A stretch of 64,000 nt of DNA. Origin: Thereva unica (Eukaryota > Arthropoda > Insecta > Diptera > Therevidae). The notes under the pieces are model-generated. The model was not told the origin of the DNA and did no database searches. It saw nothing but the letters and a program-made list of their open reading frames with translations. Of the stretch, positions 1-64,000 are shown piece after piece; positions within the stretch are counted from its first letter, which is position 1; each line of letters begins with the position of its first letter. The position numbers and the translations under genes are program-made. The stretch is taken from assembly GCA_949987705.1 (NCBI GenBank), contig OX465281.1, positions 170,204,516-170,268,515 of the forward strand. Reading direction: 5' to 3'.

Positions 1-929
1 TCACCAGTTGTTTTTTAATAACTTTCTTACTTTATTCATAAACAAACATAAAAGTCGATAATTCTTATTATTAATTTATCGGTAATCAGGCAATAGATTT
101 ATTTATATAAAAATTTACCGCAAAACTAAATTTAATTATTTCACCAGTTGTTTTTTAATAACTTTCTTACTTTATTCATAAACAAACACAAAAGTCGATA
201 ATTCTTATTATTAATTTATCGGTAATCAGGCAATAGATTTATTTATATAAAAATTTACCGCAAAACTAAACTTAATTATTTCACCAGTTGTTTTTTAATA
301 ACTTTCTTACTTTATTCATAAACAAACACAAAAGTCGATAATTCTTATTATTAATTTATCGGTAATCAGGTAATAGATTTATTTATATAAAAATTTACCG
401 CAAAACTAAATTTAATTATTTCACCAGTTGTTTTTTAATAACTTTCTTACTTTATTCATAAACAAACACAAAAGTCGATAATTCTTATTATTAATTTATC
501 GGTAATCAGGCAATAGATTTATTTATATAAAAATTTACCGCAAAACTAAATTTAGTTATTTCACCAGTTGTTTTTTAATAACTTTCTTACTTTATTCATA
601 AACAAACACAAAAGTCGATAATTCTTATTATTAATTTATCGGTAATCAGGCAATAGATTTATTTATATAAAAATTTACCGCAAAACTAAATTTAATTATT
701 TCACCATTTGTTTTTTAATAACTTTCTTACTTTATTCATAAACAAACACAAAAGTCGATAATTCTTATTATTAATTTATCGGTAATCAGGCAATAGATTT
801 ATTTATATAAAAATTTACCGCTAAACTAAATTTAATGATTTCACCAGTTGATTTTTAATAACTTTCTTACTTTATTCATAAACAAACACAAAAGTCGATA
901 ATTCTTATTATTAATTTATCGGTAATCAG
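1..929. repeat. 140-bp tandem satellite array
   Basis: A 140-bp unit starting TCACCAGTTGTTTTTTAATA repeats head to tail from positions 1, 141, 281, 421, 561, 701 and 841. Copies differ by only a few substitutions (for example C/T near 248 and 370, A/T near 822). The last copy is cut at 929 by a transposon and resumes at 2202. Units are AT-rich and non-coding. The array probably continues left of the window. Confidence 0.97.
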
Positions 930-2201
930 CAGTGGCGGTTCCTCTTAGGAAGCAAAGGAGGCACTGCTTCCATTGACAAAATAGGCAACTTCATAAAAAT
1001 TAATTGAAATATATCAACATTTATCAGAAGAAAAATCTCAATATATTTTCTCCTCTGGTAACACTAAGGATACAATGTATAGATTTTTGTATACAAAATG
1101 TACAATTCTTTATCACACTACTGTATACAAAGAGTAAAGCCTTGGCCACGATACGAGCGGCGAATGGTGAGCGGCAGAATCGCAAACACTAAAGTGCCTC
1201 TCGCCGCTTTTAACGTGCCCGAGGCCTTACACAACATGGGGAAGCTGTAATGTCTCCAGCTTCTTTGCCACAGAAAATCAACGTGAAAACACATTCATTT
1301 GATTGAACCCACACTCACGCAAAGGTTTGCATTGATACAGTACCCTCAGAAGCTGAGCTAAACGCAGCTTCTTCGGAACCGAACAGTGGGATATAGCAAG
1401 TCGAAGATAGAGAAATTTTCCATGTTCTCTTTGTTTTCTTGGTTTCGTTTTCTGGTAATGTTCTCGTCTCAAGTAAGAACTAAATTTACTCTTGCAAATA
1501 TGCTTCGAAATTTGTTGGAGACTCTTAAAATATGAATTTTCGTTTATTGCATATTGACTGAAGAAAAAAGAGATCGAAGATAAGTGGAGTTTCACTTTAT
1601 TTATTGGTTATTCTAATGGGGGGTGGTGGCAGGAGGTGTTTATTGAAAATAAGCTGATACTTTGTAGCTTCCATTATATTTTTTATGATTCTCTTTAAAG
1701 TTAATTTAAAGGGATAGAGAATATTTTTATGAATTGCATTTCTGAGCTCGGGTTGCCTGAAGTCTTTTTTGCAGGAAGATTGTAATGATGAGCGAAGCTT
1801 ACAAAAGAAAATAGGGGGGTATGTAGGGTTTTATTATTACTATCTTTTTTAGATTTTGAACCATAATTATGGATTTGCATGAAAATTTAAACGAGCTCAA
1901 AGTAGTAGTTGCAGTCTTTCAACAGCTTTTTTTAGACGCTTTAATTATCAACAGAATCTGAAAAAAGCGCAAAATGCCCTCTAGCGGCGAAATTATTTCG
2001 AAAAACTGCAAAATTCACGATTTTCGATTCGTCTAGCATTCGAGATAACTAGAAACTGGTAACAATTTGTTATGTTTTGCTTATCTAATTCCACTATATG
2101 TTATTTTTCAGTTTTTTTTAGTTAAGGCCTTCGATACTTTAACTTTTATCGTTCGCCTTGCGCATTGCTTCCCTTGTCCTGAACATTACGAACCGCCACT
2201 G
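930..2201. mobile_element. hAT-like non-autonomous DNA transposon
   Basis: The termini are 12-bp perfect inverted repeats, CAGTGGCGGTTC at 930-941 and its complement at 2190-2201. The insertion is flanked by an exact 8-bp duplication GTAATCAG (922-929 and 2202-2209), and the empty site is visible in every neighbouring satellite unit. An 8-bp duplication with CAG...CTG ends is the hAT signature. The 1,272-bp interior shows no transposase in any frame, so it should be mobilised in trans. The small open frames inside look random. Confidence 0.88.
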
Positions 2202-2320
2202 GTAATCAGGCAATAGATTTATTTATATAAAAATTTACCGCAAAACTAAATTTAGTTATTTCACAAGTTGTTTTTTAATAACATTAAAAATATTAATATT
2301 AATATTAATTTATCGGGAAT
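2202..2320. repeat. Resumed, decaying satellite unit
   Basis: The 140-bp satellite continues directly after the hAT-like insertion with the GTAATCAGG segment. It degrades after about 2282 into short AATATT repeats and a partial unit around 2310-2335. This marks the edge of the array. Confidence 0.85.
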
Positions 2321-3119
2321 CAGGCAATGATTTTGATCTTTTATTAAAACACCTTTTTTTTCCGCCCGCCGCGGTTTTTATGGTTAAAACAGCACTCGGA
2401 CACGACTGGCTAAGACTTGCCAAAATTAAAATTTTCGGAATTCGGGAACGCGCCCGCCGCCGATCGTAGTTCAAACAACACTCCATTACTTAAAATTTTC
2501 ACCCGCCGGTGGTGGCATGGAAAATTGTCCACCGGCTGGGAAAAACGCGCCCTTGAATTCGTTCCCACCTGCGCAACTTGCTTACCGCGCACTTCTCACG
2601 CGGCGCATTGCAAGTTGTGCTTGATTATTGTTGGGTGGGTCAAATTACGTTCCCCCGTGTATGTCAAAGTCAAGATCACTGTTTTTCTTATTTTCTAATC
2701 GCCAGAAAAGCTTGGGAATGGTGCAAGGGTAATTGCGCACCTTGCAAATCTCACAAAATGCGCGCGGATCAGGTTACGTCTGGAAATGTTACATTTTCCG
2801 TTGGAGTGGATTTTTGTACGTTGAAGATTTGTCCGTTAAGGAATTTTGTACATTTGAAAATGGAAATAAGATAATTATTTTCCGTTTAGGATTTGTTGTT
2901 CACAGGGAACTCATATTGCATCAAATTCATTGCGAATTTGATGTAAAAGGCTCCCTGTATGAAGGGATATGAGAATTTGCCTAAGGATTTCGTTTTTCAC
3001 CGAGACCCTTAGAAATTCTGTATGTAACAGGTGGAGGTACTTCCTATACCCCCCGTGTCCGCTCAGGAACTGCGTGAGGTCATAACTTACTTCCCCACGC
3101 TCCCTCGTAGCCCATATTT
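2321..3119. other. Unassigned spacer with a short palindrome
   Basis: No convincing gene. The stretch is more GC-rich near 2360-2600 than the satellite. It holds an imperfect inverted repeat (2902-2928 against 2934-2958) that could fold into a hairpin with a 5-base loop. Short open frames on both strands have no recognisable domain. It may be LINE 3' UTR or older repeat. Confidence 0.5.
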
Positions 3120-3674
3120 CCACATTAGGGATAAGTCTGTGGGTCCAAGGACCCTTAACAGACTCGTCCTACTTCGCCTGCCATTTCCTTAAGGACTCGC
3201 AGCGCGCAATCTGCTGCCGCACCCTTCTTGGCTCCCCTCTACCATATTCTGGATCATAGAGACGCATGCCCTCCCTCGCCAGAATATCTACGGGAATCAT
3301 CCCCGCTATCACGCACGCCGCATCGTCGGACGTGGTCCTGTACGCGCAGCAAGCGTATAGTGCACTTAGCCTATATGCGGCCCTCCATTTCCTACAATTT
3401 GCAGTCCTGTTTAACGCTGCTGCCCACACTGGCGCTGCGTATAACAGGACTGAGCTGACCACCCTCCCCAAGAGGAGGCGGCGACTCGGTCTAGGGCCCC
3501 CAACCTTGGGCAGCATTCTTGCGAGTGCTGCACAAATCGCAGACGCTTTGTCTGCCGTGCCCTCTAAGTGGGCTTTGAAGTTTAGCCTCGGGTCGATCAT
3601 CACTCCCAGGTACCTTAGTGCGGGCTATGAGTGGATGATCTGTTCCCCTACTTTTAGTCTAGAGTTAACGCTTC
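3120..3674 (-). pseudogene. R1-like LINE ORF2, C-terminal piece
   Basis: On the minus strand, 3169-3660 encodes the end of an R1-clade reverse transcriptase: a YLGVMIDPRLNFKAHLEG stretch, then a thumb region with the SSVLLYAAPVWA motif. An in-frame TAG lies before that stretch (about 3629) and a small insertion near 3655 disturbs the frame. It continues the R1-like fragment ending near 11281: the LAEHKTE segment there leads into the LKVGEQ segment here. The gap is a set of inserted elements flanked by CTAG on both sides. Non-functional. Confidence 0.85.
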
Positions 3675-3740
3675 TAGTACAGAAGGCGCACTTTACAGCT
3701 AAGCATGAAAATCTATATATACATACACACACACACACAT
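3675..3740 (-). repeat. LINE 3'-terminal block with CA/TA microsatellite
   Basis: The block AGAAGGCGCACTT at about 3679 recurs at about 8829 next to the jockey-like LINE. Downstream similarity continues for about 30 bases, after which each copy runs into TA or CA repeats. It looks like the 3' terminus of the jockey-like LINE family read on the minus strand. Which of the two copies ends the 8980-11280 element is unresolved. Confidence 0.5.
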
Positions 3741-3973
3741 ATTTTTTTTTTTTTTTGTTTTTTATTGCAGCTTATAAAAATATGTACATAGTGATTTAAT
3801 TTACAAACTATGGTCTAAGTTAGCCCTCACATAAGAAAACTTGTGTGTGAGAGCCCTAGCAGTCTTAACTTCTTGGAATTTCTTATATCTAGGTGCAGTA
3901 AGTTCTAACTAAATTCTAATTTTAAAATTTACTGGTATATTATTGAAAATATAACAATTGAAAATTGATTTGC

Positions 3974-6934
3974 CTAACATAAGTATTTTAAAAGTTCATG
4001 ACTGTTTCTTCGGATAACATACTTTAGGATACTTCTATAACTGGATTCGTTCAATGATTGCCTTATATCAATAGAGAGTTCATTATACATCATCGGACCT
4101 AAGTAACTGGGGTGTCTTTGAGATACCACTTTTCTGCATTTTCGTATTGCAAGTGGGCGTGTTAATTGTCTCCTGGTTTGGTAGCCTGAGCAGTGCACAG
4201 GAAATAGCCTTAAATTTTTATATGTAAATTTAAGTAAATTATAGCAATAGATTTGTCGGACAGTCAGTACATTAAAAGTGGATAACGCTTCAGTAGTGGA
4301 AAAGAATTTAGATTTTTTTATGCACATTTTAATGATTTTCGACTGTAAATTAATTAACGGCTTCATGACATTTGTGTATGCAGAGCCCCAAGCTATAATA
4401 CCATATTGAAAGAGTGATTGTATTAAGGCAAAGTATACTGATCTCATCGTTGGTCTATCAAGAATATTTCGAAGCAGCACAATTTTGTATTTAGTTTTCC
4501 TTATCCTTTTACATATACCAAGAATATGTTTATCCCATTTAAGACGATCATCTATTGTCACACCTAGGTATTTGATATCTAGAACACGTTTTAGTGGGGT
4601 ATCGCATACCTTAATCAAATGTTCATTGAGTGGATTAGCGTTATGGCCGAACATAATAAAGTGTGTTTTTTCTAGGTTTAGCGCGAGCTTATGCAGACAT
4701 AGCCACTCGTAAAAAGTTTTCATTCCACTATTTGCTAAGTTGATCGTCGTGTTCCAATTATCGCTTTTAAACATTAAGACAGTATCGTCAGCAAAAGCTA
4801 CGACGTGTCCATTTGAGATATTATGCTGCAGATGGAAAATATCATTGACATAGACGAGGAACAATAAAGGACCAAGTACAGTTCCTTGGGGTATCCCACA
4901 ACGTACTAAACTAGGCTCACTTACTCTATTCCCCACTTTAACGAGCTGCAGTCGTTCGTGAAGATAGGAATTGAAAAGCGATAAAATTCTCCCGTTTAAA
5001 CCCAGCTTTTCAAGTTTATTGATCAGAAGCTGATGATTTACTGTATCAAAAGCCTTTTTCAGATCAAGGAAAATTGCTAAAACTTTCTCATTTCTGTCCA
5101 CACTGGCGCTAATGAAGGATGTGACGTCAAACAAAGCATGATCTGTACTCGTATTCGATCTAAAGCCGTATTGATTTTTTGCAAGGATGTTATTATCATC
5201 CAGAAACTTCAAGAGTCTACTCTTTATGCACTTTTCGAAAATTTTGGCAATGTTAGAGAGCAGGCTTATTGGCCTATAATTGTTCGGGTCACTTTTACTG
5301 CCAGACTTATGCAAAGGGACAACAACAGCGCATTTTAACTTGTTGGGGAAAATTCCCTTTTCTATAGACAAGTTGAAAATATGTGAAAGGGGATGTTTGA
5401 CAAGGTGTGAAATACTTTTCAGAATTCCCGCAGTAAGTCCATCGCTCCCAGGAGCTTTATTTATTTTTAAATTGTTTATGTGAAAACATATTTCTTCACA
5501 ACTTATCGGTGGAAACTCTAGAGGATAGCGAATTGGTGTTTGAGGGATATGGATCATATCGTTTACGGCAGAGGTAGGAACATTATTTGCGATTTTCTCG
5601 CCTATACTTGAGAAATGATCATTTAACTCGCATGCAATGGCATACTCATCTTTCGTGATAGTCCCGTTCTTAGTTTTAAGTTCAGATATCACATCATCTG
5701 CTTTATGGGTGGATGTAATTTCATTGATTTTCTCCCAAAGCTTTTTTGGGTTACCTTTTAATTTAAAAAGTTCATTTCGGTAATAAGCAGATTTAGTTAT
5801 TTTAATGAGGTTACACAATTTATTTCTGTAGTTTTTATACTTGGTGTGAAGTTGCTGGTTGAAGGGTTGCTTCCTTAGGCTTCTAGCTAGTTTATCCCTA
5901 GTTCTTATAGATGTTAATATCCCTTTTGTAACCCAAGGTTTTGTTGCTCTCATCTTCGAGCTAGCTTGTACTACACGACAAGTAGTCGAGGCGGTAACAT
6001 AGCTCTCTAAAATTTTGATAAATTCGTCCGAGGAAAGATTTGGGTCGCGATTATTAAACACTGAGATCCAATTTTCGTTTGATATTTCCGAGACAAATCT
6101 TTCCATGTTAATGCTTTTGATTTCGCGGGCACTTCTTTTTCCCAGCCTTTCATTGTTGAATTCCTTGCTTAGTTCCGTGAATTTTATTTTTGCTACAATG
6201 CTGAAATGATCTGTTATATAGGTTTCGAAGATGCCTGAATTAAAAGTGGAGTGATTATTTTGTTTATAAAACATGTGATCAATGCAGGAAGATGACCCCT
6301 TTCCAACCCTTGTAGCTCCCATTAAGTATTCAGAAAAACCATGTTTCATGAGTACATCTAAATACTCGTTGCAATCATTTGAAGGTCTTTCTTCTTTCAG
6401 ATTTATGTTTATATCACCAAGGAACAAATGATTTTCTAACCCTTTGTTTAAATCTAAAAAAGTTTCCAAGGAATTTATAAAATGTATGGGGTTATTAAAG
6501 CTTGGGGATCTGTATACTGCTGTAACGTTAACCTTAAAATCTTTGCATAGTGTTATACAAAGGTTTAGGGCATTCGCCTCAGAGAGTTCAAGTTCCGAAA
6601 TATCTACTGAATATACACGTTTAACATATACGACTACTCCATCACATTTATTATGTTTACTAGGTTTATTAAAGGACTGATATCCTTCTAAATCAAAACA
6701 GAAAGAAACATCCATCCAAGTTTCTGTAAGAACGATAATGTCGAAATCAATTTTAAGATTGTTCAAGAGAATAAGGCAATCATCGAAATTCTTATTTATA
6801 CTTCTTATATTTAAGTGAAAAATCTTAACCGATATGTTTCTATCTAAGAAAAATTCTTTACATTCCTTAATGTTTCCTAGATGTACTGTGTTAACTTTTC
6901 TATATATTTCTAAGCTATTTAAATAATCCTCCAT
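3974..6934 (-). CDS. LINE ORF2: AP endonuclease-reverse transcriptase
   Basis: An uninterrupted 986-residue ORF. The N-terminal third is an AP-like endonuclease: FHLNIRSINKNFDD near residue 40, a catalytic-Glu LTETW motif near 70, LFLGDINI near 170 and TDHFS near 240. The central reverse transcriptase has GSDGLTAGILKSI, NNYRPISLLS, IFLDLKKAFDTV, GIPQGTVLGPLLF and the catalytic FADDTVLMF motif. The C-terminus carries LGVTIDDRLKWDKHI and the usual thumb. The product would nick target DNA and copy the element RNA. Start at 6934 is the first ATG and follows the ORF1 stop by 90 bases. CR1/jockey-type; the exact clade is not resolved. An intact frame implies a young insertion. Confidence 0.93.
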   Translation of the reverse strand: MEDYLNSLEIYRKVNTVHLGNIKECKEFFLDRNISVKIFHLNIRSINKNFDDCLILLNNLKIDFDIIVLTETWMDVSFCFDLEGYQSFNKPSKHNKCDGVVVYVKRVYSVDISELELSEANALNLCITLCKDFKVNVTAVYRSPSFNNPIHFINSLETFLDLNKGLENHLFLGDININLKEERPSNDCNEYLDVLMKHGFSEYLMGATRVGKGSSSCIDHMFYKQNNHSTFNSGIFETYITDHFSIVAKIKFTELSKEFNNERLGKRSAREIKSINMERFVSEISNENWISVFNNRDPNLSSDEFIKILESYVTASTTCRVVQASSKMRATKPWVTKGILTSIRTRDKLARSLRKQPFNQQLHTKYKNYRNKLCNLIKITKSAYYRNELFKLKGNPKKLWEKINEITSTHKADDVISELKTKNGTITKDEYAIACELNDHFSSIGEKIANNVPTSAVNDMIHIPQTPIRYPLEFPPISCEEICFHINNLKINKAPGSDGLTAGILKSISHLVKHPLSHIFNLSIEKGIFPNKLKCAVVVPLHKSGSKSDPNNYRPISLLSNIAKIFEKCIKSRLLKFLDDNNILAKNQYGFRSNTSTDHALFDVTSFISASVDRNEKVLAIFLDLKKAFDTVNHQLLINKLEKLGLNGRILSLFNSYLHERLQLVKVGNRVSEPSLVRCGIPQGTVLGPLLFLVYVNDIFHLQHNISNGHVVAFADDTVLMFKSDNWNTTINLANSGMKTFYEWLCLHKLALNLEKTHFIMFGHNANPLNEHLIKVCDTPLKRVLDIKYLGVTIDDRLKWDKHILGICKRIRKTKYKIVLLRNILDRPTMRSVYFALIQSLFQYGIIAWGSAYTNVMKPLINLQSKIIKMCIKKSKFFSTTEALSTFNVLTVRQIYCYNLLKFTYKNLRLFPVHCSGYQTRRQLTRPLAIRKCRKVVSQRHPSYLGPMMYNELSIDIRQSLNESSYRSILKYVIRRNSHELLKYLC

Positions 6935-7024
6935 TTGCAGAAAAGAAAAAACTAACCAATAATATAAAAATAAAAAAAAAAATTAATAATAAAAAATAAA
7001 AAATAATAATTACTCAGCTCCGAA

Positions 7025-7150
7025 CTATAGCTTAATCAAAGTTTCTACATCATCATCAGTTCTTACTGTAAAAATTTTTCCTTTATCTTCTTTCCTGACT
7101 AATATACGACCATCGTTGACCCATACATACTTTGCTTGGTCCTTCACAGC

Positions 7151-7153
<3 letters not shown>
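7025..7153 (-). pseudogene. LINE ORF1, C-terminal remnant
   Basis: About 42 codons before a TAG at 7025-7027 read as the end of an FP-type ORF1 protein, with motifs KYVWVNDGRILVRKEDKG and a DDDVETL tail. Many CR1/jockey-like ORF1 proteins end this way, and ORF1 binds element RNA. The frame is lost upstream where the TA microsatellite begins, so the rest of ORF1 was never copied. Confidence 0.7.

Positions 7154-7182
<29 letters not shown>
7154..7182. repeat. (TA)n microsatellite
   Basis: About 14 TA dinucleotides separate the truncated LINE from the Tc1-like relic. The final TA (7181-7182) serves as one target-site copy of that relic. Confidence 0.95.
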
Positions 7183-7185
<3 letters not shown>

Positions 7186-7765
7186 TGCTGCGTACAAAAT
7201 TAAGACCACCTACACTTTTTCATGAAACTTTTACTTTCGATGCCTACAGCTTTCGAATGATATGTTGGGCTACATAAATGAAACACTCAAATTGTACCTA
7301 AATCTAGTGTCTATATTCTGTAATAATTTCATTAAAATAAAACAAGACGGTATTGCAATATAAATTATAAATGCACTGCAATTATCTGCAAAATGCACTA
7401 CAAAATGAATGCTGGACCGGTTAGAACAGGACAACTTCAGGAAGCAAAAAAATTGTGAAAAGACGTGTTGGAAGTTCTTTCCTCAAGTTAGTTAAAGAAA
7501 ATCGAGCCCTGTCATTTCGGCAGATCTCCATTATGCAAGCGTCTGCTGGTCACATTTGACGAATCCTTTGCGCAAAAGGATAGTTTGATTGGACCACGAC
7601 AAAAAAATCCTTACATGCAGACCTGCTCGAGCAAGAGTTTTGTGTCATAGAGGGTAACGCCCACAGCAATTGGAATCCGCAAGACTGGAACGAATTTTTT
7701 TCACAGATGAAAATGAAGCCAAGCTAAAGCCATTGAACGTGGTCTTAATTTTGTATGCAGCACTG
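7183..7765 (+). mobile_element. Decayed Tc1-like transposon
   Basis: Terminal inverted repeats of about 28 bp (CAGTGCTGCGTACAAAATTA at the left, complement at 7738-7765) are flanked by TA on each side (7181-7182, 7766-7767), the Tc1/mariner signature. Frameshifted plus-strand translation recalls a Tc1 transposase: a helix-turn-helix-like stretch (about 7490-7570, ALSFRQISIM), then a catalytic FTDEN motif near 7698. At 583 bp it is well under half the usual length, so most of the transposase is deleted. Confidence 0.85.
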
Positions 7766-7770
7766 TATAT

Positions 7771-8718
7771 GGGCAATTCTCCGGAACTTTTAACCTGCTT
7801 GTCGCTTCAAAATTTTTATGAATTACAATTTTTGTAGGAAGATTAAAAATAAAAGAAGCTATCGATAATGTTAAGAAATCATTAATGAGCAATGAGGTAT
7901 AAGTACGAAGTCATTTAAAACGATATTTTGCAATGAAATTTGAAAAAATGTTCCGTTACCTGTCACTTTTCGGCCTGTCTTTAGCGCTAATCTGAATGAA
8001 AAACTATTTATATTTGTGATAGGAAGCGTTGACACAAATAGTGAAAAGTGAAAAATTGTAGTTTAACTCTTAAGGAAAAATGCAGTTGTGTTCGGTGCAG
8101 TGTCAAATCGCTATATTTTCCAAAAAACAACTCTGAAGTTTGTCCCTAGGTTTTGACGTCAAAGTTGTAACCCGCATGGTAAGTCGAAGAACTCCGAATT
8201 GTCTCATTTTATCATAAAATTTTTTAAACGCACTTATTGTTCAGACACTAACGAACATGTGCATACATTTTGTGACAACAATAAGTTGAAATTGGTTGAC
8301 TTTTGGGCAAAACTGGCTAACGGGAACGTAGGTTACATTTAAATGTCAAAGTTGTAACCGCAATTAATTTGCTCATATTACATTAAATTCATCCCCGTAA
8401 AATTTCTTATGACGTATTGTAACTAGTTAAATCATATGTAACGTTTTTTTCGCTTAAGTTGTTTCATGAATCTTAAAAAAAAGTAATTTTAGCGAATGTC
8501 AAAATTGTAACCATGTCAAATTTGATGTCAAAATTGTAACCATGTCAATATAACCATGTCATAAAAAAAATATGCGCATTGAATTTTTTAATGTTCTACA
8601 TCAGAAAACATTTATTTATGAAATAAGAAACACAAAAAATATCATGGCACGGTTGTGCTATCAATTTGAAATTTCATTTTTCCAATTAGCTCAGGTTAAA
8701 GGTTCTGGAGAATCGCCC
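7771..8718. mobile_element. 948-bp TIR element with internal 18-bp repeats
   Basis: Imperfect 27-bp inverted repeats (7771-7797 and 8692-8718; 24 of 27 bases agree, starting GGGCAATTCTCC) bound an element set between TA runs. The interior has no transposase but holds four copies of TGTCAAARTTGTAACC at about 8155, 8343, 8496 and 8525, all in the same orientation. Such spaced repeats can be transposase-binding sites, though this is inference. The terminus resembles that of the foldback element at 16261. Confidence 0.7.
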
Positions 8719-8732
8719 ATATATATATACTC

Positions 8733-8777
<45 letters not shown>

Positions 8778-8810
8778 TACATATATATATGCATATATAT
8801 ACATATATAG
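8719..8810. repeat. (TA)n-rich microsatellite
   Basis: About 90 bp of TA repeats with CG and CA interruptions. Open frames through it are low-complexity (Tyr/Ile runs) and not genes. Confidence 0.95.
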
Positions 8811-8819
8811 AGTTTCCCT

Positions 8820-11280
8820 TCTAAGACAGAAGGCGCACTTCCCAGCAGGGCTGAGAAATATTTACCACTGCCGTGGCTCAGCTGAGACATGCAAACATAA
8901 AATATTAAAAACATAAAAGATCAAAAACATTAAACAGAGGAGCATGCAAAACTAAAAAGGGAGTGGAGCACGCAGAGAGTCACGCCACATTGAGAAGGGT
9001 CCTTTTAAGGACAACTTCACTGGTTAGCAAGCTAAACACACTCCTATTGTTGTAAGTATTTATAAGCATGCGATTAACGGGTTCGAACATGCCATAATTG
9101 GTGTTAGAGGAATTAATGTGCAAAAGAGGTTCACCTCTCAGGTTGTAGTTATTCACTCTAAATGACGCGCGGTTTCTTAAGAAACCAGAGTCCACCTTGT
9201 CATTCATCAGTCGATGAACGAATATAACGTCAGCGACCTCGCGGCGCTTATGAAGGGAGCTTAAGTTGAGCAATTTAAGTCTGTTCTCATAAGGCGGAAG
9301 AGCGAGTGGGTCATCCCATGGGAGGTGGCTGAGTGCAAACCGGACGAACTTCCTTTGAACCGATTCGATTCTACTAACATGGGAGGAGTAGTAAGGAGAC
9401 CATACCTGGGAAGCGTAGTCAAGCAAAGGCCTAACCAAAGATACGTACAGGTGTTTAGTGACGAGGGGGTTGTTGAACTCTTTGGACCATCTTTTTATAA
9501 ATCCCAGGACTGAATTGCCCTTGGAGGAGATATAATTGATGTGGGTGGAGAAATCCAACTTACTTTCTAACCTAACCCCAAGATCGATTACAGATTCAGT
9601 ACGGGAGACCTTGTTGTCAAGGAAAGTATAGTCATAAGTTATAACACCACGTTTCCTACAAAAAGTCATGATCTCGCATTTACTAATATTAAGCACAAGG
9701 TTGTTGTTGGAACACCAAGAATAGAAGTTGTTTAGATCTGCTTGCAGAAGTTTGCAATCCTCTATACTCCTTATGTGGCGATACAGTTTGATGTCATCAG
9801 CGTAAATAAGGATTTTACAGTGCCTTAGCAGTGTAACAATATCGTCAATTGATAAAATAAAAAGAAGAGGGCCAAGATGGCTGCCTTGCGGGACTCCAGA
9901 GGACGCTTCGATATTCTTCGATTTGACTCCGCGGAATAGAACCTGGTAGGTTCTATCGGCTAAGTACGACTGGAACCAATCCACAAGGGCATGCGGAAAG
10001 CCTAATTTCTTTAGTTTAAGAACTATAATAGTGGGAGAGCTTATCGAAAGCCTTACTAAAGTCTGTGTAGACACAGTCAGTTTGACAGCCAGTGACAAAG
10101 CCTCTAATTGTGTGTGAAGAGAACTCCAGTAAATTAGTAGTAGTGGAACGGGCTGCAAGAAAACCATGTTGGTTTGTTGAGATAAGCCTCTTGCAGATAG
10201 GGGCGATAGCAGAATAAATAATAGATTCGAAGAGTTTTGGTATAGACGATAACTTCGCAATTGGCCTATAATTAGATATTTCGTTTTTACAGCCTTTCTT
10301 ATGGACGGGTATTATAAAAGAGTTCTTCCATAAGGTTGGGAAGCGCCCTTTATTTAGGGATTTTTGAAATAAACATAGAAGAGTGTTTTTCTTCTTCAGG
10401 TAGTTTTTCCAGAGTTTATTCTTCAGGTTTTTGGTACGTCTCAACTCGTTGTTGTACCACGGTGGGGATGATCTGGACGATTTTAACGGCTCGATAGGTA
10501 CACAGGATGCGAAAGTTTCATACAGGACGGAGTAAAATCTGGCTACATCGACATCCAACTCATTAGGTAAGAGCAACCAATTGAAATCGACCGAAGTGAG
10601 CTTGGATGACAGTTCCTCAAGGTTGGCTTTTTTAAAGTTAAAGGTTGGCTCCTCTGGGATTGGTTTATTGTTAAAGACAGAACAATAGCTCAGTAGGAGA
10701 GGAGGGTGATAATTATCGACAGGTGACAAGACAATTGAGCTAGGCTCAACATTCATGTTGTCTGAGTTGGAAAAGAATACATGATCTAGCCGCCTTCCTA
10801 AAATATTATTCACACCGCTCATTTGGCACAAGCCGCAGGAAAATAAGGAATTCAGAAAGCTGGATTCCTTAGAGTTAAGGTTGTTTCCAGGAAGGTAGTT
10901 ATCGTCATCATCGCACGATACCCATTTAACATTGGGTAAGTTAAAATCACCTACAAGTAGGAGTTCATCTTTGGAATCCATCATATCTTGGATATGATTT
11001 ATGCAAGTGATTATAATATCATAGAGATTTTGACCTCTATCGTCAAGAGTGCTGAACATATCTGGTGGAATGTAACAGCAGATTAAAAATAAGTTGTTAT
11101 GAACAAGGGAGACTTTGAGAGCGAGGACCTCAATGTCTAAAGTGTTGGAAAAATCAGGAAGCGTTATTAAGCAACAGTTGAGAAGGTTACTACATGCAAG
11201 TAGTACACCACCTCCACGAGCCTCAGAGTCAATATATCTATCCCTCCGAAAAACTTGGAAGGAAGAGTCGAAAAGGATAC
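8820..11280 (-). pseudogene. Jockey-like LINE, frameshifted copy 1
   Basis: On the minus strand the endonuclease begins near 11280 (an EARGGGVLLACS stretch), passes LLLVGDFNLPNVKW and GRRLDHVFFSNS, and enters the RT at SNYRPIAKLS. The frame shifts by one base near 10035, inside the FSKAFDKLSH segment. It resumes with SSGVPQGSHLGPLLF, the catalytic YADDIKLYR, and ends at 8980. An internal in-frame deletion of about 290 bp near 10390 removes the endonuclease-RT linker; copy 2 at 35563-37130 retains it. The 5' end is truncated. The element sits inside the R1-like LINE, with CTAG at both junctions. Confidence 0.88.
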
Positions 11281-13066
11281 TAGCTTTCTTCGCTTGCTGA
11301 TCAGCCCTACTTCCGTTTTGTGCTCAGCAAGCTTCAACCCCGTGCGTTCCAACCACGCTTTTATTTCCCAGATCGCTTCGTTTGCGTACAGTTCGATGTC
11401 ATCTGAGTGTTTTCCTTCGACAACTACCCCGATATCATCTGCAAACCCGATCGCCACTGCTTCCTTTGGAAGACGAAGCCCCAACACATCATTGTACATT
11501 GCGATCCATAGGAGAGGGCCCAGGACGGAACCATGCGGGACACCGCATGTAATCCCGAACTCTTTAGGACCATCATCCGAATCACAATGAAGCGACCTAC
11601 CCTGGAGGTAGTCGGCCACTACACGCACTAGGTACTTAGGTGTGCCTAGCTTGATCAACGCCTCAACTATTTTGCTCCACCTCGCTGAGTTGAAAGCATT
11701 TTTTACGTCGAGGGTTATCAATGCCCAGCAGTGATTTTTCTCTATGGCGGCTCTTGCTATGCCCACCACCATATTGACTGCATCAGTCGTCGACCTTGCC
11801 TTTCTGAAGCCGAATTGCTTGTCCGACAGGCCACCTACCCTTTCGACGCTAGGGAGAATCCTGTTACAGATCACCCGCTCGAAAAGTTTGCCTATACAAC
11901 TAAGGAGGCATATCGGTCTGTAGGACGATGGGTCCCCTAGAGGTTTGTTCGGCTTCGGTAGGAGCACGAGTTTCTGCTGTTTCCATCGCTCCGGGACGAT
12001 CCCCTCTCTCAGGCACGCTGTGAAGACTTCAGCGAACCTGTCTGGCGCTATTGAAGCTGCTAGCTTCGCCGCTTTATTTGGTATGCCATCCATGCCAGGG
12101 GCTTTATTGATGGCTACCTTTTTTGCAACCTCCAGAATCTCATCTGCGGTCACCGCAGGTATCTCTTCTGGGTCCACCTGGAGGGTGGGTAGATCGACCG
12201 TGCGTACGTTCTGTGGAACCAGGACATACACAATACTCTGGAGCAGCGCGGGGCAGGTGATCGGCGGAGAGCGTTTGCCCTTGACCGCTGACATAGCCAT
12301 TTTATAGGCTCCACCCCAGGGGTCCGAGTCTGCTTCTCTGCACAATCTTTTGAAGTGCTCGGATTTACTTCTAGCGATGGCCTTGTTCAATCTTTTCCTC
12401 GCTTCCTTATATCTCTGAAGGAGTTCATCGAAATCCGGACGGTTCCTATTTCTTTGAGTTCTCCTTCTCGCTTTCAGACAGATCCTTCGGCATTCATCGA
12501 TCTCGGCGTTCCACCAGAAGTTTGGGGAAAGTCTACGATTGCCGGCGCGCCGTGGCATGGATGCGTCACATGCCCGTTTCACTGACTCTTCTATTTCCTC
12601 TGCCCCTTCCCTGGCACCTCCTGCCGACCTCGCATCATGCAGGAATACTTCCTCGAACACCTCTGCGTCGAGTTTCTTAACGGCCCATCCTCTAGCCGTT
12701 CCGTACGTAGGATTTCTCTTTTCTATACCCTGGCCTACCTCGAAGATGATGGCTAGGTGGTCGCTGCGCGTGTACAAATCGCTCACCCGCCATTGTAGGT
12801 CCTTGGCCACTGAATCGCTCACGTAAGTGATGTCGATTACAGACGCTCTCCCACCCCTTTGGAAGGTGTTTTCGCCTCCGGTATTGACCAACACCACATT
12901 TAATCGCGAGAATACTTCTAGGAGTATGCGCCCTCTTGCATTCGTTTGTCGACTGCCCCATTCGACAGCCCAAGCATTGAAATCACCCGCTAATATTACC
13001 GGGTGATGGCGACTCGCGTCGGCGGCTAACCTTTCCAGCATCGACTCGTAATCGTCTAGTGACTTA
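11281..13066 (-). pseudogene. R1-like LINE ORF2, central piece
   Basis: About 590 codons of an R1-clade endonuclease and RT on the minus strand. Motifs: VILAGDFNAWAVEWGS, a TRSDHLAIIFEV segment, GMDGIPNKAAKLA, SSYRPICLLS, ITLDVKNAFNSARW, GVPHGSVLGPLLW and catalytic FADDIGVVVE. The frame itself is open, but the piece lacks the start of the endonuclease (found at 15885-16229) and the RT thumb (found at 3120-3674). Codons after KRRK near 11290 run into the jockey-like LINE. GC content is higher than in surrounding elements. Confidence 0.9.
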
Positions 13067-15884
13067 GGTCATTACCAGGTATCGGGGTTCACTTTAGTGC
13101 ACAATCTCTCCCCCAATGGGGGTATCGCCATCTAGGTTAGGGATGACGTGGCTTTTTATAAAATAAATTCAAGCACGACTTCAGATTTTAATTATTTTTG
13201 GATTAAAATCATTTTCCAAAGCCACGTCATATTCTTCTGCTTCCTATACAGAAGCCCTAACATAAGTAAAGAAGCCTCCACCTTATCTTTTGATACTATT
13301 TCCGAACAAATCTCGGGATTTTTATCGTCCAATCCTGAGTGTGAAATCATCGTTGCGGGTGATTTCAATGTTCACAATGTAAACTGGCTGACTTACTCAA
13401 ATGGCACCAGTGCTTCTGGCAAGGACGTCGAGCTCTTTGCAGACATCAATAACTTGCATCAAATTGTGGATCATCCCACAAGAGTCCCTGATGCTGCTGG
13501 TCAAGGAAGATATCTCCTTGATCTTTTCCTAACTTCCCATCCAGCGCGATATACCGTCACAGTTGATTCACCTATCGGCAATTCGGACCACTCCTTAGTT
13601 AGCGCTAGTTTCCCATTCAAATTTCCCACCCCTCCCAAACCAGTTAAAAGAACTGTATGGCATTATGGGAAGGCCAATTGGCTGGGGCTTATTAATTTTT
13701 TCCAATCTACTGACTGGAACCTGTGTTTCCGAAACAAAAACGTCAACGCTGCCGCTATCCGTATCTCTAGGATCATACAGGCAGGAATGCATTTGTTCAT
13801 TCCTCATACAACTAAATCTGTGAAGGCTAGGCCCAACAGATGGTTTAATCAGGAATGTATGAATGCAATCAGAAATAAAGAAGCCGCCTTTCGAGCTTAC
13901 AAGAGCTCCCCGAGCGAATCGCTCCGTTCAAAACAACAAATTGAGAAGTAAACTCCTTAATGCAACCTCTGGTAGCAAGAACTTCTGGTCCTTGGTAAGC
14001 TCCATCAAGAAGAATTTCACTTCATCCACAACTCCTTCATTCATTCACGATGAGAAGGTGATAACAGACAGAAAATCCAAGGCCGATTTATTAGCATCTC
14101 TGTTTGCTGCCAATTCTTCTTTACCCCAAACTGATATGCTACCCCCAGTTCTCGAGCACAGCGCTCATTTAATGCCCAGGGTTTTCTTCAGGACTCGCGA
14201 GGTGTACAGGTGCCTCAAGGACCTCGATGTCAATAAATGCACTGGACCCGATAATATACCCTCTGTCGTCTTAAAACAATGCGCATCACCTTTGGCTAAA
14301 CCTCTGCGCAAACTTTTTGCTCTATCATACTCCTCCGGAGTTTACCCAGACTCCTGGAAACTTGCCCATGTCCAGCCAATACCGAAAAAAGGTAACTCCA
14401 GCCTTCCCTCCAACTACCGTCCAATAGCAATTACTTCTATTCTCTCCAAAACCATGGAGACGATAATTAACAAAAAGCTAATGGGATACCTAGAATCCAA
14501 CCAACTTATCAACGACAAACAATACGGCTTCCGACAAATAAGATCCACTGGTGATCTTTTAGTTTGCCTTACCGAACATCTCAGCCGTAGTCTGCATGGA
14601 TCCGGTGAGTCTAGTCTGGTTGCTCTAGATATCTCCAAGGCTTTTGATAGAGTATGGCACTCAGCCTTGTTAGCTAAACTCAAAGCTATTGGAATTGACT
14701 CGCTTCTGTATAAGTGGGTTGAAAGTTTCCTTTTCGGCCGTTCAATTAAGGTAGTATTGGATGGCGTCAAATCTGAATCTCACCCCATTTCTGCGGGGGT
14801 CCCCCAGGGTTCAATTTTATCACCGGCCCTATTTCTCATCTTTATAAATGACCTACTTTCAATCCCCTCCAACCCACTTCTCAGCTTCGCTGACGACGGT
14901 ACTTTACGTTACTCGTACAGCTACGATACAAGACAGACTCATGCCAGATCCTGTCTTGATGATCGGGAAATTATGTCCATCTCTGTTAATAACGACATTG
15001 AACTCATTCTAGAGTGGGGAAAGAACAATCGTGTCGATTTCAACCCCGACAAAACCAAGCACTGTCTTATTTCAAAGAAAAAGATCAACACCTCACCATC
15101 CTTGAAAGTGGATGACGTGGTACTAAAGGCCGATCCATCCCTACACATCCTAGGTGTGACATTAGCCAAAGACTTGCGATGGAATGACCACATATTCCAA
15201 ATCGCAAAACAAGGATCCCAGTGCTTGGGATTTCTTAAGAGGTGCAAGTTCCTCCTCCAGCCATCGGCCCGTGCTGTTATTTATAAATCCTACATTCGGC
15301 CTCTTCTCGAATACAACTCCCTCGTTTGGGGCGGCGCTCCAATAACCACCTTAGCATGGTTAGATAGGTCCAAAAAAGGGCCCTTAAGTTAATTAATGAC
15401 GATACCGCTTGCTCCACCATCGACCCCTTGAGCCACCGTAGGAATGTAGCAGCACTGACCAAATTTTATCGCTACTATCATAGTGACTGTTCCTCCGAGC
15501 TAAACGCTCTCCTGCCTCCACGGCAATCCTATATCCGCAACACCAGATTAGCCCACTCGTCTCACTCCCTCCACCTGCAACTCCCCCTTTCACGCACTCA
15601 ACAAGATATGAATTCGTTTGTAAATAGAACAACTCGACTGTGGAATAATCTCTCGCAGTCAGTTTTTCCGAGCTCCTACAACATCCAAGAGTTCAAACAC
15701 AGGGTTCATCACCACCTTCTCCAATACCCCCCGTACCTTTATAATCCTTACCCTATTCCCCGTCCCTCCCTCCCGTACTAAGCTTACTGCTAGACATTGC
15801 ACCATGACGTGACAAATGACATGACGGACTAGTAGTACAAAGGGTGACTCCTGAGCTTAGCACTGCCACATAAAAAAAAAAAAG
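13067..15884 (+). mobile_element. Jockey-like LINE inserted in the R1-like LINE
   Basis: This plus-strand LINE interrupts the R1 frame between the SCYAAPSL codons at about 15890 and the LDDYESM codons at about 13050. Flanks GTGAC (about 13062) and GTGTC (about 15886) look like a slightly diverged target duplication. The 3' end is an A run at 15873-15884. The 5' end is truncated and begins with about 75 non-coding bases. Confidence 0.85.
13148..15781 (+). pseudogene. Jockey-like LINE ORF2 (disrupted)
   Basis: The endonuclease half (13148-13951) has FFCFLYRSPN, IIVAGDFNVHNVNW and GNSDHSLVSASF. The frame shifts near 13940, probably with a small deletion. The RT half (13936-15392) has CTGPDNIPSVVL, SNYRPIAITS, LVALDISKAFDRVW, AGVPQGSILSPALF and FADDGTLRY in place of the usual pattern before hydrophobics. 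A second break near 15375 separates the C-terminal domain (15390-15781, ending in Pro/Tyr-rich codons). A diverged piece of the same family's 3' end lies at 23515-23700. Non-functional. Confidence 0.88.
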
Positions 15885-16224
15885 TGTCAGGCTTGGCGCC
15901 GCATAGCAGCTGTAGACGTGTATTCCGCCTACTTTTGCCCGCGTGAAGCCATTGTCTGGGCTTCTCATGGTATCTTCCATGGCTCGGCTCCCACACGTCC
16001 ATATCGCTGACGTGCCGCTGCTATCGTTTATCCAGACGCCGCTGTGCAGATTTCTATACTGCTCGATTGCGACGTCGATTTTTTCCCTCGAAAACTGTCT
16101 GTGCCAGCAGATCTTGTGCCGCTTGACAGTGGTTCAAGTTAATCTGTATGAACCTTATCTTCGACTTCGACTTCTTTGGACTGCTGCCCTGTATAGTGGG
16201 CACCTATTACTCCCCGCAGTCGTG

Positions 16225-16229
<5 letters not shown>
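15885..16229 (-). pseudogene. R1-like LINE ORF2, N-terminal piece
   Basis: Minus-strand translation gives the start of an R1-type endonuclease: IQINLNHCQAAQDLLAQTVF, then after a one-base shift in an A run, IDVAIEQYRN, then GFTRAKVGGIHVYSCYAAPS. The INLNHC...AAQDLL motif is characteristic of R1-clade ORF2. The coding sequence resumes at 13066 beyond the inserted LINE. Upstream it meets a TA microsatellite, so ORF1 is absent. Confidence 0.85.

Positions 16230-16260
<31 letters not shown>
16230..16260. repeat. (TA)n microsatellite, foldback target
   Basis: A pure TA run abuts the left end of the foldback element. A second TA run (19212-19223) abuts its right end, so the element appears to have entered a TA microsatellite. 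Confidence 0.93.
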
Positions 16261-16262
<2 letters not shown>

Positions 16263-17250
16263 GGCATTCTCTGTCAACTCGGCCACCCCCTCTGTCCAAA
16301 AATTGGAGCAACATAGATGGTTCCATTTGGGCTCATTTTAAAGCTACTTAATTGTAGATTCTTTCAGGCAGTGGCCTTTTTTAAAAAATCATAATGGCGG
16401 ATAAATATGGCCGCCGAAAATGAACTACCTCACCGTTAGAGAATGGTTTTTGCGATACTGTACGTAAAAAACTAAATAAAAAATTAACTACAAATTTTTT
16501 TGCTACACATCGGTACCTAGTTAATACAAATAAATTTTTATTTTTCATCTAAAAGTGTTTCTGTCGTCTCTAACCTCAAAAAACCTTCAAAAAAGGCGAT
16601 TTTAAGTACTACGATCACGTATATTATCGAAAATTTATAGAGAAATGAGCTTTTGATTCATCTTTACTTGCTCAATACTAATATAGACCTACTTCTTTAC
16701 GAAAATTAATTTTTGTCCTCCCTAACCTCGAAAAACCTCTGAAAAATGCGATTTTGGAGTTCTTCGACCAGTCATGTTATCGTAAATTTATAGAAAAATA
16801 CCATTATGATGCAGTTTCAATTGCTCAATACCGACATGAACCTATTCTTTACAAAAGATCTCTTATGTTTTCCCTAACCTCAAAAAATCTCTTGAAAAGC
16901 GGTTTTTCAAGTATAATTTTCTCCCGCGTTACCGTAAAAATACGGGAATTCATAATTCTCGCTCACTCTTACTCCCTTAAGGCAAATATTACCATATTAT
17001 TGACCAGAGTCTCTATGTGTCGTTTCTTACCTCAAAAAAGTTGTTGAAAAAGCATTTGATAGGTCTAATAAAAATCTAAACTATCTTGAAATTAACAAAA
17101 ATTGATTAATTCATAACATGAATGTCTTTTTTCATCCGTAAACTACAAAAACTTTTTGGAAAAGATTTATTTACGTAAGTCTTTAATTATATGTAGAATA
17201 AACGTTTTATGCATGTATGTTTGTTACGTGAAGTGCTCACAGTTTTGTGG
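16261..17250 (+). repeat. Left arm of foldback element
   Basis: Inverted partner of 18220-19211. It contains repeated paragraphs of the form CTAACCTCRAAAAACC followed by a GCGATTTT-like stretch (about 16570, 16725, 16875, 17030), so the arm itself is built of roughly 150-bp degenerate direct repeats. A 97-codon open frame occurs in both arms but shows no domain and is probably fortuitous. Confidence 0.9.
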
Positions 17251-17518
17251 AAAGGTTTTAAAGCGGGGTGAATAATAATGCACGTCAGTATTGATCATTA
17301 CAGTCAAAGGATCTTATTCGGCATATAAACTTTTGTAGATAACTTAGATAACTTTATTGTCTCATATTCTACGAGTCCAATAATATTTACATGATTTACA
17401 GGCTTGTGTGATAGATTAAAAAACAAGTTTTAGTATAATAAAAAGCTCATCATTAAAAGTAAGAAAAGTTATAGTAAAAGTTAAACAGTTGAATATACAC
17501 ACACCGGAGAATCTATAG

Positions 17519-18261
17519 TCATTTTGGGATAAAGTCTATCCCTTCTGAAGCATTTGAATATCGTTTTATAATTATTTTTTGCTGTTTCATAGTAAATGAG
17601 TGATTCTTAAGGATTTCAGGTACTGGCAACGCTGATTGAAATCTTTTATTTAAGTGCCTTGTTGATTTATCGTGATCGCACTTAGTGAAAAACAGTATTT
17701 TAATATTTCTGAAATGTTTCGTTGCCCAACTATACAGTGATTGTGCTGTCAATATTGATCCGGAAGGTTTTGCCAGAAGACTTGCCCGGTAAGCCTCTCG
17801 CTTGAATGTAGCTCCTAAACCGTCAGACTCACTTTTGCCATGTGCTGTTGCAGAGTAATGCCACTCTGCATCAATTCCAAAATCTTGCTTATGATTCCAA
17901 AGGTTAGAAATTTGATATTTATTTTTGAAATGCTGCTTAGCTCCATCAGTCACATATATAATTTTGTTGATATTTTTTGCATTTTTCATGATTTCTGGAA
18001 TTGTTTCTGAATGGTATATACAGCAGACGTATTGTGCTTTAAACTATCTGATAAAAAAATACAGCTGTTGTGTTTTAGTTCTGATTCGGCTTTGTAATAA
18101 TAAATTACTGGGAAGACCGTACATTGTTGATTATTAAAATGAAAAGCTTGTGAAGCGTTTTGAACTACATAGGAATAATTCTCAGAAAAATCCATTTTGA
18201 CAAAAACTGTGAGCACTATCCACAAAACTGTGAGCACTTCACGTAACAAACATACATGCAT
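17519..18261 (-). pseudogene. Putative DDE transposase, frameshifted remnant
   Basis: Two overlapping minus-strand frames form one protein region: 17986-18261 (DFSENYSYVVQNASQAFHFN, then LKHNSCIFLSDSLKHNTSAV) and 17519-17989 (IIYVTDGAKQHFKNKYQ, DFGIDAEWHYSATAHGKSES, DGLGATFKREAYRASLL). A single-base shift near 17988 separates them. I recognise the D-F-x-E-N-Y and D-G-A-x-x-x-x-K-N pattern from uncharacterised insect and cnidarian proteins. Two aspartates after predicted beta-strands suggest an RNase-H-fold catalytic core. Its position between the long arms supports a transposase role, which is inference. The N-terminal DNA-binding region is missing or lies in the arms. Confidence 0.6.
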
Positions 18262-19211
18262 AAAACGTTTATTCTACATATAATTAAAGACTTACGTAAA
18301 TAAATCTTTTCGAAAAAGTTTTTGTAGTTTACGGATGAAAAAAGACATTCATGTTATGAATTAATCAATTTTTGTTAATTTCAAGATAGTTTAGATTTTT
18401 ATTAGACCTATCAAATGCTTTTTCAACAACTTTTTTGAGGTAAGAAACGACACATAGAGACTCTGGTCAATAATATGGTAATATTTGCTTTAAGGGAGTA
18501 AGAGTGAGCGAGAATGATGAATTCCCGTATTTTTACGGTAACGCGGGAGAAAATTATACTTGAAAAACCGCTTTTCAAGAGATTTTTTGAGGTTAGGGAA
18601 AACATAAGAGATCTTTTGTAAAGAATAGGTTCATGTCGGTATTGAGCAATTGAAACTGCATCATAATGGTATTTTTCTATAAATTTACGATAACATGAGT
18701 GGTCGAAGAACTCCAAAATCGCATTTTTCAGAGGTTTTTCGAGGTTAGGGAGGACAAAAATTAATTTTCGTAAAGAAGTAGGTCTATATTAGTATTGAGC
18801 AAGTAAAGATGAATCAAAAGCTCATTTTTCCATAAATTTTCGATAATATACGTGATCGTAGTACTTAAAAATCGCCTTTTTTGAAGGTTTTTTGAGGTTA
18901 GAGACGACAGAAACACTTTTAGATGAAAAATAAAAATTTATTTGTATTAACTAGGTACAGATGTGTAGCAAAAAAATTTGTAGTTAATTTTTTATGTAGT
19001 TTTTTACGTACAGTATCGCAAAAACCATTCTCTAACGGTGAGGTAGTTCATTTTCGCGCGGCCATATTTATCCGCCATTATGATTTTTTAAAAAAGGCCA
19101 CTGCCTGAAAGAATCTACAATTAAGTAGCTTTAAAATGAGCCCAAATGGAACCATCTATGTTGCTCCAATTTTTGGACAGAGGGGGTGGCCGAGTTGACA
19201 GAGAATGCCCC
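18220..19211 (-). repeat. Right arm of foldback element
   Basis: Inverted copy of 16261-17250, ending at the C of GAATGCCCC before TA repeats. The inner edge is CCACAAAACTGTGAGCACTT. A nearby second copy of AACTGTGAGCACT at about 18206 gives a short direct repeat at the arm-loop boundary. Confidence 0.9.
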
Positions 19212-19589
19212 ATATATATATATACTAGCATAAAACCCGCGTGCCTTGCAACGCCTTTAAAAACTGTTTATTATGTGCAATGTTTTCCTTAAAAAAAGAA
19301 ACCAACAAAAAAGTCAGCTGTTATTATCCCTAAAAAGGGTTTATTATAGTGCATTTTTTTAATAAATATGGCAAACAAATTACTGCGAATATCACCTGTC
19401 CTCAACAAATCTGCAAGTTTTAAAGTAGATTGGCATGTATATGTCATCAAGAAAAGTGACATTTTAGGGTTTGACGAACGTTCGTTAAGTTTGTTCGCCT
19501 ATTTACGTGGATGTAAGAAATTATGAAGCAATCACAAATGAATATTAAATAAAGTGAATTTCGAGTCATTCATTTCTACGTGATTATAG

Positions 19590-22420
19590 GGATGCACTGT
19601 CAAAATTTCAGCCCTTCAGCTTCAGAGGTTTGGGTTAACCCCATTTCATCCCCTTAGGGGATGAATTTCGAATACTCGCCTCTTAGTGGATGTCCATGTC
19701 ATTATAGGGATGCACTGTCCATATTTCAACCCTGTAGTTCCAGTAGTTTGGTAAACCAAATTTTAGCCCTTTAGGGGATGAATTTCGAAAAATCGCTTCT
19801 TAGTAAATGTCCACGATGCACTGTCAAAATTTCAGCCGTTTAGCTCCAGCGGTTTGGCTTAACCCCATTTAACCCCCTTAGGGGATTCAATCGTCCCTAA
19901 GTGGATGCCCACGTCATTGTAGTGATGCACGGTCAAAATTAGAGCCCTCCAGCTTCAGCGGTGTGGGTTAATCCCATTTCACCCCATTAGGGGATAAATT
20001 TCGAAAAATCGCTTCTTAGTGGATGTCCACGTCATTAAGGGGATGCACTGTCAAAATTTCAGCCCTATAGCTCGAGCGGTTTGGATAAACCCCATTTCAC
20101 CCCCTTAGGGGATGAATTTCGAAAAATTGCTTTATAGTGGATGTCCACTTCATTATAGAGATGCACTGTCCAAATTTCAGCCCTATAGCTTTAGCGGTTT
20201 GTAAAAACCCCATTTCACACCCTTAGGGGATGAATTTCGAAAAATCGCTCTTTAGTGGATGTAAACGTCATTATAGGGATGCACTGTCAAAATTTCAGCC
20301 GTATAGCTTTAGAGGTTTGTATAAAGCCTATTTCACACCCTTAGGGGATGAATTTCGAAAAATCGCTCTTTAGTGGATGTCCACGTCATTATAGGGATGC
20401 ACTGTTAAAATTTCAATTCTATAGCTCCAGCGGTTTGGATAAACCCTATTTCACCCCCTTAAGGGATGAATTTCGAAAAATTGCTTTATAGTGGATGTCC
20501 ACGCCATTATAGAGATGCACTGTCAAAATTTCAGCCCTATAGCTCCAACGGTTTGGATAAACCCCATTTCACCCCCTTAGGGAATGAATTTCGAAAAATC
20601 GCTTTTTAGTGGATGTAAACGTCATTATAGGGATGCACTGTCAAACTTTCAGCCCTATAGCTCCAGCGGTTTGGGTAAACCCGCTTAGGGGATGAATTTC
20701 GAAAAATCGCTTCTTAGTGGATGTCCACGCCATTATATGGATGCACTATCAAAATTTCAGCCCTATAGCTCCAACGGTTTGGATAAACCCCATTTCACCC
20801 CCTTAGGGGATGAATTTCGAAAAATCGCTTCTTAGTGGATGTCCACGCCATTATAGGGATGCACTGTCAAAATTTCAGCCCTATAGCTCCAACGGTTTGG
20901 ATAAACCCCATTTCACCCCCTTAGGGGATGAATTTCGAAAAATCACTTTTTAGTGGATGTAAACGTCATTATAGGGATGCACTGTCAAAATTTCAGCCCT
21001 ATAGCTCCAGCGGTTTGGGTAAACCCGCTTAGGGGATGAATTTCGAAAAATCGCTTCTTAGTCGATGTCCACGCCATTATAGAGATGCACTATCAAAATT
21101 TCAGCCCTATAGCTCCAACGGTTTGGATAAACCCCATTTCACCCCCTTAGGGGATGAATTTCGAAAAATCGTTTCTTAGTGGGTGTCCACGCCATTATAG
21201 GGATGCACTATCAAAATTTCAGCCCTATAGCTCCAACGGTTTGGATAAACCCCATTTCACCCCCTTAGGGGATGAATTTCGAAAAATCGCTTCTTAGTGG
21301 ATGTCCACGCCATTATAGGGATGCACTGTCAAAATTTCAGCCCTATAGCTCCAACGGTTTGGATAAACCCCATTTCACCCCCTTAGGGGATGAATTTCGA
21401 AAAATCGCTTCTTAGTGGATGTCCACGCCATTATAGGGATGCACTGTCAAAATTTCAGCCCTATAGCTCCAACGGTTTGGATAAACCCCATTTCACCCCC
21501 TTAGGGGATGAATTTCGAAAAATCACTTTTTAGTGGATGTAAACGTCATTATAGGGATGCACTGTCAAAATTTCAGCCCTATAGCTCCAGCGGTTTGGGT
21601 AAACCCCATTTCACCCCCTTAGGGGATGAATTTCGAAAAATCGCTTCTTAGTGGATGTCCACGCCATTAGAGGGATGCACTGTCAAAATTTCAGCCCTAT
21701 AGCTCCAACGGTTTGGATAAACCCCATTTCACCCCCTTAGGGGATGAATTTCGAAAAATCGCTTCTTAGTGGATGTGCACGCCATTATAGGGATGCACTG
21801 TCAAAATTTCAGCCCTATAGCTCCAACGGTTTGGATAAACCCCATTTCACCCCCTTAGGGGATGAATTTCGAAAAATCGCTTTTTAGTGGATGTAAACGT
21901 CATTATAGGGATGCACTGTCAAAATTTCAGCCCTATAGCTCCAGCGGTTTGGGTAAACCCCATTTCACCCCCTTAGGGGATGAATTTCGAAAAATCGCTT
22001 CTTAGTGGATGTCCACGCCATTATAGGGATGCACTGTCAAAATTTCAGCCCTATAGCTCCAACGGTTTGGATAAACCCCATTTCACCCCCTTAGGGGATG
22101 TTCGAACAATCGCTTCTTAGTGGATGTCCACGCCATTATAGGGATGCACTGTCAAAATTTCAGCCCTATAGCTCCAACGGTTTGGATAAACCCCATTTCA
22201 CCCCCTTAGGGGATGAATTTCGAACAATCGCTTCTTAGTGGATGTCCACGCCATTATAGGGATGCACTGTCCAAATTTCAGCCCTATAGCTCCAGCGGTT
22301 TGGATAAACCCCATTTCACCCCCTTAGGGGATGAATTTCGAAAAATCGCTTTTTAGTGGATGTCCACGCCATTATAGGGATGCACAGTCAAAATTTCAGC
22401 CCTTTAGCTCTACCGGTTTA
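19590..22420 (+). repeat. 118-bp tandem repeat array (about 25 units)
   Basis: Units begin GGGATGCACTGTCAAAATTT, contain TTTCACCCCCTTAGGGGATG (a short palindromic CCCCTTAGGGG core) and end near CACGCCATTATA. The left third is diverged; units from about 20740 on are nearly identical. Two subtypes alternate: AACGGTTTGGATAAA with CCACGCC, and AGCGGTTTGGGTAAA preceded by GTAAACGTC. The second subtype recurs near 20613, 20955, 21537 and 21892, giving a higher-order period of about three units in places. A few units lack about 16 bp. Confidence 0.95.
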
Positions 22421-22616
22421 AGTTGTGCGTTGTCTGTCAGTCAGTTACTTTTTATACAATAGAAAAAAATCCCCTTGCAACTTATTGAACCCCATTTCAC
22501 CCCCTTCAACCCTTTTGTTCTCCATAAAAAGTAGCCTATGTCCGTCTCCAAGGTCTAAACTATGTCTGTTGCAAATTTCATCAAAATCGGTTTAGTGGTT
22601 TAGGCGTGAAAGCGTA

Positions 22617-22618
<2 letters not shown>

Positions 22619-22681
<63 letters not shown>
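22619..22681 (+). repeat. (ACAG)n microsatellite
   Basis: About 15 perfect ACAG units just before the GTTACTTTCGCATTTATAAT tail of the repeat element. This tetranucleotide run is usual in this repeat family. Confidence 0.95.
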
Positions 22682-22709
22682 GTTACTTTCGCATTTATAA
22701 TATTAGTAA

Positions 22710-22711
<2 letters not shown>

Positions 22712-22752
<41 letters not shown>
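22712..22752. repeat. (TA)n microsatellite
   Basis: A pure TA run follows the GTAAGGA tail, as at 19212 on the other side of the element. Confidence 0.93.
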
Positions 22753-22756
<4 letters not shown>

Positions 22757-23514
22757 CACTTATTATTCTTTTGCTAAAATGAACCTCAAGGATCGCGCTT
22801 TCGTCTGCAGGAGCTTCCAGAAGAGAATGAATAAAATAGAGATGCCGGAAATTGGATCTTCGATAAACACGATGGGGGACGGAACAGGAAACGGCAAGAT
22901 CGCAAGATCACTGAACTTTGAGTTCGGTGATCGATAGTGTTCCAACTGATCGTGTTTATCGTGTGGGAGGTGGTTGTGTGACTTTGCGTAAAACTTGGTA
23001 ATTAAGTATATGCGGTCACCACACATTTGAATACTAGACTGATATCTGGAATGAGGTTCGAACATTATATTTTTGAAAAGTGATTCGCCAATTTGCTAAT
23101 CACTCTACACTACTATTACCATTGTACTTACACCCCTACAACGCCTTGTTCATACATCCCTGTAGGCCAGACGGCTTGAAAATACTCAGCAGTTTGTCCA
23201 GTGGTTTGTCGCTTAGACTTGAAGGTTCGTGTAAGGATTCTTTTAAACAAGAGCTCTTGCTCCTCGCTATGGGGGGATACTCACGGAATACATGGAGGGT
23301 AGACTCATCTTCCTCACGGAAAAGCTGGCAAGCTTATTAGGGCTTAGGTAGCCCTAATTAGGCATCTCGGCTTAATCGGCTAATTATAGGGTACCAAAGT
23401 TCCACTTAGATCTGGTCTTCACCTAACGGACGGTGCTGGTGCCTGCGCCACAGCCTTCTCGCGATTCACGAGGCATAATACTATGATGAGGCTGTAACTC
23501 CAAGGCTTGTTTAA
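22753..23514. other. Unassigned spacer
   Basis: No supported gene. Short open frames (61-100 codons) on both strands overlap each other and show no domain. A direct repetition GGGCTTAGGTAGCCCTAATT near 23340 forms a small palindrome. Confidence 0.5.
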
Positions 23515-23700
23515 ATAAATGAACTCATACAACATCCATGAGCTCCAATGCGAGGTTCACTGCCTCCTCCTCATGCATCCTCTACACATCTGTTTGCAAG
23601 CTAAATTTACTACTAGACATTTCACCATAACGTGAAGGATATGGTGGACTGGTAGGGTGACACCTAAACTTAAACTTTCACATAAAGATAAGGTGGGGCC
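23515..23700 (+). pseudogene. LINE 3'-end fragment, diverged
   Basis: Resembles 15670-15884 of the plus-strand jockey-like LINE: AACATCCATGAGCTCC against AACATCCAAGAGTTCA, then ACTACTAGACATTTCACCAT against ACTGCTAGACATTGCACCAT, and GTGGACTGGTAGGGTGACAC near the end. It is a 5'-truncated, older copy of the same family's C-terminus and 3' UTR. Confidence 0.7.
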
Positions 23701-26100
23701 CTCCGCCCTTCCTATCGCACATAAGTAATAATTTAGGATTGTTTGGTAACTAAGCCAACAAGTGTCTTGATACCATTTCAGCTACGCCCCCCAAAAATAT
23801 CTTGGCCGCGATAAAAGACTGCACTGAAAGGAACCTGGTTAATGCTCAGTATGTTTCATCATTATCCCTTCGTCAGCTCTGAACCGATGAATGCAATGTC
23901 TTATTAAGCCAGCACCAGCGGCCCCAGGGTCTCTTGCCAGTATAGCGTACACACCTGTTTGAATGGCAGTTGCTAGGGTTTCTTGGTTTGACATGTATCT
24001 GTTTTGAAACGATAGTCACCCCAGCAATACTTTACGAAAAAGTCCAGATTAGCCAGTCTTTGTATGTGTACGGAAAGCTGCTCAAGTTTTGAGATCTTAA
24101 AGGACATGCAGTCTGAAAGCGTCCTCGCTTCCAGAATCTTTTCTGTAATGTTGATTATTATATAATATCCTCGTCCAAGACCAGCGCCAAGGTGGGCATT
24201 CCATTTCAGCCGCACCGCCACTTTTATTGTAAATTTCTCTACCTCCTGGCGGAGAGGTGCCACATTGGGGAGAGTCTACAGCGCTGATATCGGGGATGTG
24301 CGGGTGACGAATCTTAGTCTATTAATTTGTATAAAAGTTTACAGTTCTGGTATCTCCTTCGCCATATTCCACCCTCTCTCGCTGGGCCTATTACGCACCT
24401 GAGAACTTTTTTATCAAACCTATTGACCCTATGTCCAGGGTCATAGTCCAAGCCTAGCTACCATAGCAGTAATGCGATTACTGTTTGCAGAGTTAAGGTA
24501 AATTTACATGTTCGACGTTTTTCTGCCCCGCCGCTCTTTTTTAAGATTTTAACCAATCAGAAATCATTTAGGTCACGTCTTATTAAGCTCTCTAAACAAA
24601 ATCGTGCAGACTTTCCTTGTATGGAATGGAACATCTTTGTTTTGATTTCTCTATGATACAACATATAAAATACAATATTCAATGTACAACATTCAGGTGA
24701 AGCTAATATAAAGTGAATAAAAAGTAAAGACGTCCCCGACTTTGAAGAATTACTCTCAATCCGCGCAAAGGTGTTTCACATCAAAAAGAGTGGAGGGCGA
24801 GCGAAAGGTTCGGGTGCTAATAAAATGAGAATATAGGTAAAGAGTCAAACCCTTTTTTACATTTGGAAAGACTCGTAGTTTGAATAAACTGATACTTTAT
24901 CAAGTCAATCCCACTTTTAATAACAAACGACCAGCATTACAATTCTAATTTTATGGAATCAATATTTAATAGTATGTTAATAATCGGTATGCATAGATTA
25001 AAACAGAGAGACTGCTTTTTATAACTTGGAATGGAGATGAATAATCGATGCCTGAGAATGTTCCGTGTATAAACATTATCAAAACGATTTTTTCTCTTAT
25101 CGTGTGACCTTGGAGGGCAAAAAAACGTCTCACTACTCAGGACTTATTGTTTATTAAAAACGACTGACGTTTCGCATAATCCGAATTCGATCCGATCCGA
25201 TTTGAATTTATTATCCAAGAAATTGTGTTTCTGGCTTGGCGAAATTTACATTAAAAACACCGTAAAACACATTAAAGCTGGACTTTCTGTAGTGCATGGT
25301 AGTAGTATTTCGTGTATGAAATCTATTACTTCACCAATTCATTTATTTGGTGATATATGCCCCAGAAGAAAATTTTTCCTACAGAATCAGCTTCTGCCCT
25401 GACTAAACCCCCAAAAAAGGATTCGGCAACACAACCATCTTTTGCTTAAACTATAACACCCAAAGGATAATTCCACTCGGAAGCAACTGCTTTTTTACAT
25501 TGCTGAAATCTCGAGCAATTAATCGAAAGACGAAGTTTACATTAATTCGCCCTGTTATATCCGAGCGGGAAATGGCGTCCTTCAATAGCCGTGTTTGAGT
25601 AGTCTTTAAAAAGCTGGCAGCGTTCCAGTTCCCATACCAGTTCCATACACTTTTTAACATTTCATGTCGTTGCAGGGATTATACCTTTTTATGCTCCTTA
25701 AAAAGCGTTCTAGGAGCATTAGAAAAACGCTTTTTAAAAAAGAAATATTTATGGACGTCGGTGGATATGTGATCCGGTATCGAAAAGCTTTTATTTTGTT
25801 GATCTTTCGCGATTGCCTTTGCTTGCTAAGCTCTAGCGTAGTTTTACTAAAGCAGTCCCCCAACTAAACTCTAACCACGTTCACAGCTACTTATCCTCCG
25901 TATCGAACGAGAGGCGGTCCATTAAGAATGCTTATGTCCCACATATGTCAATATAATTGCCATTTTCTTCGTTCTATAAAACTTATGAAACCTCCAGTAA
26001 TGCTTTATCGGGAGCATATTTAACAGCGCTCAAAAGAACAGCGATTCCAATTTTTCCAGTTGGGATGCTACAGAATTGAAACATGGAGGCTCACACATGG
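23701..26100. other. Unassigned degenerate sequence
   Basis: About 2.4 kb with no gene I can support. It contains a strong hairpin at 25698-25737 (TTAAAAAGCG and complement around a 20-base loop). Small open frames near 25200-25860 overlap in opposite directions and look random. Confidence 0.5.
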
Positions 26101-26466
26101 GTAGGAGACATGCTAAATTCCCTTGAAAGGAAGATTTTGAGAAGCATAATATGGCCAATTTGTCAGGAAGGGACATGGAGACTCAGATATAACAGCGAGT
26201 TATATCAAATCTATGACGACATAGAATAAGTGACGTTCATAAAAGTCAATAGATTTTGCTGGGCTGGACACTTCGAGTGCATGCCAGAAGACAAAGCAGG
26301 AAAGAAGGTCTTCACTGGCATTATCGAGAAGAAGAAAAGATGGAAGGATGCGGTTGCAACAGATGCAGAGACATTACTCCACACATCGAACTGGAGAGCT
26401 TCGGCCAGAAATCGGGAAGACTGGAAGAGAAGATTAGAGGAAGCCAAGGCTGTAGTTAAGCTGTAA
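26101..26466 (+). pseudogene. LINE ORF2 C-terminal fragment
   Basis: Plus-strand codons give LERKILRSI near 26125, then after an in-frame stop FCWAGHFECMPEDKAGKKVF and DWKRRLEEAKAVVKL. This is the cysteine-containing tail seen at the C-terminus of endonuclease-RT LINEs of the type found at 61393 (WAGH...R/CM, W...EEAK). The RT core is absent. Inactive fragment. Confidence 0.75.
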
Positions 26467-27095
26467 TTACATTTTAAGAATGAGATAATACTGAAAGGCA
26501 AATTGTTCCTACAGAACCAGCTATCGCCCTAGCTTAAACCCCCAAAGAAAAAGTAGCAACAAAACGACCAGCTGCCCAAACCAATTTTCCCAAAGACAAC
26601 CACTTTTTGCTCATACTGAAATCACCAAAGGCTAATTTTCCCCAGAGAACCATTTTTTGCCCTAATTAAACCCCCGAAAATCTATCGATTGTCTACAATT
26701 CATTCAAACAGCGCCTACAAATTTTCATGATTTTTTTATATGGTGGCAATGTCCAAAATTCGACCAAAATCAACTGTAGATGCATGTTTCCATCCTCTAT
26801 CGATTACAATTAGTTTCAACCGGTTATCTAATTTCCATCACTTTGAGCGATGAAAGGGGGTTGAGCTGCAGGCCTAAAACTCAAACCTACAAATATGTAG
26901 CTCTAGCTAAAACTCCTAAGTGGATTTGGGGTACTTCCTCTCAACCAGCCTGTCAATGTCAATTCGCCTCAATTCCTTACATTTTTCGGTCCCATATCGA
27001 AACACAGAAAGTTACTCTAGCGCGACTAACAAAGTTTCTTTCAAAAAAGTTGTAGGTAACATATTTTTATAGTTACCTCCAAATTTTTGTATGTA
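26467..27095. other. Unassigned sequence with short near-repeats
   Basis: No gene. Around 26500-26670 a phrase of the type CCTACAGAACCAG...CCC(T)AGCTTAAACCCCC recurs two or three times in degraded form, and also at 25378-25410, suggesting a decayed dispersed repeat. Confidence 0.45.
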
Positions 27096-27250
27096 GAGGT
27101 CGCGCCAAAAGAGTTGATGCCGAGAATGTCGCGTTTTCCATGCGCAGTAGAATCCCCGCATGCCGTTCCCAATTCTCGCAATTTTTATTTGTGTGCAGCT
27201 TTAATTTCCCCAGCTGCGCGCTCCGGCATCAACTCTTTTGGCGGGACCTC
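27096..27250. mobile_element. 155-bp MITE, TA target sites
   Basis: Inverted repeats of 27 bp with one mismatch start GAGGTCGCGCCAAAAGAGTT (27096-27122) and close at 27224-27250. TA flanks both ends (27094-27095, 27251-27252). Size and TA duplication fit a Tc1/mariner-type MITE. Non-coding. Confidence 0.85.
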
Positions 27251-27339
27251 TACCCAAAATCATGTTTTGCAGAGTTTTCCTTTGTTTCATTTTACCCTTT
27301 TTTTATCCGGACTATGCACACACATTTTTTTTATTAAAA

Positions 27340-27371
27340 GGCGTTGCAACGCACGCGGGTTTTTGCTAGTA
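27340..27371 (-). repeat. Inverted head of the RTE/SINE-tailed repeat
   Basis: The complement reads TACTAGCAAAAACCCGCGTG then CGTTGCAACGCC, matching 19222-19255. It is a head-only or heavily decayed copy in opposite orientation; the body to its left is not recognisable. Confidence 0.7.
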
Positions 27372-28093
27372 AACAATAAAATGAACCCTTCTGAAGTGTC
27401 GGAGATGAGCGTCAGCTTTCAAGCATTTTACTTCAATCTACGGACGAAACGTCAGGATTTCACTAAGCAAAAAATTTATTCAGTCTGATTCCCCTCTGGA
27501 AGTAAAAAGTCTCCCCATTCACGAATGAAGCGAGACTTTATCCACTGATTCAATATCATGCAAATTTGATAAAGTCTTGTGATCCCTTGATAACATCATT
27601 ACTGATGCTCTTCACCCTACTCCATGTTGGTTAGCATTTAGTTTTTTTTTGCGGAGTTTACAGGACTTTAAAGCAGTAGCTACTCGAGCCCAGCCCCTAC
27701 CTAACTTACGCAGTTTTTATGATTCGGACACAAAAAGGTAGCTTCTGATGAACTGATAGGTATCGAAAATCGAACGTATTTCACCCCCTTTGCCTTTTTT
27801 GGGACTATCTAATTGTTATCTACTTGTTTCAAATTCAATATTGCCCACCTAGGGGCTTGACGCTCAGACCTCACGAATAGGGTAAATCCCTGAACAGGAA
27901 TGGGGTTCCCCTTTAATCAGTCTGGGCTGGTAGGTAATTTATGAAGTCCTTTTATTGGTTTAATTTTAATGATAAGAGTGTTCATAAAAAATTTATTTAC
28001 TACTCATGACGCAATCTAAATCTAAAATAGCATCTTCGAGGGTGGAGTGGATAAACTTTTTATAGTCTGTTTTTTTAAGAGCTTAACGCATTA
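27372..28093. other. Unassigned spacer
   Basis: No gene or element boundary recognised. AT-rich sequence with no long open frame. Confidence 0.5.
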
Positions 28094-28269
28094 GGCTGGT
28101 CGTCCACTGGAAGCGTATTCGAGCGGCTACGCGCTTCGGCTACATGAGCGGCTTCAGGCGGCTACAAGCGGCTCTGAGATACGCGGCTACACGCTACAGG
28201 GGTCGTCCACTGTAAGCTTTTCATGCTGCTCAGTTTGAAGTGAATTTGACATAATAATTTTTATTCCAG

Positions 28270-28685
28270 GAGAGATATTTGATAATTATAGGGAGTGTAA
28301 TAATCGTAGAACCTTGTGTCAAGGATTAAATTGTGGCTTCTGATGGTGCCTACCTACAGTAAAAATTTCATGAAAAAATAATGGTAACTTTTCGAGTAAA
28401 TCTCAAAAATGAAAAACACCTGTTTCACGAAAAAAGGTTGAACAAGGTCCACAGTGGTCCTAGAATTTTTTTTTGTAGGCCTAATTTATTCGCAAGGATT
28501 TGCTCCACAACTCCATTTTCCTGAAATGTATGATAGGTTTGATTTAATAACTTAAAAACTCGTTTGAAATCCGAAACTCGAAAAGTTACCATTATTTTTT
28601 CATGAAATTTTTACTGTAGGCAGATACAATTTAATCCTTGAACACTAGGTTCTATGATAATGACACTCCCTATAATTAAATGTCA
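28270..28685. repeat. Imperfect inverted repeat, 120-bp arms
   Basis: 28275-28400 pairs with 28560-28680: AATTATAGGGAGTG, AAGGATTAAATTGT and CATGAAAAAATAATGGTAAC occur in both arms in inverted order. The arms differ by small indels (about 20 bp near 28345). It is a palindromic MITE-like unit inside the 28199-29119 unit. Confidence 0.75.
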
Positions 28686-29162
28686 AAAAAATTGTCATTT
28701 TTAACGGTTTTTGAATTTTTCTGCAAAAAGTTGTTGACCGACTTCAATGGTGCAAAACTCATATTTTTCGTCTTTTTAAGCACTATTATGTAGTATTTTT
28801 TGTTTTCTAAAACAACAATTTTTTCGTACCTAAAAAGTGAAAAAAACTGGTTTTCGCTACTATTATTAACTTTTTTCCACCTTTTCTCCTCGACCTTTTT
28901 ATCAAAAACACATTCATTGAATTCCTACAATTTTTCTCTTAATTATAGCGTCAAGAAATCGCAGGGTAGATTTATTTTATTTTAAATATAGAAAGCTTTG
29001 GAGAAAATTATTTCCTGATTCGAGCGGCTACACGCGACCGATCCAAAATAATTTGGATTCGCGCGGCACGCTCGAATACGCCTATAGCCGCCCGCTCGAA
29101 GTCGCTTGCAGTGGACGATGTTTGTATGAACTTCTTTATGTTGGATCTGTCGCGCATAGCCG

Positions 29163-30087
29163 CACAGTGGGGCCCGCTCATAGAAGGTTCTGCTCAAAAC
29201 TCAATTTTCAAAATGTGGAAATTTTTCAAAAAAATTGTATCATCGTAGTTGTAATAATGTATCAGATCACGTGTAAAAATATTAAGTCGCTGACTGCTAT
29301 GAGTCAGCGAGCGCATGAGCATAAAGTTCATAGTTTAGGCAAAATAATACTTCTGCGAAAAATGAATACCAGTTTATGCGCGAAATAAAAACATTAATTT
29401 CTAACGTTTAACGATAAAATCTATGAAAGTATTATGTCGGTGATCAAGCAAGGTATGTTAATTCTTATTTAATTTTGTATTATATAATAAGTTCATTGGT
29501 TTATGATACAGGGCTTAAAATTTGTGGTAGTGTATATTTTTTCGTAGGAGGTTCTTTAAATGATATTTTCTCGAAAACGCGCAAAGTTCTATTGCTAATT
29601 TTTTCGATTAACTAATGTACAAAGCCTTCCGTTTATAATAAAAAAAGATTCAAAAATAGAACTTTGCGCGTTTTCGAGAAAATGTCATTTAACAAATCGC
29701 CTACAAAAAAATACACACTACCACAAATTTTAAGCCCTTTATCATGAACCAATGAACTTATAACATAATACAAAATTATAGAAGAATCAAAATACCTTGC
29801 TTGATCACCGACATAACACACTTCCGTAGATTTCATCGTTAAACGTTAGAAATTAATGTTTTTATATCGCGCATAAACTGGTATTCATTTTTCGCAGAAG
29901 TATTATTTTGCCTAAACTATGAACTTTATGCTCATGCGCTCGCTGACTCATAGCAGTCAGCGACTTAATATTTTTACACGTGATCTGATACATTATTACA
30001 ACTACGATGATACAATTTTTTGCAAAAATTTCCACATTTTGAAAATTGAGTTTTGAGCAGAACCTTCTAGGAGCGGGCCCCACTGTG
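29163..30087. mobile_element. 925-bp palindromic foldback element
   Basis: Two arms of about 450 bp (29163-29610, 29630-30087) are inverted copies starting CACAGTGGGGCCCGCTC. They differ by small indels and substitutions. The centre near 29620 has almost no loop. The CAGTGG...CCACTG termini could be hAT-type but no clean 8-bp duplication is visible. A 106-codon open frame in each arm is a palindrome artefact. Confidence 0.75.
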
Positions 30088-30334
30088 AGCCGCTCGTAGC
30101 CGCTCATGTAGCCGAAGCGCGTAGCCGCTCGAATACGCTTCCAGTGGACGACCAGCCTTAATGTTATTCGTTTTTCCACCAAGAAAAAATGAAAATAAAA
30201 ACTATTGCATCTGGTTAAGAATTAGATCGCGTACAACTGGTGCGTGTTCAAACTTTGTCAGGCAGATTCCTAGTCACTATATGATGAACCAAAGCTTCCA
30301 TTTCAAAACTTTATGTAGTTTCTTGAATAAATAT

Positions 30335-30808
30335 CTGATAAGCTCCTGGTGTACTATTTGCCTGTACCTGTAGTAACCTTCTCAACTGTTGGTTAATAAC
30401 GTTCCTAATTTTTATAATTCTTTGGACATTGAGCTCCTTTCTCTTAAAGTCTTCTTGCCCAAAACAACCTATTTTTAATTTGCTGTTACATCCCATGTTA
30501 TGTTCAGCACTCTTGACGAAAGCGGTAAAAACATTTATAATATTCAAATCTCTTGCACAAATCATATCTAACATATGATGGATTCCAAAAACGACCTCTT
30601 ACTTGGAGGCAATTTTAACTTACAAAATGTTAAATGGATATCTTGCGATAATGCCGATAACTACCTTCATGAAAACAACCTTAATTCTAGGGAATCCAGT
30701 TTTCTCAATTGCTTATTTTCATGCGGTTTGTATCAAATGAGCAGTGTGAACAATATTTTAGGAAGGCGGTTAGATCTTGTATTTTTTTCCGACTCAGACA
30801 ACATGAAT
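30335..30808 (+). pseudogene. Jockey-like LINE copy 2, 5' piece
   Basis: Homologous to the minus-strand LINE at 8820-11280: LLLGGNFNLQNVKWISCD, then SFLNCLFSCGLYQMSSVNNI and GRRLDLVFFSDS in the endonuclease. Several stops precede 30575. The frame ends abruptly after DSDNMN at 30808, where the large palindrome starts. It resumes past 35562. Confidence 0.85.
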
Positions 30809-31779
30809 CGGCAGGCCTCTGAGATTGCCTCCCCCTTAGCAACATGCAACAAATTCGAGTTTCTAGCTACACAAGGAGGCGAACGTGGTCATGGTCCGCA
30901 GCACAAGACATGCGGTGAGTTTGTCGATAAGGAAGCTAGAATTTTAGGGGGGCAAGGAACGGAACTGACAACAGAATGTTTCTCGCAACATCTTTCTTTC
31001 TGTCTCATTTTTCAAACGTTTGCCTCTAGCGCTACATTGAAGGATTTCCCTGATGCTTTGAATTTTAACTATTTCTTAGAACATTCCGTGTATTTTTTTT
31101 AATGACTGTCTGAGATTCACTATCAATTTCACTTGATTTCAAATTTTTGGTGAGAGGATTTGCGATATTTTTAAAATAGGTACTTGGTTGAGGTTTTGGT
31201 TAGGACTTTTTTTTCTGGTATTTCGGTATTGACTAACTCGATTGATTTTAGAAACGAATTTAGGTAATTATTCTTTATTTTATTTTAGCTGAATTTTCGC
31301 TATTGGCTTAAAATGTTGGGTTTTGGCTTTTGTTGTAGGTATATTGTGGGTGTAGATTTTTGGAGACATTTTTTATAAAAAATGCCACAAAGTCGCACAA
31401 CCTGAAGAGTTGCAAAGCGCATAAGTGCTTTTCATAAATGCTTGTACAATTAAATCCCCACCCACAATAAAAAATCGTACGTCTGCTCAAAACAATTCGA
31501 TCGTAATTGTTTTGGTAAAAACAAATTAAAAATAGGTTCAATACCTTCCTTGTTATTTGAAAACTCTTCAATTAATGAAAATGAGGAAAGGCTTCATGTC
31601 AAGTCAATTTTCAGGGAAAACGTATGACAGGAGGAATTCAGTCTCGGACTTGTAATTACAGGATTTATCCGTTTTAGAGTCCCCTTGTCAACAGTTAAAT
31701 ATTGAGCCGGTAAATATATATGTACATATACTGCAAACAAGATGTTTGGAAGATGAAAAAAAGTATGTATATTACAACC

Positions 31780-34573
31780 GGGTCATTCCATATCAAACCA
31801 ACCAATGGTTTGGACCTCACCACCTCCGATTGTTATAATTTTTTTATATTTGTTCTTCTGGTGGAAACTAAAAAAACAAATTTTTAAATTTTTGGCCTTC
31901 TATTGTTTTAGTTATAAATTTTCAAAAAGTCGAAAACCTTAAATTTTCAACAAATTTTGAAATCTTTAAATTGATCTAGTTCAAAAACTATTTGACATAG
32001 AAAACTGAAAGTAGCACCAGTTTCTTCTGCTTTAATTTGATATATGTTGTTACGAAATTAGCATTGGAAACACTCATCCCCTGTTACTGTACATATAATT
32101 GAGTTCTCTGTTTCCCAGCTTATGATCTATTTACCTTAGCTTGAATTGCTAATATTTTGTTAATTATTTAAAATAAATTATCTGTGATTAATTGCACCTA
32201 CGCTCACGAGTTTTTATTTTCTACAATATACAACATAGTATTATTAGAAAGAATAAAACTTTTTCCGGCATTTTGAAAATTTTGTTTTTGAAATATCTCA
32301 AAATGTTCTTTCAAATTTTTGAAAAAATTATATTTTGTACACACAATTTTAACGTACATAGAATGCCAAAATTTAGGATGGGACGACATTGGGATCATAT
32401 AGAAATAATTTTTTTAGGTTCTTGAATTGAATTGAATTGAATTAAGAAAACATTTAGTTGCGGAAGAGCTGATACCAACCGCTAATAATGTCGCCATTTA
32501 CTAATTTGGGTATGGCGAATTCAATAGAAATAAAGTCAACCCTCTAACTTGATCAAAAACTACCCCCAGGACAACCCTAATTACTAAATTTGAGGGTTTC
32601 ATACTGGCTTATGAAAACATTCCTAAAAAAATTTGTTTATAAATAGCCCTACTATAAGTATTTCTTGAGACCAAATTCAACCCTATAGGTGAAGTGGAAA
32701 CCACCCCCACACCAGCACCTAACCTTAAACTATTTTCTTTACGTCCAAAATGAAGGTTCACCACGCCAACTTTGAAGTACATACACTAGGACTTATACAA
32801 AAACAGACTTACATATCTAGGTACATACATATACAACTTTATTCATTATTATAATCTCTCTCAAGAGTGGTACATTCATTCTAACGCTTCTCTAGCATTT
32901 CTATGTCGTTCTCATAGAACGATTTGACCCCCTCATTGGAGCCATATTTCTTGCCGGCGACCATCTTTATTTTTTAATTCCAGAACAGGTAATACGAGGT
33001 GTGACAATTAAGTAATGAGACTGATTATATTGCCGCGATTGTGATAACCCTGCGACCTTGAAATTTCCTTTCCCTTCTCTCGGCATCCTTCCCCTCTCCA
33101 TTGATATATTTGCCATCGCTCTAGCTTGTTTAGTTCGCCTGCTCCGTCGTGTTGAGTAAACGTGTGTTCGTGGTGCATGGTGGTCATCTTCTATCGATTA
33201 TATAAACTTGATACTGTTCGGATAACTCAATAATGTCATTTTTTGTAGCTGTTAGAAGAAGCGCAATGTATAAATTTAAAACCGTTTTGATTTTACTGGA
33301 AAACCCCGAATTTCGAACGTTTTTAAAAACCGACAAACCCTAACATTCACCTTTTAGATAAAAGATAAATTTTGGAAACGATACGTCTGCTTTCGGGCAT
33401 CGGAAATCACCCCCACTATTAGCAGTGAGAGCTAAATTATTTAATTGAAATTTAGGTATAAAGTTAAATAATTTAGTTTTCACCCCTAGGGGTGGGGTGG
33501 TCTCTGCCTAAGGGATAGGCATGTTTTAGAAACCATGTCTTATATGAAATATATGTTCTTGTTCATTAAAAATTGGCGGTGAAACCTTTATTTTGGACAT
33601 AAAAAAATAATTTAACTTCAGGAGTGGCTGTAGGGGTGGGATCCGCGGGTCTCATAGGGTTGATTTTGGGCTCCAAATAGAGCTTATCCTAAGGGCTATT
33701 TCTAACCAAAAAATTGGCGGGGTGTTTTCATAAGCAAGTATGAACCACTCCAATTTAGTAATAAAGGTTGTAATGGGGGTAGTTTTCGATCAAGTTAAAG
33801 GGTTGACTTTATTTCTATTGAATTCGCCATACACAAATTAGTAAATGGCGACATTATTAGCGGTTGGTATCAGCTCTTCCGCAACTAAATGTTTTCTTAT
33901 ATTGCGTTCATTGAACGTTCAATTTTTCAAGAACCTAAAAAAAATTATTTCTATATGATCCCAATGTCGTCCCATCCTAAATTTTGGCATTCTATGTACG
34001 TTAAAATTGTGTGTACAAAATATAATTTTTTCAAAAATTTGAAAAAACATTTTGAGATATTTCAAAAACAAAATTTTCAAAATGCCGGAAAAAGTTTTAT
34101 TCTTTCTAATAATACTATGTTGTATATTGTAGAAAATAAAAACTCGTGAGCGTAGGTGCAATTAACCACAGATAATTTATTTTAAATAATTAACAAAATA
34201 TTAGCAATTCAAGCTAAGGTAAATATATCATAAGCTGGGAAACAGAGAACTCAATTATATGTACAGTAACAGGGGATGAGTGTTTCCAATGCTAATTTCG
34301 TAACAACATATATCAAATTAAAGCAGAAGAAACTGGTGCTACTTTCAGCTTTCTATGTCAAATAGTTTTTGAACTAGATCAATTTAAAGATTTCAAAATT
34401 TGTTGAAAATTTAAGGTTTTCGACTTTTTGAAAATTTATAACTAAAACAATAGAAGGCCAAAAATTTAAAAATTTGTTTTTTTAGTTTCCACCAGAAGAA
34501 CAAATATAAAAAAATTATAACAATCGGAGGTGGTGAGGTCCAAACCATTGGTTGGTTTGATATGGAATGACCC
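31780..34573. repeat. Inner palindrome with GGGTCATTCC termini
   Basis: Within the giant palindrome, GGGTCATTCCATATCAAACC at 31780 and its complement ending at 34573 look like true element ends: they resemble the 16261 foldback terminus (13 of the first 17 bases). If so, one foldback sits exactly at the symmetric centre of another. Confidence 0.5.
32860..33035. pseudogene. Mariner debris in palindrome loop
   Basis: On the minus strand 32865-32970 reads GKKYGSNEGVKSFYENDIEM then LEKR, stop, NECTTLERDYN, resembling the C-terminal end of mariner transposases (the LEKRW-KC-L-GDY pattern with Trp changed to stop). At 32994 a mariner-type terminus TACGAGGTGTGACAATTAAG begins on the plus strand. 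The two parts do not form one collinear element, so a rearranged relic is likely. Confidence 0.5.
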
Positions 34574-35562
34574 GGTTGTAATATACATACTTTTTTTTCA
34601 TCTTCCAAACATTGTTTGCAGTATATGTACATATATATTTACCGGCTCAATATTTAACTGTTGACAAGGGGACTCTAAAACGGATAAATCCTGTAATTAC
34701 AAGTCCGAGACTGAATTCCTTCTGTCATACGTTTTCCCTGAAAATTGACTTGGCATGAAGCCTTTCCTCATTTTCATTAATTGAAGAGTTTTCAAATAAC
34801 AAGGAAGGTATTGAACCTATTTTTAATTTGTTTTTACCAAAACAATTACGATCGAATTGTTTTGAGCAGACGTACGATTTTTTATTGTGGGTGGGGATTT
34901 AATTGTACAAGCATTTATGAAAAGCACTTATGCGCTTTGCAAGTTTGGGTGATGCAAACAACTCTTCAGGTTGTGCGACTTTGTGGCATTTTTTATAAAA
35001 AATGTCTCCAAAAATCTACACCCACAATATACCTACAACAAAAGCCAAAACCCAACATTTTAAGCCAATAGCGAAAATTCAGCTAAAATAAAATAAAGAA
35101 TAATTACCTAAATTCGTTTCTAAAATCAATCGAGTTAGTCAATACCGAAATACCAGAAAAAAAAGTCCTAACCAAAACCTCAACCAAGTACCTATTTTAA
35201 AAATATCGCAAATCCTCTCACCAAAAATTTGAAATCAAGTGAAATTGATAGTGAATCTCAGACAGTCATTAAAAAAAATACACGGAATGTTCTAAGAAAT
35301 AGTTAAAATTCAAAGCATCAGGGAAATCCTTCAATGTAGCGCTAGAGGCAAACGTTTGAAAAATGAGACAGAAAGAAAGATGTTGCGAGAAACATTCTGT
35401 TGTCAGTTCCTTTCCTTGCCCCCCTAAAATTCTAGCTTCCTTATCCACAAACTCACCGCATGTCTTGTGCTGCGGACCATGACCACGTTCGCCTCCTTGT
35501 GTAGCTAGAAACTCGAATTTGTTGCATGTTGCTAAGGGGGAGGCAATCTCAGAGGCCTGCCG

Positions 35563-37130
35563 AGGCAAAAAGCGTTCGGGTTTTTTGTTCTAGCTGTCGC
35601 ATCTTTATACGGAGTATTATGTTATCTCTGACTTTACTCTGTCCTGTATGAAACCGCATCCCGTGTACCTACTGAGCCGTTAACATCGTCCAGATCATCC
35701 CCACCGTGGTACAACAATGAGTTGAGACCTACTAAAAACCTGAAAAATAAACTCTGGAAAACCTATCTGAAGAGGAAAAACACTGCGAGTTTCTATGCAT
35801 TTCTCGATTGCTATGACCAATTTCATTCCCTCTCCGAACCTCCCTATAAGGAGTACCTCAGGAACGTCGTCTCCTGTCTTCCAACCAGATGAAGACAATT
35901 TTCGACATATCAATGCAATTCAAACGGCTCAAAACTTATCCCTGTCTATAACCAGGGAAGATATCTCGAAACATATCAATGAACTTTTTTAAGATTTTTC
36001 TTCCGGCCCTGGTGGAGTCCCTCCTGCTGTTCTAAAATCCTGTGCAGGGGTCCTTCTGTCTTCTCTACTAAGCTTATTTCAAATATCCCTAAATAAAGGG
36101 TGCTTCGCAACCTTATGCAAGAACTCTTTTATAATACTTGTAAGAACTAAATATCTAATTATAGACCAATTGCAAAGTTATCGTGTATACCAAAACTCTT
36201 CGAATCTATTTATTTATTCCGCTAACGCCCCTATCTGCAATAGACTTATCTCAACAAACCAACATCGACTTCTTGTAGCTGTTCCACTACTACTAATTTA
36301 CCGGAGTTCTCTTCACACACAGTTCGAGGCTTTATCATGACTATGTTTCCATTATTCTTAAACTACAAAAATTATGCTTTCCGGATGCCCTTGTGGTATG
36401 TTTCCAGTCGTACTTAGCCGACAGAACCTACCAACATCGAAGCGTCCTCTGGTGTCCGCAAGGTAATCATCTTGGCCCTCTCCTTTTTATTTTATCAATT
36501 GACGACATTGCTACCCTGCTAAGGCACTGTACAATTCCTATTTACGCTGATGACATTAAACTGTATCCCCACATAAGGAGGATAGAGGATTGCAAACTAC
36601 CGCAAGCAGACCTTAACATCTTCTATTCTTGGTGTTCCAACAATAGCCTAGTCCTTAATATTAGTTAATGTGAGATCATGACTTTTTTGTAGGAAACGTG
36701 GCATTATAACTTTTAGCTATAATTTTCTCGACAACAAGTTCTGCCGCGCTAGCTCTGTTATCGATCTACGGGGTTAGGCTACAAAGTAAGTTGGATTTCT
36801 CCACCCACATCAATTATACCTCCTCCAAGGGCAATTCAGTCCTGAAAGATGGACCAAGGAATTCAACAGCCCCCTCATCAATAAACACTTGTGCGTATCT
36901 TTAGTTAGGCCTTTGCTTGAATACGCCCAGGTATGGTCTCCTTACTACTGCTCCCATGTTGGTAGAATCGAATCAGGTCAAAGGAACTCGTCCGATTTGA
37001 TCCAGCCACCTCCAGTGAGATGACCCACTTGCTCTTCCGCCTTATGAGAGTAGACTTAAATTGCTCAACTTAAGCTTTCTCCATAAGTGTCGCGAGGCTG
37101 TTGACGTTATATTGATTCATCGGCTGGATT
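35563..37130 (+). pseudogene. Jockey-like LINE copy 2, 3' piece
   Basis: Resumes the LINE cut at 30808. Recognisable are the SSPPWYNNELRPTKNLKNKL region near 35690, the linker that copy 1 has lost (35780-36080), the FVNRT-free RT core with LLFILSIDDIATLL near 36490 and catalytic YADDIKLYPH near 36545, and thumb sequence to about 37130. Many frameshifts and stops. The catalytic Asp pair is still encoded. Confidence 0.8.
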
Positions 37131-38226
37131 TGAGAACCAAGATAGTTACCAAATACGCCATTAGAGGCCCATCACAAGGAAGAGTGATCTTCGCCCGCTG
37201 GGGTAAGTAACGATAAATACCATGCTACAAAACCTTCATAAAAATCGAGCTAAGGCAAACGCAAATGACTTCTTAGTGATGAAGGTGTCAGAAATTGTTC
37301 CAATCCTGATCGTGATTCATTGAAGGATGACTGAACAGAGTTAGTAGCTGTGCAGCAGAGTGCGGAATAGCAGTCAGCCTATAGAAAACTATGCTACTGC
37401 TAAACACTGTGAAAACAAATATCTCCACCTTCCATATCTTAAGATTAGATCTTTTCTCTATTCCGATTTCGATTTGGGTCCAATACAGCTCTCACTACTT
37501 AAGTGGTAGACGTACGTAAATGGAAGGGATAGCAAAGCCTGCATAACGCTCTACACCCGTAAAAAGAATTTCAGTAAAAGATAAGGTCTTTTGGATCTGC
37601 ACCATGGTACACAATTTTACGGTCCACTGGTATGGTGGCCAGCACTCAACAAGGCCCATGTGAAAATGTCCCACGAACGCCTTGATGTGCTCTTACATCT
37701 GTTCCAAAATCCAATTACCAAAAAGAAAAAGAAAACAGACAATCATGGGATGAGGACTGCCGTCGTAAGTGAAAACTTGAAACTCTGAAATTGCACTGGT
37801 TTGGTCACTTCTGTCGACCAATTACTACCTGATTTTGTTTTAATTTTTAGTTCATTTTTAAAGAAAAGCCTATTTTTTAATATTTTTAAACATTTTTATT
37901 GGAATAAAGTTCCTTAACGCGGCTTGCGGGTAGAGTAGCATGGTAGAAATCGTCACGCACCATTGCCGGTACTACGAATTTTCCGAATTCTACGGATTTT
38001 TTGATCTCAAAATTACGGATTTCGGATTTTAGATTCAAATCTACGAAATTTTATAAAGAGAAACTTCTTCCTCAAAGTTAAATAATTAACTTCGCAGTAT
38101 AGGGAAGTTATTGTAATCGGTCCGAAAATTGAAATCGTAATTTTCAAAGTATTTAATTTTTCAAGAGCAAGAGCATTTTAAGCAAAAATTTGTGAGGAAG
38201 TATACGTGTGTGTGTGTGCTCGCGCG
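37131..38226. other. Unassigned sequence beside provirus
   Basis: No recognised gene. Short plus-strand frames around 37320-37790 (for example NYATAKHCENKYLHLPYLKI and a Lys-rich stretch) may be debris of a coding sequence, but I cannot place them. A GT/CG-rich microsatellite at 38203-38226 is the target flank of the errantivirus. Confidence 0.45.
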
Positions 38227-38230
38227 AATT

Positions 38231-38527
38231 ATACTTTTCGGACTTGGATAATCAATAAAAAAAAAGACAATTCAAACCGAATATTAATTTATTACTGACT
38301 TGTTATCTATTTAAAAGCTTCTATCAAACTGAGTTTATTTCTTAAATCTAATTTCATTAAAACTAGCTTAAAAATAATTTCCCATGCTCGGATTCTGGGT
38401 ATTCCTAGTCAGCGTCTACAACGCCCGATGCGTGTTGCAATTTAACCCCTTTACCTGGATCGTGGAATCTTGGGGTTGACGACATCTTATATGGTGGAAC
38501 GTGGAGATGGGGCTAAATGACATCGGT
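38231..38527 (-). repeat. Errantivirus 3' LTR
   Basis: Begins ATACTTTTCGGACTTGG and ends GACATCGGT on the plus strand. Differs from the other LTR by scattered substitutions (CTTGG/CCCGG near the start, CTCGG/CTTGG mid-way) and one A in an A run. The env stop codon lies inside it. Confidence 0.95.
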
Positions 38528-40084
38528 GATTTCTCCCCCCTTGGTGTGAAGTGTGGGCCATAAGAATTTGGAGGTTGGTGGTCCAGAGGAAATGCAATTT
38601 TGAGGATCTGTGACTTCGATTGTTATTGAGAAATTTCGGCAAATGTAGGCGGTGATGATGATTATTGTAGCTCCTAAGATAATTATGGATGCAATGGTGT
38701 AGGTGTGTTTGACTTTGGTGTCGATTTCTAGATTTTCCAGGGCGGCTTGATTTTGCATGTTGTATTCTTTCAATTTCTGCAAGTTGAGAATTTCGATCGT
38801 GGATTCTGGGTGAAGATTTCCATGGAACATCGGAAGGATATGGACCTCGTCCCAAAAGACGTTGGTGTTGTCTCTATATATTACGTTGTTGATTGTGATC
38901 TCACAGTTTTTATAATGGAGTAGGATGGTGCCTTGAAACGTTGAGTGGTTATTTCCGCAGGTTGATGATACTGATGTTTCCGGGATGTTCATGACAAGGA
39001 CATAGTTCGGTTCTGGTTGCAGGATTTTTTCAATTTTTCCAACTTCTTTAACTGTACAGTTCGCTGCTTCGCCATTAAGTAAGGGTGCTATGCATTTTGA
39101 TTGTTCTATGGTCTCTTGATTCCTGCTTTCCTGGCAATAAAAGATACCTTCTACCCTAGGACAAACTTCATCGAAATATTGGATTCTTCTCTTATCAAGG
39201 ATAACATATGGTTTAGTGGATATTATTTTGGTTTCATTAATCGGAAGTGGAAGGATGTGGAAAAGGGAGTATTCTTCTCGGGATAGCATTGGAATGCGGC
39301 CATTGAATATTATGTTTGAGTTGTTGTGGTACGCTTGTAGGCTTAATAATTCATATATATGATCATTGGATTTAATCTCTATTGACTGATTTGTTAAAAT
39401 TTTCTCAATTAATTCGAGTTCGTTAGGATTTAAAATAAATTTGGGTATGATATTGAGTCTGGCTAGTATGATGGCTTCAGCTACGTTAGTGATATGGTTA
39501 GTAAGCAAGTCAATGTTGTAATTTATTTGAGAGAGATATTGCATGTGTAAAAGGGAAATTTCGTTAGTACGGATCTTGTTTCCGATTTGATCTTGATAGC
39601 GCTTTAAGTAGTTTGCTATTGTATCCTGTTCTTTGTTAATGTGGTTAGTAATGTTTTCGAATCTGCTTATCATTACTTTGTTAATTTGGGTCTGTTGATT
39701 TACTTCGTTTTTAATTTTTGTTTGTTCTAAGTTAAGCTTTTCTATCTCCTCGTTTAAGGATTGTGCATCATTTGCGTCCATGTTTCCCGTAATAAATTTG
39801 ATTGCAGTTCCTAATCCATTTATTAGGCCTCTTTTAACTCTTTGTTTGGGGTTCAGTGTTCCAAGTTTGTTTTCCAGCTCCCTAAGTTTTAGTTTGGTCA
39901 CTGTCATTGAGTCCTTTAGTTCGTCTATAGTGTCTAGGTTTTTAATGGAATTTGCGATTTGTGTTAAGCTGGCCTTATAGGGATCTAATCTTACTATATG
40001 TACTAGATTATAATAGTTAGTAATTGTGCGTGCTGTTCCTAATTTTAAAGGGAGTAACCCTTTATTATTACCTAAGTCGTGCAT
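38513..40084 (-). CDS. env: Errantivirus envelope glycoprotein (F-like)
   Basis: A 523-residue ORF of the errantivirus Env family, which is homologous to baculovirus F fusion proteins. A furin-type RVKR site at about residue 131 is followed by a Gly-rich fusion peptide (GLINGLGTAIKF). Next comes a long Asn/Gln/Ile-rich coiled-coil stalk (about 155-260), a Cys-rich region (about 318-395), and a C-terminal membrane anchor (about 467-487, IIILGATIIIITAYI). The frame stays open 31 bases upstream of the first ATG to a splice acceptor, so the mature start probably lies in a spliced leader. The stop lies 15 bases inside the 3' LTR. No internal break is seen. Confidence 0.93.
   Translation of the reverse strand: MHDLGNNKGLLPLKLGTARTITNYYNLVHIVRLDPYKASLTQIANSIKNLDTIDELKDSMTVTKLKLRELENKLGTLNPKQRVKRGLINGLGTAIKFITGNMDANDAQSLNEEIEKLNLEQTKIKNEVNQQTQINKVMISRFENITNHINKEQDTIANYLKRYQDQIGNKIRTNEISLLHMQYLSQINYNIDLLTNHITNVAEAIILARLNIIPKFILNPNELELIEKILTNQSIEIKSNDHIYELLSLQAYHNNSNIIFNGRIPMLSREEYSLFHILPLPINETKIISTKPYVILDKRRIQYFDEVCPRVEGIFYCQESRNQETIEQSKCIAPLLNGEAANCTVKEVGKIEKILQPEPNYVLVMNIPETSVSSTCGNNHSTFQGTILLHYKNCEITINNVIYRDNTNVFWDEVHILPMFHGNLHPESTIEILNLQKLKEYNMQNQAALENLEIDTKVKHTYTIASIIILGATIIIITAYICRNFSITIEVTDPQNCISSGPPTSKFLWPTLHTKGGEITDVI
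38528..38542 (-). promoter_or_regulatory. Polypurine tract
   Basis: The minus strand reads AAGGGGGGAGAAATC directly before the 3' LTR. It would prime plus-strand DNA synthesis. It also encodes env residues KGGEI, so the two functions overlap. Confidence 0.85.
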
Positions 40085-40115
40085 TTCTAATCTTTGCCCG
40101 AATGTTAGTGATAAT

Positions 40116-40140
40116 CTGAAAAGAAAAATAAAGTAAGGTT
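40116..40140 (-). promoter_or_regulatory. Candidate env splice acceptor
   Basis: On the minus strand a pyrimidine-rich TTTATTTTTCTTTTCAG ends at 40116 just before the env frame opens. Errantivirus env is made from a spliced subgenomic RNA, which this would produce. The acceptor lies between the Ulp1-like ORF and env. Confidence 0.7.
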
Positions 40141-40219
40141 TATTTTATCCTACGTAATTAGTCTATGGGATTCTTTATTATGCCTTTTTGTAGAGTAGGC
40201 TAAAATAATAACTTAATTG

Positions 40220-40816
40220 TTAAGATAGTAATCTTCCCTGGTATATCTCTAAAGTCATTTTCAGACGAAAATATTTCATATGTTGCCGTGAGAAAGTTAA
40301 GTATCTCACGATCTCTAGTAATGTACTCGCAAACATGCAGCTAAAAACACCACAATCATTGCCATTCATCTGTTTTGGAACGTTTTTAATGCTTTCTTTA
40401 ACGAAATCGGACGTGTCGAAATTCTCATTTCGCTTATCTAATGATTCTTCCTTAATATAATTATCCAGGGCTTCCAATACTTTTGGGTTCGGTATACCTC
40501 TTGAATAGTAATATTTAATATATTTATCTCTTAAATGAATGATTGCCATGCACCAATGTACATCGCTAATATGGACAGGTACAGGAAGGATGTCATATGA
40601 AAATATATCAACTTTACGAGTCCATCGACTCACAGAACTATAACCAAAATTCATAAGCTTTGTAGCAAAGAACGTGTTCATTGCGTAAACACGTGGAAGA
40701 CCTGAGGGACGTTGTTCTGAACGTTCGGTTAAGAGATCCATGTAGAAGTTGATAACGTTATCGTTCAACCAGTTTCCGTCATTGAGAGTTAAAATGTCTT
40801 TTCGCGTTATTTGCAT
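40220..40816 (-). CDS. Ulp1/SENP-like C48 peptidase captured by provirus
   Basis: A 198-residue ORF that spans a whole Ulp1/SENP catalytic domain. SUMO proteases of this family cleave SUMO from targets. Family features, in order: LTLNDGNWLNDNVINFYMD (10-28), NTFFATKL (47-54), SRWTRKVDIFSYDILPVPVH (63-82), catalytic His87 in VHWC, oxyanion Gln149 and catalytic Cys155 in QMNGNDCG, and the terminal QHMKYFRLKM. The catalytic Asp position is Tyr104 (KYYYSRG; codon TAT at 40505-40507, one base from GAT). The ATG is 10 bases after the pol stop, on the pol strand, and env follows. This gene is not part of standard errantiviruses. An intact frame beside a broken pol suggests later decay or relaxed constraint. 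The missing Asp probably lowers or abolishes proteolysis; substrate binding may remain. Confidence 0.92.
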   Translation of the reverse strand: MQITRKDILTLNDGNWLNDNVINFYMDLLTERSEQRPSGLPRVYAMNTFFATKLMNFGYSSVSRWTRKVDIFSYDILPVPVHISDVHWCMAIIHLRDKYIKYYYSRGIPNPKVLEALDNYIKEESLDKRNENFDTSDFVKESIKNVPKQMNGNDCGVFSCMFASTLLEIVRYLTFSRQHMKYFRLKMTLEIYQGRLLS

Positions 40817-40826
40817 ATTAAATTTT

Positions 40827-41640
40827 CTAATTAGTATCTACTTCGTCTCCGGATCCTCCATGCGTAGATTTCTTAATCAAAGCACGATGGTCTGAGGTCA
40901 ACTCCGGGAATTCGTCTGATTTCCTAGCGTTTTCTTCCTTTTTATCGTTTTCCTTATTCTCATCACCATCTAAATTGGTGATTTGCGGAATTTTCTGTTT
41001 AAATTTTTGTTTCCCTTTTATTCTTGCTTCGTGTATTTTCTTGTTATTGTCGGTTAACAGTGTATATTCGTTATTTACCTTAACTTTATGTTTGCGGAAA
41101 CGCGGTGTTAGTTTATTTCTTTTACATTATTTCCTAAATATAACTTCATCTATTTCCCTTTGCTCGGGATCCTTTCTTGATATATTTAACTTATCTATTT
41201 TATGGTTACTTAAATTTTCTAATTGTTTTTGGACTGAGGGGTATAGTTCTGACTGATACTCGTTTAGTTTTCTTAAATATTCGTGCTCATTGTTGAAGCT
41301 TACGTTTTCGTTAAATTTATACGTTCGGCCATAGAATAACTCGAACGGAGTGAATTTAGTCGCAGAATGAATTGCGTTGTTGTATGTGGTTATGCATTCT
41401 GATAGAATTTCGTTATGGTCCTAGGTCAAATTTGTTATCTTTGAATTTCTTTACTATGATTCTATAGATTTATGTCAGCGTAGAGTAGAGATGTTCTACG
41501 GGAGAGTTGCTTGTCGTTTGCTGGAACGACGTAAAATGGAGATTTATATGATATTGTCTGCAAAAGTCTTTGAATAAATTTGATGTAAATTCAGAACCCT
41601 GATCGCAGACTAATTTTTTTGGTATGCCATGGTGGCTCAT
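40827..41640 (-). pseudogene. pol: Integrase, core and C-terminal part (disrupted)
   Basis: Minus-strand segments read CDQGSEFTSNLFKDFC (second catalytic Asp) and NSPVEHLYSTL (catalytic Glu) near 41490-41610. A frame break follows near 41440. Then come TKFTPFELFYGRTYKF near 41340 and a charged C-terminus ending at TAG 40827-40829. An internal stop lies near 41127. It would insert proviral DNA. Disrupted, so inactive in this copy. Confidence 0.85.
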
Positions 41641-42053
41641 GAGATGCTATTGCGAGAAGGAAGGATGTAGGCACAAGCGAATTTGGAAAACTTGTCTATA
41701 ATCGTTAAGATTTGTTGGTTGTTAATGCTGTATATATCTGTATGTAAGATATCTAATGGTTTTATGGGCATCTCTGGTTTAAGGAATTTAACTTTTTGAG
41801 GGTGTCTGTCATATTTAAGGGTCTGACATTCTTCGCAGTTGTTGACTGTTTGGGGTATCTTGTTCCGCATAAAGGGAAAATAGTACTCTCTCTTTAAGTG
41901 AAGTAATGTCTCCTCTATACCTCTATGATTATTATTTATGTGGTAATTGTTTATTAGTTTATCTTGATCGTCATTTTCCTTGACGTCTATTAAAATTTCC
42001 TTACATCTAACTATTCGAAAGGTGTTGTTATTTGAAAAATATTTTGAATACAT
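41637..42053 (-). pseudogene. pol: Integrase N-terminal zinc-binding part
   Basis: HHRGIEETLLHLKREYYFPF supplies the His pair, CEECQTLK the Cys pair, and DILHTDIYSIN the first catalytic Asp. The frame breaks on both sides (near 42060 and 41640). Confidence 0.88.
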
Positions 42054-42123
42054 TTATTGGACTAATTTAAAGGTCTCATCCTCCGCAGCTATTGCAGTTA
42101 ACTTCCTAGGTGACAAGAATTTC

Positions 42124-42723
42124 TTAAGTACATATATCTAATACAATTTCCTGCGTAAATTCTGGTTTCCTTATTAGCCTATGTTGTTTGTTCCTAAATG
42201 GTGTTTCTAACGACATTTCTGGAGTTTCATTAGACTTCTGTAGTATTAATTGCAGATTGAATTCATTAATAGGTTTTTCGGATATTGAGATTCCATCATT
42301 CAGGTTCTCGTCCGTTGAATGGACTGTGGTACCACTGGTACCTTGCACTGACATGTTACCATCATTAATATTGACATCGATGCATTTATTTACCTGTTCA
42401 ATTTTGATCCTGCTAAGAGCATCGGCATTCATGTTTAATTTTCCCTTTTTATAGACTATCTCGTAGTCGTATTCTTCCAGCTTTAATCTCCATCTGACCA
42501 GTTTCGAATTTGGTTCTTTGAGGCTCATAAGCCAAGTCAAGGGCTTGTGGTCCGTAATAATCTTGAATCTTCGGCCAAATAGATATGGTCGGAAGTATTT
42601 CGTGGCCCAAATAATAGCTTGTAACTCCTTCTCAATAGTGGAGTAGTTTGTTTCTGAATCAGTGAGGGTTCTACAAGCGTAGCACACGGGTCTGTCACTT
42701 CCAATGGGGCCTTGTGAGAGCAC
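42124..42723 (-). pseudogene. pol: RNase H domain of pol
   Basis: Contains TNYSTIEKELQAIIWATKYF, ITDHKPLTWLMS and NADALSRI, the standard Ty3/gypsy RNase H and tether motifs. The frame is separated from RT by a short shift at about 42726, around a duplicated GCAAAATT stretch, and from integrase at about 42110. Confidence 0.9.
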
Positions 42724-42728
42724 AGCGC

Positions 42729-43890
42729 CTATTGCAAAATTGCAAAATTGCTGGCGTCTGTGGTAAGGTTGAAGGGCTTTGAAAAGTCTGGGAACTGAAG
42801 TACCGGATCATTCATGAGGATTTGTTTGCTTATGTTGAAGCTATGATGAATATATCTTTCTGTTAGTTCAACAGTTCTGCCCTTTTTTAAACACTCTGTT
42901 AAAGGCTTAACTAGCTTAGCAAAGTCTTTAACGAATTTCCTATAGTACCCCAATAATCCGAGAAAGGATTTTATTTGTTTCTGGGTACGAGGAATTGGGA
43001 ATTGCTGGATTGCACGAATTTTGTCAGGATTGGGTCTGATGCCCTCGGTGGAAACGATATGGCCAAGGAAGGCGATTTCCTTGTGAAGAAATTCGCATTT
43101 ATCCGGTTGGATCTTGAGATTGGCCTCACTAATTTTTTCAAACACTTTCCTCAGGTTCTGTATGTGCTCTTGCAAAGACGTGGAGTATATTATAATATCA
43201 TCCAAATAAACAAGGCAAACCTTGCCTTGAAGGTCCTTTAGCACGTTGTCCATAACCCTTTGAAAGGTGGACGGGGCATTTTCAAGCCCGAATGGCATAC
43301 GGACATACTCATAATGTCCCCCTTCTACCGTGAAGGCTGTTTTGGGGACATGCTTCGGGTTCATCTCTATTTGATAAAACCCGCTAGCCAAATCAAGTGT
43401 GGAGAAATACATACACTTGCCGAGTTTGTCGAGAATCTCGGTTATATTGGGAATTGGATATCGGTCAGTGATCGTTTTTTCGTTCAATTTCCGATAATCG
43501 ACTACGAGGCGCCATTTCTGCTTGCCGCTGGCGTCTTTCCTTTTGGGCACCACCCAGATATTGGAGCTCCAAGGAGAATAACTAGGGCGTATTATACCCT
43601 GTTCTAGCATACCATCGATTTGTTTCCTTAACTCCTCTTTATGGATGTAAGGATATCTATAGGACTTTGTATAGATCGGAGAATCGTCGATGGTTGGAAT
43701 GCAATGTTTCACTTGATTGGTGAAACTTAGTGGTTGGTTTTCGTCATAGAAAATGGTTTCATATTGTTTGCAATTTTGTATGATGGCTTTCTTTTCCTCT
43801 TCATTTAAGTGAGACGTGCGGATTGTTTGTATGGCATTGTTAGTTTCTGGCTGTTCGTTATACTCAAAAATTGACGTGGTTTAATTCAAT
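42729..43890 (-). pseudogene. pol: Reverse transcriptase domain of pol
   Basis: The conserved ORF (42729-43712, open to about 43885) has MLEQGIIRPSYSPWSSNIWV, WRLVVDYRKLNEKT, STLDLASGFYQIEM, MPFGLENAPSTFQRVM and catalytic YLDDII. All RT blocks are intact. Only junctions with the protease (near 43885) and RNase H (near 42726) are broken. Confidence 0.92.
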
Positions 43891-44011
43891 ATGTTCGGAA
43901 GACAAATAACGTTATACTTTCAGAGGTTGAGTATTTGCTCTTGGTCGGATTCGTTGCTGATTTCCATTGTACTGTGCCACTCAATAGCCTTATATAGTCC
44001 TTCAGAGATAA

Positions 44012-44425
44012 TCAGATTGTGTTTCTAAGAAAAATTTCTCCGTTTCTTACATCTACAGGGAGTTTAACTATTGTTTTAGAATGGGGTGGTATAATATGTT
44101 TGCCGGAACTGAAATTAGGTTTATACTTTAAGGGGATTTTTGCATTTTTAGTTATGAGGGCCTTTTCTACTAGGTCAATTTTACCACCTAGCTTGGTAAG
44201 GTCGCCAAGTCCTAACAGACCGTCGAAGTACCCATGAAATTTGAAAATAAAAAATTGTATTTCGCCGGAGTCATTAAATTCTGTAAATGTTGGAAGGGTA
44301 ACTGTTTTATCAATTTGGTATTTGCCTAATACAGTGATTATTGTTTTGGGTTCGCACTTTTCTACATCAGTGGGAAAAACAAATTCTGGGTTGATGAACG
44401 ACGATGAAGCTCCTGTATCTATCAA
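44012..44425 (-). pseudogene. pol: Aspartic protease domain of pol
   Basis: The frame opens with the catalytic IDTGASSSFINPE motif and has the downstream FDGLLGLGDL flap-type segment, typical of errantivirus proteases that mature Gag and Pol. It lies directly after gag, in a different frame. A stop before RT at 44012 separates it from the polymerase. Confidence 0.88.
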
Positions 44426-44496
44426 GAACTTCAGCGGTCGTCCGAATGGGCTTGCTATGTTGATGTAAGCAAGTGTTGTACCATGCGTATTGACGT

Positions 44497-45720
44497 CTAG
44501 GTAACCTGTTGGTCCCCCAAGGCGTCCATAGGAAAATTTTGCGCATTATTGATATCGGTATCTGGATTAAACGAATTTCCTTCATAAAAATGATCCAGCT
44601 TTTGTTGGTAGGAACTACTTCCAAGTGGAATATTATTTCCGTTTTCCTTACTTTCGTCTATATTATGGATTTCTTCCGCTATATATTTAGGGAATCCGCT
44701 AGGACGAAAAGGTTTATACGGGAAGGAATTATTCTGTGGGTTCCTGGATTGGTTGAAAGCAGTTCGTTGTCTTAAGTGAGAATTCCCAGAACTAGTATCC
44801 ATCGGTTCTGGTGGAGGTAACCTAGGTGGGTTTGTTCTTCGATCAAACACGTTCTGATTAAAAGTAGGGTTTTTGAAATTGTTATAATTCTGATTGTTTC
44901 TATAGTTATTAAAATTCTGATTCGGATTCTTGAAAAAGGGCATCGAAATTTGATTGTTAAATCCTTGTGAGGTATTAAATTGTTTATGAGGAATACGAGG
45001 TGAAAATTTAAAGTTGGTTAATTGTAAGTTTGCAGAATTGTTATGCTTTTGATTCTTATTAAATTTAGGATAATCTGAAAGTGGATTTGATTTCATATAG
45101 CAAATATTTTGCTCTTTAATGCAATAGGATAGAGCTAAGGGTAGAGAATCCGGTCTCATCGCTCGGATCATCGACCCCAAGGGTTCTCTAATCCCCGTTA
45201 GAAAAACATTCAAACACATTTCCGCGTATAGTTCCTTTTTCGCTTTGATTACGGAATTTTCTGTTTCGTGAATTAATATATTGTTATTAAGGGTAGCCTG
45301 TATTTCAACTACCTCGCTGCAGAATGTTTCTATATTTTTATTATTTTGCCTAATAGAATGTAGGTCTCTAATTAGTGATGTTTCTGTTCGTTTGTCGGAG
45401 TAGTGTAACGTTAGATTGTTCTTTATGTCCTCCCAAACAAGAGCAGTGCCGTATAAATTCAAAACTTCGTTTGCTTCCCCTTCAATTTTTTTTCGTATTG
45501 CACGCATAAGGATTAGGGAGTAGGGTGTACCGTCAATTGCTTTTAAATATTTTAAAATTTCTTCTACATTGTTGAAGAATTCGTGAAGTAGTCTAGGATT
45601 TCCATCGAATCGTGGAAGATCCTTGATCACATCAGGAATCCTTAATGAATTAAAAATATCTGTGGGCGAAATTGATGCACTTATTATTAGTAGCCATTTC
45701 ACTAATAGACTCGATTTCAC
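44497..45720 (-). CDS. gag: Errantivirus Gag
   Basis: About 407 residues in one open frame. An IPDVIKDLPRFDGNPRLLHE stretch near residue 28 and the following helical region are the errantivirus capsid signature. The C-terminus is Asn/Pro-rich (NNYRNNQNYNNFKNP) with no zinc knuckle, as in other errantiviruses. The frame has no ATG at its 5' edge: it opens after a TAA with GTG, while a well-placed ATG at 45695-45697 is in another frame. The start has therefore probably been lost by a one-base change, or the true N-terminus is elsewhere. Confidence 0.85.
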   Translation of the reverse strand: MKSSLLVKWLLIISASISPTDIFNSLRIPDVIKDLPRFDGNPRLLHEFFNNVEEILKYLKAIDGTPYSLILMRAIRKKIEGEANEVLNLYGTALVWEDIKNNLTLHYSDKRTETSLIRDLHSIRQNNKNIETFCSEVVEIQATLNNNILIHETENSVIKAKKELYAEMCLNVFLTGIREPLGSMIRAMRPDSLPLALSYCIKEQNICYMKSNPLSDYPKFNKNQKHNNSANLQLTNFKFSPRIPHKQFNTSQGFNNQISMPFFKNPNQNFNNYRNNQNYNNFKNPTFNQNVFDRRTNPPRLPPPEPMDTSSGNSHLRQRTAFNQSRNPQNNSFPYKPFRPSGFPKYIAEEIHNIDESKENGNNIPLGSSSYQQKLDHFYEGNSFNPDTDINNAQNFPMDALGDQQVT

Positions 45721-45726
45721 TTACCA
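45721..45726 (-). promoter_or_regulatory. Candidate splice donor (GTAAGT)
   Basis: The minus strand reads TTTG|GTAAGTG immediately before gag, a near-perfect insect donor. It could pair with the acceptor at 40116 to make env RNA. The resulting frame does not join cleanly to env, so use of this donor is uncertain. Confidence 0.5.
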
Positions 45727-46240
45727 AATTTATAATTGGGAACACTAATATTTAAATTAATACTTAAATCTTTTTCACTATTTATATTTTCCGGAATAGA
45801 GCTTAAACTTTTGAATAGCCTATTAATTTTTTTTTTGGATAGGGCCAAAGGGAAGGGTTCTTTGCAAATTTTTTCATATAGGGAAATAATGATCAAAGAG
45901 AAAATAATTCAATATTCGACTTACATATGTCCAATAATTATTAGGTATTTCATCGTCCTGAGTCCTTTTCAATAGGTGTCTAGAGTTGAAACTCTCCGGT
46001 CCAACGGTGTGTTGCTGCAACTGGTTTTCCGCCAGAATATGAGATGCTGATGAGGAAACCACTCAAAGCACTTCAAAAACACTCCCGAATATCTGTAATC
46101 TTTATTATTATATCGAAAAAAGTTCGGTAATCCGCCGTATTATTTTCAAAACAATAATTGTATTTTCACTTTCGGTAAACCGCCGTTAGTTAAAAATTAT
46201 TACAGATTATGTAGATATTAATGGATAGGGCCGCACACCT

Positions 46241-46258
46241 ATCCTACCGACTGCGCCA
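46241..46258 (-). promoter_or_regulatory. Primer-binding site, tRNA-Ser type
   Basis: The minus strand after the 5' LTR reads TGGCGCAGTCGGTAGGAT, the Ser-tRNA-complementary site used by gypsy, 17.6 and 297. It confirms element orientation and family. Confidence 0.9.
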
Positions 46259-46261
46259 ATT

Positions 46262-46560
46262 ATACTTTTCGGACCCGGATAATCAATAAAAAAAAAAAGA
46301 CAATTCAAACCGAATATTAATTTATTACTGACTTGTTATCTATTTAAGAGCTTCTATCAAACTGAATTTAATTCTTAAATCTAATTTCATTAAAACTAGC
46401 TTAACAATAATTTCCCATGCTTGGATTCTGGGTATTCCTAGTCAGCGTCTACAACGCCGGATGCGTGTTGCAATTTAACCCCTTTACCTGAATCGTGGAA
46501 TCTTGGGGTTGACGACATCTTATATGGTGGAACGTGGAGATGGGGCTAAATGACATCGGT
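46262..46560 (-). repeat. Errantivirus 5' LTR
   Basis: Matches 38231-38527 with scattered differences. It should carry the promoter for the genomic RNA. No clear TATA box was pinned down. Confidence 0.94.
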
Positions 46561-46564
46561 AATT

Positions 46565-47620
46565 CGCGCGTGTGTGTGCGTGTGATTGTGCGTAAGTATG
46601 TGGTCATATTTTCCTGCACGATATCGCACGAACCAAAAAAGATAACGACTTCGATTAGGTGTCGTTCGAAGCGTATTAACGGAAATGTGATCAGAAAAGA
46701 TTTTTATAAAATTTGATCGAGCCGTTTTGTGGTTTAGGCGGCATAAGTGATTTGTGTACCTGCACGATATCGCCCGAGCCACAAAAGATATTAAACTAAA
46801 AAATACACAAAAGATATTAAACCAAAAACTATATCGACTTCTTTGAGATGCCGAAAGAAGAATATTAACGAAAAAATACCCTGAAAAAAATTTCATAACA
46901 TTCGGTCATGCCTTTTTTTGTTTAATTGGAAAAACTTCAGATAAGTGTCAGAACGATCTTAAATTGATAAGTTTTGCTAACATCTAATAACTCCGCCTTC
47001 GTCTGGTCGCAAGCGCAGGGTGTGAATGGGGGAGGGTCGTCAATCTGCCGAATTGACCAGTAAAACTAGGCAAGAAACCGCATGAAAAAAAGCGGCACCG
47101 ACAGCAGCGTATCCGTTGCGGGGACCGCCCCGCTCGGACCGCCAGCTAACGGATCAAAGAAGAAAGAGAAGAAGCTAATATCTAATAAACTCGATGGAAT
47201 GAGACCTACTTTAAACGAAGTGATGTTTTTTGGGTTCTGCACAGCCATAGCTTTTCAACAAAACATTACTTGTCAAAATCCGACGATTTTTGGGCAATTT
47301 CTTGCAAATCAAGAAGAAGATAACATAAATGTCGATTGTCTATGTATATGCCACATTTTAAGATACCCACATACATACACTTTTTAAGATACATACATAG
47401 GTACATACATTTTCGAAGGACCGAAAACCTCCGGCTAATTCCTGCAGGAGGGGAAGTGAAAATTTCCCCGCTTTTTCTTGCATGAGAAAGTAAAGAAACA
47501 CAAATTGGGCGAATTTTTGCTTCCGCGGTATCCCACATTCGAGTTGTGGAACAGAGCTACAGTTTCAGGAAATTGCGGTTAATCCCGGAATTGCCAGTAG
47601 TTACAGAAAATATTGATCTT
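46565..47620. other. Unassigned region with a tandem duplication
   Basis: The phrase CCTGCACGATATCGC occurs at about 46611 and 46759, each followed by a GAACC/GAGCCACAAAAGATA-like segment, giving a diverged 148-bp duplication. The phrase GAGCCGTTTTGTGGTTTAGG near 46726 resembles RTE/SINE-type tails. A 101-codon frame at 47082-47387 starts with a Lys/Ser/Pro-rich stretch but has no known domain. Confidence 0.5.
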
Positions 47621-47949
47621 TTTAGTCAAGTCTGACAAGTTTTTTTTTTTATGTGAGACATTAGAGTTTTTGGAAAGCCCTTTATACTGTGTGGACAATC
47701 AATTTTCTTCATATAGAGTGCAACGTCGAACAGCAGCTCTAGTCGGGGAGGAACTGTCACAACCTACGCGCGATAATTTTATTCCACCTACTCCCAACCA
47801 ATACTATCGCGACTTCGACATCGAGGCATCGAGAAACAACTCGCTGGAGTGTTATGCCTCCTGAAACGAGTTGAATCTCATCATGTAAAAAAGGAGGAAG
47901 AAAGAAGGAAAGTTCTGTAGTTGGGAAAGTGGAAAAGGCAAAGGACCAT

Positions 47950-48027
47950 GGGGCTGGCCAGGATTCGAACCCGGGACCTCTGGGATAGTAGCCAGAAGCC
48001 TTACTCTTTAGGCTACCTAGGCCCCCG
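47950..48027 (-). mobile_element. tRNA-derived SINE head
   Basis: The minus strand carries an A-box-like TAGCCTAAAGAG (48004-48015) and a perfect B box GGTTCGAATCC (47961-47971). Folding gives a D-arm and a 5-bp anticodon stem (TCTGG/CCAGA) with an 8-base loop. The acceptor stem does not pair, so it is not a working tRNA gene. The SINE body probably extends leftwards to around 47640. Pol III would transcribe it. Confidence 0.75.
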
Positions 48028-48029
48028 TA

Positions 48030-48994
48030 AGTATAGATTTTTTCAAACTCCGTGACACAAAAAATTTGAACAGTTCTGCGCACCTCGTTGCCAAATTTTA
48101 TAAATAATATTCTATCATTTCCCCTCTTTTTAGTTAAAATGGCAGCAAACGCAGAAAAAACTCAACAAAATAATTTGCGAAGGGATGCGTGCATGCAGAA
48201 TGAATAAAATTAATTTATCTTTATATGTGTTGGGCAGAGCTTTTAAACACATGTAAAGCCCCTTATCAACAATGACAGTTTATTCATCAAAATAAGCATA
48301 ATTTTACTTTAATTATGCGCAATAATTCTCATCCCTAAATTTAAAATAATTTAAAAATATGCTGAAAAAAATTCTATTGAATACATGAACTTTTTCATTC
48401 ATTAAACGAGAATTTTCCGGTAGTCGCAAGCAACACAACCTCCCCAAGCAGAAGCGCGCATGCAACTGGCGGAAAAGGTCAACAAACTAGTAATCAAAGT
48501 GATAAAAATACAAATTTCGTAATCATTGAAGACCCTGAAAAATTCATCTCCCTCCAGCAATACACAGTCGTGACTGATTGAATGGCATCAAGTGATTTGA
48601 TAGGAGGAGTTAAATAAAGCTTTGTTCGAGCTTTTAAACATTTTTAAGAGCTTTGCAGGGGAACGTGCGCGGAGTGTCACGACCTTTGAAAAAATCTATA
48701 CTTTATATTGATTAGTTTTGCTAATATCTATCTCCGAAAAGCTTTGGAATTTCCAAATGAAGTTAATCGCTTCCAGGTTGATCAAAGGCCCTTCAACACG
48801 CTCAATACGAATTTTAACACCCGATTTAATGTAGCGAACGAAATACGAAGGAAATGTTTGTTTGCTAACTTGCTTATTTTCCACTATTATAGTTATTTAA
48901 ACTAGCTTCTCTCAGGATTGTCACCAGTTCTGATACTAGTCAATCGCCCACTAGCGAAAGGAAATCGCAACTGTGTTACTTTAATCTTAGAATA
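48030..48994. other. Unassigned spacer
   Basis: AT-rich, no gene supported. Short opposing frames at 48696-48905 overlap each other fully and look random. Confidence 0.5.
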
Positions 48995-48995
48995 G

Positions 48996-49723
48996 AGAAC
49001 TAGTACCCAGCGGGAAAACCAGCAAGGGGCTACTCAGGTAACCCAAAAAATTCATTAATGATTTGTGTAACCGCTTACATGGCAATTGAAAAATTCTACT
49101 GCAAATTTAGTAAAATGGAGGTCTTTACATTGTAATGGCTAGGTAATGAATTGTGAAATACTTTCGTTGGAAATGTGATGTGCTTTCATTATTCTTTGTC
49201 TTGTCGAAGCCTCTCTTCTTGAGTTTATTCCGTCCTCAAAATTCGTTCGGTGTGTATCGTGGCCAAGTGCAGTCAAAAAGATATCGTGCTAGTACAATTC
49301 TCACCAAATGTAGCAGAAATTCAATGGTAATTTTGGATAGTAATGTTATTAATCCTAAAAAGGGTAGCCAGAAATTTATTCGGCGTGCCTTAGATGGTAA
49401 TCTATGTATTCACTTAATACACTTCACCTCTGAAATAAGTCATTTCTGTTAGGTATTAAGCTTAGACTAGGTATTTTTCTTTTTGCCATGTTAGAATTCA
49501 AATTATAATGATATTGTACTCTAAAAGATGTAAGTCTTGTGTACTTCCTTATGTATAAAGTAAAATTGAAATTGAAGTCCTCGCCTGTAATGCCTACAGT
49601 AAGTACTTACCGCCCTAAGATATCCCTATGTAAAAGTAAGCTATTATTTCATCGCAAAGGTAATGGGTCCATCTCATTACCACCTCGCTTACCTAGCCAT
49701 TACATTTCCCGCTGGGTAGTTCT
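48996..49723. mobile_element. MITE with ACCCAGCGGGA termini
   Basis: The termini AGAACT(AGT)ACCCAGCGGGA and its complement face each other at 48996-49017 and 49708-49723. A second inverted pair TGTAATGGCTAGGTAA lies inside (about 49131 and 49690). 728 bp, non-coding; the 99-codon frame inside has no domain. Target duplication is not clear. Confidence 0.65.
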
Positions 49724-49894
49724 AGTAGACTTTAATATATGGAAACTGCATTCAACTTCATATTCTGTAAAAGTTATACACTTGTTTGGCACTCAAAGGA
49801 GTTTGTGTGCTGGTCTTAAACTTTGGAAATATAATTATGTAAGTTATAACTTTAATGTGGAAAAACATGTATTTTACACACAACATTCGAATTA

Positions 49895-51716
49895 CAGTAA
49901 TGTCTAGCTAATCCGGATCAATTTTGGGCCGCCTTTGTCCGGATTAGCGAATTTTCCGGACTGGCAAGTACATACGGTAAAAAGTAAAAAATACATAGGA
50001 ATTATCTTTGTGACAATCATTTCATTGTCACCATAAACATTTTATTATATTTTATCATTTTTACAAGAATTTAAAAAAATCCGTTATACTCGTAGTTGTT
50101 TGTCTTTTTTTGGAATTTACAACAGCTCGTTGCGCTTTTTCTTTCAATTCCTACAGAACCATCATCTGGTTGATAGAAACGTTGTTTTGCGAGCTCCACT
50201 CGATGACAGTTCCAATGGCTTCAACAGCAGCTTCATTTCTAACTCGCATAGGATTTTCGTCTCCTACATTCAATCCGTAAAATTCCTCATGTTCGTCTTC
50301 GGTTTCTATGGCCTCCTCTTCAATGATATCATCGATGTTCGTCTCTTCCACCCAATCGTTAACTTCGTCCGCCGTATAAGTCGATTCGCTTTGCATAGCT
50401 AATCTTAAATTTTCGCTAATTTCCTCAGCATCGCGTATTTGACGGATCAATTCATTTAACGGGATTAAATCCTCACCAGACCAATCTTCATTTTCCTCCT
50501 CAAACAAACTTTTCCAACACGACTTGATCATGCTTTGTTTCAAATTTCTCCAAGCACTTGCCAGAAAGTACAGGGCGTCCTTCAACGTCAGTGCTTTCAT
50601 TAACTTATCAACATCCTTCTCTCTCGAGCATAGAATGTGAGAAATCAAGTTACACGGATAATGTTCTGATCAAGTGGCTGTATCAATGCTGTGCAGTTCG
50701 TTGGCAAAAACATTGCTCAAATCTGCCCGTCTGCGGTCTGAGATCATCAACAGGTGGATGACAAGGTGCATTATCTAAGAGAAGAAGTGCTTTGTGAGGT
50801 TTGCCGATGCTTTCTAAAAAATCCCGGACCTGCGAAACGAAAGACTGAAAAAACCATGTTCTGAAGATTTCGGATGTCATCCAAGCTTTGGAACTCGACC
50901 GGTATTCTACCGGAAGTGCAACGCTTCGGAACGCTCGAGGATTCCTCGATTTACCAATCACGAGTAACCTCAACTGATGGTCACCTGATGCCTTAGTGCA
51001 GCCCAAAAATGTCAAACGCTGTAAGTGTGCTTTACGACCTGGGGCTGTTTTTTCGTGCGACGTTACAAGTGTCTTGTTCGGCAACAACTTCCAAAAAAGT
51101 CCGCTCTCATCCGCATTGTACACCTGACATGGTTCCAAGTTCATCTCACGAATTTTTTCAATAAATTTTGCTTGAAATGGTGCTACACTTGTGTCTTTGT
51201 TGGACAATTTTTCGCCACAGATTTTTAATCCTCTAATACCAAAACGTTTCCGGAATTACAAATTCCAAACCCTGCTGGCGTGGAATTCTTTACCTTCGCC
51301 ATAAACTTTTCGCAGAATTTTTTGGGCTTGGATCTGCAACATTTCCTCCGATATGGCCACATGTCTCTCTCGTTGTTTGATAAGCCACCCGTATAGACGT
51401 CTATCCAAGTCCGGAAATTCTCCCTTCTTCATTATTTTTCTTTTATTGACTCCCTAGACAGAAACATAACTAAAAATTTTTGAAATCAGCCTAACGAAGC
51501 CATCCATGATGCATGATGAAAGACTACTTACTCCAAAATTTGATTTCTTTTCTTTTTTATATCGCCGACTGTCGATTTTCCAATTCCAAATTCTGTTGCT
51601 ATATTTTTTAAGGACTTTCCACTGCCAATCTTTTTTAAAATTGCAACTTTTTCCATTATTGACAAAGTTTTATGTTTCCTTTTTATTTTCAAAAGATCAC
51701 AACACCACAAATTCTA
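49895..51716 (-). mobile_element. Pogo/Tigger-like transposon, truncated
   Basis: The left terminus CAGTAATGTCTAGCTAATCC at 49895 follows a TA and contains inverted TCCGGATTAG copies, like Tigger ends. The transposase lies on the minus strand. No matching right terminus is seen before the errantivirus LTR at 51790, so this end is truncated or lies beyond that insertion. Confidence 0.8.
50151..51710 (-). pseudogene. Pogo/Jerky-type transposase, frameshifted
   Basis: Three minus-strand pieces: 51528-51710 with a CENP-B-type helix-turn-helix (KRKHKTLSIMEKVAILKKIG, then KSLKNIATEFGIGKSTVGDI); 50683-51207 with the DDE core (VYNADESGLFWKLLPNKT, then LLLLDNAPCHPP); and 50151-50648, the acidic C-terminus. 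Frames break near 51220-51520 and at 50650-50720, where ALIQPLDQNIIRV (third catalytic Asp) is in a different frame. It would cut and paste DNA at TA sites if intact. Confidence 0.9.
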
Positions 51717-51789
51717 AATGAATAATGAAAGCCTGCACCTGATGCACAGTCCGAGCTATGAAAAGAGAAGATAAGAAACCGAACATGTA

Positions 51790-52102
51790 AGTTAACAATT
51801 TTACTATTTTTTGTAATTAAAAATGAAGAAAAACAGTTTTAACTTTTAATTTTCACAACTTTTATTACGAAATCGCTAACAAATTTTAATTTACGTCTGA
51901 CCCGGTACTTTACGAAAAAGCTTCTGCGCTTCTTGCTACAATAAATCTTTTGTTTTAAATTTACGACTACGTCAGCGAAATATTTATTCTCATTCTTATT
52001 CTAATAAACTGACATAGTCAGCAAAAACATAGGTACTTAAATTACTGTCTGCATAGTGTCCGTTGCAGGCAACGGAAACTAATTCTTCTACTCCAGTTAA
52101 CT
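51790..52102 (-). repeat. Second errantivirus, 3' LTR
   Basis: On the minus strand it begins AGTTAACTGGAGTAG and ends TTGTTAACT, the AGTTA start seen in many errantiviruses. A purine tract GAGGAGGGAGG precedes it (about 52103-52113). The other LTR is not in the window. Confidence 0.75.
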
Positions 52103-52133
52103 CCTCCCTCCTCAAGTGTCCGCGTCCCGTGGA

Positions 52134-52613
52134 TCACATGTTGATGCTAATGGGCTGAAGATCCTGGATATTGGGGTTTGTTGCCAGTGGAATGGTGGGT
52201 TGAATGATTTTAAGCTTTGACTTTGTTCTTAACCTAAGTATTATAAAAATGGCAAATATTAATAAAAGAACTATAAAACAAATATTTGTTGAAAAGGATA
52301 TGATGTTGCCGGTGGATAATTTTATCAGCTGCTTCCTATTTTTTAGGTGTAGGTCGTGCAAGTACTCTATATCAAGTTTTAAATTCCCTTCTGCTGGATG
52401 AGTTTGTAGTACAGGTGGCAAGACTTGGAACGTTTTTATTTCCTTATTATTGTATTGCTTTTCCTTAATTTTGATCGTTTCGTTGATGAACTGTACAATG
52501 AAAGTCCCATTTAAATGTCTGGTTGAGTTATTCACAAAAAGCTCTCCTTCAAAGTTATCCAGGAATATCGTATCTTCGTTGATTATTTCAATGTTTTCAT
52601 TTTTAATAAATTT
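52134..52613 (-). pseudogene. env: Second errantivirus env, C-terminal piece
   Basis: About 160 residues of an F-like Env end: a Cys pair, a stalk with KNRKQLIKLSTGN, a membrane anchor (NICFIVLLLIFAIFIILRLR) and a Pro-rich tail. It is cut at its N-terminal side by the gypsy insertion at 52619 and continues at 59564. Distinct in sequence from the env at 38513-40084. Confidence 0.85.
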
Positions 52614-52618
52614 ATAGT

Positions 52619-52740
52619 TGTAGTATCGGCAACACTGAGTGATGCCAACACAAAATGTCAAATGTAAGAAGAAGTGAGAATAAAGACAGTTTAGAGTAAA
52701 CCGTAGCAGCGATAACGCGTATGTTTATTAGTTCTCCACA
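52619..52740 (+). repeat. Gypsy 5' LTR
   Basis: Very short LTR (122 bp). It differs from the 3' LTR at about three positions (GAGTGATGCCAAC/AAGTGATGCCGAC, GAGAATAAAG/GAAAATAAAG). A primer-binding-site-like TTGGCGACAGAGG follows directly at 52742. Confidence 0.94.
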
Positions 52741-53309
52741 ATTGGCGACAGAGGTAAAAAAAAAAACATTAGGAAAAAGAAGAGAATGGAAAATTCAAGC
52801 GAAATACAAGGTAAGGAACGAAATAACAATTAGATATTATTAAATTCAAAATTAAAGTGTGAATAAAAAGGAAACAGTGAAGTGTATAGAAACAATGATT
52901 TGCCGCATCGATAAATCCACAATTGCATAAAGTTACTGTTGTGTTACAAATGTGATACATTCAAAGAAAACCAGGGGCCTGTTGCACGAAACTACAAGTC
53001 TACAAGTCTACAAGTGCCTGTAAAATAATACTTGTACTACAAGTCCACCAAATTTTGGTTGCACGAAAAAATTTTCTACACTTGTAGAATTATTAAAATT
53101 TCCCAAAATATGTAAAATAAATTTTACAAGTGTAGAAGCTTACTCCATGGCAACGTGAATGTTTACAAAACAAAATTTGTCGTGTTTTAAGATTTAAATT
53201 TATTAAATTTACCTTTGACAGATTTCTATTCAAATAAATTTCATTGGTAAAGATGGCCCGTAAGTGTAACGACGAAAAGAAAATATGTAAGTATTCTAAG
53301 GAAAATAAG

Positions 53310-53450
53310 GGAGAACAAAGAAATTTTGTTTGGTGCTTTTAGTAGTAATGATATTACTAAAAGTGCTAAAAACGAAAAGTGGAAGGAAATCTTTCAGTTA
53401 GCGTCCAGCATAAATTTAATTCCTAAAAACAAGGGATGGAATTATGTGAG
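53310..53450 (+). pseudogene. Harbinger Myb/SANT-like protein, N-terminal part
   Basis: Plus-strand codons ENKEILFGAFSSNDITKSAK then EKWKEIFQLASSIN resemble the start of the Myb/SANT-like accessory protein that accompanies Harbinger transposases in DNA binding. An ATG at 53253 may start it through a small intron-like GTAAGT. The frame runs into reversed transposase sequence after about 53450, so most of the protein is gone. Confidence 0.65.
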
Positions 53451-54048
53451 GGACGTATTGTGCATCGTGTACGCTCCCTGGCCAGTTAGCGCTGGCGTAG
53501 TAGAATTGTAAATCAGGACCGCAAACAGCCATACAATTTAGTGAATGATTTCCATGACGGTCAACAAAAGCTACTTCATCTTGTGGTGGTGCGTCTATAT
53601 TTATTAAAATTCCATCTATTGCGCCACATATTTGTGGTAAACCACCTTTTTCGTAAAATTCTTGAACCACAGCATCTACATTAGATGGCCAACGAACTTG
53701 TTCTTGAAATTCCACTTCATTTATAGCTGCTGTTACTTCGTGCACGCACCTGCAGACGGTTGCTTTATGAATACCACGCATATCTGCTACGCTATGATAT
53801 TGTGCACCCGTTCCGAACCAGTGTAGTGCTATTAGCAATTTCTGTCTTACAGAAAGTGATTGGCTTCTATTAGTCACTGAGTTCAATTTATTATATAAAC
53901 TATGTTCAAATTTTTCGACCACTGCCTCTGGCACTCGGAATTTTTCTTTAAAGTTATTATCACTTACTTCAAAATTTATTCTCTTTTTATATACACGAAT
54001 GTTTTCCCACTCGTCTTCACTTTCATTACTATCATCCCAAATAAACAT
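53416..54048 (-). pseudogene. PIF/Harbinger transposase, C-truncated
   Basis: 210 residues of a HARBI1-type transposase. The N-terminal helix-turn-helix region has LSVRQKLLIALHWFGTGAQY and GIHKATVCRCVHEV. The DDE domain has GAIDGILINI (first Asp), FVDRHGNHSLNCMAVCG and PGSVHDA (second Asp). The third acidic residue and the C-terminus are missing because of the internal deletion. Confidence 0.88.
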
Positions 54049-54559
54049 TTTTCCCAGTTAACTTCAGCTGCAAACGTGTTTTAAGTTAAACCGATGATCA
54101 CTAACTGACTTGTACAACTTTTACACATCTCAGTTTGTCTATAGGATTTTGCTAAGAATTCTACAAGTCTAGCTATAACTGAATCTACACTTGTAGTTTC
54201 GTGCAACAGAAACTAGGGAAATTGAAATTTCCCACTTGTAGAATTCGCTTTCTACACTTGTAAATTGAGGGACGGACTTGTAGTTTTGTGCAACAGAATT
54301 TTTCTACACTTGTAAAACATCGCTTGTAGTACAAGTACTTGTAGTTTCGTGCAACAGGCCCCAGTAATTGTGATAAAAAGGAAGTCACAATCAGAAAAAA
54401 AAGATGGAAGGTTAATTTTCTATTTGGGAAGCGCGAATACATGAAATGATGGTCGGATACATTGGAGGGAAAAGGAGGAAGACACACAGTGCCCTTTATG
54501 CGATGTTGTGCGTTGCCGGAAAAATAAAATGGAATTGTGAAACCAAGGAAAGAATTAAA

Positions 54560-54860
54560 TTCAAATCAAATGGTTTGCTTAAATGCAGTATGGGAAAAGA
54601 AAAAAAATAGAAAATACGAATTGAAGGTTTGCTTAGATGCTGTATGAAAAAGAAAATTCGAATTGAAGGTTTGCTTAAATGCTGTATGGAAAAAAAAAGA
54701 AAAGAAATAGAAGATGAATTGAAGGCTTGCTTAGATGCTGTATGAAAAAGAAAATTTGAATTGAAGGTTTGCTTAAATGCTGAATGGAAAAAGAAAAGAA
54801 GAAGAAAAACGAATTTAAAGTTGATGGTTTTAAAATGCGGTATGAAAATGAAAGGAAGAG
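54560..54860 (+). repeat. Degenerate direct repeats in gypsy leader
   Basis: The phrase GAAGGTTTGCTTAGATGCTG followed by a TATGAAAAAGAAAA-like purine run recurs about five times with period near 60 bp. It lies in the untranslated leader before gag and may be a packaging or structural region. Confidence 0.75.
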
Positions 54861-55113
54861 ATTAAATTTGTTTGACGAGTTGACAAAATTTAGAGATTTG
54901 GCTTGAATGCGACAATCGAAAACGGTTTAAATTTAATCAAATCGAAACTCAATGTGGAAATGCACAGGCAAATAAAAGGGTTTATGATGCGAGGCAAATT
55001 GTTGTAGTGGCACTGGTTTCGTTTGGTTCACACGAAAATAATAATAAGGAAATCTGAAAAAAAAAAAATAAAATTGAAGATTGAAATAATGAATTTGTTT
55101 ATAATTTTTAGAC

Positions 55114-56247
55114 ATGAAATTGATTGGAATATCCATACCGAAATTCGATTATGCGATATATGGGGAAAACTGTGGTCATGAATATAGAAACTGGCTGCGT
55201 GCCTTTAAGTTCTGCATGAAAGCGCATCGTGTCTTCGACGATGAGCAGAAAAGCGATATGTTGCTGCATCTTGCGGGTCAAAAAGTGCAAGAGCTGTTTG
55301 CCACACTACCCGAAATGGTCACTAGTGATGCAAATCGAGGACCACTGGCTAGTGGATATGTGCCGCAATTGAACACATACGAACTCACGGTGTCAAAGCT
55401 GAATGAATTTTTCTTGCCAAAGAAAAATTCAACATACGAACGGCACATGTTTAGAGCCATGCAGCAAGAAGATAATGAGAAAATCGGTTTTTTCGCTATG
55501 CGTTTACGCACTCAAGCTGAGCGATGCGATTTCGGAATGAATTTGGAAGAAAACATTAAAGACCAAATCATCGAAAAGTGCCTTTCGGTCAAGCTGCGTC
55601 GCGAAATGCTGAAGAAAGGCGATGTACCACTTGACGAGATATTGAAATTGGCCAAAGTTTTCGAAGCGGTCAATGAACAAGAGAAATCGTTCGGCAACAA
55701 TAAGCCGCAAGCGGCCCATGAAGAAATAAACAAAATCGAAGTAAAACCGACAATGAAACGAACACAACAAAACGATTTCAAATTCGAATGCTACCGTTGC
55801 GGATACAACGGTCATCGTTCAAATGACGCAAAATGTCCAGCAAAAGGAAAAACATGTCATAGATGTGGCCGGCGCGATCATTTCGGAAAGAAATGTCGTT
55901 CTAAGAAACGCATTCGACCATTTGAAGGAAACTTCGCGAAAGCAGACGACAGTGAGAACACTGGAGAATTGTCCAAATTGGAAGAGCCCAAAAACGACAG
56001 CGATGAAATTGTATGCGAAATCGGTGGGCAAAGCGTGAAAGCTATCATTGATTCTGGGTCGAAGTACAACTTGATGGATAACGAAACATGGCAAAAACTG
56101 AAAACGATGAAAATCGTGGTTTCGAATCAGCGCAAGGAAACTGATAAGATGTTTAAATCGTACGGCGACCACGAATTAACCATCGTGGGTGTTTTCGAGG
56201 CAATCATAAAAATCTCTGAACGAAGCGCGACGCCGATTTCTACGTAA
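55114..56247 (+). CDS. gag: Gypsy Gag-protease
   Basis: A 377-residue frame. The N-terminal half is a retrotransposon capsid (RAFKFCMKAHRVFDDEQKSD, then LLHLAGQKVQELF). Two zinc knuckles follow: CYRCGYNGHRSNDAKC and the canonical CHRCGRRDHFGKKC (residues about 226-260). The aspartic-protease motif IIDSGSKYNLM lies near residue 310. Protease codons continue in the next frame after about 56215 (DADFYVIGEKG), so the gag-pol shift is either mutation or a programmed frameshift. Start ATG at 55114 is the first after a long leader. Confidence 0.93.
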   Translation: MKLIGISIPKFDYAIYGENCGHEYRNWLRAFKFCMKAHRVFDDEQKSDMLLHLAGQKVQELFATLPEMVTSDANRGPLASGYVPQLNTYELTVSKLNEFFLPKKNSTYERHMFRAMQQEDNEKIGFFAMRLRTQAERCDFGMNLEENIKDQIIEKCLSVKLRREMLKKGDVPLDEILKLAKVFEAVNEQEKSFGNNKPQAAHEEINKIEVKPTMKRTQQNDFKFECYRCGYNGHRSNDAKCPAKGKTCHRCGRRDHFGKKCRSKKRIRPFEGNFAKADDSENTGELSKLEEPKNDSDEIVCEIGGQSVKAIIDSGSKYNLMDNETWQKLKTMKIVVSNQRKETDKMFKSYGDHELTIVGVFEAIIKISERSATPIST

Positions 56248-56711
56248 TTGGAGAAAAAGGAAAATGTCTAATCGGCAAGGAAACAGCAATGCGGCTCGGA
56301 ATACTCAAGGTTGGTTGTGACGTCAATCAAGTCGAAAGTGATGACACCAAAACAGCTATCATGAGTAAGATCAAAGGTGTGATTGTTGATATTCCGATTC
56401 GAAGCGACGCCAAACCCATTGTGCAGCCATATCATCGTGTTCCAGTAGCGCTTGAAAAAGCTGTCGACGACAAAATTGATGAATTATTGGAACAAGGTAT
56501 CATTGAACGTGTCAAGGGCCCATCAAAATGGATTTCACCAGTCGTCCCTGTACCAAAAGACAATGGCGTCAGAGTGTGCATCGACATGCGCAGAGCCAAT
56601 GAGGCAGGCGAACGTGAAAATCACCCCTTGCCGACGATGGAAGATTTTTTACCGCACATCGGAAAAGGAAAAGTTTTCACGAAATTGGATGTGAAAAACT
56701 CTTTCCATCAG
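56217..56711 (+). CDS. pol: Gypsy Pol, exon-like part 1 (RT N-terminal)
   Basis: Continues from protease into RT: KPIVQPYHRVPVALEKAVDD, then LLEQGIIERVKGPSKWISPV, VRVCIDMRRANEAGE and FTKLDVKNSFHQ. The frame reaches CAG at 56711; without splicing it stops four codons later at TAA. Joined at phase 0 to 56975 it would resume the conserved RT block. Confidence 0.88.
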
Positions 56712-56974
56712 GTCAATGAGTAATCTTTCAATTATTTTATTTAATTTTCTTTACTTGGTAAATTCAACTGAAAAAAAAATGTTATTTTTTTGATTAAATT
56801 TTCATTAATTAAGTAGATAAGGTAGAGGAACAAAAATAATTTGATTAGAAGTATTTAACAAAAGAGACATGTAAAATGGATTTGCCACGTAGGAAAAAAT
56901 TAAGGGAAAAAAAATTTAATAAAGAAACAATGTGTAAAAAGAACAAGAAGAATATAGTTTTATTTCGATTACAG
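56712..56974 (+). other. Intron-like 263-bp insertion in RT
   Basis: Starts GTCAATGAG and ends TTTATTTCGATTACAG, with AG upstream and GT downstream. Its length is not a multiple of three and it contains stops, yet exact removal restores the conserved FHQ|VEIS reading at phase 0. CAGGT occurs at both borders, so an insertion with a 5-bp duplication is the alternative. AT-rich, no coding content, no terminal inverted repeat. Confidence 0.65.
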
Positions 56975-58440
56975 GTGGAAATATCTGAGAGTTCGCGAGA
57001 AATTACGACATTTATCACACGAAAAGGACTGTTCAGGTACACACGCCTGATGTTTGGAATAACCTGCGCACCTGAATTGTTTCAGAAAATCATGGAACAA
57101 ATACTAAGCGGATGCGAGGGATGTCTGAATTTCATAGATGATATTATTGTGTGTGGAAGCACACAAACTGAGCACGATGAAAGATTGAGCATAGTGCTCA
57201 ATACATTAAAAGTATACAATGTGCAACTGAACGACGACAAATGCATATATGGAGCAACGGAATTGAAATTTTTGGGTCATATGTTGTCAGCAAAAGGCGT
57301 GTCACCAGACAACGAAAAGCTGGATGCCATCAAGAAATTTCGTGAGCCAATTACAGCAGAAGAAGTGCGCAGCTTTTTGGGTTTGGTGAATTTTGTCGGG
57401 AAATTTATTCCTAATCTCGCTACAATGACCGATCCGCTGCGACAGATGACAAGAAAAAGTGTCGCGTTCGATTGGGGCCCTCCACAGCAACAAGCATTTG
57501 CTAAATTGAAAGAATACATGTCCACGGATATGATCCTTGGCTACTATGACGTCAACGATAAAGCACAATTAATTGCAGACGCAAGCCCAGTCGGCCTAGG
57601 TGCTATTTTGATTCAGAAAAACGAACAAGGCCCGAGAATAATCTCATATGCAAGCAAAAGCCTATCGGACGTGGAAAAACGCTACGCGCAGACTGAAAAG
57701 GAAGCGCTGGCTTTAGTATGGGCAGTAGAGAGATTCAACTTCTACTTATTTGGTCGAGAATTCGATTTAATAACCGACCATAAGCCATTAGAGGTAATAT
57801 TTGGGCCACGATCGAAACCATGCGCACGAATCGAAAGATGGGTTTTGCGCTTACAATCGTTCAATTACAACATATTCTACAAATCAGGCAAAAACAACAT
57901 CGCTGATCCATTGTCTAGATTGGTTGTTGGAAAATCAGCGCCGAGCACATTCGATGAAAATGCTGAACACTACGTAAATTGGGTAGCAACAACAGCCACA
58001 CCAGTCGCATTGAAAATACAACAGATTACAAAGTGTTCAGTCAAAGACAAATTGATCCAGGAGATGAAAAACGCAATCTACAATGGCGATTGGAGCAATC
58101 AAGTAACGAAACCACTAAAAATTTTCGAATCTGAGCTATGTTTTGCGGGAGAAATACTTTTGCGTGGAAACCGTATTGTGATGCCATATGAATTGAGAGG
58201 CAAAACTATTGAATTGGCGCATGAAGGACATCCAGGAATAACCGTAATGAAGCGAAGATTGAGAGCAAAAGTATGGTGGCCGAAAATCGATCAAGATGTG
58301 GAAAATTTTGTTAAAAAGTGCCACGGATGCACATTGGTATCAGCGCCGGCAGCACCAGAGCCGCTAAAAAGAAAAGTATTACCATCGGAGGCTTGGCAGC
58401 ATTTGGCACTTGATTTTTTGGGACCCCGCCATCTGGCCAT
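56975..58440 (+). CDS. pol: Gypsy Pol, exon-like part 2 (RT, RNase H, integrase start)
   Basis: Conserved blocks in order: RLMFGITCAPELFQKIMEQI, catalytic NFIDDIIV (Phe in place of the usual Tyr), KFLGHMLSAKGVSPD, RNase H with YAQTEKEALALVWAVERFN and LITDHKPLEVIF, NIADPLSRL, then the integrase zinc domain HEGHPGITVMKRRL...CHGC. A one-base shift occurs near 58430, just after LALDFLGP. Confidence 0.9.
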
Positions 58441-59367
58441 AACTTGCTTGTGGTTGTTGATTACTACAGCCGTTTCATTGAAATGGAAATCATGAAAAAG
58501 ATAGACGCTTTCGAAATGATCAAAAGATTGCGCATCATTTTTGCAAGATTTGGATTACCTCTAACGGTCACAGCTGACAACGGACCACAATTCGATTGTG
58601 ACGAATTCCGGGTATTTTGCGACACTCACAACATTAAAATAATAAACACCACACCGTATTGGCCACAGCAGAACGGCGAGGTAGAGCGCCAAAACCGAAC
58701 TATTCTGAAAAGATTGAGAATCAGTCAAAACACCGGCAAAGATTGGATCGATGATTTGAATGATTATTTGTTGATGTATAGATCGACGCCACATTCTACA
58801 ACATTAAAAACACCAGCAGAAATGCTATTTGGTCGTAACATTCGCGACAAGCTACCAAGCATCTACCAACCATTGGAAAATGACGAAGAAGTACGCGATC
58901 GTGACAAGGAAATGAAAGAAAAAGGAAGAGAATACGGCGATGAGAAACGTCGAGCAAGACCGATCGAAATTGAAGAAGGGGATATGGTGCTGGTAAAAAG
59001 GCAAGGAATGATTGGCAAACTAGCGTCAACATTTGAGCCGGCCGTTTATAGAGTAATAAAAAGAAATGGCTCTGAGCTAACCGTGGAATCAACTGAGAAT
59101 GGGAAAAGATACCGACGAAACGTGTCACACACGAAAAGAATTAGAATTGACGATCCATTGGACGATTTAGCGGCATCAACTAACCATTTCTCAACAGGTA
59201 ACGACGGCAATGGCAGCACCTCCATCTTGGATTCGGCAGCAATCGGCGACCAGTCAGCAGCAACGACATTGGCACAAAACACAACATCAACATTGCCCAA
59301 GGACGGTCCACGAGTTTCAACGCGCAAGCGCACAGTGCCCACCCGATCCGATAATTTCAAACTATAA
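58430..59367 (+). CDS. pol: Gypsy integrase core and C-terminus
   Basis: Resumes in another frame with VVVDYYSRFIEMEIM, TADNGPQFDCDEF (second catalytic Asp), YWPQQNGEVERQNR (catalytic Glu), then TPAEMLFGRNIRDKLPS and a GDMVLVKRQ chromatin-targeting-type C-terminal barrel. Ends 75 bases before the 3' LTR. Only the frameshift near 58430 separates it from the upstream part. Confidence 0.9.
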
Positions 59368-59441
59368 CATTTATTCATTTTCCATCCATTTATTTACAAT
59401 AGCGAAAATAACCTCAAAGCAAATAAAAACAAGAAATTAGA

Positions 59442-59563
59442 TGTAGTATCGGCAACACTAAGTGATGCCGACACAAAATGTCAAATGTAAGAAGAAGTGA
59501 AAATAAAGACAGTTTAGAGTAAACCGTAGCAGCGATAACGCGTATGTTTATTAGTTCTCCACA
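59442..59563 (+). repeat. Gypsy 3' LTR
   Basis: 122 bp, matching 52619-52740 apart from about three substitutions. A weak purine-rich stretch AACAAGAAATTAGA precedes it. Confidence 0.94.
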
Positions 59564-59952
59564 ATAGTCACATTTAGCATTCGCTCCTCTTATAAGTTGA
59601 TTAATGCAATGATCAAAAGGTAGTTTTTCTACTTCATTTTCTTTACAAATAGTGAAATTCCTCATACTATTACATTTGTGCTTTATTCCAAATTCTTCAG
59701 CTTCAGCCTGATTGACCAATAGTTCTGTGAATTCCAAGAACACTTGTTTTTCATTTTTTGTTGTTGGTCTGATAATTATGTGATTATACTCGATTGCGCT
59801 TGTTTTGGGTATTGCAATTACGTAAAGGAGTGTCGTTCCGTTAACTACCATTATGGGTTTCGCCAAGACCCTCTCCATTACAGGCCATGAAGTTTTCTCT
59901 TTAACTAATACAACCATAGCTGAAGCCGGTCCACAAATCTGACATTTGGTTA
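59564..59952 (-). pseudogene. env: Second errantivirus env, middle piece
   Basis: Minus-strand residues include CQICGPASAMVVLV, LYVIAIPKTSAIEYNHIIIR and a Cys-rich HKCNSMRNFTIC...CDYC region, the ectodomain of an F-like Env. It connects to 52613 across the gypsy insertion and to 60664 across a MITE. Confidence 0.8.
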
Positions 59953-60663
59953 GAATAAACATGGCGCGGAATAGGCTCGGGATTTTTTTCGTTATATTTT
60001 TGTGGTAAAAAGTGGAAAATCATTGTAAGTTATTACTTTAAACTATACATGGATTATCAGTGATTAGTTCTTTAGTGATTTAATAAGAAAAAATTAAAAA
60101 AAAATAGTGATTTAGTGAGTTTTAAGTGTGTTAATTGTTGAGGTGAGCAATTTATTTTACTTCCGCGGTGTTTTTTTCGTGTTTATTAAGGAAAAATGTG
60201 CTGATTATTTAATTAAAAGTGATTTTAAAGTCATTAAATAATTTATTATGCAATTATTATTAAACATATAATATGCAGAAAAGTGTGAAATGAAAAGTGA
60301 ATAAGAAAAGTGTTTTTCTACACCTATATTTTTAATAATAATTACATAATATATGTATTAATCACTGTAAAATCACTTGTAATCCCATAACTAAACAAAA
60401 CATTAAATTTTCAACATTTTTTTCGTAAATAAACATGAAAAAACACCGTGAATGTAAAAACAGTTGTTCGCCTTAACAATTAAAACACTTAAAAGACACT
60501 TAATCACTAAATTATTTTTATTTTTTTTTAATTAAATCACTAATAAACTATTCACTGGTAAATCCAAGTGCAGTTAAAAGTGTTAAAATACAATATTTTA
60601 CCACTTTTTACTGCAAAACTATAACCAAAACGTTCCCGAACTTATTCCGCGCCATGTTTATTC
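59953..60663. mobile_element. 711-bp MITE in env
   Basis: Inverted ends share GAATAAACATGGCGCGGAAT then AGGCTCGGGA or complement with two mismatches (59953 and ending 60663). The interior is very AT-rich and itself imperfectly palindromic: ATAGTGATTTAGTGAGTTTTA against AACACTTAAAAGACACTTA. No coding content; target duplication not evident. Confidence 0.75.
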
Positions 60664-61075
60664 CGCTCACTCCGGTGAATTTATGGACCGAGTTGACGAC
60701 CATGAAAAACTCTCCTTCGGGGCCTGTAGTTGAGAGGGTCTTGGTTTCGCATATTCTATGGCTTCAATTTCGTTTTCATATGGAAGAGTTTCAATTAATG
60801 CTATGATTTGATTTATTTCCTCTTTGTCCAATAAGTCTATAATTCCTCCCTTTGCTAAATGTTCTGCTAGTACTATTTCGTTAATTTCGCTTTTAAGAAG
60901 GCTCAATTTGTTAAAAACTATCTGTTCGTATGTTTCGCTTGCCAAATCGTTAAAGTGCGTAATAATTTTATTATATTCTTGTAATATTTTTGTTGTTGTA
61001 TCCATTAGCATATTGTTTACTTTATACTGTTCATTTATTGTTAAGGATCAATTCGTTTTGACTTTGAGTTATCAT
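60664..61075 (-). pseudogene. env: Second errantivirus env, stalk piece
   Basis: Minus-strand residues ILQEYNKIITHFNDLASETY and HLAKGGIIDLLDKEEINQII form a coiled-coil stalk like residues 155-260 of the first env. A frame break near 61025 leads to further stalk-like residues before the LINE boundary at 61081. Upstream env, pol and gag lie beyond the window, past the LINE. Confidence 0.75.
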
Positions 61076-61080
61076 GTCCC

Positions 61081-64000
61081 AGTCAGTGGCGTGGGGGGCG
61101 AACGGCTAACAAAGATCTCGGAAAGTGGTGACACCCGATTTGTCACTTCTATTAAAATCCGAAGAGATCCACTGCAATCAAACACCAAGCAGACCTGTTA
61201 GCAAGTCCTAATCCCACCTCCCCGCGGTGCCCCCTGGGGTACTTCTTCGGAAGGAGCTAACGGGAGAGGGGCGAATGGCGAGCTCTCTGCGCCACAAAAC
61301 AGAGCTTTTAAGTCGGTTGGGCTGAGGGTTAGCAACCCGCTCCCATAAAAAAAACACTTGCTACGAATCGGCAAACAGTGCCTCGGAACCGGATGGACAA
61401 CACGACGACGACCTTTGCTTTTCGAACAAGGACACGAATCGGATCATGGAATGTGAGAACAATGCTTGCTGAGGGACGGCTGGATGAAGTCCTCAACGAG
61501 ATGAATCGATATAAAATCAAGATCATGGGACTGAGCGAGACCAGATGGCCCGATGCGGGGGAACATATCTGCCCAAATGGCGAGTCCTTCTTATATTCTG
61601 GGAGAAATGAAACTGAAAGCCGTAGGAGTGGTGTTGGCGTAATACTCACCAAAGAAGCCAGGGCTAGCCTCATTAGCTGGTCACCAGTTTCTGAGAGGAT
61701 TATTACCGTGCGCCTACGTACCAGGCTAAGAAGTACTACGGTAGTTCAATGCTATGCTCCAACCGAAGACGCAGAAGATGACATCAAAGACGAGTTCTAC
61801 ATGCGACTGAATGAGGTTTTTCGCTCTATTCCAAGGAAAGACATCATTGTATTAATGGGTGACTTAAATGCACAAATCGGTCACGACAACACCGGTCTTG
61901 AACAAACAATTGGAAAACAAGGCCTAAGCCAAGTTACCAATAACAATGGTGAGCTTTTCGTTGACTTTTGTTCTTCCCATCAACTTATGGTAGGTGGAAC
62001 TTACTTTTGTCACAAGAAGATACATAAAGAGACCTGGGTATCGCCCGATGGTAGAACGAGAAATCAGATAGATCATGTGGCCGTCAGCCGCAGATGGAGA
62101 ACCATTCTGGAAGATGTCAGGAGCTTCAGGGGAGCGGACACTGGAAGCGACCACCATTTGGTAGTAGCAACTATTCGCCTTAGAATCGCTGCAATCAGAA
62201 ACTTTCAACGTGAATCTATAAACCGTAGACGGTTTAACGTTGACCTCTTGCGGGAGAGCGCTAAAAAGCGAGAATTTGCTGGAAACCTGCAGCAAATATT
62301 AAACCAGCAAACCGTTTCTGACGACACAAATATTGAAGACCTGTGGAGTACAACAAAGGGCGCTATATTGACGGCTGCGGAAGCGAGCATCGGTTATGTC
62401 CAGAGAAACATGCAACATTGGATCTCGGACAGCACCTGGCAAAAAATAGAACGCAGGAGGGCCCTCAAAAATAACATAAACTCTACAAGCGACCCGGATA
62501 GACGTCACCAACTTGAACGGGAGTACTCTCAATTACACCGAGAGGTAAAGAGAAGTGTCCGGCGTGATAAAAGGCAGCAGATAAACGAGCTCGCAGAAAA
62601 AGCGGAAAACGCGGCAAACACAGGCAACAGTAAAGTGCTGTACCAAATTACTAAACAGCTCTCGGGAAAGCACTCTACTAAAAAGCATGCCGTTAAGAGT
62701 GCGGATGGAAGGCTGCTGTGCAGCGACGAGGAGCAGCTCCAAAGATGGAGAGATTATTTCTTCGCCGCCCTGAATGGCTCACTCACACAGGAACCTCAGG
62801 AAAACAGCAACAATGCACAGCCGATAAGAATCAACACCCGGGCCCCATCCAAGACGGAAATAGTAACCGCAATTCATGCGATGGCCAATGGTAAAGCAGC
62901 TGGAAAAGATGGCATCCCGCCAGAATTGTTGAAAGCCGACTCAAGCCTCATAGCAGATGCGCTTCAGCCAATCCTCGAATTAGCATGGAACACCTGTACC
63001 TTTCCGGAGGATTGGACGGAAGGTATCATAGTCAAAATACCCAAAAAGGGGGATCTAACAATATGCGACAACTGGAGAGGCATCTGTCTATTATCTACTG
63101 TGGGTAAAATCTTGTCCCACACTATACTATCAAGGATAAGAGAGGCAGTAGATCAAACGCTTAGAAGGCAGCAGGCCGGATTCAGGAAGGGCCGTTCATG
63201 TATAGATCACATCAACACCTTAAGAATAATAGTGGAACAGTCTACTGAATTCCGATCCCCCCTTTACCTTGCTTTCGTAGATTATGAGAAAGCGTTCGAC
63301 TCGGTTAATAGGAGCTTTATATGGCAGGCATTACGGCGACGTGGACTGCCGGATAAGATAATAGAATTGATAAAAGCCCTATACAACAATTCCAAATGCA
63401 GAGTTCTCCATAACGGAAAATTATCCGACAGCTTTGAGGTGAGTTCAGGAGTACGACAAGGATGCTTACTATCCCCATTACTATTTCTTATAGTAATAAA
63501 TGACATTCTTGTTGGCGCTCTAGATAGTAGAACAGGCGGCATACAGTGGGGTTTGCTAGATCGCCTTAAGGACCTCGACTACGCAGATGATATCTGTTTG
63601 CTGGCCCACAGACATCAGGAGCTAAAAAACATGTTAAACAATTTGGCAACAGAAAGTAGTCTAGCAGGCTTAAGGCTGAATCCGAATAAAACCAAAGAAA
63701 TGCGGATAAATGCAAACACACTTGAACGAACTGCGCTGAATAACCGTGACGTGGAACTGGTAGATAAATTCTGCTACCTCGGTAGTATTATTACCGAAAA
63801 TGGTGGTGCAGAAGAAGACGTCAGTTCCAGAATAAATAAAGCACGAAGCGCATATGCATGCTTGTTCCGCATATGGAGATCAACGGAGATCTCAACCAAC
63901 ACCAAATTGCGGCTGTTCAACTCCAACGTTAAGGCAGTTCTTTTATACGGTTGCGAAACATGGAAAGTCACCCAATTCATCACAGGGCGCCTACAAGTCT
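61081..64000 (+). mobile_element. LINE with open EN-RT frame, runs off window
   Basis: Begins near 61081 (AGTCAGTGGCGTGGGGGGCG) with a GC-rich leader of about 310 bases, then a single ORF. The 3' end is outside the window. It interrupts the second errantivirus env. Composition is clearly more GC-rich than the flanks. Confidence 0.85.
61393..64000 (+). CDS. LINE AP endonuclease-reverse transcriptase (partial)
   Basis: At least 869 codons open from ATG 61393 to the edge with no stop. Endonuclease motifs: RIGSWNVRTM, IMGLSETRW, IVLMGDLNAQIG, NQIDHVAVSRRW, GSDHHLVVA. RT motifs: GKAAGKDGIPPELLK, NWRGICLLSTVGKI, AGFRKGRSCIDHIN, FVDYEKAFDSVNR, SGVRQGCLLSPLLF and catalytic DYADDICLL. The thumb has KFCYLGSIIT and LLYGCETWKV. 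Of the type annotated in insects as RTE-like or craniofacial-development-protein-like; clade not settled. All catalytic motifs are present, so the copy may be competent if its unseen end is intact. Minus-strand frames here are shadows. Confidence 0.93.
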   Translation, partial: MDNTTTTFAFRTRTRIGSWNVRTMLAEGRLDEVLNEMNRYKIKIMGLSETRWPDAGEHICPNGESFLYSGRNETESRRSGVGVILTKEARASLISWSPVSERIITVRLRTRLRSTTVVQCYAPTEDAEDDIKDEFYMRLNEVFRSIPRKDIIVLMGDLNAQIGHDNTGLEQTIGKQGLSQVTNNNGELFVDFCSSHQLMVGGTYFCHKKIHKETWVSPDGRTRNQIDHVAVSRRWRTILEDVRSFRGADTGSDHHLVVATIRLRIAAIRNFQRESINRRRFNVDLLRESAKKREFAGNLQQILNQQTVSDDTNIEDLWSTTKGAILTAAEASIGYVQRNMQHWISDSTWQKIERRRALKNNINSTSDPDRRHQLEREYSQLHREVKRSVRRDKRQQINELAEKAENAANTGNSKVLYQITKQLSGKHSTKKHAVKSADGRLLCSDEEQLQRWRDYFFAALNGSLTQEPQENSNNAQPIRINTRAPSKTEIVTAIHAMANGKAAGKDGIPPELLKADSSLIADALQPILELAWNTCTFPEDWTEGIIVKIPKKGDLTICDNWRGICLLSTVGKILSHTILSRIREAVDQTLRRQQAGFRKGRSCIDHINTLRIIVEQSTEFRSPLYLAFVDYEKAFDSVNRSFIWQALRRRGLPDKIIELIKALYNNSKCRVLHNGKLSDSFEVSSGVRQGCLLSPLLFLIVINDILVGALDSRTGGIQWGLLDRLKDLDYADDICLLAHRHQELKNMLNNLATESSLAGLRLNPNKTKEMRINANTLERTALNNRDVELVDKFCYLGSIITENGGAEEDVSSRINKARSAYACLFRIWRSTEISTNTKLRLFNSNVKAVLLYGCETWKVTQFITGRLQV

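Follow-up and report, generated by a model that had tools for sequence, protein, structure and literature searches.

Errantivirus-type elements of Thereva unica carry a SENP1/Ulp1-type domain, very probably taken from the host, at the C-terminus of Pol

The window, by which we mean the whole 64-kb stretch of Thereva unica DNA analysed here, contains a provirus that reads on the minus strand and extends from position 38227 to 46564. Its features, in the order in which the element reads, are:

46565..46568, no strand: target site duplication CGCG, 5' side (by eye)
46258..46564, minus strand: 5' LTR (LTR pair comparison, boundaries set by eye)
46242..46258, minus strand: primer binding site TGGCGCAGTCGGTAGGA, which we take to be of the tRNA-Ser type (sequence inspection)
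44497..45720, minus strand: gag ORF (Pfam Retrotrans_gag, 1.4e-4, 22.5 bits, below the curated cut-off of 24.1)
41127..44425, minus strand: pol, broken into several pieces; RT, RNase H and integrase identified (Pfam; tblastn with related Pol)
40827..41126, minus strand: end of integrase, linker and first SENP part (DEFPELT..GDEV, the last ~80 bases), in the pol frame
40220..40816, minus strand: main part of a SENP1/Ulp1-type C48 domain (Pfam, SENP1 structure sequences, alignment)
40116..40132, minus strand: 3' splice-acceptor-like tract of env, TTTATTTTTCTTTTCAG (read in the sequence)
38513..40084, minus strand: env of Baculo_F type, open over 523 codons (ORF list, Pfam)
38227..38531, minus strand: 3' LTR (LTR pair comparison)
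38223..38226, no strand: target site duplication CGCG, 3' side (by eye)

The two LTRs are 95.8% identical over 312 aligned nt, and 97% identical over a 275-nt core. With its LTR pair and short target duplication, its gag (at the sub-cut-off Pfam match given above), its pol with RT, RNase H and integrase and its Baculo_F env, the provirus resembles the errantiviruses, insect endogenous retroviruses of the gypsy group of Metaviridae, also in the 4-bp length of the duplication and in the acceptor-like tract at the start of env. A protease was not identified by Pfam in its pol. The sequence-only reading of this locus had given AATT as the target duplication; AATT is the terminus of the LTR, and the duplicated bases are CGCG. 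Its placing of the ORF at 40220-40816 holds, as the ORF lies on the pol strand with integrase to one side and the Baculo_F env to the other, in a provirus with two LTRs. Elsewhere in the window, positions 30808-35563 form a nested near-perfect inverted repeat, whose four pairs of arms (208-660 nt long and 90-100% complementary) flank a centre of about 1 kb. A further Pol of LTR type lies on the plus strand at 55114-59367; it has RT, RNase H and an integrase zinc domain (Pfam on 56876-58495). Pieces of a second env (Pfam Gypsy) and two DDE transposases (DDE_1, DDE_Tnp_4) were found at 52134-52661, 50683-51207 and 53416-54048.

In sequence profile and catalytic fold the ORF at 40220-40816 is a C48 domain, as had been proposed: it matches nearly the whole PF02902 profile (E 6.7e-42) and, by sequence, solved SENP1 structures over its residues 2-197 (3.7e-61), with PDB sequence scores decreasing from SENP1 over SENP2 and SENP5/3 to SENP7. 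The description as a complete catalytic domain stands in part. His, Gln and Cys are retained, but the catalytic Asp is Tyr in the window copy, at a position where 119 of 121 aligned rows (the window copy being one of the 121) have Asp, and the His-Asp-Cys triad is thus broken here. The gap of 10 bases between the pol stop and the ORF start is likewise real, but the stop falls within SENP homology. The first part of this homology (DEFPELT...GDEV) lies 5' of the ATG of the ORF and is read in the pol frame, the remainder in another, which places the pol stop inside the domain. The stretch at 40827-41126, which gives no Pfam match when searched alone, is in one frame with C48 in another copy of the element, L029. 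Between the window C48 and four copies of the same subfamily (subfamily C, defined below; L029, L023, L009 and L032) 65-70% of differences are non-synonymous, where 80% are expected without selection (p 0.02-0.17), as would be the case for mostly relaxed change. The window copy is probably a decayed, inactive example of the family.

A Pfam search for C48 in the same genome (910 Mb) yielded 70 rows; in 10 of them the match is free of stops and falls in a frame of 1440 codons or more (the search's own codon count). We examined 50 rows, namely the window and 49 rows in 48 fetched loci; as the 20 rows left out are nearly all weaker fragments, the sample leans to better copies. The 48 loci comprise the host gene (L008), two other C48 sequences (L047 and L048) to which the proviral C48 shows little or no match, and 45 proviral loci. 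In the 3.5 kb fetched per locus (5.1 kb for L017), all 45 carry integrase and/or env near C48 and in the same orientation as it; both are present in 37 loci, integrase only in 2 and env only in 6. The sequence-only reading had argued that the domain belongs to the element's gene order and is no random later insertion, and had suggested looking for C48 matches flanked by integrase and env; with 45 further proviral loci in the element's own genome, 37 of them so flanked, both points are borne out. By identity to L001 the loci were assigned by eye to four groups, A (8 loci), B (21), C (5 plus the window) and D (11). In 18 of the 45 (A 4, B 8, C 1, D 5) the frame is open from integrase to the C48 stop over all fetched upstream codons, so that C48 is the C-terminal part of Pol; in L029, a C copy, integrase, linker and C48 are read in one frame. 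The separate gene between pol and env that had been described at the outset is hence rejected for the family.

LTR pairs were present in 8 of the 10 copies looked at, none being found for L029 and L024. LTR identity is 98.8-99.7% in six copies of A, B and D, which indicates that these groups moved recently, and 95.8 and 96.5% in two C copies. The target duplication, determined by eye in copies whose ends were fetched (L049-L056, L063-L066), reads CGCG in each of the seven A-C copies for which a pair was found, a strict-looking target preference, and AGCT in the one D copy. An acceptor-like tract lies 3' of the C48 stop in each of the five C48-bearing copies printed (L001, L029, L006, L018 and L038). 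Since the cassette sits between the end of integrase and this acceptor, splicing of env should still be possible in its presence.

Relatives without the domain are frequent, both in this genome and among public sequences. With an integrase query we scored 91 of 12282 candidates in the genome, and a C48 row follows within 1 kb downstream in 19 and within 4 kb in 21 of them, leaving 70 without a recorded C48. Nine copies were fetched as C48-free candidates. Two of these, L073 and L076, at two sites, belong to subfamily B: L073 matches the C48-bearing L038 at 98.5% identity along 1293 nt of integrase and at 98.0% along 395 nt at the start of env, with 37 nt in the place of 813 nt in L038, and L076 has the identical junction (98.4% to L073 over 642 nt, 97.1% to L038 over 375 nt). 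The cassette has therefore also been lost, or was gained late, within B, and the persistence of relatives without C48, including these two at 97-98% identity to L038, marks the domain as dispensable. In all seven C48-free copies whose junction was printed an acceptor-like CAG stands shortly before env, and in the five that were translated it lies inside the last pol codons. None of the best 120 of 132 public Pol relatives, up to 67% identical in integrase, carries the extra C-terminal C48 domain that sets the Thereva Pol apart from known errantiviruses, and a blastp of C48 against 105 of these relatives gave no match. Conversely, the best 120 of 670 public C48 proteins all contain PF02902 and none contains PF00078 or PF00665, and one scan of IMG/VR gave no relative confirmed by tblastn. 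Masking of repeats in annotated genomes could hide public Pol-C48 fusions.

His, Asp, Gln and Cys are all kept in 35 of the 37 open proviral C48 domains, the exceptions being the window copy (Tyr) and one B copy (Asn), so the family as a whole has the catalytic set that the window copy lacks. Within subfamily B dN/dS is 0.10-0.17; a ratio below 1 among proviral copies is what the sequence-only reading had suggested looking for. Tested against a neutral expectation of 80% non-synonymous change among three B copies, the counts of non-synonymous to synonymous differences are 40.5:64.5 for L006-L018 (p 1e-20), 33.5:53.5 for L006-L038 (p 5e-17) and 49:52 for L018-L038 (p 1e-12). Between representatives of A, B and C dN/dS is 0.06-0.23, with dS often near saturation; these between-group values could partly reflect constraint on the host gene if there were multiple captures, which the within-B counts alone avoid. 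The near-identical C pairs L029-L023 and L029-L032, the youngest tested, show no departure from neutrality, as expected of young or dead copies. Judged by these substitution patterns, the C48 cassette is maintained by selection as what appears to be a catalytically complete SUMO protease in many copies.

L008 is the host's own SENP1 gene: it has several exons, which line up in order with SENP1 proteins of flies in public databases, and the 16 kb searched contain no match to integrase. An intron follows its GDE motif and appears as an insert of 34 codons in the alignment. Across this point 42 of the 45 proviral loci align without an insert (L011, L026 and L044 give no alignment there), and the absence of the host intron from the loci that can be read points to capture from spliced RNA. 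Identity to the host domain is 75-80% for six A-C representatives and 64% for D. We built a maximum likelihood C48 tree of 72 rows (24 fetched proviral copies, the window, the host gene and 46 database proteins; bootstrap not fully settled), in which A, B and C form one clade (100/93) that is sister to the host gene (100/96). This comparison with host SENP genes, likewise proposed earlier, thus has three subfamilies adjoining the host gene. The PDB scores of the window ORF and the place of A-C in the tree both favour the SENP1 branch over other SENPs; D, with its more divergent C48, falls elsewhere on a long branch and its placement is unsure. The proviral domain shares boundaries and triad with the catalytic domain of host SENP1/Ulp1 and differs from the host protein in having no N-terminal targeting region and no intron and in being fused to integrase. 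Flanks, tree, intron loss and purifying selection together strongly support the central proposal of the sequence-only reading, that errantivirus-type elements captured a SENP/Ulp1 domain from the host. Very probably, an errantivirus-type element took the catalytic half of host SENP1/Ulp1 from spliced mRNA, and the domain has since been kept by selection at the C-terminus of Pol in A/B/C and in D.

Extra domains at this end of Pol are known from chromoviruses, Gypsy elements with a C-terminal chromodomain (available text of PMC12440569). The proviral copies carry a SUMO-protease-type enzyme in place of it, and no chromodomain was found in the L001 integrase-C48 frame at E 1e-3, which separates them from chromoviruses; an enzyme is thereby added to the extra domains at the Pol C-terminus. 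That C48 peptidases travel as cargo of DNA transposons, as the sequence-only reading had noted, is documented for Cryptons, mobile elements that also carry a Ulp1-type peptidase; these are tyrosine-recombinase DNA transposons, and the peptidase is described as an additional protein in some CryptonS (PMC3212892, in the sections available). The present element is neither a Crypton nor another C48-carrying DNA transposon, as LTRs, RT and integrase surround the domain. Among the matches listed for open-licence PMC articles, and within the text available there, a SUMO protease in an LTR element is unreported; by word search of their available text, two recent papers on insect endogenous retroviruses (PMC13172572, PMC12992720) mention neither SUMO nor Ulp1, and in the accessible part of PMC11835246 Ulp1 is a laboratory reagent only.

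Under the capture model, the acquired part would begin at the conserved EFPELT motif of host SENP1/Ulp1 and end at the host gene's native stop. It would have come to lie in frame at the Pol C-terminus, with integrase directly before it and the env splice acceptor a short way downstream, in three related subfamilies at least (A, B and C), probably partly by recombination, and in the distant D. Unspliced RNA would then give Pol-integrase-SENP, and splicing of env would remove the cassette. The SENP domain would ride with integrase in the particle and the pre-integration complex and may strip SUMO from nearby proteins, be they host chromatin silencing factors or viral Gag and Pol. The intactness of the domain under selection suggests that the elements use it against or within the host SUMO system; most likely, the domain would serve as a deSUMOylase that arrives with Pol and acts either on chromatin silencing by the host or on viral proteins. 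Should the enzyme be active, the eraser of the SUMO pathway, on which piRNA-guided silencing draws, would have passed into the service of an animal retroelement and would be delivered together with integrase. Because copies that are 97-98% identical with and without the cassette coexist, the question is directly testable in one genome.

Action on host chromatin silencing, in line with the effect on SUMO-dependent silencing that the sequence-only reading had raised, is quite possible, if short of probable. It would fit the retained catalytic residues and the selection on them, the parallel with the chromodomain at the same end of Pol (PMC12440569, as far as its text is available), and the part that the SUMO ligase Su(var)2-10 takes in piRNA-guided silencing (PMC7272611, available passages). 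A conference abstract, in the portion available, also has HIV-1 Tat recruiting SENP3 to its promoter (PMC5046194). Against a host-directed role stand the persistence of copies without C48 and the finding that in yeast Ulp1 tethered at the pore restricts, and does not help, Ty1 (PMC8585004, available text), so that the sign of a deSUMOylase effect cannot be assumed.

The enzyme may instead take SUMO off the element's own Gag, integrase or Env and so aid assembly, stability or nuclear entry, a role that we hold to be somewhat unlikely taken by itself. The fusion to Pol does put the domain beside Gag and integrase, but a virus could achieve the same by losing its SUMO sites. Action on viral Gag or integrase nevertheless appears about as plausible as action on host silencing.

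A fuller scenario combines at least two acquisitions of the host SENP1 domain at the same Pol end (one in A/B/C, one in D) with a counter-defence that erases SUMO-dependent silencing and with a mobile, exchanged cassette; taken with all its parts it is unlikely. AU tests gave p 0.142 for one clade of A, B, C and D, p 0.105 for D with the host and p 0.422 for A-D plus the host, and a single capture for all four groups is by the first two of these neither shown nor rejected. Separate captures from the host by A, B and C, as opposed to one capture with exchange, would find some support in integrase trees, where A and C lie apart from B with C48-free elements between. A single integrase clade of A, B and C is, however, not rejected when L073 is omitted (p 0.31); with L073 it is rejected, because this copy without C48 falls inside B. 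The one clade that proviral A, B and C domains form in the C48 tree, without the host, argues against separate captures, as does the position of the cassette in the printed copies, where the same integrase end precedes it and the env acceptor lies beyond it. Third-position divergence points the same way: in all six A/C-B pairs it is lower for C48 (0.29-0.41) than for integrase (0.50-0.55), with p from 0.04 to 9e-6 in tests that are not independent as pairs share copies. C48 is also the less diverged in L018-L038 (p 0.008), and the difference is insignificant for A-C (p 0.62), L006-L038 (p 0.83) and L006-L018 (p 0.12). The lower divergence of C48 fits recombination of the cassette between lineages, which it does not prove, and separate captures by A, B and C appear distinctly improbable.

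A functionless host SENP1 retrocopy, or a later insertion into one provirus, would fit the loss of the intron and the decayed look of the window copy, but is scarcely credible given 70 C48 rows, purifying selection and another 45 proviral loci across four subfamilies (in 37 the domain lies between integrase and env, and 18 are in frame with integrase). The case that the sequence-only reading had named as fatal to its proposal, one host retrocopy inserted with a target duplication of its own, is excluded.

Rearrangements around the cassette were also seen. In one B provirus (L017:1360-5033) a segment with C48 and the start of env is present twice, 1525 bp apart. In the D copies L024, L027, L031 and L036 the first SENP part (ITESEKL..INK) is partly tandem-repeated in the linker before C48.
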